Assembly: GCA_016938235.1 (NCBI GenBank)
Contig: JAFGVA010000137.1
Coordinates: 1 to 44,868 of the forward strand
Source: Bacteroidales bacterium
GTDB taxonomy: Bacteria > Bacteroidota > Bacteroidia > Bacteroidales > UBA10428
Direction: 5' to 3'
DNA: 44,868 bases
The translations under genes were made by a program, and so were the position numbers. Each line of letters begins with the position of its first letter. Positions within the stretch are counted from its first letter, which is position 1. The notes beneath the pieces were generated by a model that worked only from the letters and a program-made list of their open reading frames with translations, searched no databases and had not been told where the DNA came from. Shown here piece after piece: positions 1 to 44,868 of this stretch.

Positions 1-57
1 AAGAAAACATCGACAAAAAAGGCTTTATCATATGAATTACAAACGATTATAGCTTAA
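1..57 (+). CDS. C-terminal tail of an upstream gene, possibly an ECF sigma factor (partial)
   Basis: The frame starting at base 1 is open for 18 codons and stops at 55-57, ending ...SYELQTIIA. It is cut by the left edge. The tail carries no domain signature. The suggestion that it is an ECF sigma factor rests only on position: FecR-type anti-sigma genes in Bacteroidota normally follow their FecI-like sigma gene, and a fecR gene starts 130 bp downstream. Confidence 0.35.
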   Translation, partial: KKTSTKKALSYELQTIIA

Positions 58-186
58 CTAAACGACATTGATTCTCAATTCTCAATTATACATTACTCAT
101 TTTACATTTTACATTAAAAAATCCACCCCACTTCACCCTATTTCAAATTCTTCCTGTTCTATACATAAACAAAGTCATGTTTGAAT
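58..186 (+). repeat. AT-rich spacer with short tandem repeats
   Basis: The spacer before fecR holds two exact copies of ATTCTCA (71-84) followed by several TTTTACATT-like units (about 92-115). The pattern looks like slippage-prone filler rather than a coding or structured element. No TAnnTTTG promoter box was found, so the downstream fecR may be co-transcribed with the gene at the left edge or be read from an ECF-type promoter that cannot be recognised by eye. Confidence 0.45.
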
Positions 187-1377
187 ATGAAAAACATTGA
201 TAAATTTAAAATTGCAGAGTTGATTGTTGCAGAGCTAAAGGGAGAGCTTTCAGAGTCCGACAGGAATTTACTAAACAAATGGAAAAATGATAGCTCCGAA
301 AACCTAAATCTGTATAACAAGATTGTTGATGAAAACAATATAGCAAAGAAAATCACAGCTATTCATAATACCGAAAAAGAAGAAGCATGGAACAGGCTTG
401 ATAAAGAATTGCAGGAAACTAAACCGAATAAAATACCATTTAGAAGCATTTTGAAATTTGCCGCTGCTGCAGCAGTTATCCTGTTTATCTCCGGAACATA
501 CCTATTCCTGAAACATAACTCAATACCTGGAAACGAAAAGGCGCAATCAATCGAAAAACTTATTGTTTCAGGAACCCGGAAAGCAATACTAACCACATCT
601 GACAACCAAAAAATTGAGCTGGGAAATGCACCAAAGAAAAGAGTCTTTCAGCTTAGAAAAACTTCCGTATCGGATACAAACAGCACTTTAACATTTCAGA
701 CTGCAGGAGAAGAAAAACCCAACCAGCTAACCGAAATAGCATTGAATACGATTGAAACACCCAGGGGAGGAGAATACTCCATAATACTTTCCGAAGGAAC
801 AAAGGTGTATCTGAATGCAGAAACCAGGTTTATATTTCCTGAAGTATTTACCGGAAAAACCCGCGAAGTTGAGTTGGAAGGCGAGGCCTATTTTGAGGTT
901 ACAAAGAATATGAATCAACCTTTCATAGTAAGAACCGAGAATTTTAATATCAGGGTTTATGGTACATCCTTTAATGTATCGGCATACGTTGAAGACAAAA
1001 CTGACCACACAACACTTATCGAGGGCAGTGTTGAATTATTTAAAGATGATAATTATAAAGTGAAGCTTGAACCCGGTCAGCAGGCTGGATACGATAAATC
1101 TACTACAGAGTTTTATTCAAAAGAGGTGGAAACTTATTTGTATACCGACTGGAAAGATGGCCTCTTCGTATTCGATAATGAATCTCTTGAAAATATTATG
1201 AATCGACTTACCCGCTGGTATGATTTTAATACTGAATACTTGGATGATAAAGCAAGAAATTATCACTTCACAGGCACATTAAACAGGTACGATAGTGTTG
1301 ATAAGATTCTAAAAATGATTGCCTTGACTAGCAACATTTCCTTCGAAATTAAATCGGATAAAATAATAGTGAAATAA
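187..1377 (+). CDS. FecR family anti-sigma factor / transmembrane signal transducer
   Basis: This is an inner-membrane protein that would hold an ECF sigma factor and receive a signal from a TonB-dependent receptor with an STN domain. The N-terminal part (about 1-80) is cytoplasmic and holds the usual small anti-sigma segment. One membrane span lies at about 88-108 (AAAAAVILFISGTYLF). The periplasmic FecR domain is at about 188-288 (TPRGGEYSIILSEGTKVYLN ... GEAYFEV ... GTSFNVSAY), and a DUF4974-type C-terminal domain at about 318-396. Total 396 residues, the usual length for the Bacteroidota form. The ATG at 187 is chosen over an in-frame TTG at 181. Two STN-containing receptors follow directly, which supports the role. 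Confidence 0.93.
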   Translation: MKNIDKFKIAELIVAELKGELSESDRNLLNKWKNDSSENLNLYNKIVDENNIAKKITAIHNTEKEEAWNRLDKELQETKPNKIPFRSILKFAAAAAVILFISGTYLFLKHNSIPGNEKAQSIEKLIVSGTRKAILTTSDNQKIELGNAPKKRVFQLRKTSVSDTNSTLTFQTAGEEKPNQLTEIALNTIETPRGGEYSIILSEGTKVYLNAETRFIFPEVFTGKTREVELEGEAYFEVTKNMNQPFIVRTENFNIRVYGTSFNVSAYVEDKTDHTTLIEGSVELFKDDNYKVKLEPGQQAGYDKSTTEFYSKEVETYLYTDWKDGLFVFDNESLENIMNRLTRWYDFNTEYLDDKARNYHFTGTLNRYDSVDKILKMIALTSNISFEIKSDKIIVK

Positions 1378-1384
1378 AATAATA

Positions 1385-1410
1385 ACAGGAGATGCAGCAA
1401 CATCTCCTGT
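1385..1410 (+). other. Perfect 10-bp hairpin between fecR and the first TonB receptor
   Basis: ACAGGAGATG (1385-1394) and CATCTCCTGT (1401-1410) are exact reverse complements around a 6-nt loop. It sits 8 bp after the fecR stop and 54 bp before the receptor start. No T-run follows on the plus strand, so it is not a classical intrinsic terminator in the operon direction. It could be a processing or stability hairpin, or a partial attenuator that sets the receptor to FecR ratio. Confidence 0.7.
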
Positions 1411-1464
1411 CAGTTATAATTCCAAATTAAGCATTTGAAGTGAAATTAAAACGCATTTAAAATT

Positions 1465-4134
1465 ATGAAAAAAAGAGTAAAAAAGCTAAAAAAACCGCGA
1501 GGCATCCCTTTCCATAGTGTAGGGACTGGGCTGCTGTTTTTAATGGCTCTAACCTTTCTGTTGTTGCCTTCAATAACATTGTACAGTCAATCACAAACAA
1601 TATCTGTTAAAATTGAAAACGGAAGCTTTGAAGATGTCCTAAAAGAAATAAGAAAGCAAACTGGAATGAATTACCTCTTTAATGAGGAACAATTGCAAAA
1701 TGCGAAAACAAATACAATTTCTATCAAAATTGAGAAGGCAAGTGTAGAAGAAGTTTTAAAGTTGTGTTTCAAAGATTCTGGTTTGACTTTCGAAATTATT
1801 GATGATGTAATTATTATTAAACCTAATATTCAGAAGCAAAAGCCTTTAGTACAAGTGATTCGTGGTAGAGTTTTGGATTCTGAAACAGAATTGCCACTAC
1901 CTTTTGCCAGTGTGGTTATTTCAACAACAAGTCCCCTAATGGGCGCTACAACAGATGAGAATGGAGTTTTTCGACTTGAAAAGGTGCCTGTTGGGAGACA
2001 CAACATAACCGTATCATACCTTGGTTATGAAACAAAGATAATTCCTGAGCTCATGCTTACAACAGGTAAGGAGTTTGTCCTGAATATCAAGCTTAAGGAA
2101 GAAGCTTCCGAAATGGATGAGGTTGTAGTGAAAGCATATACCAAAAAGGATAAACCACTCAACAGCATGACAACAGTAAGTGCCAGAACTTTTTCTGTTG
2201 AAGAAACCCAGCGTTATGCCGGTGGTTTTGATGATCCGGCACGGTTAGCCTCTGCTTTTGCCGGTATTTCAACAACCGGCGATCAAAGCAACAACGGAAT
2301 TGTTATAAGGGGAAACGCACCAAAAGGCCTGCTCTGGAGAATGGAAGGAGTTGATATACCAAATCCGAATCATTTTAAGGAGTGGGCAATGATTGGGGCA
2401 GGTGGTATTTCGGCTCTTAGCAGTCTTATGCTGTCAGATTCCGATTTTCTGACAGGAGCATTCCCTGCACAATATGGCAATGCTCTTTCCGGTGTTTTTG
2501 ATCTTAAACTACGATCTGGAAACAACGAAAAGCATGAACAAGCATTTCAGGCTGGTGCCATAGGGCTTGATTTCTCCTCCGAGGGTCCTTTATCTTCAAA
2601 TAAAAAAGCATCCTATGTGTTTAATTACAGGTATTCAACATTTGGAATAATAAAACTCATACTACCCGATTATGTTCCTAGTATGAATTACCAGGATTTT
2701 TGTTTCAAGCTGAATTTTCCAACCAATAAGGCCGGCATATTTTCTGTATGGGGTCTCGGATTTATCGACAAATCAATTTCAGAAATTAATACTGATACTG
2801 CAACCTGGAGCAATATAGTTAATCAGCAGGATTATACTACAAGGTTAAAAGTTGGTGTTGCCGGAATAAATCACAACTACATCATTGGAAGCAAAGCATT
2901 CATTAAATCTTCGGTGTCAGTTTCCAGTGATTATTTTAGTTATGATGAGGATTATGTTGATTATGACCTGACTCATTATCAACAAATTCAAATAGAAAAC
3001 AGTAATCCTAAATTCAATTTCTCATCTACTGTGAATTATAAAACCGGGGCAAGGCATACTAACCGAACCGGTGTGGTTTTCAGTAACACCAACTATAATA
3101 CAAATATTATGTATGCCCCTATTGTAGGTGCTGATTTGGAATCAGCTGTCAATCAAACAGGGGAGACTATGATTTATCAGTTTTTCACACAATCTAAAGT
3201 TTTATTGGGTAGCAGGTTTACTTCAAACATTGGATTGCATAGCCAGTATACTGGATTGAATAATGAATTTGTTGTAGAACCCAGAATGGGTATTACTTAT
3301 GATATTTCTGAAAGACAATCTGTTAGCCTTGCATATGGCAAACACTCAATGATTGAGCCATTGTTTATCTATTTTGCTGATGTATATAAGGAAAACAATC
3401 TTTTACAACCAAACAGAGATTTGCATGTCACCAAAGCTCATCATTTTATAGCTGCCTATGATTTTAGTATCACTCCAGGTCTCAGGTTAAAAATTGAACC
3501 CTATTACCAGTATTTATATGATGTACCTGTAACACCCGACAGTAGTTTCTCGACCATTAATCTTGCAAGGGAGTTTTATATTACCAGCGAACTTAATAAT
3601 GAAGGTACCGGAACCAATATTGGAATTGATTTCACGCTGGAACGGTTTTTAAAAGATGGATACTACTACTTGATTACCGCATCCATATTCGACTCAAAGT
3701 ATACAGGGGGCGATGGTATTGAACGGAATACCATGTATAACAGTAGCTATGTTTTTAATTTTCTTTTCGGTAAAGAATGGGTATTGGGTAATTTAAAAAA
3801 CAAAATTTTAAGTGCCAGTGGTAAGTTGAATTTTAATGGAGGATGCTGGTTTACTCCCGCTATAAGCGATTTTCCCTATCAGAAAGGAGATCAGGTAATC
3901 CTTGATTATTCAAATCCGTTTTCATATCAAGGTCCTCTTGCTTACAAGGTTGATGCTACCGTGAATTATCGTATTAACAGGAAAAAATCTGCAGGCACCT
4001 GGACACTACATGTCATTAATTTAGTAACAAGTAAAACGTTTTATGGCTTTGTTTACGACTATAAAAAAGGCAAGGTAACTGAATATAAAAACTATGTAGT
4101 TGTGCCAAGCCTAAGTTACAAGATAGAATTTTAA
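1465..4134 (+). CDS. TonB-dependent outer-membrane receptor with STN domain (copy 1)
   Basis: This is an outer-membrane transporter/transducer of 889 residues. It has a long basic n-region and signal peptide (1-42), an STN domain (about 45-120) expected to contact the periplasmic part of FecR, a carboxypeptidase-regulatory-like beta-sandwich (about 133-215, IRGRVLDSETELPLPFASVV), a plug (about 235-350, IVIRGNAPKGL ... FPAQYGNALSGVFDLKLRSG), and a 22-strand type barrel to the C-terminal aromatic end YKIEF. The substrate cannot be inferred. No SusD partner follows, so this is not a Sus-type glycan importer. A paralog follows 55 bp downstream. Together with fecR this forms a cell-surface signalling locus. 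Confidence 0.94.
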   Translation: MKKRVKKLKKPRGIPFHSVGTGLLFLMALTFLLLPSITLYSQSQTISVKIENGSFEDVLKEIRKQTGMNYLFNEEQLQNAKTNTISIKIEKASVEEVLKLCFKDSGLTFEIIDDVIIIKPNIQKQKPLVQVIRGRVLDSETELPLPFASVVISTTSPLMGATTDENGVFRLEKVPVGRHNITVSYLGYETKIIPELMLTTGKEFVLNIKLKEEASEMDEVVVKAYTKKDKPLNSMTTVSARTFSVEETQRYAGGFDDPARLASAFAGISTTGDQSNNGIVIRGNAPKGLLWRMEGVDIPNPNHFKEWAMIGAGGISALSSLMLSDSDFLTGAFPAQYGNALSGVFDLKLRSGNNEKHEQAFQAGAIGLDFSSEGPLSSNKKASYVFNYRYSTFGIIKLILPDYVPSMNYQDFCFKLNFPTNKAGIFSVWGLGFIDKSISEINTDTATWSNIVNQQDYTTRLKVGVAGINHNYIIGSKAFIKSSVSVSSDYFSYDEDYVDYDLTHYQQIQIENSNPKFNFSSTVNYKTGARHTNRTGVVFSNTNYNTNIMYAPIVGADLESAVNQTGETMIYQFFTQSKVLLGSRFTSNIGLHSQYTGLNNEFVVEPRMGITYDISERQSVSLAYGKHSMIEPLFIYFADVYKENNLLQPNRDLHVTKAHHFIAAYDFSITPGLRLKIEPYYQYLYDVPVTPDSSFSTINLAREFYITSELNNEGTGTNIGIDFTLERFLKDGYYYLITASIFDSKYTGGDGIERNTMYNSSYVFNFLFGKEWVLGNLKNKILSASGKLNFNGGCWFTPAISDFPYQKGDQVILDYSNPFSYQGPLAYKVDATVNYRINRKKSAGTWTLHVINLVTSKTFYGFVYDYKKGKVTEYKNYVVVPSLSYKIEF

Positions 4135-4189
4135 TAAACCTTAGCTTGTTATTAAAAAGTTGATTGTTGAATCTCAAAATTATAACAAA

Positions 4190-6859
4190 ATGTTTACATA
4201 TCATATATATAATAAAAGAGTTATTCGTGAAAGAAAACAGAAGCATAAAGATATGAAACTATGGTTTCTTATTTATTTCATAGCTTTTATCATACTCCCG
4301 GTTAACCTTCTAGCACAGGAAAAAAGAGTGACCCTATCACTTGAAAATGCGGGGATTGAAGTGTTTCTTAAGGAAATTCAAAAACAGACAGGTATAAATT
4401 ATTTATACAATAACGAACTAATTTCAAAGAATTATCAAATAAGTATTAGTGCTAGAAACGAGGTGGTTAGCAGTGTTATGAATAAAAGTTTTAAAGATCT
4501 TGATATTTCATATAAAATTGAAAATGATGTAATTGTTATCACTCCAAAAATTCAGGAGCAAAAACTGTTAGTGCAAGTGATTCGAGGTAGAGTGCTGGAT
4601 TCTGAGACAGAACTGCCGTTGCCCTTTGCCAGCGTGGTTATAACAACCACAAATCCACAGATTGGTACCACAGCAGACGAAGAAGGTTATTTTCGAATCG
4701 AAAATGTCCCCATTGGCAGGCATAATATTCAGGTGTCTTTTGTTGGTTACGAATCGCAGTTATTGCCCGAATTGATGGTAACCACAGGAAAGGAACTGGT
4801 GTTGAATGTTAAACTTAAAGAAACCATTTCTGAGCTAAAGGAAATACAGATCAAAGCATTTACAAAAAAAGATAAACCGCTAAACAGTATGTCGACCCTG
4901 AGTGCGCGCACTTTTTCTGTTGAGGAAGCACGCAGGTATGCCGGAGGTTTTGATGATCCTGGAAGGCTTGCAGCTTCTTTTGCCGGTATAACTACTGATA
5001 ACTCGCGCGATAATACCATTATAATTCGCGGGAATGCTCCCAAAGGGCTGCAATGGAGGCTCGAAGGTGTGGAGGTATCGAACCCAAACCACTTTGCCAA
5101 CCTTGGCACCTTTGGTGGAGGAGGAATTTCGGCATTAAGCGCGTTAGTGTTAGGGATTTCTGATTTTTTTACCGGTGCTTTTCCTGCCGAATATGGTAAT
5201 GCCATGTCAGGGGTTTTCGATATTAAGATTCGAAATGGAAACAATGAAAACTATGAGCATGCTTTCCAGTTAGGAACAATGGGTGTCGACCTGTCATCGG
5301 AAGGCCCGCTAAGCAAACAATCAAAGGCTTCTTATCTGTTTAATTACCGGTATTCAACCTTTGGGCTGATGAAGGAGGTGTTTCCTGAGGATTTAAAGGA
5401 CTTTCTGCCGGTTTACCAGGATTTATGTTTCAAAATAAATGTACCGACAAAAAAAGCCGGAGTATTTTCTCTCTGGGGACTGGCACTGACAGATATAAGT
5501 ACTTTTCCTGCTGCAAGCGATACTGCTGACTGGGAAATATACATAGACAGAATTGATAATGATGTTTCTCAGAGCATGGGCGTAATTGGACTGAACCACA
5601 GGTATATATTGGGAGATAAAACCTGGATAAATACTTCCCTGGCAGCTTCCGGGGATTTAATGGATTATGTCGACAGAATACTGGATTACAATCTGCAATT
5701 TAACGACTATAACACCAGTAAGATACTTACCTATAAATATACTTTTACTAGTGTTTTAAATCATAAATTCTCGGCAAGACACAGTAACCGTTCTGGATTC
5801 ATCATCGACAACATGAATTATGATCTTGACCTGAAATATGCTCCTGTTATAGGACAAGGTTTGATTAGCCTGGCTGACCAGAATGATGCATTAAATAAGG
5901 CTCATTTCTTTACACAATCGAAATACAACCTGGGACCCAACATTTTGCTTAATGCAGGTATACACAGCCTTTTCTTTGATTTAAACAACGAATTTGTAGT
6001 TGAACCAAGAATTGGCTTGTCCTACGATTTGAATAATTCCCGTTCGGTAAGTATTGCTTATGGTAAACATTCCAGAATTGAGCCGATCACATTATACTTT
6101 ACAAAGGTTACTAACGGCAACATAATTACCAAACCCAACAAAAATTTAAAAGTTTCAAAAGCGCATCATTTTGTTGTAGCCTTCGATCAGAGTATTAATC
6201 AGAATTTGCGTCTGAAAATTGAACCTTACCTGCAACTTCTGTATGACGTTCCGGTAATACCCGACAGTAATTATTCAGTTATAAACCTCGAAACGGAATG
6301 GTATTATTTCGATAAGGAACTTATAAATACCGGTACAGGAAGAAACTATGGAATTGACCTTACACTGGAGCGATTTCTTAAAAACGGATATTATTATTTG
6401 TTTACTGCTTCGTTTTTCGATTCGAAATACAAGGGAGATGATGGCGTTGAATACAATACCCGGTTTAATACACACTATGTAATTAACCTCTTGTATGGAA
6501 AAGAATGGGTAACAGGAGTCGATAAAAACAAGATTCTGGGAATAAATGCCAAACTAAACTTCTTTGGTGGCAGAAGATTCACACCAGTAAACCATGAACT
6601 TTCTGTTATTGAACAGGAGGTGGTTTATTTTTACTCGCAATTGTATAAAGAAAAAGAAAAAGATAAGCTTCATATAAACCTGACAATTAACTACAGAATC
6701 AATAAAGAAAAACATGCCAATATTTGGTCTTTTCAAATGGGGAACATTCTTTTAACCAAGGAAAATTTTGGTTACTACTTCAATTATAAAAAACAGAAAG
6801 TTGAGGCTTGGGAATTAGCAATTCCAACCCCTTTTTTAAGTTATAAAATAGAGTTTTAG
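4190..6859 (+). CDS. TonB-dependent outer-membrane receptor with STN domain (copy 2)
   Basis: A tandem paralog of the preceding receptor with the same domain order: signal region, STN (about 45-118), carboxypeptidase-regulatory-like domain (about 132-214), plug, barrel, C-terminal YKIEF. The regulatory-like domain and start of the plug are nearly identical to copy 1 (VQVIRGRVLDSETELPLPFA, then RYAGGFDDP), while the barrel loops diverge. That pattern suggests duplication followed by change of ligand. The ATG at 4190 gives 889 residues with a long basic n-region like copy 1. An ATG at 4253 (MKLWFLIYF) would give a shorter conventional signal peptide. An in-frame TTG at 4160 is rejected. Confidence 0.93.
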   Translation: MFTYHIYNKRVIRERKQKHKDMKLWFLIYFIAFIILPVNLLAQEKRVTLSLENAGIEVFLKEIQKQTGINYLYNNELISKNYQISISARNEVVSSVMNKSFKDLDISYKIENDVIVITPKIQEQKLLVQVIRGRVLDSETELPLPFASVVITTTNPQIGTTADEEGYFRIENVPIGRHNIQVSFVGYESQLLPELMVTTGKELVLNVKLKETISELKEIQIKAFTKKDKPLNSMSTLSARTFSVEEARRYAGGFDDPGRLAASFAGITTDNSRDNTIIIRGNAPKGLQWRLEGVEVSNPNHFANLGTFGGGGISALSALVLGISDFFTGAFPAEYGNAMSGVFDIKIRNGNNENYEHAFQLGTMGVDLSSEGPLSKQSKASYLFNYRYSTFGLMKEVFPEDLKDFLPVYQDLCFKINVPTKKAGVFSLWGLALTDISTFPAASDTADWEIYIDRIDNDVSQSMGVIGLNHRYILGDKTWINTSLAASGDLMDYVDRILDYNLQFNDYNTSKILTYKYTFTSVLNHKFSARHSNRSGFIIDNMNYDLDLKYAPVIGQGLISLADQNDALNKAHFFTQSKYNLGPNILLNAGIHSLFFDLNNEFVVEPRIGLSYDLNNSRSVSIAYGKHSRIEPITLYFTKVTNGNIITKPNKNLKVSKAHHFVVAFDQSINQNLRLKIEPYLQLLYDVPVIPDSNYSVINLETEWYYFDKELINTGTGRNYGIDLTLERFLKNGYYYLFTASFFDSKYKGDDGVEYNTRFNTHYVINLLYGKEWVTGVDKNKILGINAKLNFFGGRRFTPVNHELSVIEQEVVYFYSQLYKEKEKDKLHINLTINYRINKEKHANIWSFQMGNILLTKENFGYYFNYKKQKVEAWELAIPTPFLSYKIEF

Positions 6860-7043
6860 TAAGTTAAACCCTATTGCTTTATTGCTAGTTTCGCAAATTG
6901 AATAGTTTTTTTAGTGCTACCTTGATGCCGTTAATTGGAATGGATAGTTTGGTTTTTTCTTTAATTCATAAAATACGAATTTGAAAATTAATCACACGTA
7001 AAAACAATAAACCTATATTGTTTAATGGACCAGATTGTTGAAC

Positions 7044-7051
7044 TATCTTTA
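7044..7051 (+). promoter_or_regulatory. Weak Bacteroidota-type -7 box before the metalloprotease
   Basis: TATCTTTA matches TAnnTTTG at seven of eight positions, with a TTGT at 7018-7021 22 bp upstream. The ATG at 7078 lies 27 bp downstream. The gap 6860-7077 holds no other recognisable element. Confidence 0.3.
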
Positions 7052-7077
7052 TTTGCTGATAACAACCAAATCCCTTT

Positions 7078-7866
7078 ATGAAAACAAACCTGATATTGCT
7101 TGCAGTAGTAATTGTATTTTCAAGTTTTAAGTATGATTTAAGTGGCCCCTGGAATTTGACCCGGCAAGAAAACCTTGTGCTTTATACAAGACCTGAGGGT
7201 TTTTCCAAAACTCCTTCGCCCGATTCTGCAGATATCTGCAAAATAATTTCAGCACAGTTACAAGATATTAAAAAAGTTAACCAAATGCTGAAAACTTCTT
7301 TTAACAAAGAGCTTCGAATTTACCTCTTTAATTACGATGAGGCCAGGGAAAAAATAAGAACAAATGCAGGAGGCGGAGCAAAGGTGAAGATTTGTGAAAT
7401 GTATTTTACTTTCAATAAAGATCTGGCAAGTAAAATGGATGATTTTATAGGCATGCATGAGATTGTGCATATTGTAGCTGGTAATGAGCTTGGTTATCCT
7501 TCAACTGTTCTTATGAATGAAGGGTATGCCAATGCTGTCTCAAATGGATATAAGCTGAGATTATCCGAAGATGGCAGTATACAACGTACAACTTTGGAGC
7601 AATGGATGAATGATTTTATAGCAAACAATCAGATTATTAAACCCTCAGAATTGCTCATAAAGAGTGATAAAATACCAGAGCATGTGTTTTATCCTCAGGC
7701 CGGGTATTTCGTAAAATGGATGATGAACATGTATGGAGTTGAAACTACAAATACACTCTACACTTTAAAACCCCAGAAACTGAAGAAAAAATTATTCTTG
7801 ATTACCGGGAAAGAGTTTAATATTATTGAAAAGGAGTATCTGAACTACCTCATAAATAAACTGTAA
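7078..7866 (+). CDS. Exported zinc metalloprotease-like protein (HEIVH, gluzincin type)
   Basis: 262 residues with an N-terminal hydrophobic stretch (4-16) that looks like a signal peptide or anchor. HEIVH at 127-131 fits HExxH, with two zinc-ligand histidines and a catalytic Glu. NEGYA at 147-151 supplies a Glu 17 residues after the second His, the arrangement of gluzincin (peptidase MA-like) enzymes. The rest lacks features I can assign to a named family. It stands alone after a 218-bp gap behind the receptors, so a functional link to them is only positional. The substrate is unknown. Confidence 0.75.
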   Translation: MKTNLILLAVVIVFSSFKYDLSGPWNLTRQENLVLYTRPEGFSKTPSPDSADICKIISAQLQDIKKVNQMLKTSFNKELRIYLFNYDEAREKIRTNAGGGAKVKICEMYFTFNKDLASKMDDFIGMHEIVHIVAGNELGYPSTVLMNEGYANAVSNGYKLRLSEDGSIQRTTLEQWMNDFIANNQIIKPSELLIKSDKIPEHVFYPQAGYFVKWMMNMYGVETTNTLYTLKPQKLKKKLFLITGKEFNIIEKEYLNYLINKL

Positions 7867-7904
7867 ATCTTAAGTTTTCCTCATAAAAGCTGGTGGCTAA
7901 ATAC

Positions 7905-7912
7905 TAACTTTG
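7905..7912 (+). promoter_or_regulatory. Candidate -7 promoter box TAACTTTG
   Basis: Matches TAnnTTTG exactly and lies 49 bp before the ATG at 7961, in the 94-bp gap after the metalloprotease. No TTTG -33 element is evident at the expected distance. Confidence 0.4.
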
Positions 7913-7960
7913 TGGAATCAAGTTTTTTTTCTGATTAAGAATAATAATATCACATTATTG

Positions 7961-8542
7961 ATGAACAAATTTTTCTTCGCAGTTTTCATTTTTATTATAC
8001 CATTACACACCTTTTCTCAAGAAACCGAAAGCAATATTTATAGTGGTGGAATGTTGTTTTTTCAGCCAGGATATGCTGTTACGCATAACGGACATCAAGA
8101 AATTAGTGATATAAGTTTTGGTATAGGAGGTATACTTAGGTTTTATGTTTTTGATTACATTACTATAGGAGTTTTTGGAGGTTCTCAAAAATTAAATTAT
8201 AATTCATCCAATTCTCAGAATTCATATATTAATATTGGTTACGGTGGTCCATTTGTTGGATTCAGCCAAAAGTCAGGAAAGTTTCGTTATACCGTATCGG
8301 TTTTTGTCGGTGGAGGTACAATAAAAAATTTGCACATTGAAAACCAAATTCAGGAATTATTAGTTGATGCTCATTTATACAAAACGCCTACCGTAGTTGT
8401 TTCACCTATCATTAGCCTTGATTACGCATTAACTCAAAAATTATATTTGACGATGCAAACGGTTTGTTTGTCTGCAAAATTTATTGATGACAAGAAATTT
8501 CTTAACCCTGCCTTACAAATGGGAGTATTGTTTTTTCGATAA
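7961..8542 (+). CDS. Small exported protein, probable outer-membrane beta-barrel
   Basis: 193 residues beginning MNKFFFAVFIFIIPLHTFSQ, a clear signal peptide cleaved after about residue 20. The mature part alternates polar and hydrophobic residues, is rich in Gly, Tyr and Phe, and ends in FFR, as expected of a small 8-strand barrel. I recognise no named family. The ATG at 7961 is chosen. The in-frame TTG at 7910 would overlap the promoter box at 7905-7912 and place extra residues before the signal peptide. The next gene starts 43 bp downstream. Confidence 0.7.
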   Translation: MNKFFFAVFIFIIPLHTFSQETESNIYSGGMLFFQPGYAVTHNGHQEISDISFGIGGILRFYVFDYITIGVFGGSQKLNYNSSNSQNSYINIGYGGPFVGFSQKSGKFRYTVSVFVGGGTIKNLHIENQIQELLVDAHLYKTPTVVVSPIISLDYALTQKLYLTMQTVCLSAKFIDDKKFLNPALQMGVLFFR

Positions 8543-8585
8543 TAGACCTTATCTGAATCTATGTTTTACAAAATTAATTACTATA

Positions 8586-9758
8586 ATGCAAAACATCATC
8601 TGGTCAACAGGCCATAAACGCAGAATAACAGATATTGTTGAAGCCAATAACTGCACAATAACCGATTCTCGGGGTAACACATATACCGATTTGGAATCGG
8701 GAGTCTGGGCAACCAGCGTTGGCCATTCCAATCCAAAGGTAAATAAGGTAATTAAATCGCAAGTCGATAAAATTGCGCATACCGGCTTTTGTTACTGCAA
8801 TCCAATTATTGAAAAATGCGCCCGGAATATACTCGATGCAGCAAATCTGGAAGGCGGAAAATGCGAGTTTTTATGTTCTGGCAGCGAGGCTGTTGAATAT
8901 GCGATGCGGGTGGCCCAAACAATAAGTAATAAGCCTAAAATTTTAACTTTTACTGATTCGTATTTTGGAGCATATGGCACTGCCACCCAGAAAGAAAGCG
9001 ATAATCTGTATTTATACAACTGGCTCGAATGTACGTGTAATAATAAGTCTGGAGCTTGCAGCGGTGATTGTAAGCATTTTAACGAAATACCTTTCGATGA
9101 GGTTGGAATCTTTTTGTTTGAACCCGGCAGCTCATCTGGTTTGGTCAGGTTTCCACCGGTAGAACTAATCGATAAAATTATAAAAAGAATAAAAAGCCAG
9201 GGCGGACTTGTAGTTGCAAATGAAATAACAACCGGTATCGGGCGTACAGGCAAATGGTTCGGATTTCAGCATTACCCGATTCAAGCTGACATTGTGGCAA
9301 TGGGTAAAGGCTTGGGCAATGGATACCCCGTAAGCGCAGTAGCTATCTCGAAAGAAGTTTCACGGGTGCTTGAGAAAAAGCAATTTCATTATTCCCAATC
9401 GCATCAAAACGATCCCCTGGGAGCATCGGTGGCTAATGAGGTTTTGAATATAATCAGGGATGAAAAGCTTTTGGAAAGATGTTCACGTCTGGGAAACAAA
9501 CTGTTAAAACAGTTAAATGAGCTACAATACAGATATCCGGTTATAAAAGAGGTCAGGGGAAGGGGTTTTATGATTGGAATTGAATTACATCATCAAGCCG
9601 ACCAGGTATTCGAAGAACTTTTCAACAGGGGCTTTCTTTTGGTTAAACGTTCTTATGCCGAAGTATTGCGTATGGATCCTGCTCTGACAATCGACGAAAG
9701 TGATTTAGATTTATTTGTTACTACTTTTGAGAAGATATTGCAAAAAATTAATTGTTGA
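8586..9758 (+). CDS. Class III (ornithine/GABA-type) PLP-dependent aminotransferase, atypical
   Basis: 390-residue fold-type I enzyme. The PLP lysine is K241 in MGKGLGNGYP. CSGSEAVEYAMRVA (97-110) is the phosphate-binding region, and GIGRTG (217-222) and FEPGSSSG (178-185) are family motifs. Two oddities stand out. The Asp that contacts the PLP ring nitrogen in the usual DEVQTG motif is Asn212 (ANEITTG). A short insertion at 149-162 carries four cysteines (CTC ... C...C), with C69 and C71 also close in sequence. The substrate is unknown. The ATG at 8586 gives the normal family N-terminus. The longer open frame from 8484 overlaps the previous gene and is not used. A cupin gene follows after 13 bp, probably in one operon. 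Confidence 0.88.
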   Translation: MQNIIWSTGHKRRITDIVEANNCTITDSRGNTYTDLESGVWATSVGHSNPKVNKVIKSQVDKIAHTGFCYCNPIIEKCARNILDAANLEGGKCEFLCSGSEAVEYAMRVAQTISNKPKILTFTDSYFGAYGTATQKESDNLYLYNWLECTCNNKSGACSGDCKHFNEIPFDEVGIFLFEPGSSSGLVRFPPVELIDKIIKRIKSQGGLVVANEITTGIGRTGKWFGFQHYPIQADIVAMGKGLGNGYPVSAVAISKEVSRVLEKKQFHYSQSHQNDPLGASVANEVLNIIRDEKLLERCSRLGNKLLKQLNELQYRYPVIKEVRGRGFMIGIELHHQADQVFEELFNRGFLLVKRSYAEVLRMDPALTIDESDLDLFVTTFEKILQKINC

Positions 9759-9771
9759 TAGGCATTAAAAA

Positions 9772-10131
9772 ATGGAGAAAGTAATTATTAATGAAAAACT
9801 TGCCTTGTTTTCGGAACATTGGAAACCCAAAATAGTTGGAGAGTTAAACGAACAATACGTAAAACTTGCCAAAATAAAAGGTGAATTTGTCTGGCACAAA
9901 CATGAAAAGGAAGACGAAATGTTTTATGTTCTAAGTGGAGAACTGAAAATTGAACTTAGAGATAAAGTTTTAACCCTGAACCCCAATGAATTTGCGATTA
10001 TTCCCAAAGGTGTTGAACATAGACCAGTAGCAATAGATGAAGTATCAATAATGATAATTGAACCCATGTCTACCCTTAATACCGGTGATGCAGAAAGTGA
10101 GTTAACAGTTAAAGAATTAGATCGAATTTAG
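9772..10131 (+). CDS. Single-domain cupin protein
   Basis: 119 residues forming one cupin barrel. Motif 1 is WHKHEKEDEMFYVLSGEL, which supplies H42, H44 and E48/E49 as metal ligands. Motif 2 is FAIIPKGVEHRP, which supplies the last His. There is no signal peptide, so it is cytoplasmic. Such single cupins bind a divalent metal and act as small isomerases, dioxygenases or binding proteins. Which applies here cannot be told. The 13-bp spacing to the aminotransferase suggests co-expression, perhaps on a common metabolite. Confidence 0.88.
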   Translation: MEKVIINEKLALFSEHWKPKIVGELNEQYVKLAKIKGEFVWHKHEKEDEMFYVLSGELKIELRDKVLTLNPNEFAIIPKGVEHRPVAIDEVSIMIIEPMSTLNTGDAESELTVKELDRI

Positions 10132-10156
10132 TATTAAATAAAACAGAAAAGAAATC

Positions 10157-10498
10157 ATGTCAGACGAAATGAAAAAGTGTCCTCAATGTAAGTCTCCTTA
10201 TGGATATTTTGTGAGAGAAGGAGTTTATGCCTGCCCCGAATGCAATCACGAATGGAATCCTGAAGAGCTTGTTGATGAGGATGTTCTTATTGTTAAAGAT
10301 TCGAACGGAAATATTTTACAGGATGGAGATTCAGTAATCGTTATTAAAGATTTACCAGTGAAGGGCGCTTCCGGTCCTATTAAAGCCGGCACAAAGGTTA
10401 AAAAAATAAGATTGGTTGAAGGAGACCATAATATCGATTGCAAAATTGACGGCTTTGGGGCAATGGGTTTAAAATCGGAGTTTGTACGGAAAGCATAG
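10157..10498 (+). CDS. yjdM: Zinc-ribbon protein YjdM (PhnA family)
   Basis: 113 residues. The N-terminal zinc ribbon has CPQC (8-11) and CPEC (27-30). It is followed by the PhnA/YjdM domain with [21 protein letters not shown] and the C-terminal [15 protein letters not shown]. Length and layout match the family. Despite the historical PhnA name, the family is not shown to act on phosphonates, and its role is poorly defined. It follows the cupin by 25 bp and probably belongs to the same transcript. Confidence 0.93.
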
Positions 10499-10515
10499 TA
10501 AAAATAGTACCTTTG
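10481..10515 (+). promoter_or_regulatory. Promoter of the polysaccharide deacetylase gene
   Basis: The -7 box TACCTTTG (10508-10515) matches TAnnTTTG exactly, and a TTTG (10481-10484) lies 23 bp upstream as the -33 element, overlapping the end of yjdM. A start a few bases after the box would leave almost no leader before the ATG at 10523. That argues for translation from the ATG at 10541. Confidence 0.6.
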
Positions 10516-10540
10516 GTATCATATGCAAAGTTTTACATCC

Positions 10541-11341
10541 ATGAAAAACACACTTATTATCTTCTTTTTTTTCCTGATAATGACAAATCAAAATTCAAAT
10601 GCCCAACAAGAAGGTATATGGAATGGCAAAAAATGCGCAGTTGTATTAACCTATGACGATGCACTGAATGTTCATCTCGATAATGTAATTCCATGCCTCG
10701 ATTCATTCGGAATAAATGGAACTTTTTACATTATTGGTGAATCTGAAATCTTAAGAGAAAGATTACCAGAGTGGAAAACAGCAGCTGCAAACGGACACGA
10801 ACTGGGGAACCATTCACTCACGCATCCCTGCGATGGTGGTAAGAATGGCCGTTCCTGGGTTAGCAAGGAAAGTGACTTAAGGTCTTATTCTGTTCACCGT
10901 GCAGTAAACGAAATTCGTATAACCAATACCCTTCTTTATGCCATAGATGGCAAAACGGAAAGGACATTTGCCTATCCCTGTGCCGATAAATACATCGATA
11001 CTGTAGCTTTTTATAACGAACTAGGAGATGAATTTCCCGGAGCAAGAGGAGTGTATTCTAAAATGCAGCATTTAAGCGATGTTGACTTAAGCGATATTCC
11101 CAGCTATATGATTATGGATAAATCGGCCGACTACATGATAAACCTTGTGAAAGAAGCGCAGGATACACATACACTTCTTGTTTTTTTGTTTCATGGAGTT
11201 GGAGGAGAGCATAACATCAATGTATCGCTTGAAGAACATAATAAGCTGGTACATTACCTGGTAGAAAATGAAGATGAGATTTGGATCGCTCCATTAGTTG
11301 ATGTTGCAAAGTATATAAAGGAGGAACAAGAAAATAAGTAG
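10541..11341 (+). CDS. Exported polysaccharide deacetylase (NodB homology domain)
   Basis: 266 residues with a signal peptide (1-21, ending NSNAQ). NodB motif 1 is TYDDA at 37-41 (catalytic base D39, metal ligand D40). Motif 2 is HSLTH at 91-95 (both metal His). Motif 3 is probably RTFAYPC (141-147), and the last His is in FLFHGVGG (216-223). Family members remove acetyl or related acyl groups from sugars. The substrate here is unknown. The ATG at 10541 is chosen over 10523 because of the promoter position. A membrane-protein gene follows after 18 bp. Confidence 0.88.
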   Translation: MKNTLIIFFFFLIMTNQNSNAQQEGIWNGKKCAVVLTYDDALNVHLDNVIPCLDSFGINGTFYIIGESEILRERLPEWKTAAANGHELGNHSLTHPCDGGKNGRSWVSKESDLRSYSVHRAVNEIRITNTLLYAIDGKTERTFAYPCADKYIDTVAFYNELGDEFPGARGVYSKMQHLSDVDLSDIPSYMIMDKSADYMINLVKEAQDTHTLLVFLFHGVGGEHNINVSLEEHNKLVHYLVENEDEIWIAPLVDVAKYIKEEQENK

Positions 11342-11359
11342 ACACTTTCTTTTAGACCT

Positions 11360-11761
11360 ATGCCAATTAATCCTGTTAAGAACTTCACTTCAAAATATAC
11401 AAAGCCGCTTCAGATACTTTTATTTTTATACATTATAGGTTTTACGATTGGAACAACCACCCATACAATAGATATTATTAAGGGAGGTTTTTTACCCTAT
11501 AATCATTTAGAATTGTGGAAAAATATTTATTGGACTTCTTTAACCCTGCTTGATTTTCTGGCAATAGTTTTAGTCATATATTCCCTGGTTCCGGCACTTA
11601 TTCTGGCAAACATCATTATGATTTCCGATGTGCTGATTAATACGCAGTTTTTAACTGTTTTTAGTCACTATAAACTGGTGTTTCAATTGGTTTTTTGTGC
11701 CTATGTGGTTATTTCGACACCTTTTATTTGCAGAAAATATTCTTTTGAAAACCATAAATAG
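11360..11761 (+). CDS. Small integral membrane protein of unknown function
   Basis: 133 residues with about four hydrophobic spans: near 17-33 (LQILLFLYIIGFTIGTT), 58-78, 79-96 and 105-123. The N-terminus is basic and the end polar. I recognise no family. The 18-bp spacing after the deacetylase suggests the same transcript. Confidence 0.65.
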   Translation: MPINPVKNFTSKYTKPLQILLFLYIIGFTIGTTTHTIDIIKGGFLPYNHLELWKNIYWTSLTLLDFLAIVLVIYSLVPALILANIIMISDVLINTQFLTVFSHYKLVFQLVFCAYVVISTPFICRKYSFENHK

Positions 11762-11794
11762 AATGATCGAAGGCTTGCAACTTTTGATTTTAAT

Positions 11795-11893
11795 ACTCTG
11801 TGATCCTTTGTGTTTCTTAGTGAATCTCAGGGTAATAACTGTTTGTATAAATTACGCAGAGTGTCACAGAAGCTTCACAAAGAATCACAGAGA
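11795..11893. repeat. Imperfect inverted repeat of the CTCTGTGATYCTTTGTG type
   Basis: CTCTGTGATCCTTTGTG at 11796-11812 is repeated in inverse near 11875-11892 with one mismatch. Weaker matching extends the arms to about 27 bp around a loop of roughly 50 bp. The segment is non-coding, lies between convergent genes, and looks like a dispersed intergenic repeat or a small mobile-element relic. Copy number elsewhere cannot be judged here. Confidence 0.55.
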
Positions 11894-11923
11894 CTTTTAA
11901 TTCTAAAGCAAAACATAAAATAA

Positions 11924-11953
11924 CCTTGTCAGGATAATTGAACCCTGACAGGG
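11924..11953. terminator. Hairpin between convergent genes, likely bidirectional terminator
   Basis: CCTTGTCAGG (11924-11933) pairs with CCTGACAGGG (11944-11953), nine Watson-Crick pairs plus one G-T, around a 10-nt loop. It sits 13 bp past the stop of the minus-strand peptidase gene and after the plus-strand membrane gene. T-runs are poor, so efficiency is uncertain. Confidence 0.5.
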
Positions 11954-11965
11954 TGAAGAGAATTC

Positions 11966-13222
11966 TTAAAACTTCTTCAGGATATCTTTTACAGCATCTT
12001 TATGAACGGTAAAGCCCATCATTTTCAGTTTGATATAATCTTCGTGGAAGTAATAATAACCAAATCTTGGGTCATCTTCGCTAACATTTCTTGAACCCGA
12101 ACTGGAATCTTTAATTAAATACCAGTCTTCACCACTATCTTTATAGTCTTCAAGAATGCCAATGAGCTGCATGCCATGGTCGTCGGTTGTGGTTTCGTTA
12201 GAGAAGCGGAACTGGCGTGCATCTTCATTAATATAATCTGAAGGAATGTCGAAATCAGGAATCATGGCGCAGTTGGTTTCCCTGCTAAATCCTGTTTCCG
12301 AAACATCGCCGCCAATGCTCATGCTGTATCCATTTTTTATGGCTTGTTTTATAACTTCCATATAGTCATTAAGCGGAATATTGTAATAATCTTTGCTGTG
12401 CCACCAGTTGTCTGGTACCTTGTATTCTACTTTTTTCCAGTATGGTTCCTGTTTGTACGATAAAATTTCAACATAGTCATCCGGATTTATCTTAAGATAG
12501 TCTTTAAGGTATGTTTGGGGATTGTATTTTTTACCTTCCACTGCAAATTCAACCGGAGGTTCACCAATGTATTTATTCATTATAGCTTTAATGGTTTCCA
12601 GTCCGAAGGCTTCGTTCCATGCATTGTTCTTTTTCATTGACTTCAAGAATGCAGTCATTTCATCAACCATTTTTTCGTGGGTGTGAAATTTGCGTCCATC
12701 TTTTAGTCCTGTGTATGCTTCATAAGGAACCGCTCCGTATGTTTTCATAATTCTGGCTACGGCATTTCCTTCTGAGCCCTCGCTGAATTCAGAATTTCCA
12801 CGCTTGTCAATATATCTGCGTGCTTTCTCAATATATTCCCAGTAAACGGTGTAAATCTCAGAAATTTCAACTTTTTTATTTTGAAGTCTGTATACTTCAG
12901 ATTCGTAAAAGGCTGTTGTTGAAAAGGCCCAGCAAGTACCGGCATTTCCCTGTGATTCGGTAGCTTGGGTCCAGACCGATTTGTAAAGACTATTGTCGTT
13001 GGGAAGATCAAGCCCTGATTGATCCATATTAAAACGGATGTACGGTTGTTTGTCCTCATTTTCAATAGCATCGTTAACGGCATTCACATCTTTGAGTATC
13101 GACTCGTAATAATAACCTTTGCCTCTTTCAAAGACTTCTATTTTTCCTTTGTCCTGGTTATTTTGAGCCAGAACGCTCAGACTCATTGTCAGAGTCAGAA
13201 TAAAGTTTAAATTTCGCTTCAT
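11966..13222 (-). CDS. Exported papain-fold C1 peptidase, bleomycin hydrolase/PepC-like
   Basis: 418 residues with a signal peptide (1-19, ending SVLA). The active-site block is SQGNAGTCWAFS, with oxyanion-hole Gln91 and nucleophile Cys97. The catalytic His is H349 in TDDHGMQLIG. The third residue, normally Asn in a KNSWG motif, is Asp372 in LIKDSSSGS. The C-terminal YYFHEDYIKLKMMGFTVHKD ends shortly after. Length and the large insertions match the bleomycin hydrolase (C1B) group rather than papain. Those enzymes are usually cytosolic aminopeptidases, whereas this one is exported. I believe the KDSS form recurs in Bacteroidota relatives, but could not check. It lies alone on the minus strand between convergent and divergent neighbours. 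Confidence 0.88.
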   Translation of the reverse strand: MKRNLNFILTLTMSLSVLAQNNQDKGKIEVFERGKGYYYESILKDVNAVNDAIENEDKQPYIRFNMDQSGLDLPNDNSLYKSVWTQATESQGNAGTCWAFSTTAFYESEVYRLQNKKVEISEIYTVYWEYIEKARRYIDKRGNSEFSEGSEGNAVARIMKTYGAVPYEAYTGLKDGRKFHTHEKMVDEMTAFLKSMKKNNAWNEAFGLETIKAIMNKYIGEPPVEFAVEGKKYNPQTYLKDYLKINPDDYVEILSYKQEPYWKKVEYKVPDNWWHSKDYYNIPLNDYMEVIKQAIKNGYSMSIGGDVSETGFSRETNCAMIPDFDIPSDYINEDARQFRFSNETTTDDHGMQLIGILEDYKDSGEDWYLIKDSSSGSRNVSEDDPRFGYYYFHEDYIKLKMMGFTVHKDAVKDILKKF

Positions 13223-13392
13223 AATGTTTTAGATATAACAAAAGGATTATTTTGAAAATCAATGTTTTATTTATGGTATGATAAAAATAACAGAAATTCT
13301 TTAACTATAAAATCCTAAAAGTGAGACGAGATATTTAATTAGAGGAATAGTCTAAAAGTTGATATATTTACCATCAAAATTTCAATTCACCT

Positions 13393-14187
13393 ATGAAAAC
13401 CTCCATAGCCAATTTATTATGCTTATTTGTAATTGTTTGTTTTTCAGCCTGCAATGAACCTGAGGGCAAAAACACAGATAACAATCCTGCAGACACGCTT
13501 ACAACTGTAAATTCTGTCGATACTACTACACCGACCAATATTACCGATACAGCAAGCACGGGTAATACCGATGATACTCCTAGCTATAAGGTAAAACTAG
13601 ATTTTCCGGGTGTCTCATCAGTAGGATGGGCAGCGGTTTATGTTGCCTGGATAGAAAATGAAAGTGGCGAAAATCTTCAGAATATTTACATCTGCCAGAA
13701 AATTATTGAAGATATGACCACAAATACCGGTGTGCTTACTGGTATAGCCTTACCTTACTGGGCGCGGGAGAAAACAGGTAATACCGATTTGGAAAATGTT
13801 GATGCTGTTACCGGGGCATCGATTCAGGATGCGACTGAGTTTGAAAGGACTTTAGCTCTTGGCGATGTTACGAAGTTCAGGGTATGTTTTGAGATTGATC
13901 GATCAAAAAACAACAACGATTATTTTACCGACAGGCCTTGTTTTATCTATAAATCGGCATTAATCGATTTAAATAACCTGCAAGAAAGCTATGAGCTCAC
14001 GCTTGAAGCTTTTATGCCAAATGACACAAAAGGAAGCAGCTTCGGTCAGAATCCGCCATTACAGGATATTCCGGGATTTGAAGTCTGGAAGTACATGACA
14101 TCTCTTCAGTATATTGAGCCAATTGATATGTTGCTTAATGAGTCAGTTGAACATTCGAACTTGTTTGTTGAAATATCAGAACAATAA
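13393..14187 (+). CDS. Lipoprotein with Thr-rich linker and DUF2271-like domain
   Basis: 264 residues. The signal peptide ends in lipobox FSAC, giving lipidated Cys20. A linker rich in Thr, Asp and Asn (about 24-62) follows. The globular part has VYVAWIENESGE, LPYWAREK and NVDAVTGASIQDATEFERTL, resembling the pattern of DUF2271 proteins, which carry a Trp-containing strand then DAVTGAT. The resemblance is partial and family assignment is tentative. The lack of an Asp at +2 of the mature Cys leaves inner- versus outer-membrane sorting open. It is transcribed divergently from the C1 peptidase. Confidence 0.7.
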   Translation: MKTSIANLLCLFVIVCFSACNEPEGKNTDNNPADTLTTVNSVDTTTPTNITDTASTGNTDDTPSYKVKLDFPGVSSVGWAAVYVAWIENESGENLQNIYICQKIIEDMTTNTGVLTGIALPYWAREKTGNTDLENVDAVTGASIQDATEFERTLALGDVTKFRVCFEIDRSKNNNDYFTDRPCFIYKSALIDLNNLQESYELTLEAFMPNDTKGSSFGQNPPLQDIPGFEVWKYMTSLQYIEPIDMLLNESVEHSNLFVEISEQ

Positions 14188-14282
14188 AATATCAGATATT
14201 CAATTAAATGGATCTGAAATTTCACTATTTTTTTTCCATGTACAAAACCCGGTTGCAAAGTTTTCTAATCTGATAACAAAGA

Positions 14283-15665
14283 TTAAAAACTATAGCTGAA
14301 TTTTAGGATGAACATATTGAAATTCTTCAGTTTAGCGAACATATTTTCTCCTTTGCCATCGAATAAAACAGTGAATAGCGTGATGTCTGAATTAACCGAT
14401 GACTGGTATTTTATGGAAGGCATATAAACCAGTGCATAATTGTTGCTTAATTGTTTCCAATCGCTAACAATAAAACCACCACCTATTGGCGCTACCTTAA
14501 GTTTTTCGTTCAGGAAGCCTTTTTCGTATTGCATAAAGAAATAATCGTTCAGGTTTTCACTGCCTCTTTCATGCACGAAGCCATGCATGTACTGCAGGTT
14601 AAAGTAAGAACCATCAGGAAGAAAGTAATCGCCACCGATAATATATTTCAGGTATGGCTTATTCTTATCAAGCACGGCTTGGTCCTGAATCATATTTGGA
14701 ATTATTGCCGACATATCGGTGATCGTGTGAATGTCTTCGGTTGGCAGATATAGCGCTGCTTCAGCCCAAAAGCCCATACCACCTATTCCGGTTGCAATAT
14801 CGGCTCCAATTATGTGGTTTCGAAAAAATGAAACTTCGGAATTCACATGAATACCAACAATTGGGTTGGTTACAGGAATAAGTTCATTCCTGGTATTAAA
14901 AGGCAGGCCATCAATGCCCCAAACATAGCTTATTGAAAAATCTGTTCCGCCTGCATATCCTTTAAATTTGAATGCTGCAGTTGAGCTTTTCTTTAGATTG
15001 TAGTCTGGCATTAAAACAGTATCTGAAAGGCCAACTATAGTTAGCCCTTCAGGAAAGCTCATTTCAGGATTCAAAGAGTTTGCGAAGATGCCTGCAGGTA
15101 AATTTGCAGGTTGGAAAAAAGGAAGAAAAACTGCTTGCATCGAATAATCATTGTTTAGATAATATTTCAGGTTAAGTGCGTCGGAACCTCTGCGACGTCC
15201 AAAATCAAGTATGTCTTCCATATCGAGCGGATTCAGATTATCGGTTGGATTTAACTTGTCGGCAGTGCCCCACACTATGCGTTGGCGACCTATTGTAAGG
15301 TCCATTTTGTCAGAAACAAAACCAATAACGTGAACGTAAGCTTCCCTGATTTCGAGGTTGTAGGGGTCAACAATACCTTTATTGTATAAATCTGAAGACA
15401 TGAGCACATTGGGTAAACCAATATTTCTTAACCAGATGTCGCTATGGAACTTTGAGTTATCTGTTACCTTTTTATCAAGCTTAAGTGATAATCTTGTTTC
15501 GTTCCATGCCCAGTCATTGTCATCTTTTAATAATAAGCGTTGGTCAGTGGTAAAAGTCCCTGAAAGTTTAAGCTTGTTATCATCTGTTTGTGCGTATCCA
15601 AACTTCAGATTAATGGTAATTGAAGTAATCAGTATCACAATTGTATGGACAAAAAATCTTTTCAT
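14283..15665 (-). CDS. DUF1302-type outer-membrane protein of an MMPL export system
   Basis: 460 residues with a signal peptide (1-25, ending GYAQ). The mature part is beta-rich, with alternating strands and a C-terminal LKFSYSF. The block IGRQRIVWGTADKLNPTDNL followed by NPLDMEDILDFGRRR is typical of DUF1302 proteins. It is the last gene of a minus-strand set with a LolA-like protein and an MMPL transporter. In Proteobacteria, DUF1302 genes often sit with DUF1329 (LolA/LolB-like) and MMPL genes, so an outer-membrane exit or acceptor role is inferred. A 152-bp gap separates it from the LolA-like gene. Confidence 0.82.
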   Translation of the reverse strand: MKRFFVHTIVILITSITINLKFGYAQTDDNKLKLSGTFTTDQRLLLKDDNDWAWNETRLSLKLDKKVTDNSKFHSDIWLRNIGLPNVLMSSDLYNKGIVDPYNLEIREAYVHVIGFVSDKMDLTIGRQRIVWGTADKLNPTDNLNPLDMEDILDFGRRRGSDALNLKYYLNNDYSMQAVFLPFFQPANLPAGIFANSLNPEMSFPEGLTIVGLSDTVLMPDYNLKKSSTAAFKFKGYAGGTDFSISYVWGIDGLPFNTRNELIPVTNPIVGIHVNSEVSFFRNHIIGADIATGIGGMGFWAEAALYLPTEDIHTITDMSAIIPNMIQDQAVLDKNKPYLKYIIGGDYFLPDGSYFNLQYMHGFVHERGSENLNDYFFMQYEKGFLNEKLKVAPIGGGFIVSDWKQLSNNYALVYMPSIKYQSSVNSDITLFTVLFDGKGENMFAKLKNFNMFILKFSYSF

Positions 15666-15817
15666 GGCAGTTTTTGTTTTAGCATGTTTAATTACAGGTA
15701 CTTCATTTTACAATCGCAACTTCAAGTTTCTGGGCGTACAAAATATTTTTTTTATTCGGTAATTAAAAAGAAAAAGACTTGCTGCTTTTAATCTGTAACG
15801 CATAACCAGCCGGGTAT

Positions 15818-16540
15818 TTATTGTTTGAGTTTTCTTACGGTAAATTCATCATCCGTCAAGCCGGTATCGTATTTCACATCGCTCATAATCATTTGTGTTT
15901 TGTGATTTTTTTTAAAATTTATCATTTCAACAAGTTCGGTATTCCAGTATTTTCCTAGTTTTTTAAAGTTGTATGTTGCTTCTTTAATTTTATTATTTCC
16001 CTTATCGTAATACTCCATTTTCTCCGGATAATAATTTGTTTTGTTCACGTTAATAATGATTTTTGAATAATCCGAAGGTGTCTTTGGTATTAATTCCAGG
16101 ATAAAAGCATTAGATTCAGTTTTTAATAATTTCGCTGTGTATTTCGCAGCGAACGATTTTGATTCCAAGTCGTCATAAGAAAAATCGGTTCCAGCAAAAT
16201 TCTGGTTTTTAGAGCTCGAAGCTATTCTTCTCTCTTTTCCGAATGCTGGCAGATACAAATACATAATATCGTCTGGCAATGATAACACCGAGATGCCTGC
16301 TTGTGATGCCGGTGAAGTAAAGCGGAACATGCGCATATCGGTGCCTTTTTGTAGCATTGTTGCTTCGCGGACTTCCTCATTTCCATTTTTGTCGATTAAG
16401 ATTATTTTCTGAGTGGCAGAAATATCTTTAGCTGAAAACATTATTTCATCCATTTTTTGTAAAATGGCATTTGCTTCCTGAGCATTCGCGGCAAAAATAC
16501 TTGCCGATAATATCAGAGTTGAAAAAATTATTCGTATCAT
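15818..16540 (-). CDS. LolA-like periplasmic protein (outer-membrane lipoprotein-sorting family)
   Basis: 240 residues with a signal peptide (1-20, ending FAANA). The body matches the LolA-like family linked to MMPL transporters: DISATQKIILIDKNGNE, RMFRFTSPASQAGISVL, YLYLPAFGKERRIASS and FAGTDFSYDDL. The LolA fold is a half-barrel that carries acyl chains. Here it would shuttle a hydrophobic cargo between the MMPL pump and the outer membrane. It begins 22 bp after the MMPL stop. It is not the housekeeping LolA, whose neighbours and motifs differ. Confidence 0.88.
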   Translation of the reverse strand: MIRIIFSTLILSASIFAANAQEANAILQKMDEIMFSAKDISATQKIILIDKNGNEEVREATMLQKGTDMRMFRFTSPASQAGISVLSLPDDIMYLYLPAFGKERRIASSSKNQNFAGTDFSYDDLESKSFAAKYTAKLLKTESNAFILELIPKTPSDYSKIIINVNKTNYYPEKMEYYDKGNNKIKEATYNFKKLGKYWNTELVEMINFKKNHKTQMIMSDVKYDTGLTDDEFTVRKLKQ

Positions 16541-16562
16541 ATCTGTATTATTTTAATTCGTA

Positions 16563-18818
16563 TTAAACCGTTTTATTGTTGTTCTTTTTTCTGTATGCCA
16601 GTATTAAAATAACAGGCAACAGGGTTAAGGCTCCCAGACCTGAACTAACCATACTGATTGCGATTAGTAAACCAAAATTCTTGAGTGGTACTATGTGTGA
16701 CAATACCAGTACTAAAAATCCAGCAGCAACAGAAAGCACATTAATGATAATAGCATTTCCTTTGGCCATAATGGTTTCTTTAATGGCTTTTTCTGTATCT
16801 CCGAATTCTTTCATGTGTGTATTATAACCTGTAATTAAGTGTATGGAATAGTCTATTCCGATACCCATTGCAACGCTTCCAACAAGTACGGTTGCAATAT
16901 CGAGCGGTATGCCCGTAAATCCCATAAAACCAAGTAGAAACAATACGGTTGCAATAATTGGAATGGTTGCAAAAACACCTTCTGACAAAGAGCGCATAAT
17001 AATTGCTACTATCAGAAATACCAGTATGATTGCTATTATTAAACTGCTGTACTGACTTTTTACCAGGCTGTCGTTTAATTTAACATATAGTGGGGGTATG
17101 CCTGTGAAGTTTATTTTGTAATTTTCACCGGGGTTTTCTTCAATAAATTTGTTCATTTTATTGGTGAAATTGTCAATTTCATCTGTTTCAATAGAAGCAA
17201 ATTTTGACTGTATTATCCCTTTGTCCAGGTTGTAAGAAACAAGCTGCTCCATAATATCCTGGCCATCAAGTAAAAACCACAATTGTTCTATTTTAGTTTT
17301 ATCGTCAGGAATTTTTTCGCCTTCTCCCATGGCATAGTTCATTTGTTCTACCAAATCGGCAACCGACTGTGCCGAATGAATATTAGGATCCTGTTTTATG
17401 AATTCTTCGGTTTTTATCATCATCTTCAAGACTTCCGGTTCTTGTATGTCACCTTCAAATTCAACAAAAACAGGCAGGGAGCCACCAAACTTTTTCTGCA
17501 TAATATTTTCCGAAATCCGGGTAGGATTGTCTGCTTTAAAATATTCGGTAATGTTTACGCTTGTTTTTATCATGAAAACGCCAACAATACTAAAGGCTAT
17601 TATTATAAGCCATATAGCTAAAACACGTTTAGGGTATTTAAAAAGAATTTTTATTAAAGGCTGAAGGAAACCATGGGTAATTATATCTTTTTTTTCTTTG
17701 TTTGCTTTTTTGTCTTTCTTGTTGTAAAAAGATAATCCGGAAAGGAGAGCCGGTACAAAAAATATGGAAAGTAACAATGCGAATACAATTCCGATTGAAG
17801 TTATAATACCGAAATCCCTGATTATAGAAAGGTACGCACCAAAAATAAACGAAATAAAACCAATAGACGTTGTAAGAGATGCCAGTATTATTGGAACTAT
17901 GGTATAGGCTAAAGCTTTGAGCAAAGCTTTCTTTCTGTCTTTTAACGAAAACAGGTTAATGCTGTTTAATACATGTATTGTATAAGCGCTTCCAATGGCA
18001 AGCAGTGCTACAGGCATTGTATTTGAAATAATAGAGATTTCAAATTTTAAAATAGCCATGAATCCTAATGTCCAGATTACAGTAATGCCAGCTATAAGCA
18101 ATGGTAAAAACATTCCTCTAAGCGACCTGAAACTGACTAGAAGTATAAGAGCAATAATAAGAAAGACAACAGGTATAAGCACCGACATATCAGATACTAT
18201 TAACTCGGTTATATCGGTTAATAAAAAGGGTAATCCGCCAAAATAGAGTGTTTCAGGCAGAGCTAAATTATTCACCCTGTTTTTTATCCTTAAGGCAGCT
18301 AAACGCATGTCGGCATCGTGTAAAAGTTTAAATAGTATAAGGCTTGCAGTGCCATCTGCTGATACAATTGACTCTTTATACATATCTTTTGAATCGATGT
18401 AATTTCTGAGATTGTCGAGCTCTGCTTGTCCCTCGGGTAAATTATATTCGTCAATCAATTTTCCAATCTCAATGCCCCATTCCGAACTTTTAATATCCAG
18501 AATATTTGTCATGCTTGTTACCGAAGACACATCGCTGTCGATACTAAGACTGTCCGTTATCTGTTTGATATGTTTTAATACTTCAGTTTCATAAACATTT
18601 TCTGTTTCCAACACTATCATGCCAATGTTATTGCCGCCATATTGCTTGCCAATATTTTTATATAAGAGTGCAGTCGGGTCATTTTCGGGCAAAGAACTAA
18701 GAATGTCAGCATTTATATGCAAATTTTTAAGCTGGTAACCCAAAAAGAGTGTTAACCCCAGAACAAAAGCAATGATTACCCACCTGAATTTAACAATTCG
18801 CTCTGCTAATTTTTCCAT
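16563..18818 (-). CDS. MMPL/RND-superfamily exporter
   Basis: 751 residues with RND-type internal duplication. TM1 is at about 12-29, a periplasmic domain lies at about 30-205, and five spans at about 208-365. TM7 is at about 398-417, the second periplasmic domain at about 418-588, and the last five spans at about 590-741. The second half carries GIGIDYSIH (D656-Y657), equivalent to the Asp-Tyr proton relay of MmpL proteins. The first half has AIGSAYTIH, with Ala278 replacing the Asp, which I believe is usual in this subfamily. MMPL pumps move lipids or other hydrophobic compounds using proton motive force. It is first in an MMPL-LolA-DUF1302 set with its own promoter and two predicted operators. 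Confidence 0.92.
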   Translation of the reverse strand: MEKLAERIVKFRWVIIAFVLGLTLFLGYQLKNLHINADILSSLPENDPTALLYKNIGKQYGGNNIGMIVLETENVYETEVLKHIKQITDSLSIDSDVSSVTSMTNILDIKSSEWGIEIGKLIDEYNLPEGQAELDNLRNYIDSKDMYKESIVSADGTASLILFKLLHDADMRLAALRIKNRVNNLALPETLYFGGLPFLLTDITELIVSDMSVLIPVVFLIIALILLVSFRSLRGMFLPLLIAGITVIWTLGFMAILKFEISIISNTMPVALLAIGSAYTIHVLNSINLFSLKDRKKALLKALAYTIVPIILASLTTSIGFISFIFGAYLSIIRDFGIITSIGIVFALLLSIFFVPALLSGLSFYNKKDKKANKEKKDIITHGFLQPLIKILFKYPKRVLAIWLIIIAFSIVGVFMIKTSVNITEYFKADNPTRISENIMQKKFGGSLPVFVEFEGDIQEPEVLKMMIKTEEFIKQDPNIHSAQSVADLVEQMNYAMGEGEKIPDDKTKIEQLWFLLDGQDIMEQLVSYNLDKGIIQSKFASIETDEIDNFTNKMNKFIEENPGENYKINFTGIPPLYVKLNDSLVKSQYSSLIIAIILVFLIVAIIMRSLSEGVFATIPIIATVLFLLGFMGFTGIPLDIATVLVGSVAMGIGIDYSIHLITGYNTHMKEFGDTEKAIKETIMAKGNAIIINVLSVAAGFLVLVLSHIVPLKNFGLLIAISMVSSGLGALTLLPVILILAYRKKNNNKTV

Positions 18819-18872
18819 GTTTACATAATAGTTTTAGTGTTCAGTGATTTCAATTAAATAAATGAGAATTAT

Positions 18873-18897
18873 TTGACTATTATAGTTTTTTGGTCAG
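18873..18897. promoter_or_regulatory. Predicted TetR operator, site 1 (MMPL leader)
   Basis: TTGAC (18873-18877), exactly 15 bases, then GTCAG (18893-18897): one mismatch from a perfect TTGAC/GTCAA dyad. The spacer TATTATAGTTTTTTG is close to that of site 2. It lies 55 bp before the MMPL start codon. Confidence 0.65.
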
Positions 18898-18917
18898 ATA
18901 AAGATAAAAAATATGAT

Positions 18918-18942
18918 TTGACTATAATAGTTTTTAAGTCAA
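18918..18942. promoter_or_regulatory. Predicted TetR operator, site 2 (MMPL promoter)
   Basis: TTGACT (18918-18923) and AGTCAA (18937-18942) are perfect inverted arms; the spacing is TTGAC-N15-GTCAA. Site 1 starts 45 bp away. The downstream arm overlaps a minus-strand TAATTTTG box, so a bound repressor would block the MMPL promoter. Confidence 0.7.
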
Positions 18943-18947
18943 AATTA
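18940..18947 (-). promoter_or_regulatory. Candidate -7 box TAATTTTG of the MMPL operon
   Basis: On the minus strand this reads TAATTTTG, an exact TAnnTTTG match. It overlaps operator site 2 exactly as the tetR box overlaps site 3. Transcription from here gives a leader of about 110-115 nt containing operator site 1. Confidence 0.6.
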
Positions 18948-18965
18948 GTTTAAAAAAATGTTAAA

Positions 18966-19550
18966 TTATTTCTGCATGCCTCTGAGACTAACGGTAATCA
19001 TTGTAACTAGTTCGTCTATTGTGCTTTCGTATTCGGAATATTTATTTTGCAGATAAAGCGGGAACTCAATGCTGGATAAAAGCATCATTACCACATTCAC
19101 GGTAGATTTCATGTTGTTGATGGTCAGATGCCCGTCCTTTTCACCTTTCGTAAATAGCCAGAGTAGTTGTTTATATTCATAAGCTGCAAAATCATCCCTC
19201 ACATCCTTTACAAAATTATATTTTTCAAAAAAATCAGCTTTCAGAGTTTCGTGGTAGTTTACTGCGGTACTTAATAATTTTAAACGTGTAAGGAAGTATT
19301 GTTTAATAATGGTCATGTAATCTTCATTGCTGCTGATAATCTTTGAAAGTTCGGTTTTAACATTATCGAGTTCTTTTTTGAGCACCTCTCTGAAAAGCTC
19401 TTCTTTACTTCTAAAATAATAATAGATTACGCCTTTTGCTTTATGAATGTTTTTAGCAATCTCATCCATAGTGGTTTTATGAAAACCATATTTCGAGAAA
19501 AATTTGGTAGCTGAATCAACTATTAAATCTTTAACGTCGATCTCTGGCAT
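18966..19550 (-). CDS. TetR family transcriptional repressor
   Basis: 194 residues from the ATG at 19550 (MPEIDVKDLI). The N-terminal helix-turn-helix is at about 6-52: DSATKFFSKYGFHKTTMDEI then AKNIHKAKGVIYYYFRSKEE, the standard TetR_N pattern. The C-terminal ligand domain is unspecific. A TTG start at 19589 would put the operator and promoter box inside the coding region, so it is rejected. The gene lies directly upstream of the MMPL operon on the same strand, 147 bp away. The same TTGAC-N15-GTCA dyad occurs in both leaders, so it probably represses itself and the exporter until a hydrophobic ligand binds. Confidence 0.92.
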   Translation of the reverse strand: MPEIDVKDLIVDSATKFFSKYGFHKTTMDEIAKNIHKAKGVIYYYFRSKEELFREVLKKELDNVKTELSKIISSNEDYMTIIKQYFLTRLKLLSTAVNYHETLKADFFEKYNFVKDVRDDFAAYEYKQLLWLFTKGEKDGHLTINNMKSTVNVVMMLLSSIEFPLYLQNKYSEYESTIDELVTMITVSLRGMQK

Positions 19551-19555
19551 GGGCG

Positions 19556-19580
19556 TTGACTTTTTTTGATAATTAGTCAA
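19556..19580. promoter_or_regulatory. Predicted TetR operator, site 3 (tetR leader)
   Basis: TTGAC (19556-19560), N15, GTCAA (19576-19580) is a perfect 5-bp dyad with the same spacing as sites 1 and 2. On the plus strand the right arm continues AATTAG exactly as in site 2. It ends 5 bp before the tetR ATG, overlapping the tetR promoter box. Confidence 0.7.
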
Positions 19581-19585
19581 AATTA
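19578..19585 (-). promoter_or_regulatory. Candidate -7 box TAATTTTG of tetR
   Basis: Exact TAnnTTTG match on the minus strand, 27 bp upstream of the ATG at 19550, giving a leader of about 20 nt. It overlaps operator site 3. Confidence 0.6.
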
Positions 19586-19725
19586 GCAATTTATCGCTTA
19601 TTATGTTTTAAAATAGAATATAATTACTTTAAAATACCAGTGTTAATTGCCTTTGGTAATTCTGTTAAAAAATGGCAATTATTTCCATAATAAAAAAAGT
19701 GAAGAGGAGTTTGGGCGTTAAACGG

Positions 19726-22700
19726 TTATTTTTTCAAAGGAATGGTGAAACTAAAATTGGATCCTTTATTTATTTCGCTCTCAACTGTTAATTCGCCTTT
19801 GTTTTTTGTTACAAACTCTTTGCAGATTAAAAGTCCCAGTCCGGTGCCAGTTTCGCCACGAGTGCCTAAGTCTGAGTTTGATTCGCCAATAATAAATAAT
19901 GAGTTCAGTTTTTCTTTGCTCATTCCAATTCCTGTATCATTTATGGAAAGCTTCGCAAAATCACCTCTAATTACAACTGTAATTGTAATTTGGCCTTTTT
20001 CAATAAATTTTACAGCATTTGACAATAAGTTTCTGATTACGGTGTGTGTCATATTTTTATCGGCATAAACAATAATATCCTCCGGCACATCAAGGTTGAG
20101 TTTAATGCCTTTCTCTTCAAATCGTGTTTCCTCGAGCAATATATTAGTCCGAATTACTTCAAATAAACTGAATTCTTCAGGTTCATATTTTATGGCTCCG
20201 GTTTGTGAACGAGACCATTGCAGAAGATTTTCTAATAGTTTATAAACCGAATCTGAAGATGTATATATTGAATCGACTAAAATTTTAAGTCTTTCTTTGG
20301 GGATTGTATCAAATTTTTTGGAAAGTATTTCACTTATACCTAATATGGAGTTAAAAGGGTTTTTTAAATCATGAGCTAAAATGGTGAAAAATTTATCCTT
20401 AGTTGCATTTAATATCAATAAAGATTCATTTTTCTCTTTTATTTCCTTGGTTCTTTCAGCAACTGTTTGCTCAAGCTGTAATTTTTGACTGTGCAAAGAA
20501 CTAAGCTTAAAAAGATAAAATACAATAAATAGGGTAATAAATATTAGTGCAACTAAAATTTTAAAACCCAGAGTCTGCCACCAGGGAGGCAGAATTGTTA
20601 TTTCAACGAATGAACCTTCCTCGTTCCAGATATTATCCTGATTAGATGCTTTTACTCTAAAAATATATTGGCCGGGATCCAGATTTGTATAGGTTACTTC
20701 GCGCCTGGTTCCACAATAAACCCAATCCTTATCAAAACCTTCCATAATATAGGCATATTGTTTTTTATCAGATTGAGTAAAGCTTAATGAAGCATATTCA
20801 AAAGTAATTACTAAGGCTTGTTTGTGGTCTAAAACAATTTCATGTGTTTGAATAATGCTTTTCTCAAGTGGGGAATTTATATCAGTATGACTCACTGACT
20901 TATTTGAAAGTTTGAAATTTGTAATATAAACGGTGGGAAGGTTTTTATTATCGATAATACTATCCGGATCAAAATAAACAACTCCGTTATTACCTCCAAA
21001 ATAAAGAGAACCTTTATTGTCTTTGGAGCAAGCTCTTGGATAGTATTCGTTTGAAGGCAGGCCATCGTTAATGTCGTAATTCCGAAAACTTTCGGTATTT
21101 AGGTCAAATTTAGCAATCCCCATGTTGGTACTTATCCATAAACAGCCATTTTTGTCCTCTAAAATGCCTTTTATAACGTTATTCGGCAAGCCGTCTTTCT
21201 GGAAATATGACTTGAAAGACTTGGTTTCTCTTATAAAAAGATTCAATCCTTCGTTGGTGCCAATCCATAGGTTTTTATTTGAATCCTCGAAAAGGCAATT
21301 TATGAAATTGTTGCTTAAGCTACTATTGTCTTCCGGGATATGAAAGAAATTGGTGAATTTCTCATTTTCAGTATCCAGCCAGCTTAATCCATAGGATGAG
21401 CCGGCCCATATATTGCCCTGGTAATCGCATAAAACATCAAATAACCAGTCGTTAACTAGCCCAACCTCATTATTGATTTTGTTTTGTTTGTAATGCTTAA
21501 AAGAACCCGACTTTGGGTCAAATTTATCCAATCCGTAACCATGAGTTGCTAACCAAAAAATACCTTCATTGTCTTCAGTTATGGCTCTTATGTCTTTCAC
21601 TACTGCACTTTCCGAATTGTTTGATTGGTTAAAAAAAGCAGTAAAGTTTTTCTCTTGACTGTTGTACTTCTGTAATCCTCCAAAGTAGGTTCCAACCCAT
21701 ATATTTCTCAGGCGATCTTCATAAAGCATCAACACGGAACCGGCTCCCAGGCTTTTATTATTCACAGGTATGTTATCGAATTGGTAAATTTCATTTTTCA
21801 TGAAATCAATTTTATCTATACCGGCGTTGTATAAACCAACCCAAAGTTTGCCTTTGCTATCTGCCAATAAAGAACTTACAATGTTCTTTGAAAGTTTAAA
21901 CTCGTAATCGGAGGAGGTATTAATTGTTTTAAATTTTTTCTTTACCAGCGAAACATTTACCCCTCCTTTAGCCGATAATACCCAGTAATTGCCATCTTTA
22001 TCCTGAAGTATCGACACAATACCCGAGCTTATTAAGCTGTTTTTATCTTGTTCATTGTAATAATAATAATGGAAAATACCTTTTTCTCTGTCATACAATT
22101 TCAAGCTGTTGCTGGCACCCACCCAAATATTATTTTCTTTGTCTTTGTATATAATGTTTATGAAATCTTCGTAAGTGTCGTAATTAAATGATCGAACTAA
22201 TTCTTTCGTATTTTTATTGTACCAGAAAAGCCCGCCTCCCTGGCTGCTTATCCAGAATTTATCATCATCTTCTACAATATTATTATAAGGATATTCAACT
22301 TGAGGGTTATAGATTGTTTTAATTAATTTTATTTCAGAATTAAACAGGTATATGCTATCAGACAATGCCCACAGATTGTTTTCGCTATCGAAAAACAGAA
22401 ACTTTATTTCGCTTTCGAGCATTAACAATTCACGCAATCTGCCTTTCTTTTTGTCGAACTCAAGTAATTTGCCGTTTTGTAAACCAAAAAACAATTTCTG
22501 ATTTTTGTTCTCGGCTATAGATGAGATATGGTTTGATTCATGGCCAAAGTCACCTTCAACAAAATAAAAATTCGAAAAGGAATCAAATTCGGAATTATAA
22601 AGACAGAGTCCCTGGTGAGTGCCTATCCAGAGATTACCATCACTATCGGTAAATAATTTGGAAATGTAATTATGAGAGAGGCTGGTTGAATCATTATTCT

Positions 22701-22917
22701 TTTTTCGGTAAACTTTAAAATTATAACTATCAAAGCGATTTAGGCCATCTTCGGTACCGATCCAAATAAAACCTTTCTTGTCTTGCGCAATATTAATTAC
22801 CTCACTGCTCGACAAACCATCTTCGGTAGTATAATGTAAAAAAGAAAGTTCTTTTCTCCCCTGGCAAAAAACAAGAACAGGTATAGCCAAAACTATAATC
22901 AGAAGGCACCTTTTCAT
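19726..22917 (-). CDS. Sensor histidine kinase with Reg_prop beta-propellers and Y_Y_Y domain
   Basis: 1063 residues from the ATG at 22917 (MKRCLLIIVLAIPVLVFCQG, signal peptide). About 14 Reg_prop repeats (such as GFIWIGTEDGLNRFD and GNLWIGTHQGLCLY) form a two-propeller periplasmic sensor to about residue 660. The Y_Y_Y domain follows (about 690-750), then a membrane span (about 765-785), a coiled coil, HisKA with phospho-acceptor at about H849 (LAHDLKNPFNSILG) and HATPase (NLLSNAVKF, DTGIGMS, GTGLGLLICK). Unlike the hybrid two-component systems of Bacteroides, it ends after the ATPase with no receiver or AraC domain. No response regulator lies next to it. A GTG start at 22938 is possible. 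Confidence 0.9.
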   Translation of the reverse strand: MKRCLLIIVLAIPVLVFCQGRKELSFLHYTTEDGLSSSEVINIAQDKKGFIWIGTEDGLNRFDSYNFKVYRKKNNDSTSLSHNYISKLFTDSDGNLWIGTHQGLCLYNSEFDSFSNFYFVEGDFGHESNHISSIAENKNQKLFFGLQNGKLLEFDKKKGRLRELLMLESEIKFLFFDSENNLWALSDSIYLFNSEIKLIKTIYNPQVEYPYNNIVEDDDKFWISSQGGGLFWYNKNTKELVRSFNYDTYEDFINIIYKDKENNIWVGASNSLKLYDREKGIFHYYYYNEQDKNSLISSGIVSILQDKDGNYWVLSAKGGVNVSLVKKKFKTINTSSDYEFKLSKNIVSSLLADSKGKLWVGLYNAGIDKIDFMKNEIYQFDNIPVNNKSLGAGSVLMLYEDRLRNIWVGTYFGGLQKYNSQEKNFTAFFNQSNNSESAVVKDIRAITEDNEGIFWLATHGYGLDKFDPKSGSFKHYKQNKINNEVGLVNDWLFDVLCDYQGNIWAGSSYGLSWLDTENEKFTNFFHIPEDNSSLSNNFINCLFEDSNKNLWIGTNEGLNLFIRETKSFKSYFQKDGLPNNVIKGILEDKNGCLWISTNMGIAKFDLNTESFRNYDINDGLPSNEYYPRACSKDNKGSLYFGGNNGVVYFDPDSIIDNKNLPTVYITNFKLSNKSVSHTDINSPLEKSIIQTHEIVLDHKQALVITFEYASLSFTQSDKKQYAYIMEGFDKDWVYCGTRREVTYTNLDPGQYIFRVKASNQDNIWNEEGSFVEITILPPWWQTLGFKILVALIFITLFIVFYLFKLSSLHSQKLQLEQTVAERTKEIKEKNESLLILNATKDKFFTILAHDLKNPFNSILGISEILSKKFDTIPKERLKILVDSIYTSSDSVYKLLENLLQWSRSQTGAIKYEPEEFSLFEVIRTNILLEETRFEEKGIKLNLDVPEDIIVYADKNMTHTVIRNLLSNAVKFIEKGQITITVVIRGDFAKLSINDTGIGMSKEKLNSLFIIGESNSDLGTRGETGTGLGLLICKEFVTKNKGELTVESEINKGSNFSFTIPLKK

Positions 22918-23055
22918 CTTAACAACACTAGAAAACACTTACTATCATTCAAAATCATGCTATTATACTCAATTATATTGAAACAGTTGCGATTATATGA
23001 ATGATTTATATCACTAAATATTTTCATTCAGTTGCAAGGGTTCTGAGTTCATATT

Positions 23056-24180
23056 TCAGTTAGCCTTTCTTTTCTTTTTTTTATTTTTTATTAATGATTC
23101 AATATTTCCAACTATTTCTAATCCTGCAATATTTGTGCTGTCAGAGAATATTTCTTTACCCCGTAAGTCAAGAACCTGAAGTTTTAGTTTTGCATCAACA
23201 CTTTCAACTATCCTTCTGTCCATTGAGCCATTTACAGGGGCTTTTAATTCTCCGTAATTTACCCGACTGGCATTGATAAGGAAGGTGTTTTTTTTATCAC
23301 TAATTCTTATTTGTACAGAATTTTCATTAAGCATTTTTATATTAAGCTTGGCTTTTGTATAAGTAGCAAATGGATGTACTTCGTTATTATGATAAAAAAA
23401 ACCGAGATATCCGGTAAAAGAATTCCCCAGCCAGGGAACATTTGCGATAGAAAGCATGAAAGAACTTTCACTGTTATTAAAACTGTTGGTTTGCATCCAA
23501 ATCCATGAGGACGGCATCGATTTTCCCCAGTCTTTTTCGATATACCCATGTCCGTTTTCGAAATTACAGGTTTTGTTGTCCATTGTAAGTGAGCCACTTA
23601 AATTATGCGTAAGACTCACAACACCATGATAACATTGCATAAAGGGCACAAACCTGTACCAGCCCATTATGCCTTTTGTTTTATTATTACGAGGGGTATA
23701 TCTTATATGGTGAGCCATATTTATTTCGCCTTTCACATAAGCACTATCTTTATTAATGTTCAATACTAGTTTGTTGTCGGAGAAATAGTTTGGGCCAATC
23801 TTTACAGCAAATTCTTTCTTAGAAAATGAGAATTCTTCGATAGGGTAGGAGTAATAATAGGTTTGTGCTGTTTTTCCATCAATAATTTGCACAAATGCAT
23901 GTTGTTCCTTTCCGTTTTCAGAAATTGATATACCCGGAATTACACTCAGAATGGAGGAGCCATCGTCAGATACCATCTTAAAATACCATCCTTCGAAATA
24001 GGCTTTTCTTTTAGTGTTACCCTGGAATAAATGTGTGTTCCCCAGTTTCTTCATTTTATAACCAGGCAAGTACTTATGTTCTGCAAAAATTACTTCATGA
24101 TCTATTTCCTGAGCTTTTATAAGAACTGGTGTTAAAAGACAACAAAGAATTAAAATTATAAAACAGCTGGTTTTTCTCAT
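23056..24180 (-). CDS. Exported tocopherol cyclase / CrtC-like family protein
   Basis: 374 residues with a signal peptide (1-23). The motif YFEGWYFKM (61-69), the block GHGYIEKDWGKSMPSSW (210-226) followed by IWMQTN (227-232), and the strand pattern between them match the tocopherol cyclase family, which shares a lipocalin-like double barrel with carotenoid hydratase CrtC and AttH. The plant enzyme closes the chromanol ring of tocopherol. Bacteroidota are not known to make tocopherols, so the bacterial role is open, and export to the periplasm points to a different hydrophobic substrate or a binding function. It ends in a lysine-rich tail (KNKKKKRKAN). It stands alone between the kinase and the next lipoprotein. 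Confidence 0.83.
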   Translation of the reverse strand: MRKTSCFIILILCCLLTPVLIKAQEIDHEVIFAEHKYLPGYKMKKLGNTHLFQGNTKRKAYFEGWYFKMVSDDGSSILSVIPGISISENGKEQHAFVQIIDGKTAQTYYYSYPIEEFSFSKKEFAVKIGPNYFSDNKLVLNINKDSAYVKGEINMAHHIRYTPRNNKTKGIMGWYRFVPFMQCYHGVVSLTHNLSGSLTMDNKTCNFENGHGYIEKDWGKSMPSSWIWMQTNSFNNSESSFMLSIANVPWLGNSFTGYLGFFYHNNEVHPFATYTKAKLNIKMLNENSVQIRISDKKNTFLINASRVNYGELKAPVNGSMDRRIVESVDAKLKLQVLDLRGKEIFSDSTNIAGLEIVGNIESLIKNKKKKRKAN

Positions 24181-24261
24181 AAGTACATGCTTAAATAATA
24201 AAGTATTGAGATATGTTTATGCAGGTTTACAGCAAAAAAAAATATATTTTCTCAGTAATTT

Positions 24262-25104
24262 TTATTGAGCAAAACGCTCAAAAAATTCTTCAGTTCCATT
24301 AATGTCTTGCAATCCCAGTATCCAGCAAACTTCACTGAGATCAGAAAAATCCAGGCCACCGTCTGCAACAGCCTCGTTGTTATACCGGTCTTCCGATCCA
24401 TTATATCTGTTTCCTATATCAACGGCCAATTGCCAGACTTGAAAAAGTTTATCGTTGGTTATTTTATCTTTCCAGCCTGAATAGCCCGGAGTTCGAAAAC
24501 CGGGAGTGCCATTACCTGTTGCATTTCCGTCGGGTATTTTCTGATAATCGGTATGTTCTTTAACAAATTCTAAGCTTTCAGTTGAGGTAACTTCTTCGTT
24601 CCAATTGCTGTGTTGAACAATGTGAATGCGTTCTGAAAGGTTTAAATCAGGGATATCTTTCATAAGCGATTTAACAAGAATAGCTGAAAAGTCCGATTGA
24701 CCTGCTTCTGCTATCCATACATCTCCACCTGATTTTAATGATTTTAGAGCTATAGCTTTTACCTTCTCAGCAGCCGATTCGAAATTGTTATGTGCATCTG
24801 TCCAGTTATTGCCAAATGCAAGCTGAAATAAATCGTTAGGGGGAACATACAATCCCTCTTGTGTGCCATATGTTCCTGCTACAGCATGATATTTTACCCG
24901 GTCGTAATCTGCATGACTTAACAGGGTTATTAATCCTGCAGCAGAATGAAGGTCATCCACATCGGTTTTGCAATCGAAATGCATTAAAATTAAGTCTTTT
25001 TTTATGTTGAATTTTCCCTCTGTTTCAGATTTCTTGTCGGGGTCGCCGGATTTGCATGAAAGGAAGACTATTGCTGATATTAATAGAATAAATATTTTTT
25101 TCAT
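24262..25104 (-). CDS. Lipoprotein with inosine-uridine nucleoside hydrolase-like fold
   Basis: 280 residues. The signal peptide ends in lipobox LSC (lipidated Cys17). The mature N-terminus has LILMHFDCKTDVDDLHSAAG (D44, D48, D50, D51), which resembles the calcium-binding Asp cluster DTDxGxDDAxA of nucleoside hydrolases. The later segments HAVAGTYGTQEGLY, DVWIAEAGQSDFSAILVKSL and HIVQHSNWNEE fit the same fold. The match is by motif only, and the reaction is unproven. The ATG at 25104 gives a proper signal peptide and a 27-bp distance to a TACATTTG box. It is divergent from nudC. Confidence 0.72.
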   Translation of the reverse strand: MKKIFILLISAIVFLSCKSGDPDKKSETEGKFNIKKDLILMHFDCKTDVDDLHSAAGLITLLSHADYDRVKYHAVAGTYGTQEGLYVPPNDLFQLAFGNNWTDAHNNFESAAEKVKAIALKSLKSGGDVWIAEAGQSDFSAILVKSLMKDIPDLNLSERIHIVQHSNWNEEVTSTESLEFVKEHTDYQKIPDGNATGNGTPGFRTPGYSGWKDKITNDKLFQVWQLAVDIGNRYNGSEDRYNNEAVADGGLDFSDLSEVCWILGLQDINGTEEFFERFAQ

Positions 25105-25131
25105 AAGATTACGTTTGTGTAAAGCTTTAAT

Positions 25132-25139
25132 CAAATGTA
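25132..25139 (-). promoter_or_regulatory. Candidate -7 box TACATTTG
   Basis: Exact TAnnTTTG match on the minus strand, 27 bp before the nucleoside hydrolase-like ATG at 25104. Confidence 0.5.
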
Positions 25140-25173
25140 AGAATAACAAATTAAGAATAAGCATTTTTCTGTC

Positions 25174-25181
25174 TATCTTCG
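25174..25181 (+). promoter_or_regulatory. Candidate -7 box TATCTTCG of nudC
   Basis: Seven of eight matches to TAnnTTTG, 26 bp before the ATG at 25208, in the 103-bp divergent spacer. The position mirrors the minus-strand box at 25132-25139. Confidence 0.5.
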
Positions 25182-25207
25182 TGCAACAAAACCCTACATT
25201 ACAAAAC

Positions 25208-26044
25208 ATGATTCATGAAATTGCCCCGCATCATTTCAATAATGATTTTCAAGCCGGCATAAAACTTTCCGAAGAGGATTATATTTTATTGTATGAGGAA
25301 AATGCAGTGTTACTGAAAAGGTCGGAAGGGATATTGGAGCTTCCACGGAAAAAGGATTTTGCAAGTAATAATGACGATTGGACGTGTACCTTTCTGTTTA
25401 GTTTTAACGGAGTGCCTTGTTTTCTTTTGCAAGATAAAATACTGATCGATGAACCAAATCTTGGTTTTGAGGATTTGGGTTTCTTCAGATCAACCAAACA
25501 AAACGAGATAGCATGGATATGCATGGTAGGTTTTCACCTTTTGAACTGGTACCGGCAGAATAAGTTTTGTGGAAAGTGCGGTTCAGAAACCCGGCATAAA
25601 GAAGATGAGAGAGCAACGATATGCCCGAAATGTAATCATGTTGTGTATCCAAAGATATCGCCGGCAATAATTGTTGCTATAACTTGTGGTGATAAAATTT
25701 TGCTTGCCCGGGGAACACATTACAAAGGTACATGGTATTCCCTGGTGGCGGGATATGCCGATGTCGGAGAATCGCTTGAAGAAACTGTTCGTCGTGAAGT
25801 GAAAGAAGAGGTTGGTCTGGATGTAACCAACATAAGATATTACAAGAGCCAGCCCTGGCCTTTGTCTGGTTCAATGATGATTGGTTTTTTTGCAGAAGCA
25901 GATGATAATCAGCCATTAAGCATTGATAAGAATGAAATAGCTGAGGCTGCCTGGTTCGAAAAAGGAAATCTTCCGGCATATTCATCAATTGTAAGTATTG
26001 CGGGTGAAATGATTGATCGATTTGAAAAGGGGCAGGGTGTTTAA
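25208..26044 (+). CDS. nudC: NAD+ diphosphatase / NADH pyrophosphatase (Nudix)
   Basis: 278 residues. The zinc ribbon has Cys121, Cys124, Cys139 and Cys142 (CGKC ... CPKC). The Nudix box at 182-204 begins GYADVGESLEETVRREVKEE and carries the expected Gly, Glu, Arg-Glu and Glu-Glu residues. The NudC signature SQPWP is at 214-218, followed by LSGSMM instead of the usual FPxSLM. The family hydrolyses NAD(H) and removes NAD caps from RNA 5' ends. The ATG at 25208 is chosen because it follows the promoter box. The open frame upstream to 24968 overlaps the divergent gene. Confidence 0.93.
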   Translation: MIHEIAPHHFNNDFQAGIKLSEEDYILLYEENAVLLKRSEGILELPRKKDFASNNDDWTCTFLFSFNGVPCFLLQDKILIDEPNLGFEDLGFFRSTKQNEIAWICMVGFHLLNWYRQNKFCGKCGSETRHKEDERATICPKCNHVVYPKISPAIIVAITCGDKILLARGTHYKGTWYSLVAGYADVGESLEETVRREVKEEVGLDVTNIRYYKSQPWPLSGSMMIGFFAEADDNQPLSIDKNEIAEAAWFEKGNLPAYSSIVSIAGEMIDRFEKGQGV

Positions 26045-26116
26045 TATTATTACGAAGAAATGCTCCAATATTTTTTTGTTTTTTTATTGGTCATGCTCTT
26101 TTCTAACATATTTGAA

Positions 26117-26124
26117 TATCTTTG
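26117..26124 (+). promoter_or_regulatory. Perfect -7 box TATCTTTG
   Basis: Exact TAnnTTTG match followed by CGGCGC. It lies 24 bp before the ATG of a 45-codon frame and 320 bp before the xylosidase. It may drive a small gene or a long xylosidase leader. Confidence 0.55.
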
Positions 26125-26148
26125 CGGCGCTAAATTAAAACTGAAAAT

Positions 26149-26286
26149 ATGGGGGTTAATTTCCTTTGTTATTTCCATCCAATGTTTATGTGTAGTGCCT
26201 ACCTCACAATAAAATGTTTACTTAATGAGTCATTACATGGTTTGTTCAGAATCAGGAGTAATACTTTCATGCTGTTTTCTTTCTAA
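26149..26286 (+). CDS. Possible 45-residue small protein
   Basis: ATG to TAA, reading MGVNFLCYFHPMFMCSAYLT and on to ...MLFSF. It is hydrophobic, with three Cys and three His/Met-rich spots, but no clear membrane helix. The only support is its start 24 bp after a perfect TATCTTTG box, the spacing seen for nudC, tetR and other genes here. It could be chance within an untranslated leader. Confidence 0.22.
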   Translation: MGVNFLCYFHPMFMCSAYLTIKCLLNESLHGLFRIRSNTFMLFSF

Positions 26287-26348
26287 TTGTTTTCGTTAGT
26301 TTTTTTGTTTTCATTTTAAATGTATTTGTGATTGAGTAAAGTTTACTT

Positions 26349-26428
26349 AATCAAACAGATACCCTATAGTAATTATTAAATATCGATTAATCAAACAGAT
26401 ACCCTATAGTAATTATTAAATATCGATT
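26349..26428 (+). repeat. Exact 40-bp tandem duplication upstream of the xylosidase
   Basis: Two identical 40-bp units, 26349-26388 and 26389-26428. The 40-bp periodicity continues to about 26347-26431. Each begins AATCAAACAGATACCCTATA and ends in AAATATCGATT. The second copy ends 16 bp before the xylosidase start codon, so the duplication lies in its leader or promoter. There are no interposed unique spacers, so it is not CRISPR. Confidence 0.95.
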
Positions 26429-26444
26429 AATTAAAAGATAAACC

Positions 26445-28028
26445 ATGCAAAAAATTATAAATCCGGTGTTACCTGGTTTTAACCCTGATCCATCAATTTT
26501 AAGAGTAAACGACGATTATTACATTGCTAACTCAACTTTCGAATGGTTTCCCGGGGTGCAAATTCATCATTCGAAAGATTTGGTGAACTGGAAGCTCATT
26601 ACAAGACCTTTAAACCGAACCTCACAGCTAAATATGGCAGGTAATCCTAATTCGTGTGGAGTTTGGGCACCATGCTTATCGTATCATGAGGGCACTTATT
26701 TTCTTATTTATACCGATGTAAAGAGTTTTAAGGGTATTTATAAAGATGCGCACAACTACCTCGTAACTGCAGAGGATATTTATGGCCCGTGGTCTGAGCC
26801 AATCTACCTTAACAGTTCTGGTTTCGATCCATCACTTTTTCATGATGATGACGGCCGGAAATGGCTGGTTAACATGAAATGGGATCACCGTAAGAAAAGT
26901 CATGCTTTTGCCGGAATATTACTGCAGGAATACGATCACGAACAGAAAAAGCTGGTTGGCCCTGTAAAGAATATTTTTAAAGGTTCAGACATCCAGAAGG
27001 TTGAAGGACCACATTTGTATAAATGGAAGGGGTATTATTATCTGCTTACAGCCGAAGGAGGAACAGTTTTAAGACATTCATCCACCATGGCTCGCTCAAA
27101 AAATATTGATGGCCCATACGAGTTGGATCCGAAATATCCTTTACTTACCTCTTACAATAATCCGAACCTTGAACTTCAAAGAGCAGGGCATGGTTCCATT
27201 GTTGAAACACAGGATGGCGAGTTTTATCTTGCCCATCTTTGCGGTAGAAGAATGCCAACCCAGGGACGATGTGTAATGGGCCGTGAAACTGCTATTCAGA
27301 AATTAAAATGGACAGAGGATGATTGGTTGTGTCTGGAGCACGGTACAAACGAACCCAAAGTAACAGTTGATGCTCCGGATTTACCTGAATATAAATGGGA
27401 AAAAGACCCTGAAAAAGACGACTTTGATTCTGAGGTGTTAAATATCAATTTTCAGTCGCTTAGGGTAGATATCAGCGATTTGTATTCACTCACAGAACGT
27501 CCGGGATATTTGAGGTTGACAGGAGCGGAGTCTTTAAGTTCATACCATAAACAAGCGCTTTTGGCCCGCAGACAGCAGTCTTTTGTTTATACAGCTGAAA
27601 CCTGCATCGACTTTCAACCGGAAAACATTCAACAATTTGCCGGATTAATATGTATGTATGATAATAATAATTTTTATTACCTGAACATTATTCATCACGA
27701 AGATCAGGGAAGAAGCCTTGATATTGTTACCCGCCAAAAAGGAAATTATGAATGTCCTTTGGAATCGAAAGTATCTATACCTGAAACAGGTGAAGTGCTT
27801 CTTAAAGCCGAGGTAAATTACGATAAATTAAAATTCTTCTATAGCATTGATAAAGTGAACTGGATTAGAATCGGTACCGATTATGATGCCAGCACCCTGT
27901 CGGACGAATTTGATGATGGTGGTGGCGATGCTCACTTTACCGGAGCTTTTACAGGTATTTGTTGTCAGGATTTATCGGGTTCTAAAATACATGCCGACTT
28001 CGATTATTTTACCTATCGTGAGGCATAG
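26445..28028 (+). CDS. xynB: Glycoside hydrolase family 43 beta-xylosidase / arabinofuranosidase
   Basis: 527 residues, no signal peptide, hence cytoplasmic. The five-blade propeller holds the three acid residues at canonical positions: catalytic base D15 (NPDPS), pKa modulator D128 (GFDPSLFHDDDG) and acid E187 (KVEGPHLYKWKGYYYL), matching Selenomonas-type XynB spacing. The C-terminal beta-sandwich (about 320-525) is typical of two-domain GH43 xylosidases. It would release xylose from short xylo-oligosaccharides after import. No SusC/SusD pair, transporter or other hydrolase is adjacent, so it is an orphan outside a polysaccharide locus. The leader carries the 40-bp tandem repeat. Confidence 0.94.
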   Translation: MQKIINPVLPGFNPDPSILRVNDDYYIANSTFEWFPGVQIHHSKDLVNWKLITRPLNRTSQLNMAGNPNSCGVWAPCLSYHEGTYFLIYTDVKSFKGIYKDAHNYLVTAEDIYGPWSEPIYLNSSGFDPSLFHDDDGRKWLVNMKWDHRKKSHAFAGILLQEYDHEQKKLVGPVKNIFKGSDIQKVEGPHLYKWKGYYYLLTAEGGTVLRHSSTMARSKNIDGPYELDPKYPLLTSYNNPNLELQRAGHGSIVETQDGEFYLAHLCGRRMPTQGRCVMGRETAIQKLKWTEDDWLCLEHGTNEPKVTVDAPDLPEYKWEKDPEKDDFDSEVLNINFQSLRVDISDLYSLTERPGYLRLTGAESLSSYHKQALLARRQQSFVYTAETCIDFQPENIQQFAGLICMYDNNNFYYLNIIHHEDQGRSLDIVTRQKGNYECPLESKVSIPETGEVLLKAEVNYDKLKFFYSIDKVNWIRIGTDYDASTLSDEFDDGGGDAHFTGAFTGICCQDLSGSKIHADFDYFTYREA

Positions 28029-28071
28029 ACATATTTTAGTTTGTTGATTCAATGCTAATGAAATAAAGTAC

Positions 28072-28104
28072 AGGGGCTGTTGTAAAGTAATTTTAACAGC
28101 CCCT
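28072..28104. terminator. Strong hairpin terminator between convergent genes
   Basis: AGGGGCTGTT (28072-28081) and AACAGCCCCT (28095-28104) form a perfect 10-bp GC-rich stem around a 13-nt loop, 43 bp after the xylosidase stop. T-richness is modest on either strand. It probably serves both the xylosidase and the gene ending at 28198. Confidence 0.7.
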
Positions 28105-28197
28105 TACTATGAATTAGTTAAGCCAATAGAGTATATCTAATCTCATTTGTAGTGTAACAATGTGTTTTTTAGCGGGCTTTATAATGATTTTAATACC

Positions 28198-28638
28198 TTA
28201 GTTTACTGCAATTTCAGGTTTTCTTGCACATTCCGACAACCATTCAACAGCCTTGTTGTAGTCTGAAAATGTTTTAATTTCTAATTCGCTGGCTTTTCTG
28301 TCTAAAGTTGATTTAATATATGCATTCACAATTAATTTTCCAAAAACATTCTCGGGCAGCACAAAGGCAATGTATTTGAGACCGTACTTAAGTGCTTGAT
28401 TAGTAACGAATTCTTCCAGCCACTTCTGGTCTTCTTTTCCAATAACTTTCATGTCGCGTGAATCATTAAGCCAAACCAAATTACTAACATCAGGTTTCTT
28501 TTTAATGTAAAAATCGATTCCGGTAGTCATAAGTTTTTTAAATTGGTCGCTATTCATAAACTTTGATGGCTTCCAGATAACACACGGAACTTCTTCATTA
28601 AAAATGATTTCACCAAAACTTTCTTTGAAAACGTTCAT
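28198..28638 (-). CDS. Cytoplasmic hypothetical protein, possibly SpoIIAA/STAS-like fold
   Basis: 146 residues, no signal peptide or membrane span. Alternating strands and helices (VPCVIWKPSKFMNS ... NLVWLNDSRDMKVI ... KYIAFVLPEN ... LEIKTFSDYNKAVEWL) resemble the small SpoIIAA-like proteins common in Bacteroidota, where a helix ending in A..WL closes the domain. This is a fold-level guess. No function can be assigned. Confidence 0.7.
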   Translation of the reverse strand: MNVFKESFGEIIFNEEVPCVIWKPSKFMNSDQFKKLMTTGIDFYIKKKPDVSNLVWLNDSRDMKVIGKEDQKWLEEFVTNQALKYGLKYIAFVLPENVFGKLIVNAYIKSTLDRKASELEIKTFSDYNKAVEWLSECARKPEIAVN

Positions 28639-28745
28639 GATAAAAAAGTATTTGTATTGTTGTAGTTAATTCAACTGTTAATTTAGAAAATATTTATTTT
28701 TTTACCTATTAAATTTGAATCAGTTTTATTACTATTAGTTTACTA

Positions 28746-29138
28746 TTATTTCTTTTTAATTGTTCCGGCAATAATATGTAATACTCCCCGAAGCATTAAA
28801 AGTCCGCCAAACCCCCAGGCAATAATATTGAAAATAAAAATCACTCCTTTGCTTGCCGTTGCAACAAAAAAGATTAACCCAAAAATTACGATGAGTGTGC
28901 CAATTAATAAATTTATAAACCCTCCCTTGCGTTTTTTAGTATTGGCAGCATCTGTCATTATCACCCTTTGTTGTTTGTCAATTTCATCTAACTCCTTCAT
29001 TATTATTTTTCGGGTATCATTATCAATTTTGTTTTTCTCGAATATGCCGGCGAGTTCCCTGAATGATACACCTTTTATCTTTTTATCAGTAAAGTATTCG
29101 ATTAGTTCATTTTGGGTCATATCTTTTAACTCTATCAT
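28746..29138 (-). CDS. Small membrane protein with cytoplasmic N-terminal helices
   Basis: 130 residues. Residues 1-70 are charged and helical (MIELKDMTQNELIEYFTDKK ...). Two membrane spans follow at about 74-92 (LLIGTLIVIFGLIFFVATA) and 97-120. It ends in KKK. I recognise no family. It is convergent with nothing and divergent from the sigma factor gene at 29316. Confidence 0.65.
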   Translation of the reverse strand: MIELKDMTQNELIEYFTDKKIKGVSFRELAGIFEKNKIDNDTRKIIMKELDEIDKQQRVIMTDAANTKKRKGGFINLLIGTLIVIFGLIFFVATASKGVIFIFNIIAWGFGGLLMLRGVLHIIAGTIKKK

Positions 29139-29315
29139 AATGGTATAAATTTGTATTTGTTTGTGTTAATCCTTGAAGATTGCAAATTATTTTTAATTAC
29201 ATGATGGATAAATTCCGATACATCAAAATAAATGTAATTTTATTTCATTGCTCAGGCAACCTCTATTGAATATTATGGGTTATTGCAATTAAACTACTGT
29301 TTTAAAAGAAAATTT

Positions 29316-29879
29316 TTGGAGACAAAAGAAATTATACAGCACTGCAAATCTGGTAATCAGATAGCCCAGGGCGTTTTGTTCGACAAATACTATCGGCAGA
29401 TGTACAACTTATCGATGCGGATAATTTATAATCAAAAAGATGTCGAAGATGTTCTAATAACAGCATTTTCGAAGGTTTTCAGGAATATTCAAAGATTTGA
29501 ATATCGGGGAGACAACAGCTTGGTTAAGTGGATTAAAACCATTGTTATAAATGAGTCGATAAGGTTCGTGAATGTGAAACCTCTTGCTGTTTACAAAGAG
29601 GAATTAACCGGACAGGAAATAAATGATGAGTGTTATGCAGATTTGTCAGGTATTGATGCCGAACGAGTTTATTCTATAATTGGAAATATGCCTGCCGGTT
29701 ACAGAGTTGTATTTAATTTGTTTGCTCTTGAAGGATATTCCCATAAAGAGATTTCCGAATTGTTGGGAATAACAGAAAATACTTCTAAATCTCAGCTTAG
29801 AAAAGCCAGGTTATACATCATTGAGAAATTGAATAAAATTGAAGAACATGAAAACACAAAATATCGATTCGGAAATTAA
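29316..29879 (+). CDS. RNA polymerase ECF sigma factor
   Basis: 187 residues. Region sigma2 is at about 12-78 (GVLFDKYYRQMYNLSMRIIY ... QKDVEDVLITAFSKVFRNIQ) and region sigma4 at about 120-172 (MPAGYRVVFNLFALEGYSHK, then EISELLGITENTSKSQLRKA). There is no ATG before codon 30 of the sigma domain. The TTG at 29316 (TTGGAGACAAAAGAA, METKEI) gives the standard ECF N-terminus, so a TTG start is inferred; the frame is open back to a TTG at 29283. It overlaps the anti-sigma gene by 32 bp, so the two are translationally coupled. Confidence 0.88.
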   Translation: METKEIIQHCKSGNQIAQGVLFDKYYRQMYNLSMRIIYNQKDVEDVLITAFSKVFRNIQRFEYRGDNSLVKWIKTIVINESIRFVNVKPLAVYKEELTGQEINDECYADLSGIDAERVYSIIGNMPAGYRVVFNLFALEGYSHKEISELLGITENTSKSQLRKARLYIIEKLNKIEEHENTKYRFGN

Positions 29880-30495
29880 TAAGATAATCAGTGAATCGGT
29901 CAGCTTTTTCGATTCAGAAGCCGATAACGCAAAAGAGCGAATATGGCAGCATCTTCAGCTTAATGAACAGCAGCAGATTAAGCCAATATGGTTTCGTGCT
30001 CTGGCAGCTGCCTGCATACTGCTTTTTTTCACTACATCCGTTTTTACAATTTCGTATAGAAAAGCTGACAGGAAAATAAGTGCTTTAACGGAGTTAAACA
30101 GCAGTTTACAGAAACAAGTTGAATTAAAAAATGCCATCTATCAAAAAGAAAGCCAGGTTGAAACCTACACTGCTGTTCCGGATACTTTTTTTATTGAGAA
30201 AATAGTTTCGGTACCCTTTACTGTTATGGAAATACAAAAAATTGTTGATACTATTTATGTGGACCGTACGGTGTATATCGAAAAAGAATCATCCATGCAA
30301 ATGGCTACTGCTTTAAGTGATGATTTTTCATTCGTTCCTTCAGCTCAATTAAGGGCTGACTACTATGAAACCCGAATACTATTAAGTAGCAGCGAAAGCA
30401 TAAAGCAAAAAAAAGAACGAAAACTACAGCTTATGTTTGGGAGCAATAAAATCCAATCAAAAGAAGGTATCTTGTCTTTCAGAGCCGAACTATAA
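29848..30495 (+). CDS. Probable membrane anti-sigma factor
   Basis: 215 residues. The cytoplasmic N-terminal segment (1-46) has a short helical anti-sigma-like stretch (EADNAKERIWQHLQ). A single membrane span lies at about 48-69 (WFRALAAACILLFFTTSVFT), and a periplasmic coiled coil at about 72-102 leads into a strand-rich tail. Sequence family is not recognised. The role is inferred from the layout and from the 32-bp overlap with the ECF sigma gene. The ATG at 29848 is preferred to an in-frame TTG at 29839. Confidence 0.75.
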   Translation: MKTQNIDSEINKIISESVSFFDSEADNAKERIWQHLQLNEQQQIKPIWFRALAAACILLFFTTSVFTISYRKADRKISALTELNSSLQKQVELKNAIYQKESQVETYTAVPDTFFIEKIVSVPFTVMEIQKIVDTIYVDRTVYIEKESSMQMATALSDDFSFVPSAQLRADYYETRILLSSSESIKQKKERKLQLMFGSNKIQSKEGILSFRAEL

Positions 30496-30552
30496 AAACA
30501 GAAATACGCGTAACAATCTATATATCTATTGTTTAATGCTAAATAGAATGAA

Positions 30553-31506
30553 ATGAAGAACTTCAGAAACATATTTTTAACTATAATTATCCTGGTATTG
30601 AGTGCTACTATTTTTGCCCAGAAACCTATGCTTGATTCTATCAGGGTTCAGATTGACGATAAAATGGAACTGGAACTGGCCATTGACGATTATGAAAACA
30701 TAAACCAGAAATTGGGAGAGGATCTAAAAAAACTTCAATCAATTTTAAAAGAATCAGATGGAATACTTGAAGCTGGTTCGTATAAAATCACTTATAAGCC
30801 CGATAAGTCAGTAACTGTTAAACAATCTGAATTAAATGAAAGGATCATCTGGAAAGGCGATGAGCCTGTAAAATATCAATACAACAATCAGTGTGTCATT
30901 AATTCAGAATTTTATTTTCTTCTCATTCGTTTTAACGATATTGAAAGCATAACCTCTGATAATTTAATTCAAAAAATTGAGGAAGTCATTAATACCACAG
31001 ACACTCTTCAGGGAAGGTGGGCAGCTACGTATAATTTCACATTCCAGGGGAAGAATTTAGTACATAACCAGCAGTTCGACAAACATAACGGGCAGATGGA
31101 TGCTTTGATAGTTTCAGGTGGTCTTGGAATAGACCTTATAAAAAGCGAGCCTGTTATTGACCTTTCTGCATTGGTGGGTTTGCAATTCAATCAAAAAGGA
31201 GTTTTTAAAAACCTGTATTATTTGTCGTACAATCAATTGTCGTATTTTGATGATGAAGACAAGGTAAATTTGAACGGATTTGCCAATGTCGGTTACCGGC
31301 ATAATTTCTCGCATGATCAGAAAGAACCCAACTGGATAGGAATGGAATTGGGCTACCTTGTAAGCCATCATGGCAGTTTATTTGATAAAAACACCTTCAG
31401 ACTTGGAATTAACTGGGAAGTTGGAAAATACATATCAGTAACTCCCCAGCTGTATATATCAAAAAATTTAACCTATCCGGCATTAAGAATAGGTTTTGGC
31501 TTTTAA
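30553..31506 (+). CDS. Exported outer-membrane protein of the ECF sigma operon
   Basis: 317 residues with a signal peptide (1-22, ending TIFAQ). A helical charged segment (about 28-70) is followed by a beta-rich C-terminal half from about residue 180 that ends ALRIGFGF, as in outer-membrane barrels. No named family. It follows the anti-sigma gene by 57 bp and is probably the third gene of that operon, either a target or a stress-sensing partner of the sigma factor. Confidence 0.7.
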   Translation: MKNFRNIFLTIIILVLSATIFAQKPMLDSIRVQIDDKMELELAIDDYENINQKLGEDLKKLQSILKESDGILEAGSYKITYKPDKSVTVKQSELNERIIWKGDEPVKYQYNNQCVINSEFYFLLIRFNDIESITSDNLIQKIEEVINTTDTLQGRWAATYNFTFQGKNLVHNQQFDKHNGQMDALIVSGGLGIDLIKSEPVIDLSALVGLQFNQKGVFKNLYYLSYNQLSYFDDEDKVNLNGFANVGYRHNFSHDQKEPNWIGMELGYLVSHHGSLFDKNTFRLGINWEVGKYISVTPQLYISKNLTYPALRIGFGF

Positions 31507-31627
31507 GAGGTTAATTATCATGCGATTGCTTAGAGAATGGTGTGTCGTGTTTAAAATCTCAATTTCTTTCGAATAGCAATAAAACCATTGTCTTAGAAGT
31601 AGGTTTGGACTTAACAAAGCCCGATTA

Positions 31628-32110
31628 TTAATTGAGCGAATAACCAAAGCTTAAATAGATTAATTCGGGGAATCCAACTCCGGTGCGGAACACAAATTTT
31701 CCTTCAGGTTTCTTAAACCGGTATCCTATGTTTGGTGCTGGAACAATATATCTTCCTGAAGTTGTAAGAAAATGCATGTAGGCTGCACCAAGTCCTAGTT
31801 CAAAATGATTGTTTTCTGCCCCTGTAAGGCATGTGTAATTAATTACAACATTCAAACTGCCGTCATCATAATACTGGTATATTCCGGTACCAGCACGAAA
31901 TCCTCTTTTTTTAAATACCAAATTTGGTCGTTCAACAAGCATAATCTCATAATTTACAGTTATGCTTCCGTAAAGTGGTGTAATTCCCAGACCACCATGA
32001 AATGCCGATTCATTTATTTTATACTTTAATGTGTCTTTATTGTATTCCTGACTAAAAACACAGACTGTCAATATAACTATAAGAAATGTGAAAATTAATT
32101 TTTTATACAT
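31628..32110 (-). CDS. Small exported protein, probable beta-barrel
   Basis: 160 residues with a signal peptide (1-20, ending CVFSQ). The mature part is Gly/Tyr/Phe-rich with alternating strands (HGGLGITPLYGSITVNYEIM ... FELGLGAAYMHF) and ends LSFGYSLN. It resembles small outer-membrane barrel proteins; no family recognised. It is convergent with the ECF operon. Confidence 0.68.
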   Translation of the reverse strand: MYKKLIFTFLIVILTVCVFSQEYNKDTLKYKINESAFHGGLGITPLYGSITVNYEIMLVERPNLVFKKRGFRAGTGIYQYYDDGSLNVVINYTCLTGAENNHFELGLGAAYMHFLTTSGRYIVPAPNIGYRFKKPEGKFVFRTGVGFPELIYLSFGYSLN

Positions 32111-32176
32111 TATTGTAATGAATATAGAGAATTAACATTTGAAGATAGAATAATATAGTGTATTTACACTACTTAT

Positions 32177-32341
32177 TTATCCAATTTTAATACTATTAGC
32201 ATCAATTTTAATATCATCCGAATTAGTCCTAATAAATCTTGCACATGCCAATTGTTGGTCGGGTTTCAAATTAATCACCAATCGGTATGAATTGCCTTTA
32301 ATTTCAAACCTCTTGGCGGACAAGCTTTTAAAAACTATTGT
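32177..32341 (-). pseudogene. higB: Remnant of a HigB-type mRNA interferase toxin gene
   Basis: The minus-strand frame gives ...KRFEIKGNSYRLVIN, then QQLACARFIRTNSDDIKIDA and NSIKIG before a TAA at 32177-32179. This follows the C-terminal half of HigB toxins (IKGNxYRLV, then FIGTHxEYDKIDAxTI). The usual His of GTH is Asn, the frame has no start codon and is preceded by an in-frame TAA at 32342-32344, and the N-terminal half is absent. No HigA antitoxin gene follows. It is a decayed relic. Confidence 0.62.
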
Positions 32342-32344
32342 TTA

Positions 32345-32432
32345 AATTTCAGGCTGATTATTCCCGGCCGGCGCACGGTGAATGCCGCACACTGCGAAGA
32401 AACTATAGCGGACAGCCTCCAGTCCGGCTGAA
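32345..32432. repeat. GC-rich island with hairpin after the S41 operon
   Basis: About 32363-32430 is markedly richer in G+C than its surroundings (CCCGGCCGGCGCACGG ...). It holds a stem of GGAC (32410-32413) with GTCC (32422-32425), extended by AGC/GCT with a one-base bulge, around an 8-nt loop. It begins where the HigB relic loses homology. On the minus strand it could end the operon whose last stop is at 32449. It may be one copy of a dispersed repeat. Confidence 0.45.
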
Positions 32433-32448
32433 AAATCGATGTGTAAGC

Positions 32449-33018
32449 CTAAAAACGGTATCCGATACGTAAGCCGGGCTCAAGGCCCCAGGGGGCTTGC
32501 GAAACTTCGTCGGTGCCGATTTGTACCTTTTGGTTGGTGAGGGGCACCAGAACACTAATATTGGGGTTGATGGTAAGATGTTTCCACAATACCCAGGTGT
32601 ATCCGATTGGCACTCCGGTAAAAAAGGTGTTAAACCTGCCCGATTGCTGGTTGATTGATGTTTCGACATGATGCATGGAGAATAAGAAGATGATGCCGGT
32701 GCTCCAGCGTTTCATGTCGCGGTGCGAAAATATTTCGCCACGGTAACCAAAGGCTGTGAGTATGTCTTTTTGAAACGACTCTTCGGTTAGGTGTTTTTCG
32801 TTAATATCGATGTTCGCCAATACCAGCGAGTGTTTGATTCTTTGTCCGTGCCGAATCCATCCGTTAATGTTAAAATTATACCACTGTCCAATACGGGGAG
32901 CCATTAAATCGTACTCGATACCCCAGTTGATTTTGCCGGTGTTTTCGAGGGTTTGTGCGCCCAGTGAAATTGCGATAATGAGGAGCGAGAACAGAAGTTT
33001 TACTTTTTTTGTCAACAT
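32449..33018 (-). CDS. Exported protein, probable outer-membrane beta-barrel (S41 operon)
   Basis: 189 residues from the ATG at 33018 (MLTKKVKLLFSLLIIAISLG, signal peptide, cleavage near AQ). The mature part is beta-rich with paired strands and ends GLRIGYRF. A TTG at 33030 would add MKFS and nearly touch the upstream stop. It is the last gene of a three-gene minus-strand set, 13 bp after the S41 peptidase. No family recognised. Confidence 0.72.
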   Translation of the reverse strand: MLTKKVKLLFSLLIIAISLGAQTLENTGKINWGIEYDLMAPRIGQWYNFNINGWIRHGQRIKHSLVLANIDINEKHLTEESFQKDILTAFGYRGEIFSHRDMKRWSTGIIFLFSMHHVETSINQQSGRFNTFFTGVPIGYTWVLWKHLTINPNISVLVPLTNQKVQIGTDEVSQAPWGLEPGLRIGYRF

Positions 33019-33031
33019 GCTGAATTTCAAT

Positions 33032-34036
33032 TTATTGTTTTAATATTTCGTCGATTGCTTTATCAATTATTTCGTCGTTGTTCAGGTTCGTCCAGTCGAA
33101 ATTTACACGAATATCGGGAGCTACGCCCTGTTCGGCATAATTGTTTCCATCGACATCGAGAAGTTGCGATATGCTAAATCGGTATGTCCATCCATTAGGC
33201 AGTTGACCGCCGTTTGGGAATCCGCCACCTCCTCCGGTCGTATCGCCAACCAATGTAATTTGAGGAAATTGTTTGCAGGCAAAAGCAAAAAATGTGCAGG
33301 CACTGTAACAACTACGGTCGGTAAGTACCATTAACGGTTTGTTATAATTTATACCCTTGTGAACCCCGATATAAAATGGTTCGCGTGGGCCAAAATCGTT
33401 GTGTCCCGGGCCGTTTCGGGTAATGTTGTAACCTACCAGGGTTTTCTCAGTTGCAAAGCGTTCAAGTATCATTGCAATATTTGCCGGGTCGCCCCCTCCG
33501 TTTGAGCGCATATCGAGAATCAATCCCTTTGTGCCGCTGTAATGTGTAAGCACGTGATTTAATGTTTCTTCATCTATATCGTCGGAAAAACTACTGTACA
33601 TAATATAGCCTATGTTTTGATTGTTGATAAAACCATGCGTAAATGCTCCGGTATATCGGGGGGCGCTGAGGTAGTTTTCGCGTATAGTCCGCAGATTAAA
33701 ATTTTCGGGACCTGAAAGATAGACTTCATAGGTTGAAATGTTAAAGGGCGAGAAAAGGTTTACGTGATCATCGCGAAGCTCTTTTAACATTGTTGCTAAA
33801 ACAGTAAAAAGCGAATCTTCGGTTATTTCAGGATACAACATCGATTTATATTTTGTTCCAATTGCGTCCCAGTCAATTTTTTTTAGTTCGTGGTAACTGT
33901 ACTTTAGGTCAACTTCATTCCATAGGTATTCGAAGTTTACATAGGGGTCGTTGCTGGCTTTATCTTCTTCAAAAATCATGTTTTCGCACGATAGTAATGC
34001 AAAAACGGCAAAAATAATTACGATAGAATGCTTCAT
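33032..34036 (-). CDS. S41 family (tail-specific/tricorn-like) peptidase lipoprotein
   Basis: 334 residues; lipobox LLSC gives lipidated Cys17. An N-terminal helical domain (about 30-90) precedes the S41 core: GLILDMRSNGGGDPANIAMI (171-190), nucleophile Ser245 in CYSACTFFAF, and VGDTTGGGGGFPNGGQLPNG (263-282) for the oxyanion region, then GVAPDI. I see no clear PDZ domain. The Lys partner of CTP-type proteases is not evident, so a tricorn-like catalytic arrangement is more likely. It sits between two predicted outer-membrane barrels, 8 bp and 13 bp away, suggesting processing of, or an anchor to, outer-membrane partners. Confidence 0.87.
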   Translation of the reverse strand: MKHSIVIIFAVFALLSCENMIFEEDKASNDPYVNFEYLWNEVDLKYSYHELKKIDWDAIGTKYKSMLYPEITEDSLFTVLATMLKELRDDHVNLFSPFNISTYEVYLSGPENFNLRTIRENYLSAPRYTGAFTHGFINNQNIGYIMYSSFSDDIDEETLNHVLTHYSGTKGLILDMRSNGGGDPANIAMILERFATEKTLVGYNITRNGPGHNDFGPREPFYIGVHKGINYNKPLMVLTDRSCYSACTFFAFACKQFPQITLVGDTTGGGGGFPNGGQLPNGWTYRFSISQLLDVDGNNYAEQGVAPDIRVNFDWTNLNNDEIIDKAIDEILKQ

Positions 34037-34044
34037 GATTTACC

Positions 34045-34932
34045 TTATTTGTTCTTGTTAATGATTAATGAATATTGAATACGATGACTTACCATTTGGA
34101 AAGCTTCGTGTTTGCCGGGTGCGCTGGCAATGTCCCATACATAGGCTATTTTGAAACCGTTTCCGCTTGAAGCGAATTTCGAAAATTCGATTTTAGTTCC
34201 AACTCTCCATCCGTTTAACGACCATGCGTATGTTTTCATGAGCGACGACAAGCTGCTTACGCTGTTTCCATCTATTTCGCTGAAATAGAAATAATTATAC
34301 GAAGGTCTGTGATTGAAATTTAACAAGCCGATATTGGCCTGAAATGACAGGTTTCGGGTTGCCGGTTTCTGTTTAATATTCAAAAACCATAGTTTGATGT
34401 TTTTTTCTTCGTTACGGCTGATATCTTTATCTGCTTTAAGGGCAAGCATCAGGTTTACAAATGATTCGGCTCCTAATGCAGCATTGTTCAAACTCTGATT
34501 TATACGGATATTTTGAGTAGCCATTAATGTGCCTCCGGCTTTGATGTGTAATTTATCGAGCGAAAGTTGAGGTACAAACCTGAGGTATTGAAAATAGGCG
34601 TCGAAATTCATCAACATACTTGATGCTGAGGTTTGGTAGTAGTTGCTTTTGGGAATTCCTGCCAGTGTTGAGCTTATTAAGGGACTAAATCCCCACACGT
34701 TTTCGCTTTTTTGTCTAAGGGTTTGTTTTTCGATAGCCAGCGATATGCCCGGGCCATTGTAAAACAGCGGCGATGTTGCAAAATCGCGAAAACTTGCATA
34801 GCCTAAACCAGCCGACAGCAGCAGGTTTTTTTGTTTTGCATAGCCTGTTTCGGAAACAGCCTGGGCAAAAACATGCGATTGCAGAAACGAGAACAATAAA
34901 GCTCCAAGCAAAAAGAATAATGGTTTTCTCAT
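34045..34932 (-). CDS. Exported outer-membrane beta-barrel protein (S41 operon)
   Basis: 295 residues with a signal peptide (1-23, ending HVFAQ). The mature part is strand-rich (KQKNLLLSAGLGYASF ... LHIKAGGTLMATQNI ... RVGTKIEFSKF) and close to a 12-strand barrel in length. The end is polar (SLIINKNK) rather than the usual aromatic, which weakens the barrel call slightly. It is the first gene of the unit with the S41 peptidase 8 bp downstream, behind a TAGTTTTG box. Confidence 0.72.
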   Translation of the reverse strand: MRKPLFFLLGALLFSFLQSHVFAQAVSETGYAKQKNLLLSAGLGYASFRDFATSPLFYNGPGISLAIEKQTLRQKSENVWGFSPLISSTLAGIPKSNYYQTSASSMLMNFDAYFQYLRFVPQLSLDKLHIKAGGTLMATQNIRINQSLNNAALGAESFVNLMLALKADKDISRNEEKNIKLWFLNIKQKPATRNLSFQANIGLLNFNHRPSYNYFYFSEIDGNSVSSLSSLMKTYAWSLNGWRVGTKIEFSKFASSGNGFKIAYVWDIASAPGKHEAFQMVSHRIQYSLIINKNK

Positions 34933-34980
34933 TTAGATTTATTAAAGATGAATATTTTGGTAATAGCTCAATTATTGGTA

Positions 34981-34988
34981 CAAAACTA
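34981..34988 (-). promoter_or_regulatory. Candidate -7 box TAGTTTTG of the S41 operon
   Basis: Exact TAnnTTTG match on the minus strand, 48 bp before the ATG at 34932. Direct GGTGTTGAA repeats lie immediately upstream of it. Confidence 0.5.
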
Positions 34989-34999
34989 ATTCCACAATA

Positions 35000-35033
35000 G
35001 GTGTTGAAGAAAAGAAACATGACGGGTGTTGAA
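35000..35033. promoter_or_regulatory. Direct repeat GGTGTTGAA, candidate regulator site
   Basis: GGTGTTGAA occurs at 35000-35008 and 35025-35033, 25 bp start to start, just upstream of the S41 operon promoter box. LytTR regulators bind direct repeats about 21-22 bp apart with a central GTT. The GTT core fits, but the spacing and flanks do not match well. Confidence 0.35.
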
Positions 35034-35226
35034 ATTTCGGAGCTGAGCATTAATAATTGAGAGATGAGGACGACAGCAATTTAGTCATATTAATGCGGAA
35101 ACAAGCAAGACACCAAATGAAAAAAATAATTAACTGCATTGATTTTTTATAGCTGTTGTGCTTCATACATGGGAAACCTCAGTGTAAAAAGGTTTTGATA
35201 TTTCAAATGAGTATATGATTGCATAA

Positions 35227-35457
35227 ATAATCGGAAAAAATAGAATAACTGAAGGAAAATATTTAGACACTAATAAAAAGTTCATTGGAAAAGAAATTGA
35301 AGTGTTTTATTTCGCATCCTTGATTCATCTGCGATTTGCACATATACATCTGTTTAGAGATGATAACGGTAGAGCAGCCCGATTAATTGAGAAATGGTTT
35401 GTTGCAGAGATATTAAGAGATGTTTCAGCTTTTTGTAAATGCACCCAAATTGTCTGA
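35227..35457 (+). pseudogene. Remnant of a Fic (AMPylase-type) domain gene
   Basis: The plus-strand frame, bounded by stops at 35224-35226 and 35455-35457, gives HLRFAHIHLFRDDNGRAARL then IEKWFVAEILRD. The core HLFRDDNGRAAR (35347-35382) is the Fic motif HPFxxGNGRxxR with Pro changed to Leu and the first Gly to Asp. The frame has no plausible start codon and only about 76 codons, where Fic proteins have 200 or more. It is a decayed relic, and the catalytic loop is damaged. Confidence 0.72.
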
Positions 35458-35481
35458 AATAAAGCGCGAAAGCATAAGAGT

Positions 35482-36231
35482 CTACTGGTCAATCCATTTT
35501 TTAAACTCGAACAGGCGCTGGATACTTACCAGCGAATCGACCGGGAGAGGTACTTTTAGTTCAACCTTAATGCTGCGGTTCGACATAGAATACATGTTTT
35601 CGATGGCCTTGTAATTGATAATTAACTGGCGGTTTATCCTGAAAAACATTTTGGGCGAAAGTTCTTTTTCAACTTGGTCAAGCGCATGGGAAATATCGTA
35701 GGTGGTTGAATCGAAACCAAGCATAAAAACCGATTTGTTCAGGATGTAAAATGCGGCAATTTCGGCCACATCAAGCGATTTAATTTTGTTGGCATAGGTA
35801 ATCGAAAAGCGTTGCTTGTACTCAGGTTCTTTGTGTTGCAACATGTTTATCAGTTGGCTAAAATCGGGCATGCTTTGTTGTTGCAGTGTTTTATACTTTT
35901 CAATGGCTTTCTTAAAATCGGCTGTTTTAATCGGTTTTATCAGGTAATCGATGCTGTTTAATTCGAAAGCTTTAATGGCAAACTGATTGTAAGCAGTTGT
36001 AAATATTACCGGGGTATTGGTTTGTATTTTATCAAAAATCCGGAAGCTCAAACCATCCGAAAGGTGTATGTCGAGCAGAATTAAATCGGCTTTGTTTTCG
36101 GACAACCATTTAACCGATTCTTTTACCGAAGTGCAAACTCCGGCAATAGCAGCATCGGCTTGAATTTCCTTCAACAAAGCAATTAAATTTTGCACCGCCG
36201 GAGTCTCGTCCTCAACGATTAAAATGTTCAT
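35482..36231 (-). CDS. LytTR-family response regulator
   Basis: 249 residues. The receiver domain (1-118) has acidic pocket E7/D8 (VEDE), phospho-acceptor D54 (LILLDIHLSD), T78 and K99 (YLIKPI). The C-terminal LytTR DNA-binding domain (about 138-245) includes IAAFYILNKSVFML and FFRINRQLIINYKAIENM. Its ATG overlaps the kinase stop by one base (TAATG), so the pair is translationally coupled. Confidence 0.94.
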   Translation of the reverse strand: MNILIVEDETPAVQNLIALLKEIQADAAIAGVCTSVKESVKWLSENKADLILLDIHLSDGLSFRIFDKIQTNTPVIFTTAYNQFAIKAFELNSIDYLIKPIKTADFKKAIEKYKTLQQQSMPDFSQLINMLQHKEPEYKQRFSITYANKIKSLDVAEIAAFYILNKSVFMLGFDSTTYDISHALDQVEKELSPKMFFRINRQLIINYKAIENMYSMSNRSIKVELKVPLPVDSLVSIQRLFEFKKWIDQ

Positions 36232-38015
36232 TAACAGTGATTTAAATTAAGTACAGGGATTTTTGCCACAAAGGTATTGTCAATTTCTGTAAAGCTGCAC
36301 TCTTTTTCGGTAATCAGCTTATATCTGTCTTTAAGACTTTTAAGCCCCATGCTGTTCGATTCGGGTTGATAGTTTAGTTTGTTCAGCGGGTTTTTCACAA
36401 CAATCGTATCTTCATCGATATGCATCGTAATTGTTAAGGGCATTTGTTCCGAAATTTCGTTATGCTTAATTGCATTTTCAATTAAAATTTGAACCGACAA
36501 GGGAACAACACAATAATTGCTGAGCACCATATCTGTATCGATTTGTAGTTTCAGGTTATCGCCATAGCGCAATTTTTGTAAGTAGAGATAAGAGTTAACA
36601 AAGTCGATTTCGTTGTTTAGCTCAACAAGGGTTTTGTTTTTGGCATCCAGTACATATCGGTAAATAACCGAAAACTCTTCGATAAAGGTTAGCGATTTTT
36701 TATCGTTATTTCGGATTAACGACGATAAGGTATTCAAGCTGTTAAAAAGAAAATGTGGGTTGACCTGATTTTTAAGCACTTCGTATTGTGCAACAACTTG
36801 TTGATTTTCGAGCAGTAAGAGTTTGTTTTTTGATTGTTGAATTTCAACCTCATATTGAATATTTTTTTGACGGCTTTTGTAAAGCACTCTTTCGATATAC
36901 TGAGCAAACGCTATAGCCAAAAGCAGCATCCCGTAAGAGCTTAAATCATCAGCAATATAAAATACATCGAATACCGCAAACACATCAATAATAACCAACA
37001 AAAACAACACGCAAAGCGCCAGCACCGGAATTCTGAAATCTTTGTTGCGGTACAAACCGCTTACTATTAAAACATATACAAATAAAACGATGTCGATAAC
37101 CACCAGTATCCAAAACAGGATATTAAAAAATTGGTATTGAAACATCAGGGTACTTGTTGCCGCATAAACGATATGAACGGCTATCATTATTCGTATAAGT
37201 GTGTTTTTTGTATAGCCCGAAATGCAAGCAACAATTCCCAAAATGCCAATAGGAACCAGATTTTCGACAATAATCATTGAGTTCATAAAAAACAATGGAC
37301 GAATGTTGAGGAGCTGGTGCAGGTTTTCTAACAAAAAAATGTAGCCTTGCGAAATGGCAAAAACAAAGTACCACAACAGTAAATATTCATGTTTTCGGAA
37401 ACGAATAACAAAGGCAGCCATTGCAAATAATGCGGTAAGAATTAAAAATAGGCCCATTACATCGCTTACAAGTCCTTTTCGAAGCGATTTTCGGGTTTGT
37501 TTAACAGCATGTTTAGCCAAATTGTGTGCCTCGCCAATTAAAATTGCACTAAACCCGGTTGCATCAAGATAATTTGTAAAGGGGATTCGCAATATAAAGG
37601 TTGCCGAATCGATTGGCGTTTCAAGCTTTACAAAGTGGGCATCGTAATATAAAGTAGCCGAATTTTTTGTATCCGAATTTTTTGCTGAATATATAAGCAA
37701 TGAATCGCGGTAAATTTCGAATCCGGAGGTGTACCCAATAAGCAGCAATACCGGATTTACGAAACAGCTGTTGCTGTATTGTTGCTTAAACAGAATCTCG
37801 TTTTTGCCTTTGATATCAGCAAGTCTGATAATTCTGGTTTTGTTCCACCCAGCTGTATCGCTTATGTATGAAAGCGGGTTACTGTTGTTTTCGATGAACA
37901 AAATCTTATGTTCGGCAACATTAAACAGTGAATCAAAAAGCGACTGAGCTATTGATGAGGTATTTAAGTTGATAAATACCAGACAAAACAAAAATTTGAA
38001 GCAAAAAGATTTCAT
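36231..38015 (-). CDS. LytS/YehU-type sensor histidine kinase, 7TMR-DISM-like
   Basis: 594 residues. A signal peptide (1-23) is followed by a periplasmic beta-rich domain (about 24-185), then seven or eight membrane spans (about 190-390). A coiled coil leads to the His_kinase domain with phospho-acceptor H421 in NQVNPHFLFNSLNTLSSLIR, and a HATPase with ENAIKHN and the GLKSLKDRY loop. This is the standard partner of LytTR regulators, and its regulator gene follows with a one-base overlap. The ligand is unknown. Confidence 0.92.
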   Translation of the reverse strand: MKSFCFKFLFCLVFINLNTSSIAQSLFDSLFNVAEHKILFIENNSNPLSYISDTAGWNKTRIIRLADIKGKNEILFKQQYSNSCFVNPVLLLIGYTSGFEIYRDSLLIYSAKNSDTKNSATLYYDAHFVKLETPIDSATFILRIPFTNYLDATGFSAILIGEAHNLAKHAVKQTRKSLRKGLVSDVMGLFLILTALFAMAAFVIRFRKHEYLLLWYFVFAISQGYIFLLENLHQLLNIRPLFFMNSMIIVENLVPIGILGIVACISGYTKNTLIRIMIAVHIVYAATSTLMFQYQFFNILFWILVVIDIVLFVYVLIVSGLYRNKDFRIPVLALCVLFLLVIIDVFAVFDVFYIADDLSSYGMLLLAIAFAQYIERVLYKSRQKNIQYEVEIQQSKNKLLLLENQQVVAQYEVLKNQVNPHFLFNSLNTLSSLIRNNDKKSLTFIEEFSVIYRYVLDAKNKTLVELNNEIDFVNSYLYLQKLRYGDNLKLQIDTDMVLSNYCVVPLSVQILIENAIKHNEISEQMPLTITMHIDEDTIVVKNPLNKLNYQPESNSMGLKSLKDRYKLITEKECSFTEIDNTFVAKIPVLNLNHC

Positions 38016-38178
38016 ATTCCTGATTACAAAACAAAAATAGCTAAAGTATAAGTTGATGCAATACTCTTTATTAAAATAAAAAATGCAACAATGTAAAAAA
38101 AAGAATATATGTTTGAATATAGTTAAACATAAAATTAAAAAAATTAAAATAAAAATTTATTTTAATTAATAAAGTATT

Positions 38179-38186
38179 TATATTTG
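38179..38186 (+). promoter_or_regulatory. Candidate -7 box TATATTTG of the DUF2089 operon
   Basis: Exact TAnnTTTG match, 25 bp before the ATG at 38212. The upstream 140 bp are almost pure A+T. Confidence 0.6.
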
Positions 38187-38211
38187 CAATGTTAACTTAA
38201 ATTTATTCGAT

Positions 38212-38490
38212 ATGGGATTACCGGTTAGTTGTCCGAGTTGTAATGCGCCACTACGTGTTTCGATTCTGAAATGCGAAAGCTGTCAAACCAAGGTGGAGGG
38301 TTCATTTGATCTGCCCATACTGGCTGCCTTATCGCCCGATGTACAGGCATTTATCATCGGGTTTGTGAAAAAAAGTGGAAGCCTGAAAAAAATGGCCAAA
38401 GAAATGTCGCTGAGCTATCCAACGGTACGCAACCGTTTAGATGAGGTTATTGAGCTATTGAATAAAAATGAACCATCAAAAGATGCATGA
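38212..38490 (+). CDS. DUF2089 family protein (zinc ribbon plus helix-turn-helix)
   Basis: 92 residues. The zinc ribbon has CPSC (7-10) and CESC (21-24). The helical domain holds LSPDVQAFIIGFVKKSGSLK and MAKEMSLSYPTVRNRLDEVI, a helix-turn-helix-like segment. Length and layout match DUF2089, which often precedes small membrane-protein genes. It may act as a small DNA-binding regulator of its own operon. The following gene begins at or just before its stop codon. Confidence 0.87.
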   Translation: MGLPVSCPSCNAPLRVSILKCESCQTKVEGSFDLPILAALSPDVQAFIIGFVKKSGSLKKMAKEMSLSYPTVRNRLDEVIELLNKNEPSKDA

Positions 38491-38491
38491 T

Positions 38492-39082
38492 ATGAATCTG
38501 AAAGTGATTTTCAACCCCTTTGAGAAAATTGCAGGTACCAAAAGTTTGTTTTTTGGTCTGGCAGCGGTTTTAGTAACTGGAACCATCGGTTATTTCAGCA
38601 AAACGCATTTCGATGGTATTTTAAATATTCACTCGGGTATGCAGTTGGCATGGTATGTTCATGTTGCCGCACCCATACTCAGTGTTGCTGTTATTGCAAT
38701 TTGGTTTTGGCTTTTTGTCGTCATTTTTGGTAAGCAAAACGTGCGGGTAATCGACGTGGTTGGAACCCAGTTTTTTGCGTTTATCCCATTGGTGCCGGCT
38801 TCGGTACTTGGTTTTTTTGAGGTTACCGTAGTGGTGGCAGAAGCTTTGCAAAAGTTTGGAGCAAACCCTGCCGGTGCGCTTGATATTGCGGCCAGCCAAA
38901 TGTTGGTTTTTGTGGTGCTGATGATTATATTGATGTTATTGACGGTGTGGAGTGCAATCTGGATTTACAAAGGGTATAAAGTGGCTGCCAACCTGCCAAA
39001 TCACATACATATTCCGGTGTATATAACAGGAATCATAGTGGGAATGATTGTGCCCAAACTTTTAATTCCCCTAATTATTTAA
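38492..39082 (+). CDS. Yip1-domain-like integral membrane protein
   Basis: 196 residues from the ATG at 38492 (MNLKVIFNPFEKIAGTKSLF), one base after the DUF2089 stop. In-frame ATGs at 38468 and 38483 overlap that gene. Five membrane spans: about 19-36, 56-82, 88-112, 132-157 and 168-192. The N-terminal NPFEKI segment and topology fit bacterial Yip1-like proteins. Function unknown. It is probably translationally coupled to DUF2089. Confidence 0.8.
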   Translation: MNLKVIFNPFEKIAGTKSLFFGLAAVLVTGTIGYFSKTHFDGILNIHSGMQLAWYVHVAAPILSVAVIAIWFWLFVVIFGKQNVRVIDVVGTQFFAFIPLVPASVLGFFEVTVVVAEALQKFGANPAGALDIAASQMLVFVVLMIILMLLTVWSAIWIYKGYKVAANLPNHIHIPVYITGIIVGMIVPKLLIPLII

Positions 39083-39090
39083 AACATATA

Positions 39091-40494
39091 ATGATGAAGA
39101 AAATTACAATCACTTTGTTGCTTGCCCTGCTAACAAGCATTGCCGGTTTCTCACAGGAAGTTGAAGGAGCATGGAATGGTGAGCTTAATGTCGCCGGACA
39201 AAAATTGCGTTTGGTATTCAATATTGAAAAAAGCGATGCCGGCATTTCGGCTACCATGGACAGTCCCGACCAAAATGCGTATGGCATTCCTGTTTCTGAA
39301 GCTACCTTCGAGGACTCAAAGCTTTTCATTTCCATCACACCGGCCGGTATAAAATTCGAAGGCACACTGGCCGGCGACAGCATAAGCGGCACTTTCAGTC
39401 AAATGGGTTCATCGTTCCCGATGACGCTCAGCAAAAATGCCCAAAAAGTAGAAAAACCCAAGCGACCGCAGGAGCCAGATAAACCCTATCCCTATGTCTC
39501 GGAAAATATAACTTTTGAAAATACAGAAGCCGGCATACACCTGTCCGGAACTTTAACACTTCCCGATGCAAAAGGCAAATACCCGGCGGTGGTATTAATC
39601 TCGGGCAGCGGTCAGCAAAACCGAGATGAAGAACTGATGGGGCACAAACCTTTTCTGGTTTTGGCCGATCACCTTACACGCAACGGTATTGCCGTGCTAA
39701 GGTTCGACGACCGCGGTGCCGGCGAGTCGGGTGGTGATTTCAGTAAAGCCACCTCGTTTGATTTTGCCACCGATGTTAAAGCTGCCATCGACTATTTAAA
39801 AAGCAGGAAGGAAATTGACCCTGCAACTATTGGCCTTATGGGTCACAGCGAAGGTGGAATTGTGGCTCCTGTTGTGGCATCGCAGCACCCCGACGAAGTT
39901 GGGTATATTGTGTTACTTGCCGGCCCGGGACTTCCCGGTAGTGAAATTGTGATGATGCAGCAACAACTGATTGGTAAAGCATCGGGCATGCCCGAAGATG
40001 ACCTGGAACTGGCAGTCGGCATGAATAAGCAGATTTTTGATTTGATTGATGAAATCGACAACTCTGAAGAACTGCAAAAAAAAGTAAGGGATTTGTTTCA
40101 AAAAAAAATTAAGCAAAATCCCGAAATGGTGCCTGAAGGAATGGAGGCCGGCCAGTTTATCGACATGCAGTTAAGCCTGCTTTTAACACCATGGATGAAA
40201 AACTTTTTAACATACGACCCGGTACTTGCCCTCAAAAAAGTGCGTTGCCCCGTGTTGGCTCTTAATGGTGAAAAAGATTTGCAGGTACCGCCTAAAGAAA
40301 ATTTAGAGATCATTCGTGAAACACTGGAAAATGCCGGCAACAACAACGTAAGTACCATTGAGCTTAAAGGCCTGAACCACCTTTTCCAGGAGTGTGAAAC
40401 CGGCTTACCTTCCGAGTATGGGCAGATTGAACAAACCATGTCGCCAATAGCTTTGAACACCATTCTAAAATGGGTGGAAAAGCAGGTGGAATAA
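39091..40494 (+). CDS. Exported alpha/beta hydrolase (serine esterase/peptidase type)
   Basis: 467 residues with a signal peptide (1-21). An N-terminal beta domain (about 24-118, VEGAWNGELNVAGQKLRLVF) of the kind found fused to such hydrolases precedes the alpha/beta fold (about 138-465). The nucleophile elbow is GHSEGG with Ser253. The acid is D396 in NGEKDLQVP, the base is H430 in LNHLF, and LISGSGQQNRDE (169-180) is the oxyanion loop. The substrate is unknown. It starts 8 bp after the Yip1-like gene, so it is probably the third gene of the operon. Its codons are visibly richer in G and C than those of most neighbours. Confidence 0.9.
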   Translation: MMKKITITLLLALLTSIAGFSQEVEGAWNGELNVAGQKLRLVFNIEKSDAGISATMDSPDQNAYGIPVSEATFEDSKLFISITPAGIKFEGTLAGDSISGTFSQMGSSFPMTLSKNAQKVEKPKRPQEPDKPYPYVSENITFENTEAGIHLSGTLTLPDAKGKYPAVVLISGSGQQNRDEELMGHKPFLVLADHLTRNGIAVLRFDDRGAGESGGDFSKATSFDFATDVKAAIDYLKSRKEIDPATIGLMGHSEGGIVAPVVASQHPDEVGYIVLLAGPGLPGSEIVMMQQQLIGKASGMPEDDLELAVGMNKQIFDLIDEIDNSEELQKKVRDLFQKKIKQNPEMVPEGMEAGQFIDMQLSLLLTPWMKNFLTYDPVLALKKVRCPVLALNGEKDLQVPPKENLEIIRETLENAGNNNVSTIELKGLNHLFQECETGLPSEYGQIEQTMSPIALNTILKWVEKQVE

Positions 40495-41343
40495 TATAGA
40501 GAATATTCGCTAAAAGATTTAAGAGTACATAACTGACATAGCTCTGAAAATACATCTATGTAATTTCCTTAATGTCATAGCGGTACAATGTTTTGTTTAC
40601 CATCTATCCACTATTTGAAAAACCGATGCCCTGGTTTTAAGCTTGAAATGCACATATAAAATTGGAGTATTGCAGTCAATATAAGCAGGCTATGGGATAA
40701 GTGGATTACGTATTAGTCTTAATCTTAATTGTAAGGGGCAGATAAATATGTGGCTCGGAAATATTGCCTGCTTATATTGGCTAATCGATACATGGTTTTT
40801 GTTGATTATAAATTAAAGTCAATTCATTTGTTCAGGTTTCTGACCTGGAATTTCTAAAAAGCAGGGTAGCTTAAATTCAGACAAGCATTACTTAAGCCAC
40901 ATTGCAATGCAACAGTCGAAAAAATAAAAAAAGGAATTCCACTGGTGGCCGATGCAATAAAAGAAGTTTTAAAGTGATTTTATTCTCTGAAAAGAATAAG
41001 AAAGAGGGATTAGCCCGGTGTTAAAAAAACAGATGGTCAAGATGCAGGTCGTACATTCGAACCATGAGTTACGCTTGAATAGAAAAACTGTTTCCATGTG
41101 GTTTTAATTAAAAGAAGTTAAAAAGAATAAAAATAATCTTATATCGTTAGCCGAGAGAAAACTCTGGAATGAATAATGGTATTGCGGCTTCTCGGCCCGT
41201 ATTGTGTTTCTCAAACAGGGTATCGCGATTTACAAGAAGACCCTACAACTTTTTACTTCGTAACTGGTAGAAGGTATTCCAAAAAAAGCAAATTATTCTA
41301 CTTTTAAAAAAAATGCTTAACTTATGGTATAAAAGATTTTTAT
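40495..41343. other. 849-bp gap with inverted repeats and no gene
   Basis: No convincing open frame on either strand. It contains a 17-bp inverted repeat (40674-40690 with 40766-40782), a 7-bp dyad GCCGAGA/TCTCGGC (41150-41156 with 41190-41196), and short frames that look like coding relics. One, ending at 40977, reads VEKIKKGIPLVADAIKEVLK; another near 41177-41312 ends in YSKKSKLFYF. No tRNA or known riboswitch was recognised. Confidence 0.55.
40674..40782. repeat. Long inverted repeat, 17-bp arms
   Basis: AGTCAATATAAGCAGGC (40674-40690) and GCCTGCTTATATTGGCT (40766-40782) pair at 16 of 17 positions, with the remaining pair G-T, around a 75-bp loop. The loop has no open frame. Confidence 0.8.
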
Positions 41344-44300
41344 ATGCAAAACGGTACCATAAATATGGTAAATCTGTTTAACAACCTTATGGATTCAATA
41401 CAGCAAGGCATTGTTGTATTAGATAAAGATTTAAGGATAATTAGGGCTAACAAAATGATTCTTTCAAAAGTCTCGGCTAATGAAACAGTTATTGGTTCTT
41501 ATTGCTATAAAACCATTAGAAACAGCAAAACTCCGTGTACCGATTGCCCCGTATTAAAAACCTTTGAGACAGCCAACCCCAATTTAGAAATTCTTAAAAA
41601 CCCGCTAAACGAAAAAAACGAACCAATTTATGAAATTACTTCCAACCCTGTTATAAGTGAAAATGGAGAGGTTGAACTGGTTATAGAAAGTTATAGAGAT
41701 ATTACCCCCCTGACACAATTTAAAAACAGGTTGTTTGAAAGCGAAGAAAGATTTAAAACCTTCGTTGAAAATGTCAATGATATTATTTACCATTTAACCC
41801 CGGAAGGCGTATTTACCTATGTTTCGCCGAATTGGACAGAAATACTCGGATATCAACCTAATGAAACAATTGGGGAAAAAGTTGAAAAATTTGCACATCC
41901 CGATGATTTGCACCTTTGTATTGATTTCTTAAATAAGGTTTTAACAACAGGTGAAAAGCAAAGTGGGGTCGAATACCGTGTAAAACACAAAAACGGAACA
42001 TGGCGTTGGCATAATTCAACCGGAGCTCCAATAAAAGATGAAAATGGAAATTTTGTTTCATATATTGGCGTTGGAAGAGATGTTACAGAACAAAAAATTG
42101 CATTAGAAGAAAAAATCAGGCGCAAAACTTTGTTTGATAATGTACTGAGCACAATCCCAGACCTAGTCTCTATCCATGATAAAGACCTGAATATCATTTT
42201 TAGCAATTGGAACGGGTTTGGGGCGGTGCCGCTTGATAAAAGAATATTAAACTCAAAATGTTATAACACGTATCGTGGTTACGATAGTATATGCCCTGAT
42301 TGCCAGGCAAAAAAAGTGCTTGAAACAAAAAAGATTTATCATTCGCAGGCCTTGTTACCCGACGGTAAATGGATTGACATCAGGGTTTTCCCAATTATTG
42401 ATCCAATAGATGAAAAACATGTATTTGTTGAATGGGTAAGAGACATATCCGAAATAAAGCAATCGGAGCAATCTTTAAAAGAAAAAAATGAAGAATACGA
42501 AGCTTTAAACGAAGAATTGCGACAAACAAACCTAGAACTGATATTTGCCAAAGAAAAAGCGGAAGAAAGCGAAACGGATTTACGGTTCTTATTTGAAAAT
42601 ATGACACAAGGCGTTGTATACCATAACCCGTTAGGTAAGATTATTCGTGCAAATGCAGCGGCAGCAAGAATTCTCGGGCTGAGTTTAGACCAGCTTTACG
42701 GAATAACACCAATCAACTCGCGCTGGAAATCGATACACGAAGATGGCACAGACTATCCCGGTGAAACACATCCGGCAATGGTAACAATAAAAACAAAAGA
42801 GCCCATAAAAAACTCAATAATGGGTATTTTTAATCCTGAAGAAAATGATTATTCATGGATTAACATTAATTCTGTTCCACAACTTAACAGTGAGAACCAA
42901 TTAATTCAGGTAGTTGTTACTTTCGAAGATATTACAGAAATAAAAAATGCCAGGGAAAAAGCCGAAGAAAGCGAGGAAAGATTCAATTTGGCGATGCAGG
43001 CATCTAACGATGGCTTATTTGACTGGAACCTCGAGACCAACGAAATATATTACTCACCGGGTTGGAAAAAAATACTTGGATACGAAGATCATGAACTTCC
43101 CAACGACATTTCGATTTGGGAGAGTTTAACAGAACCCCAAGATTTAAAAAAATCGTGGAAGTTGCAGCAAAAACTTATTACGAAACAAATCGATCGGTTT
43201 GTTCTAGAGTTTAAAATGAAACATAAAAAGGGGTATTGGGTGGAAATTCTGGCACGTGCCGAGGCCATTTTTAACAATAGCGGAAAAGCCGTAAGGATTG
43301 TTGGAACCCACACCGACATCACCAGACGCAAACAAATTGAACTTGAACTTGCCGAAAGTGCCGAACGTTTTAAAGCGCTTCATAATGCATCATTTGGAGG
43401 TATTGGAATACACGACAAAGGCTTGATTATTGAATGTAATCAAGGCCTTAGCAAAATGACGGGATATGCCTACGATGAACTGATTGGCATGGATGGCTTA
43501 TTATTGATTGCACCAGAGTCCCGGAATATAGTTATGAGCAGAATAATGGCCGGATATGAAAATCCTTACGAAGCTTTGGGTATTCGAAAAAATGGTGAAA
43601 TATACCCACTGCGGCTGGAAGCAAGGAACATTCCATACAAAGGGAAAAAAGTAAGAACCGTAGAATTCAGGGATATTACAGAACAAAAGCAGGTAGAACA
43701 ACAAATCAATGCAGCCAAAGAAAAAGCCGAAGAAAGCCAACGAAAATTCAAGGCTATTGCAGATACTTCGCCATTGGCGCTTTACATTTCCAAAGGAGTA
43801 CGGCAAGTTTTAGAATATATTAACCCCACTTTTTACAGGCTGTTTGGCTATAAATACAAAGAAGTAAATGAAGTTGCTTTATGGTGGAAACTGGCCTATC
43901 CCGACCCTGATTATCAGAAACAAGTTAGCAAAGAATGGAACAGTCGTGTTGAAAAGGCCATTGAAACAAAATCGGATATTGTACCTATGGAAACAATCGT
44001 TACCTGTAAAGACGGCTCAAAAAAAAACATATTATGGGGGCTCGTATCCACTGGTGATGAAAATTGGGCATTCGGCATGGATTTAACAGAATACCGAAAA
44101 ACCGAAAAGGAACTTACTATTGCCAAAGAAAAAGCCGAAGAGGCCAACCACCTGAAAACCGAATTCCTCAATAACATGTCGCATGAGGTGCGCACCCCCA
44201 TGAACGGCATAATTGGTTTTTCAGAGATGCTCGATAAACCTGATATAACCGACGAAAAAAGGAAATACTATTCGAAAATTATACAAAACAGCAGCTACCA

Positions 44301-44868
44301 GCTTTTAAGGATCATTGATGATATTTTAGAGATTTCAACCTTAGAAACAAAACAGGAAAAACTCAATGAAACAGAATTTTGCCTGAACGATTTGTTGATG
44401 GAACTTTTTTCAATTTTCAACTTAAAGTCAAAAGAAAGAAATCTGCCACTGTACTTAAGAAAGGCATTACATGATAAACAAAGCCATATTATCTCAGACA
44501 AAACAAAACTCAATAAAATACTAAGTAATTTACTTGAGAATGCGTTAAAATTTACTAATCAGGGTTATATCGAGTTTGGATATTTCATTGAAAACACAAA
44601 TTTGATTTTATATGTAAAAGATACAGGTGTTGGTATTTCATCAAAAAATCATGAAATAGTTTTTGAACGCTTTTCGCAAGAAGACAAGGAAGTCTCAAGC
44701 AAACACGGCGGCCTTGGTTTAGGCTTATCAATATGTAAAGAAAACACTCAATTATTAGGGGGAAATATTACCCTTAAATCGGAAAAAGGAAAAGGTTCCA
44801 CATTTTATGTAACAATACCCTATAAACCTGTTCAAATTGAAAGTGAGCGTGTTTCAATGGATTCTTCT
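41344..44868 (+). CDS. Seven-PAS cytoplasmic sensor histidine kinase (partial, runs off the right edge)
   Basis: 1175 codons are open to the last base with no stop. There is no signal peptide and there are no membrane spans. PAS-type domains begin at about residues 10, 132, 259, 409, 544, 673 and 799, each ending in a DIT/DVT-type linker. HisKA follows with phospho-acceptor H947 (NNMSHEVRTPMNGIIGFSEM), then HATPase (NLLENALKF, DTGVGIS, GGLGLGLSICK) to about 1165. PAS1 and PAS3 carry cysteine sets (YCYKTIRNSKTPCTDCP; CYNTYRGYDSICPDC). A receiver domain beyond the edge is likely but not seen. No promoter was recognised. Confidence 0.9.
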   Translation, partial: MQNGTINMVNLFNNLMDSIQQGIVVLDKDLRIIRANKMILSKVSANETVIGSYCYKTIRNSKTPCTDCPVLKTFETANPNLEILKNPLNEKNEPIYEITSNPVISENGEVELVIESYRDITPLTQFKNRLFESEERFKTFVENVNDIIYHLTPEGVFTYVSPNWTEILGYQPNETIGEKVEKFAHPDDLHLCIDFLNKVLTTGEKQSGVEYRVKHKNGTWRWHNSTGAPIKDENGNFVSYIGVGRDVTEQKIALEEKIRRKTLFDNVLSTIPDLVSIHDKDLNIIFSNWNGFGAVPLDKRILNSKCYNTYRGYDSICPDCQAKKVLETKKIYHSQALLPDGKWIDIRVFPIIDPIDEKHVFVEWVRDISEIKQSEQSLKEKNEEYEALNEELRQTNLELIFAKEKAEESETDLRFLFENMTQGVVYHNPLGKIIRANAAAARILGLSLDQLYGITPINSRWKSIHEDGTDYPGETHPAMVTIKTKEPIKNSIMGIFNPEENDYSWININSVPQLNSENQLIQVVVTFEDITEIKNAREKAEESEERFNLAMQASNDGLFDWNLETNEIYYSPGWKKILGYEDHELPNDISIWESLTEPQDLKKSWKLQQKLITKQIDRFVLEFKMKHKKGYWVEILARAEAIFNNSGKAVRIVGTHTDITRRKQIELELAESAERFKALHNASFGGIGIHDKGLIIECNQGLSKMTGYAYDELIGMDGLLLIAPESRNIVMSRIMAGYENPYEALGIRKNGEIYPLRLEARNIPYKGKKVRTVEFRDITEQKQVEQQINAAKEKAEESQRKFKAIADTSPLALYISKGVRQVLEYINPTFYRLFGYKYKEVNEVALWWKLAYPDPDYQKQVSKEWNSRVEKAIETKSDIVPMETIVTCKDGSKKNILWGLVSTGDENWAFGMDLTEYRKTEKELTIAKEKAEEANHLKTEFLNNMSHEVRTPMNGIIGFSEMLDKPDITDEKRKYYSKIIQNSSYQLLRIIDDILEISTLETKQEKLNETEFCLNDLLMELFSIFNLKSKERNLPLYLRKALHDKQSHIISDKTKLNKILSNLLENALKFTNQGYIEFGYFIENTNLILYVKDTGVGISSKNHEIVFERFSQEDKEVSSKHGGLGLGLSICKENTQLLGGNITLKSEKGKGSTFYVTIPYKPVQIESERVSMDSS

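Follow-up and report, generated by a model that had tools for sequence, protein, structure and literature searches.

Does the TetR-family regulator encoded on this Bacteroidales contig control both its own gene and the exporter operon that follows it? TetR regulators rank with the most common switches in bacteria and, to our knowledge, few from Bacteroidota have a known operator. In the window, that is, the whole stretch of 44,868 nucleotides analysed here, a first-pass annotation had picked out three copies of one dyad in the leaders of tetR and of the neighbouring MMPL gene, and had read them as tying both transcription units into a single circuit. Judging from the comparison of related loci, the sites are very probably operators of the window's TetR. 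We strongly favour a reading in which the three 25-bp elements, as operators of the TetR encoded between them, would mediate autorepression together with repression of the MMPL operon.

Three dyads in the leaders of tetR and the MMPL gene

A pattern search recovered TTGAC-N15-GTCAR, exact and with equal spacing, at all three places given in the first-pass annotation. Site 1 (18873..18897, minus strand) and site 2 (18918..18942, minus strand) lie in the MMPL leader and are the predicted operators B and A, each identified by the dyad match, by a profile of relatives' sites and by comparison. Site 3 (19556..19580, minus strand) is the predicted tetR-leader operator, identified by the dyad match and comparison. 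A fourth place was absent from the 44.9 kb, and the dyad is indeed confined to these two leaders within the window. Its five strand-matches at three places compare with 0.26 expected, and none of 100 dinucleotide shuffles of the window reached five. When stop-to-stop frames were considered, sites 1 and 2 fell inside no frame of at least 100 codons, and site 3 lay within the upstream extension of the tetR frame, 5' of the ATG.

The tetR gene (18966..19550, stop codon included, minus strand) encodes a TetR-family regulator of 194 aa. Its N-terminal TetR_N helix-turn-helix domain matched PF00440 with 59.1 bits (E = 3.7e-16, cut-off 24), and its AlphaFold model was all-helical with a pLDDT of 91.2. 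The best 50 fold matches listed were TetR-family regulators, such as DarR, EthR2, FadR (of the Bacillus type) and Rv0078, and a Cytophaga regulator was matched as well. DarR came first by E-value, with higher TM-scores for FadR and NemR. The best solved relative by sequence was PDB entry 3f0c, from Cytophaga and with a helix of the KAS/KSS type, then DarR and later QacR, whose chains align to regulator residues 5-158 (E about 1e-7). Against the Bacillus-type FadR model NF053878 the protein scored 45.4 bits, below the cut-off of 200. Homologs align from the residue encoded at 19550, so the start codon proposed for tetR was right, and 5 nt separate site 3 from this ATG. Upstream of tetR on the same strand (19726-22938) lies a gene for a sensor of 1070 aa, in which Reg_prop propeller, Y_Y_Y and histidine-kinase domains were recognised.

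Following tetR, also on the minus strand, are genes for an MMPL/RND transporter of 751 aa (16563..18818; PF03176, E = 7e-50), a LolA-like periplasmic protein of 240 aa (15818..16540; PF17131, E = 2.6e-48) and, as a downstream member of the cluster, a DUF1302-like outer-membrane protein of 460 aa (14283..15665) that scored 22 bits against PF06980, just under the cut-off of 23.2. The transporter matched the HAE3 RND model TIGR00921 over its full length (E = 4.5e-89), but with 299.4 bits against a cut-off of 351.9, and is filed here as an HAE3-like member of the MMPL family. In relatives too the LolA-like gene comes after MMPL, and the order of the outer-membrane gene is kept in L041, L042 and L046. 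No terminator-like site was called between tetR and MMPL and, since both genes share a strand, read-through from tetR could bypass operators A and B.

A longer, oriented element conserved around tetR

When the relatives' sites were read in the direction of transcription, they shared a longer element, YTGACY-NNN-AAAC-N6-RGTCAA. This element is more than a dyad, with an asymmetric AAAC centre and a fixed orientation. Sites 1 and 2 agree with it at every position; site 3 departs from it at two, its centre being the most diverged of the three and having lost the AAAC.

A TetR scan of genome contigs returned 16 loci, mostly from Bacteroidales MAGs, plus Prolixibacter (P. denitrificans DSM 27267, L053). 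Among the 12 nearly full-length close loci (L041-L052), the exact dyad stood 2-5 nt before the tetR start in nine and was absent in L046, L048 and L049, while the gap to the next gene held a site within two mismatches in 11/11 (that of L052 being cut). The fragment L056, outside these counts, had a TTGAC-type site at the right place, and the leaders of L054 (32%) and L055 (25%) had none within two mismatches. The leader alignment that the first-pass annotation had proposed as a check thus found the element conserved before and after tetR, and this conservation in the same two leaders points to the three sites being one element tied to tetR and its neighbour operon, as had been claimed.

TetR matches with E ≤ 1e-35 occurred in 41 of 392 genomes of the order, and matches were found in 5/395 genomes of a phylum draw and 5/395 of a class draw, made under limits similar to those of the order scan and with other queries. 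Many homologs at 37-46% identity keep the element in both leaders, with GTAC, GCAC or GTAT arms. We rejected strict TTGAC-N15-GTCAA as the whole motif because it misses L053, L017 and L018, which have other arms. With at most one mismatch, the core ACY-N3-AAAC-N6-RGT was present in 47/57 tetR leaders and 48/59 downstream leaders (missing in 10 and 11), denominators that leave out any homolog whose leader is truncated at the end of its contig; before widening, the corresponding figures were 36/44 and 37/44 rows. Both leaders carried the core in 37 of 60 distinct homologs, a count that drops L169 (29% identical to the window TetR) as well as L052 and L168, duplicates of L015 and L045. Only L016 and L115 had it in neither leader, and the single match of L161 is doubtful. 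These comparisons suggest that conservation of the circuit extends well outside the genus. In distant homologs such as L108, L053 and L128, a T-run (TAATTTTTTT or similar), which may be a promoter box or may end transcription, follows the tetR stop, and then comes an operator-like element 18-20 nt past that stop, at a near-fixed distance and with no clear TAnnTTTG box.

As controls, we scored remoter TetR paralogs (about 22-40% identity), in which the core was found in 1/19 tetR leaders and 0/20 downstream leaders (20 of the 22 control loci; L032 and L038 gave no match). Shuffled leaders had the core in about 2%. The control tetR leaders of L034 and L037 contain a strict [CT]TGAC-N15-GTCA[AG] dyad in which the AAAC is displaced by a single base, and L020 and L022 have look-alike dyads, both before and after tetR, that are centred on TTTTA. 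All four are remoter TetR paralogs, at 27-34% identity, and we read their dyads as those of putative sister subfamilies with related operators. Since these control dyads have another centre, the specific sign of the subfamily is the centre with the arms, and not the spacing. Exact 5-bp repeats peaked at spacer 15 in the homologs (33 in 26 loci; the next value was 18, at spacer 13), but spacer 15 was discarded as a subfamily mark because under a looser test the controls peaked there too, without a difference. Inverted repeats of 6 bp, loosely matched and separated by 15 bp, were equally frequent in control leaders (19/39) and homolog leaders (61/116), so that the paralog control is clean for the core and weaker for dyads in general. 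This weakening leaves our assessment of the circuit unchanged, because the core, its confinement and its double placement do not depend on it.

The pattern was learned from these loci, so its presence at them is partly circular; freer tests are its absence elsewhere, the window's own matches to the relatives' profile, and the wider homologs. The bare pattern was found at 10 distinct places in the window's own 5.22-Mb genome, the seven further ones all inside stop-to-stop frames of 122-764 codons, which are not established genes. With these seven other copies, and with a reversed control pattern that was as frequent (15+18 matches), the bare dyad was rejected as a genome-wide marker. The first-pass annotation had put forward genome-wide confinement as a check; it failed for the bare dyad and held for the refined motif, which without mismatches occurred nowhere else in this genome. 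Because the bare pattern is widespread, the cluster of three is what is special, and not the pattern alone. As for a wider regulon in the same genome, matches with two mismatches numbered 11+11 versus 25+12 for the control, and nothing beyond the locus stood out.

The refined pattern was matched exactly 12 times across 60 related genomes. Eleven of these matches fall at the tetR-MMPL locus and come from the five genomes whose ortholog reaches 66% identity or more; the remaining one is within a frame of 911 codons. We also built a profile from 36 relatives' sites, with the window excluded. In the window's own genome its best matches were both MMPL-leader sites (site 1, E = 4.4e-5; site 2, E = 3.8e-4), and site 3 was absent among the profile matches listed. 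In the 60 genomes, 14 matches had E-values under 0.0015, all at the tetR-MMPL locus; those in G001, G009, G012 and G022 hold by construction and the window's two do not. The next among the matches listed had an E-value of 0.003, and the weaker ones (E ≥ 0.003) included L135, in no 100-codon frame, and L136, in a 395-codon frame. Strong matches only at the locus indicate that control is local, at least for sites of such quality. In G022, the end of contig C156 carries tetR with its leader site and the end of C44 the MMPL start with tandem sites; these ends are apparently one locus split by assembly.

Predicted promoters and circuit

The Bacteroidota promoter box is described as TAnnTTTG (PMC9723704; PMC7366714), at -12 to -5 in Flavobacterium psychrophilum (PMC9723704). 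As had been noted earlier, AATTAG continues sites 2 and 3 and gives TAATTTTG on the minus strand at 18940-18947 and 19578-19585. The latter copy (19578..19585), an exact TAnnTTTG, is the tetR -7 box and overlaps the operator by 3 nt. An exact box lies over the first three bases of the dyad in 14/14 close tetR leaders having a site (13 distinct, L015 and L052 being identical). From this layout, tetR transcription would be expected to start near 19573, about 23 nt before the ATG and within the operator.

For MMPL, the likely -7 box is TATCTTTA (18899..18906, minus strand), one mismatch from TAnnTTTG and in a conserved place, with transcription expected to start near 18894 if the box is used. Among 12 tandem leaders, those in which both sites could be named (L016, L044, L046, L049, L051, L104 and L106 being excluded), the box before site B was exact in 10 and had one mismatch in the window and L014; where exact, it ends 2-3 nt before this MMPL-proximal site. 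The exact TAATTTTG beside operator A (18940..18947, minus strand) is a possible second MMPL promoter. The first-pass annotation had described identical operator-promoter geometry at sites 2 and 3, a description that did not carry over to relatives, as the site-2 box is exact in one of the 12 tandem leaders, that of the window itself. The distance from A to B was 44-46 bp in 12/12 leaders with both, and the offset to the -7 box was nearly fixed. On these predicted positions, operator A would extend over roughly -48 to -24 of the MMPL promoter and operator B over roughly -3 to +22.

This layout bears on whether the sites could be accidents of AT-rich leaders, with the TTGAC supplied by the TTTG of a -7 box and the rest by coincidence. 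The left arm does overlap TAnnTTTG in tetR leaders, the bare pattern is copied elsewhere, and loose inverted repeats are common in control leaders. However, site A has no exact overlapping box in 11/12 tandem leaders, the shuffled windows never reached the observed count, and the core is conserved in both leaders as it is neither in shuffles nor in paralogs, so that we regard chance as extremely unlikely.

In the circuit as we infer it, from binding and stoichiometry to repression and ligand, ligand-free TetR would sit on the tetR operator, where it covers the tail of the -7 box as well as the start, limiting its own synthesis. On the tandem pair, it would occupy A over the -33 region and B over the MMPL start, and the genes for MMPL, the LolA-like protein and the outer-membrane protein would thereby be silenced. 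The regulator would be released by a hydrophobic ligand, probably a lipid or amphiphile moved by the exporter.

A different mode of action, in which TetR is an MMPL activator, a dual regulator or a roadblock to read-through and not a plain repressor, would suit the position of site A. In the distant group, moreover, 15/25 downstream sites start 18-20 nt after the tetR stop, and the downstream sites have no clear adjoining TAnnTTTG box as judged by eye. Site B nevertheless covers the predicted start, a position typical of repression. Most studied TetR proteins are repressors, and we consider any of these other modes rather unlikely.

The element might also work as RNA, as a hairpin with an A-rich loop in both leaders that is bound by a protein or affects translation. 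In close sites the outer arms nearly always pair, site B and the tetR site are downstream of a -7 box, and weak stems are predicted (-2.5 to -5.1 kcal/mol). Against this, arms of distant sites mispair while each arm is conserved (pair -1:19 forms in 6/23 tetR-leader and 4/25 downstream sites), and site A, upstream of the conserved MMPL -7 box, would fall outside the transcript. An RNA element is thus very unlikely, and we return to the sites as DNA operators.

The outer half-sites are 18 bp apart (from the A of GAC to the T of GTC), too far for one dimer, which makes two dimers per element likely. The operator of QacR differs from the window element in half-site sequence and spacing. TetR regulators binding as dimers of dimers are described with operators of 22-32 bp and single dimers with 15-17 bp, and the recognition helices of QacR and CprB are 37-38 angstrom apart, about one turn (PMC4150764). 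The 25-bp conserved element falls in the 22-32 bp class; by analogy, each element probably binds two dimers, with the central AAAC as the inner half-site of one of them.

Recognition helix, known systems and neighbouring genes

In 46/46 homologs, residue 45 of the recognition helix (Tyr or His) tracks the right arm of the best downstream site, whose third base is a pyrimidine with Tyr45 or a purine with His45, typically GTC or GTA. This set also drops L161, in which the downstream match runs into the next gene, as well as L106 and L164, their helix falling outside the search pattern. On the tree there were two independent changes, both in the expected sense (sign test, p = 0.5); because there are only two, the covariation is suggestive and was not retained as proof. 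The left arm before tetR follows residue 45 less well, with 3/46 exceptions and no independent support. L050 carries one more site, whose arm is GTAA. In L162, L163 and L164, KSS or KAS replaces the KG of the helix and the arms are TCGAC/GTCGA, not TTGAC/GTCAA, while the AAAAC centre is mostly kept; L162 and L163 belong to another family within the class and L164 lies outside the class.

The sites could instead serve another DNA-binding protein that controls both genes, as half-site arms alone name no protein. This is quite unlikely, since strong matches in the 60 genomes occur only where a close TetR ortholog does, the element stays next to tetR even at loci with another downstream gene, and, within the limits given above, the arms vary with the recognition helix, both in the Tyr/His changes and in the TCGAC-type arms that accompany KSS or KAS. 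Keeping the local TetR as the binding protein, we put forward, tentatively and as less probable than the circuit itself, an ancient Bacteroidota TetR-operator pair in which an oriented, asymmetric 25-bp operator in the regulator's own leader and before a lipid synthesis or export operon is bound by two overlapping unequal dimers through a readable code. Such a pair would be found across families and in at least two classes of Bacteroidota. The operator would be directional, with three good half-sites (outer ACY, inner AAAC, outer RGT), its arms would change along with the recognition helix around a constant centre, and the sister subfamilies (L020, L022, L034, L037) would keep the length and change or shift the centre.

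Among studied systems, as described in the sources available, the closest circuit is that of MAB_4384, a TetR regulator of mmpS5/mmpL5 in Mycobacterium abscessus with a 27-bp palindromic operator, for which the authors' model has two dimers repressing exporter and regulator (PMC5895659). In both systems a TetR regulator adjoins an MmpL/RND exporter. The MAB_4384 genes are divergent around one shared operator, whereas those of the window are co-directional with, as predicted, one tetR operator and a tandem MMPL pair, and the two differ in phylum, operator sequence and partner genes. The QacR/CprB dimer-of-dimers class resembles the window element in its long operators, and no oriented AAAC-like centre was seen for it in the available part of PMC4150764. 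For DarR, a Lys-Gly pair of the recognition helix aligns with K39-G40 of the window's regulator, and the half-site ATACT/AGTAT (PMC10636190) is similar to the GTAT arms seen in His45 homologs, unlike the GTC arms of Tyr45 homologs. The DarR arms are 4 bp apart in a 20-bp site, whereas ACY and RGT in the window are 13 apart; DarR is reported to bind overlapping pseudo-palindromes with one half-site poor (PMC10636190). By analogy, two unequal dimers could bind the window element, one of them using the AAAC centre as its inner half-site.

Among exporter cassettes, again from the source text available, the nearest studied one is AmeABCD of Castellaniella. It combines an RND pump of the HAE3 type with two further proteins, one of the outer membrane (DUF1302) and one periplasmic (LolA superfamily), and is linked to hydrophobic compounds (PMC6394551). 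The window has a HAE3-like pump with DUF1302-like and LolA-like proteins (the PF06980 score being under its cut-off), but its LolA-like protein belongs to PF17131 and AmeB to DUF1329. No TetR operator was seen for AmeABCD in the available part of PMC6394551. Iron-responsive operons of TetR/AcrR, ABC, MMPL and lipoprotein-sorting genes are described in Porphyromonas and Prevotella (PG1181-type), along with a TetR-ABC locus, BT0507-9 (PMC10434189). Compared by description, they share with the window a TetR next to MMPL and an outer-membrane lipoprotein-sorting protein, and differ by their ABC subunits; the terms 'operator', 'palindrom' and 'binding site' are absent from the main text of PMC10434189. 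The circuit is thus of an ordinary, known kind, with an unusual oriented operator, and we found no description of the regulator-operator pair or the cluster in searches of the open-access literature. The comparison yields a regulator, its predicted operator, likely promoters and the target operon together, plus arm and helix variants that occur naturally. It opens the way to direct tests of the operator, of the ligand and of the model with two dimers, and a regulated promoter for work in Bacteroidota is a possible use.

The next recognised gene within 600 bp after tetR was MMPL in 30/62 rows, a PlsC-like acyltransferase in five, KAS III in three, a methyltransferase in three and a patatin in one. 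MMPL or a lipid gene thus came next in 42/62 rows and none of these in 20/62, the rows including two duplicates and many of the 20 being on short loci. This links the regulator to a lipid-type cluster of KAS III, acyltransferase, patatin, methyltransferase, MMPL and LolA-like genes. Because MMPL and lipid-synthesis genes follow tetR in relatives, the exporter cargo is likely a fatty-acyl product. L043 has two tetR genes, one before lipid genes and the other before MMPL, with sites after each. There, at 5971-12568, a run of KAS III, methyltransferase, acyltransferase, patatin and glycosyltransferase genes is flanked by the two tetR paralogs, which reads as two sister regulators controlling a cluster for lipid synthesis and an exporter of the MMPL family, with downstream sites that are operator-like.
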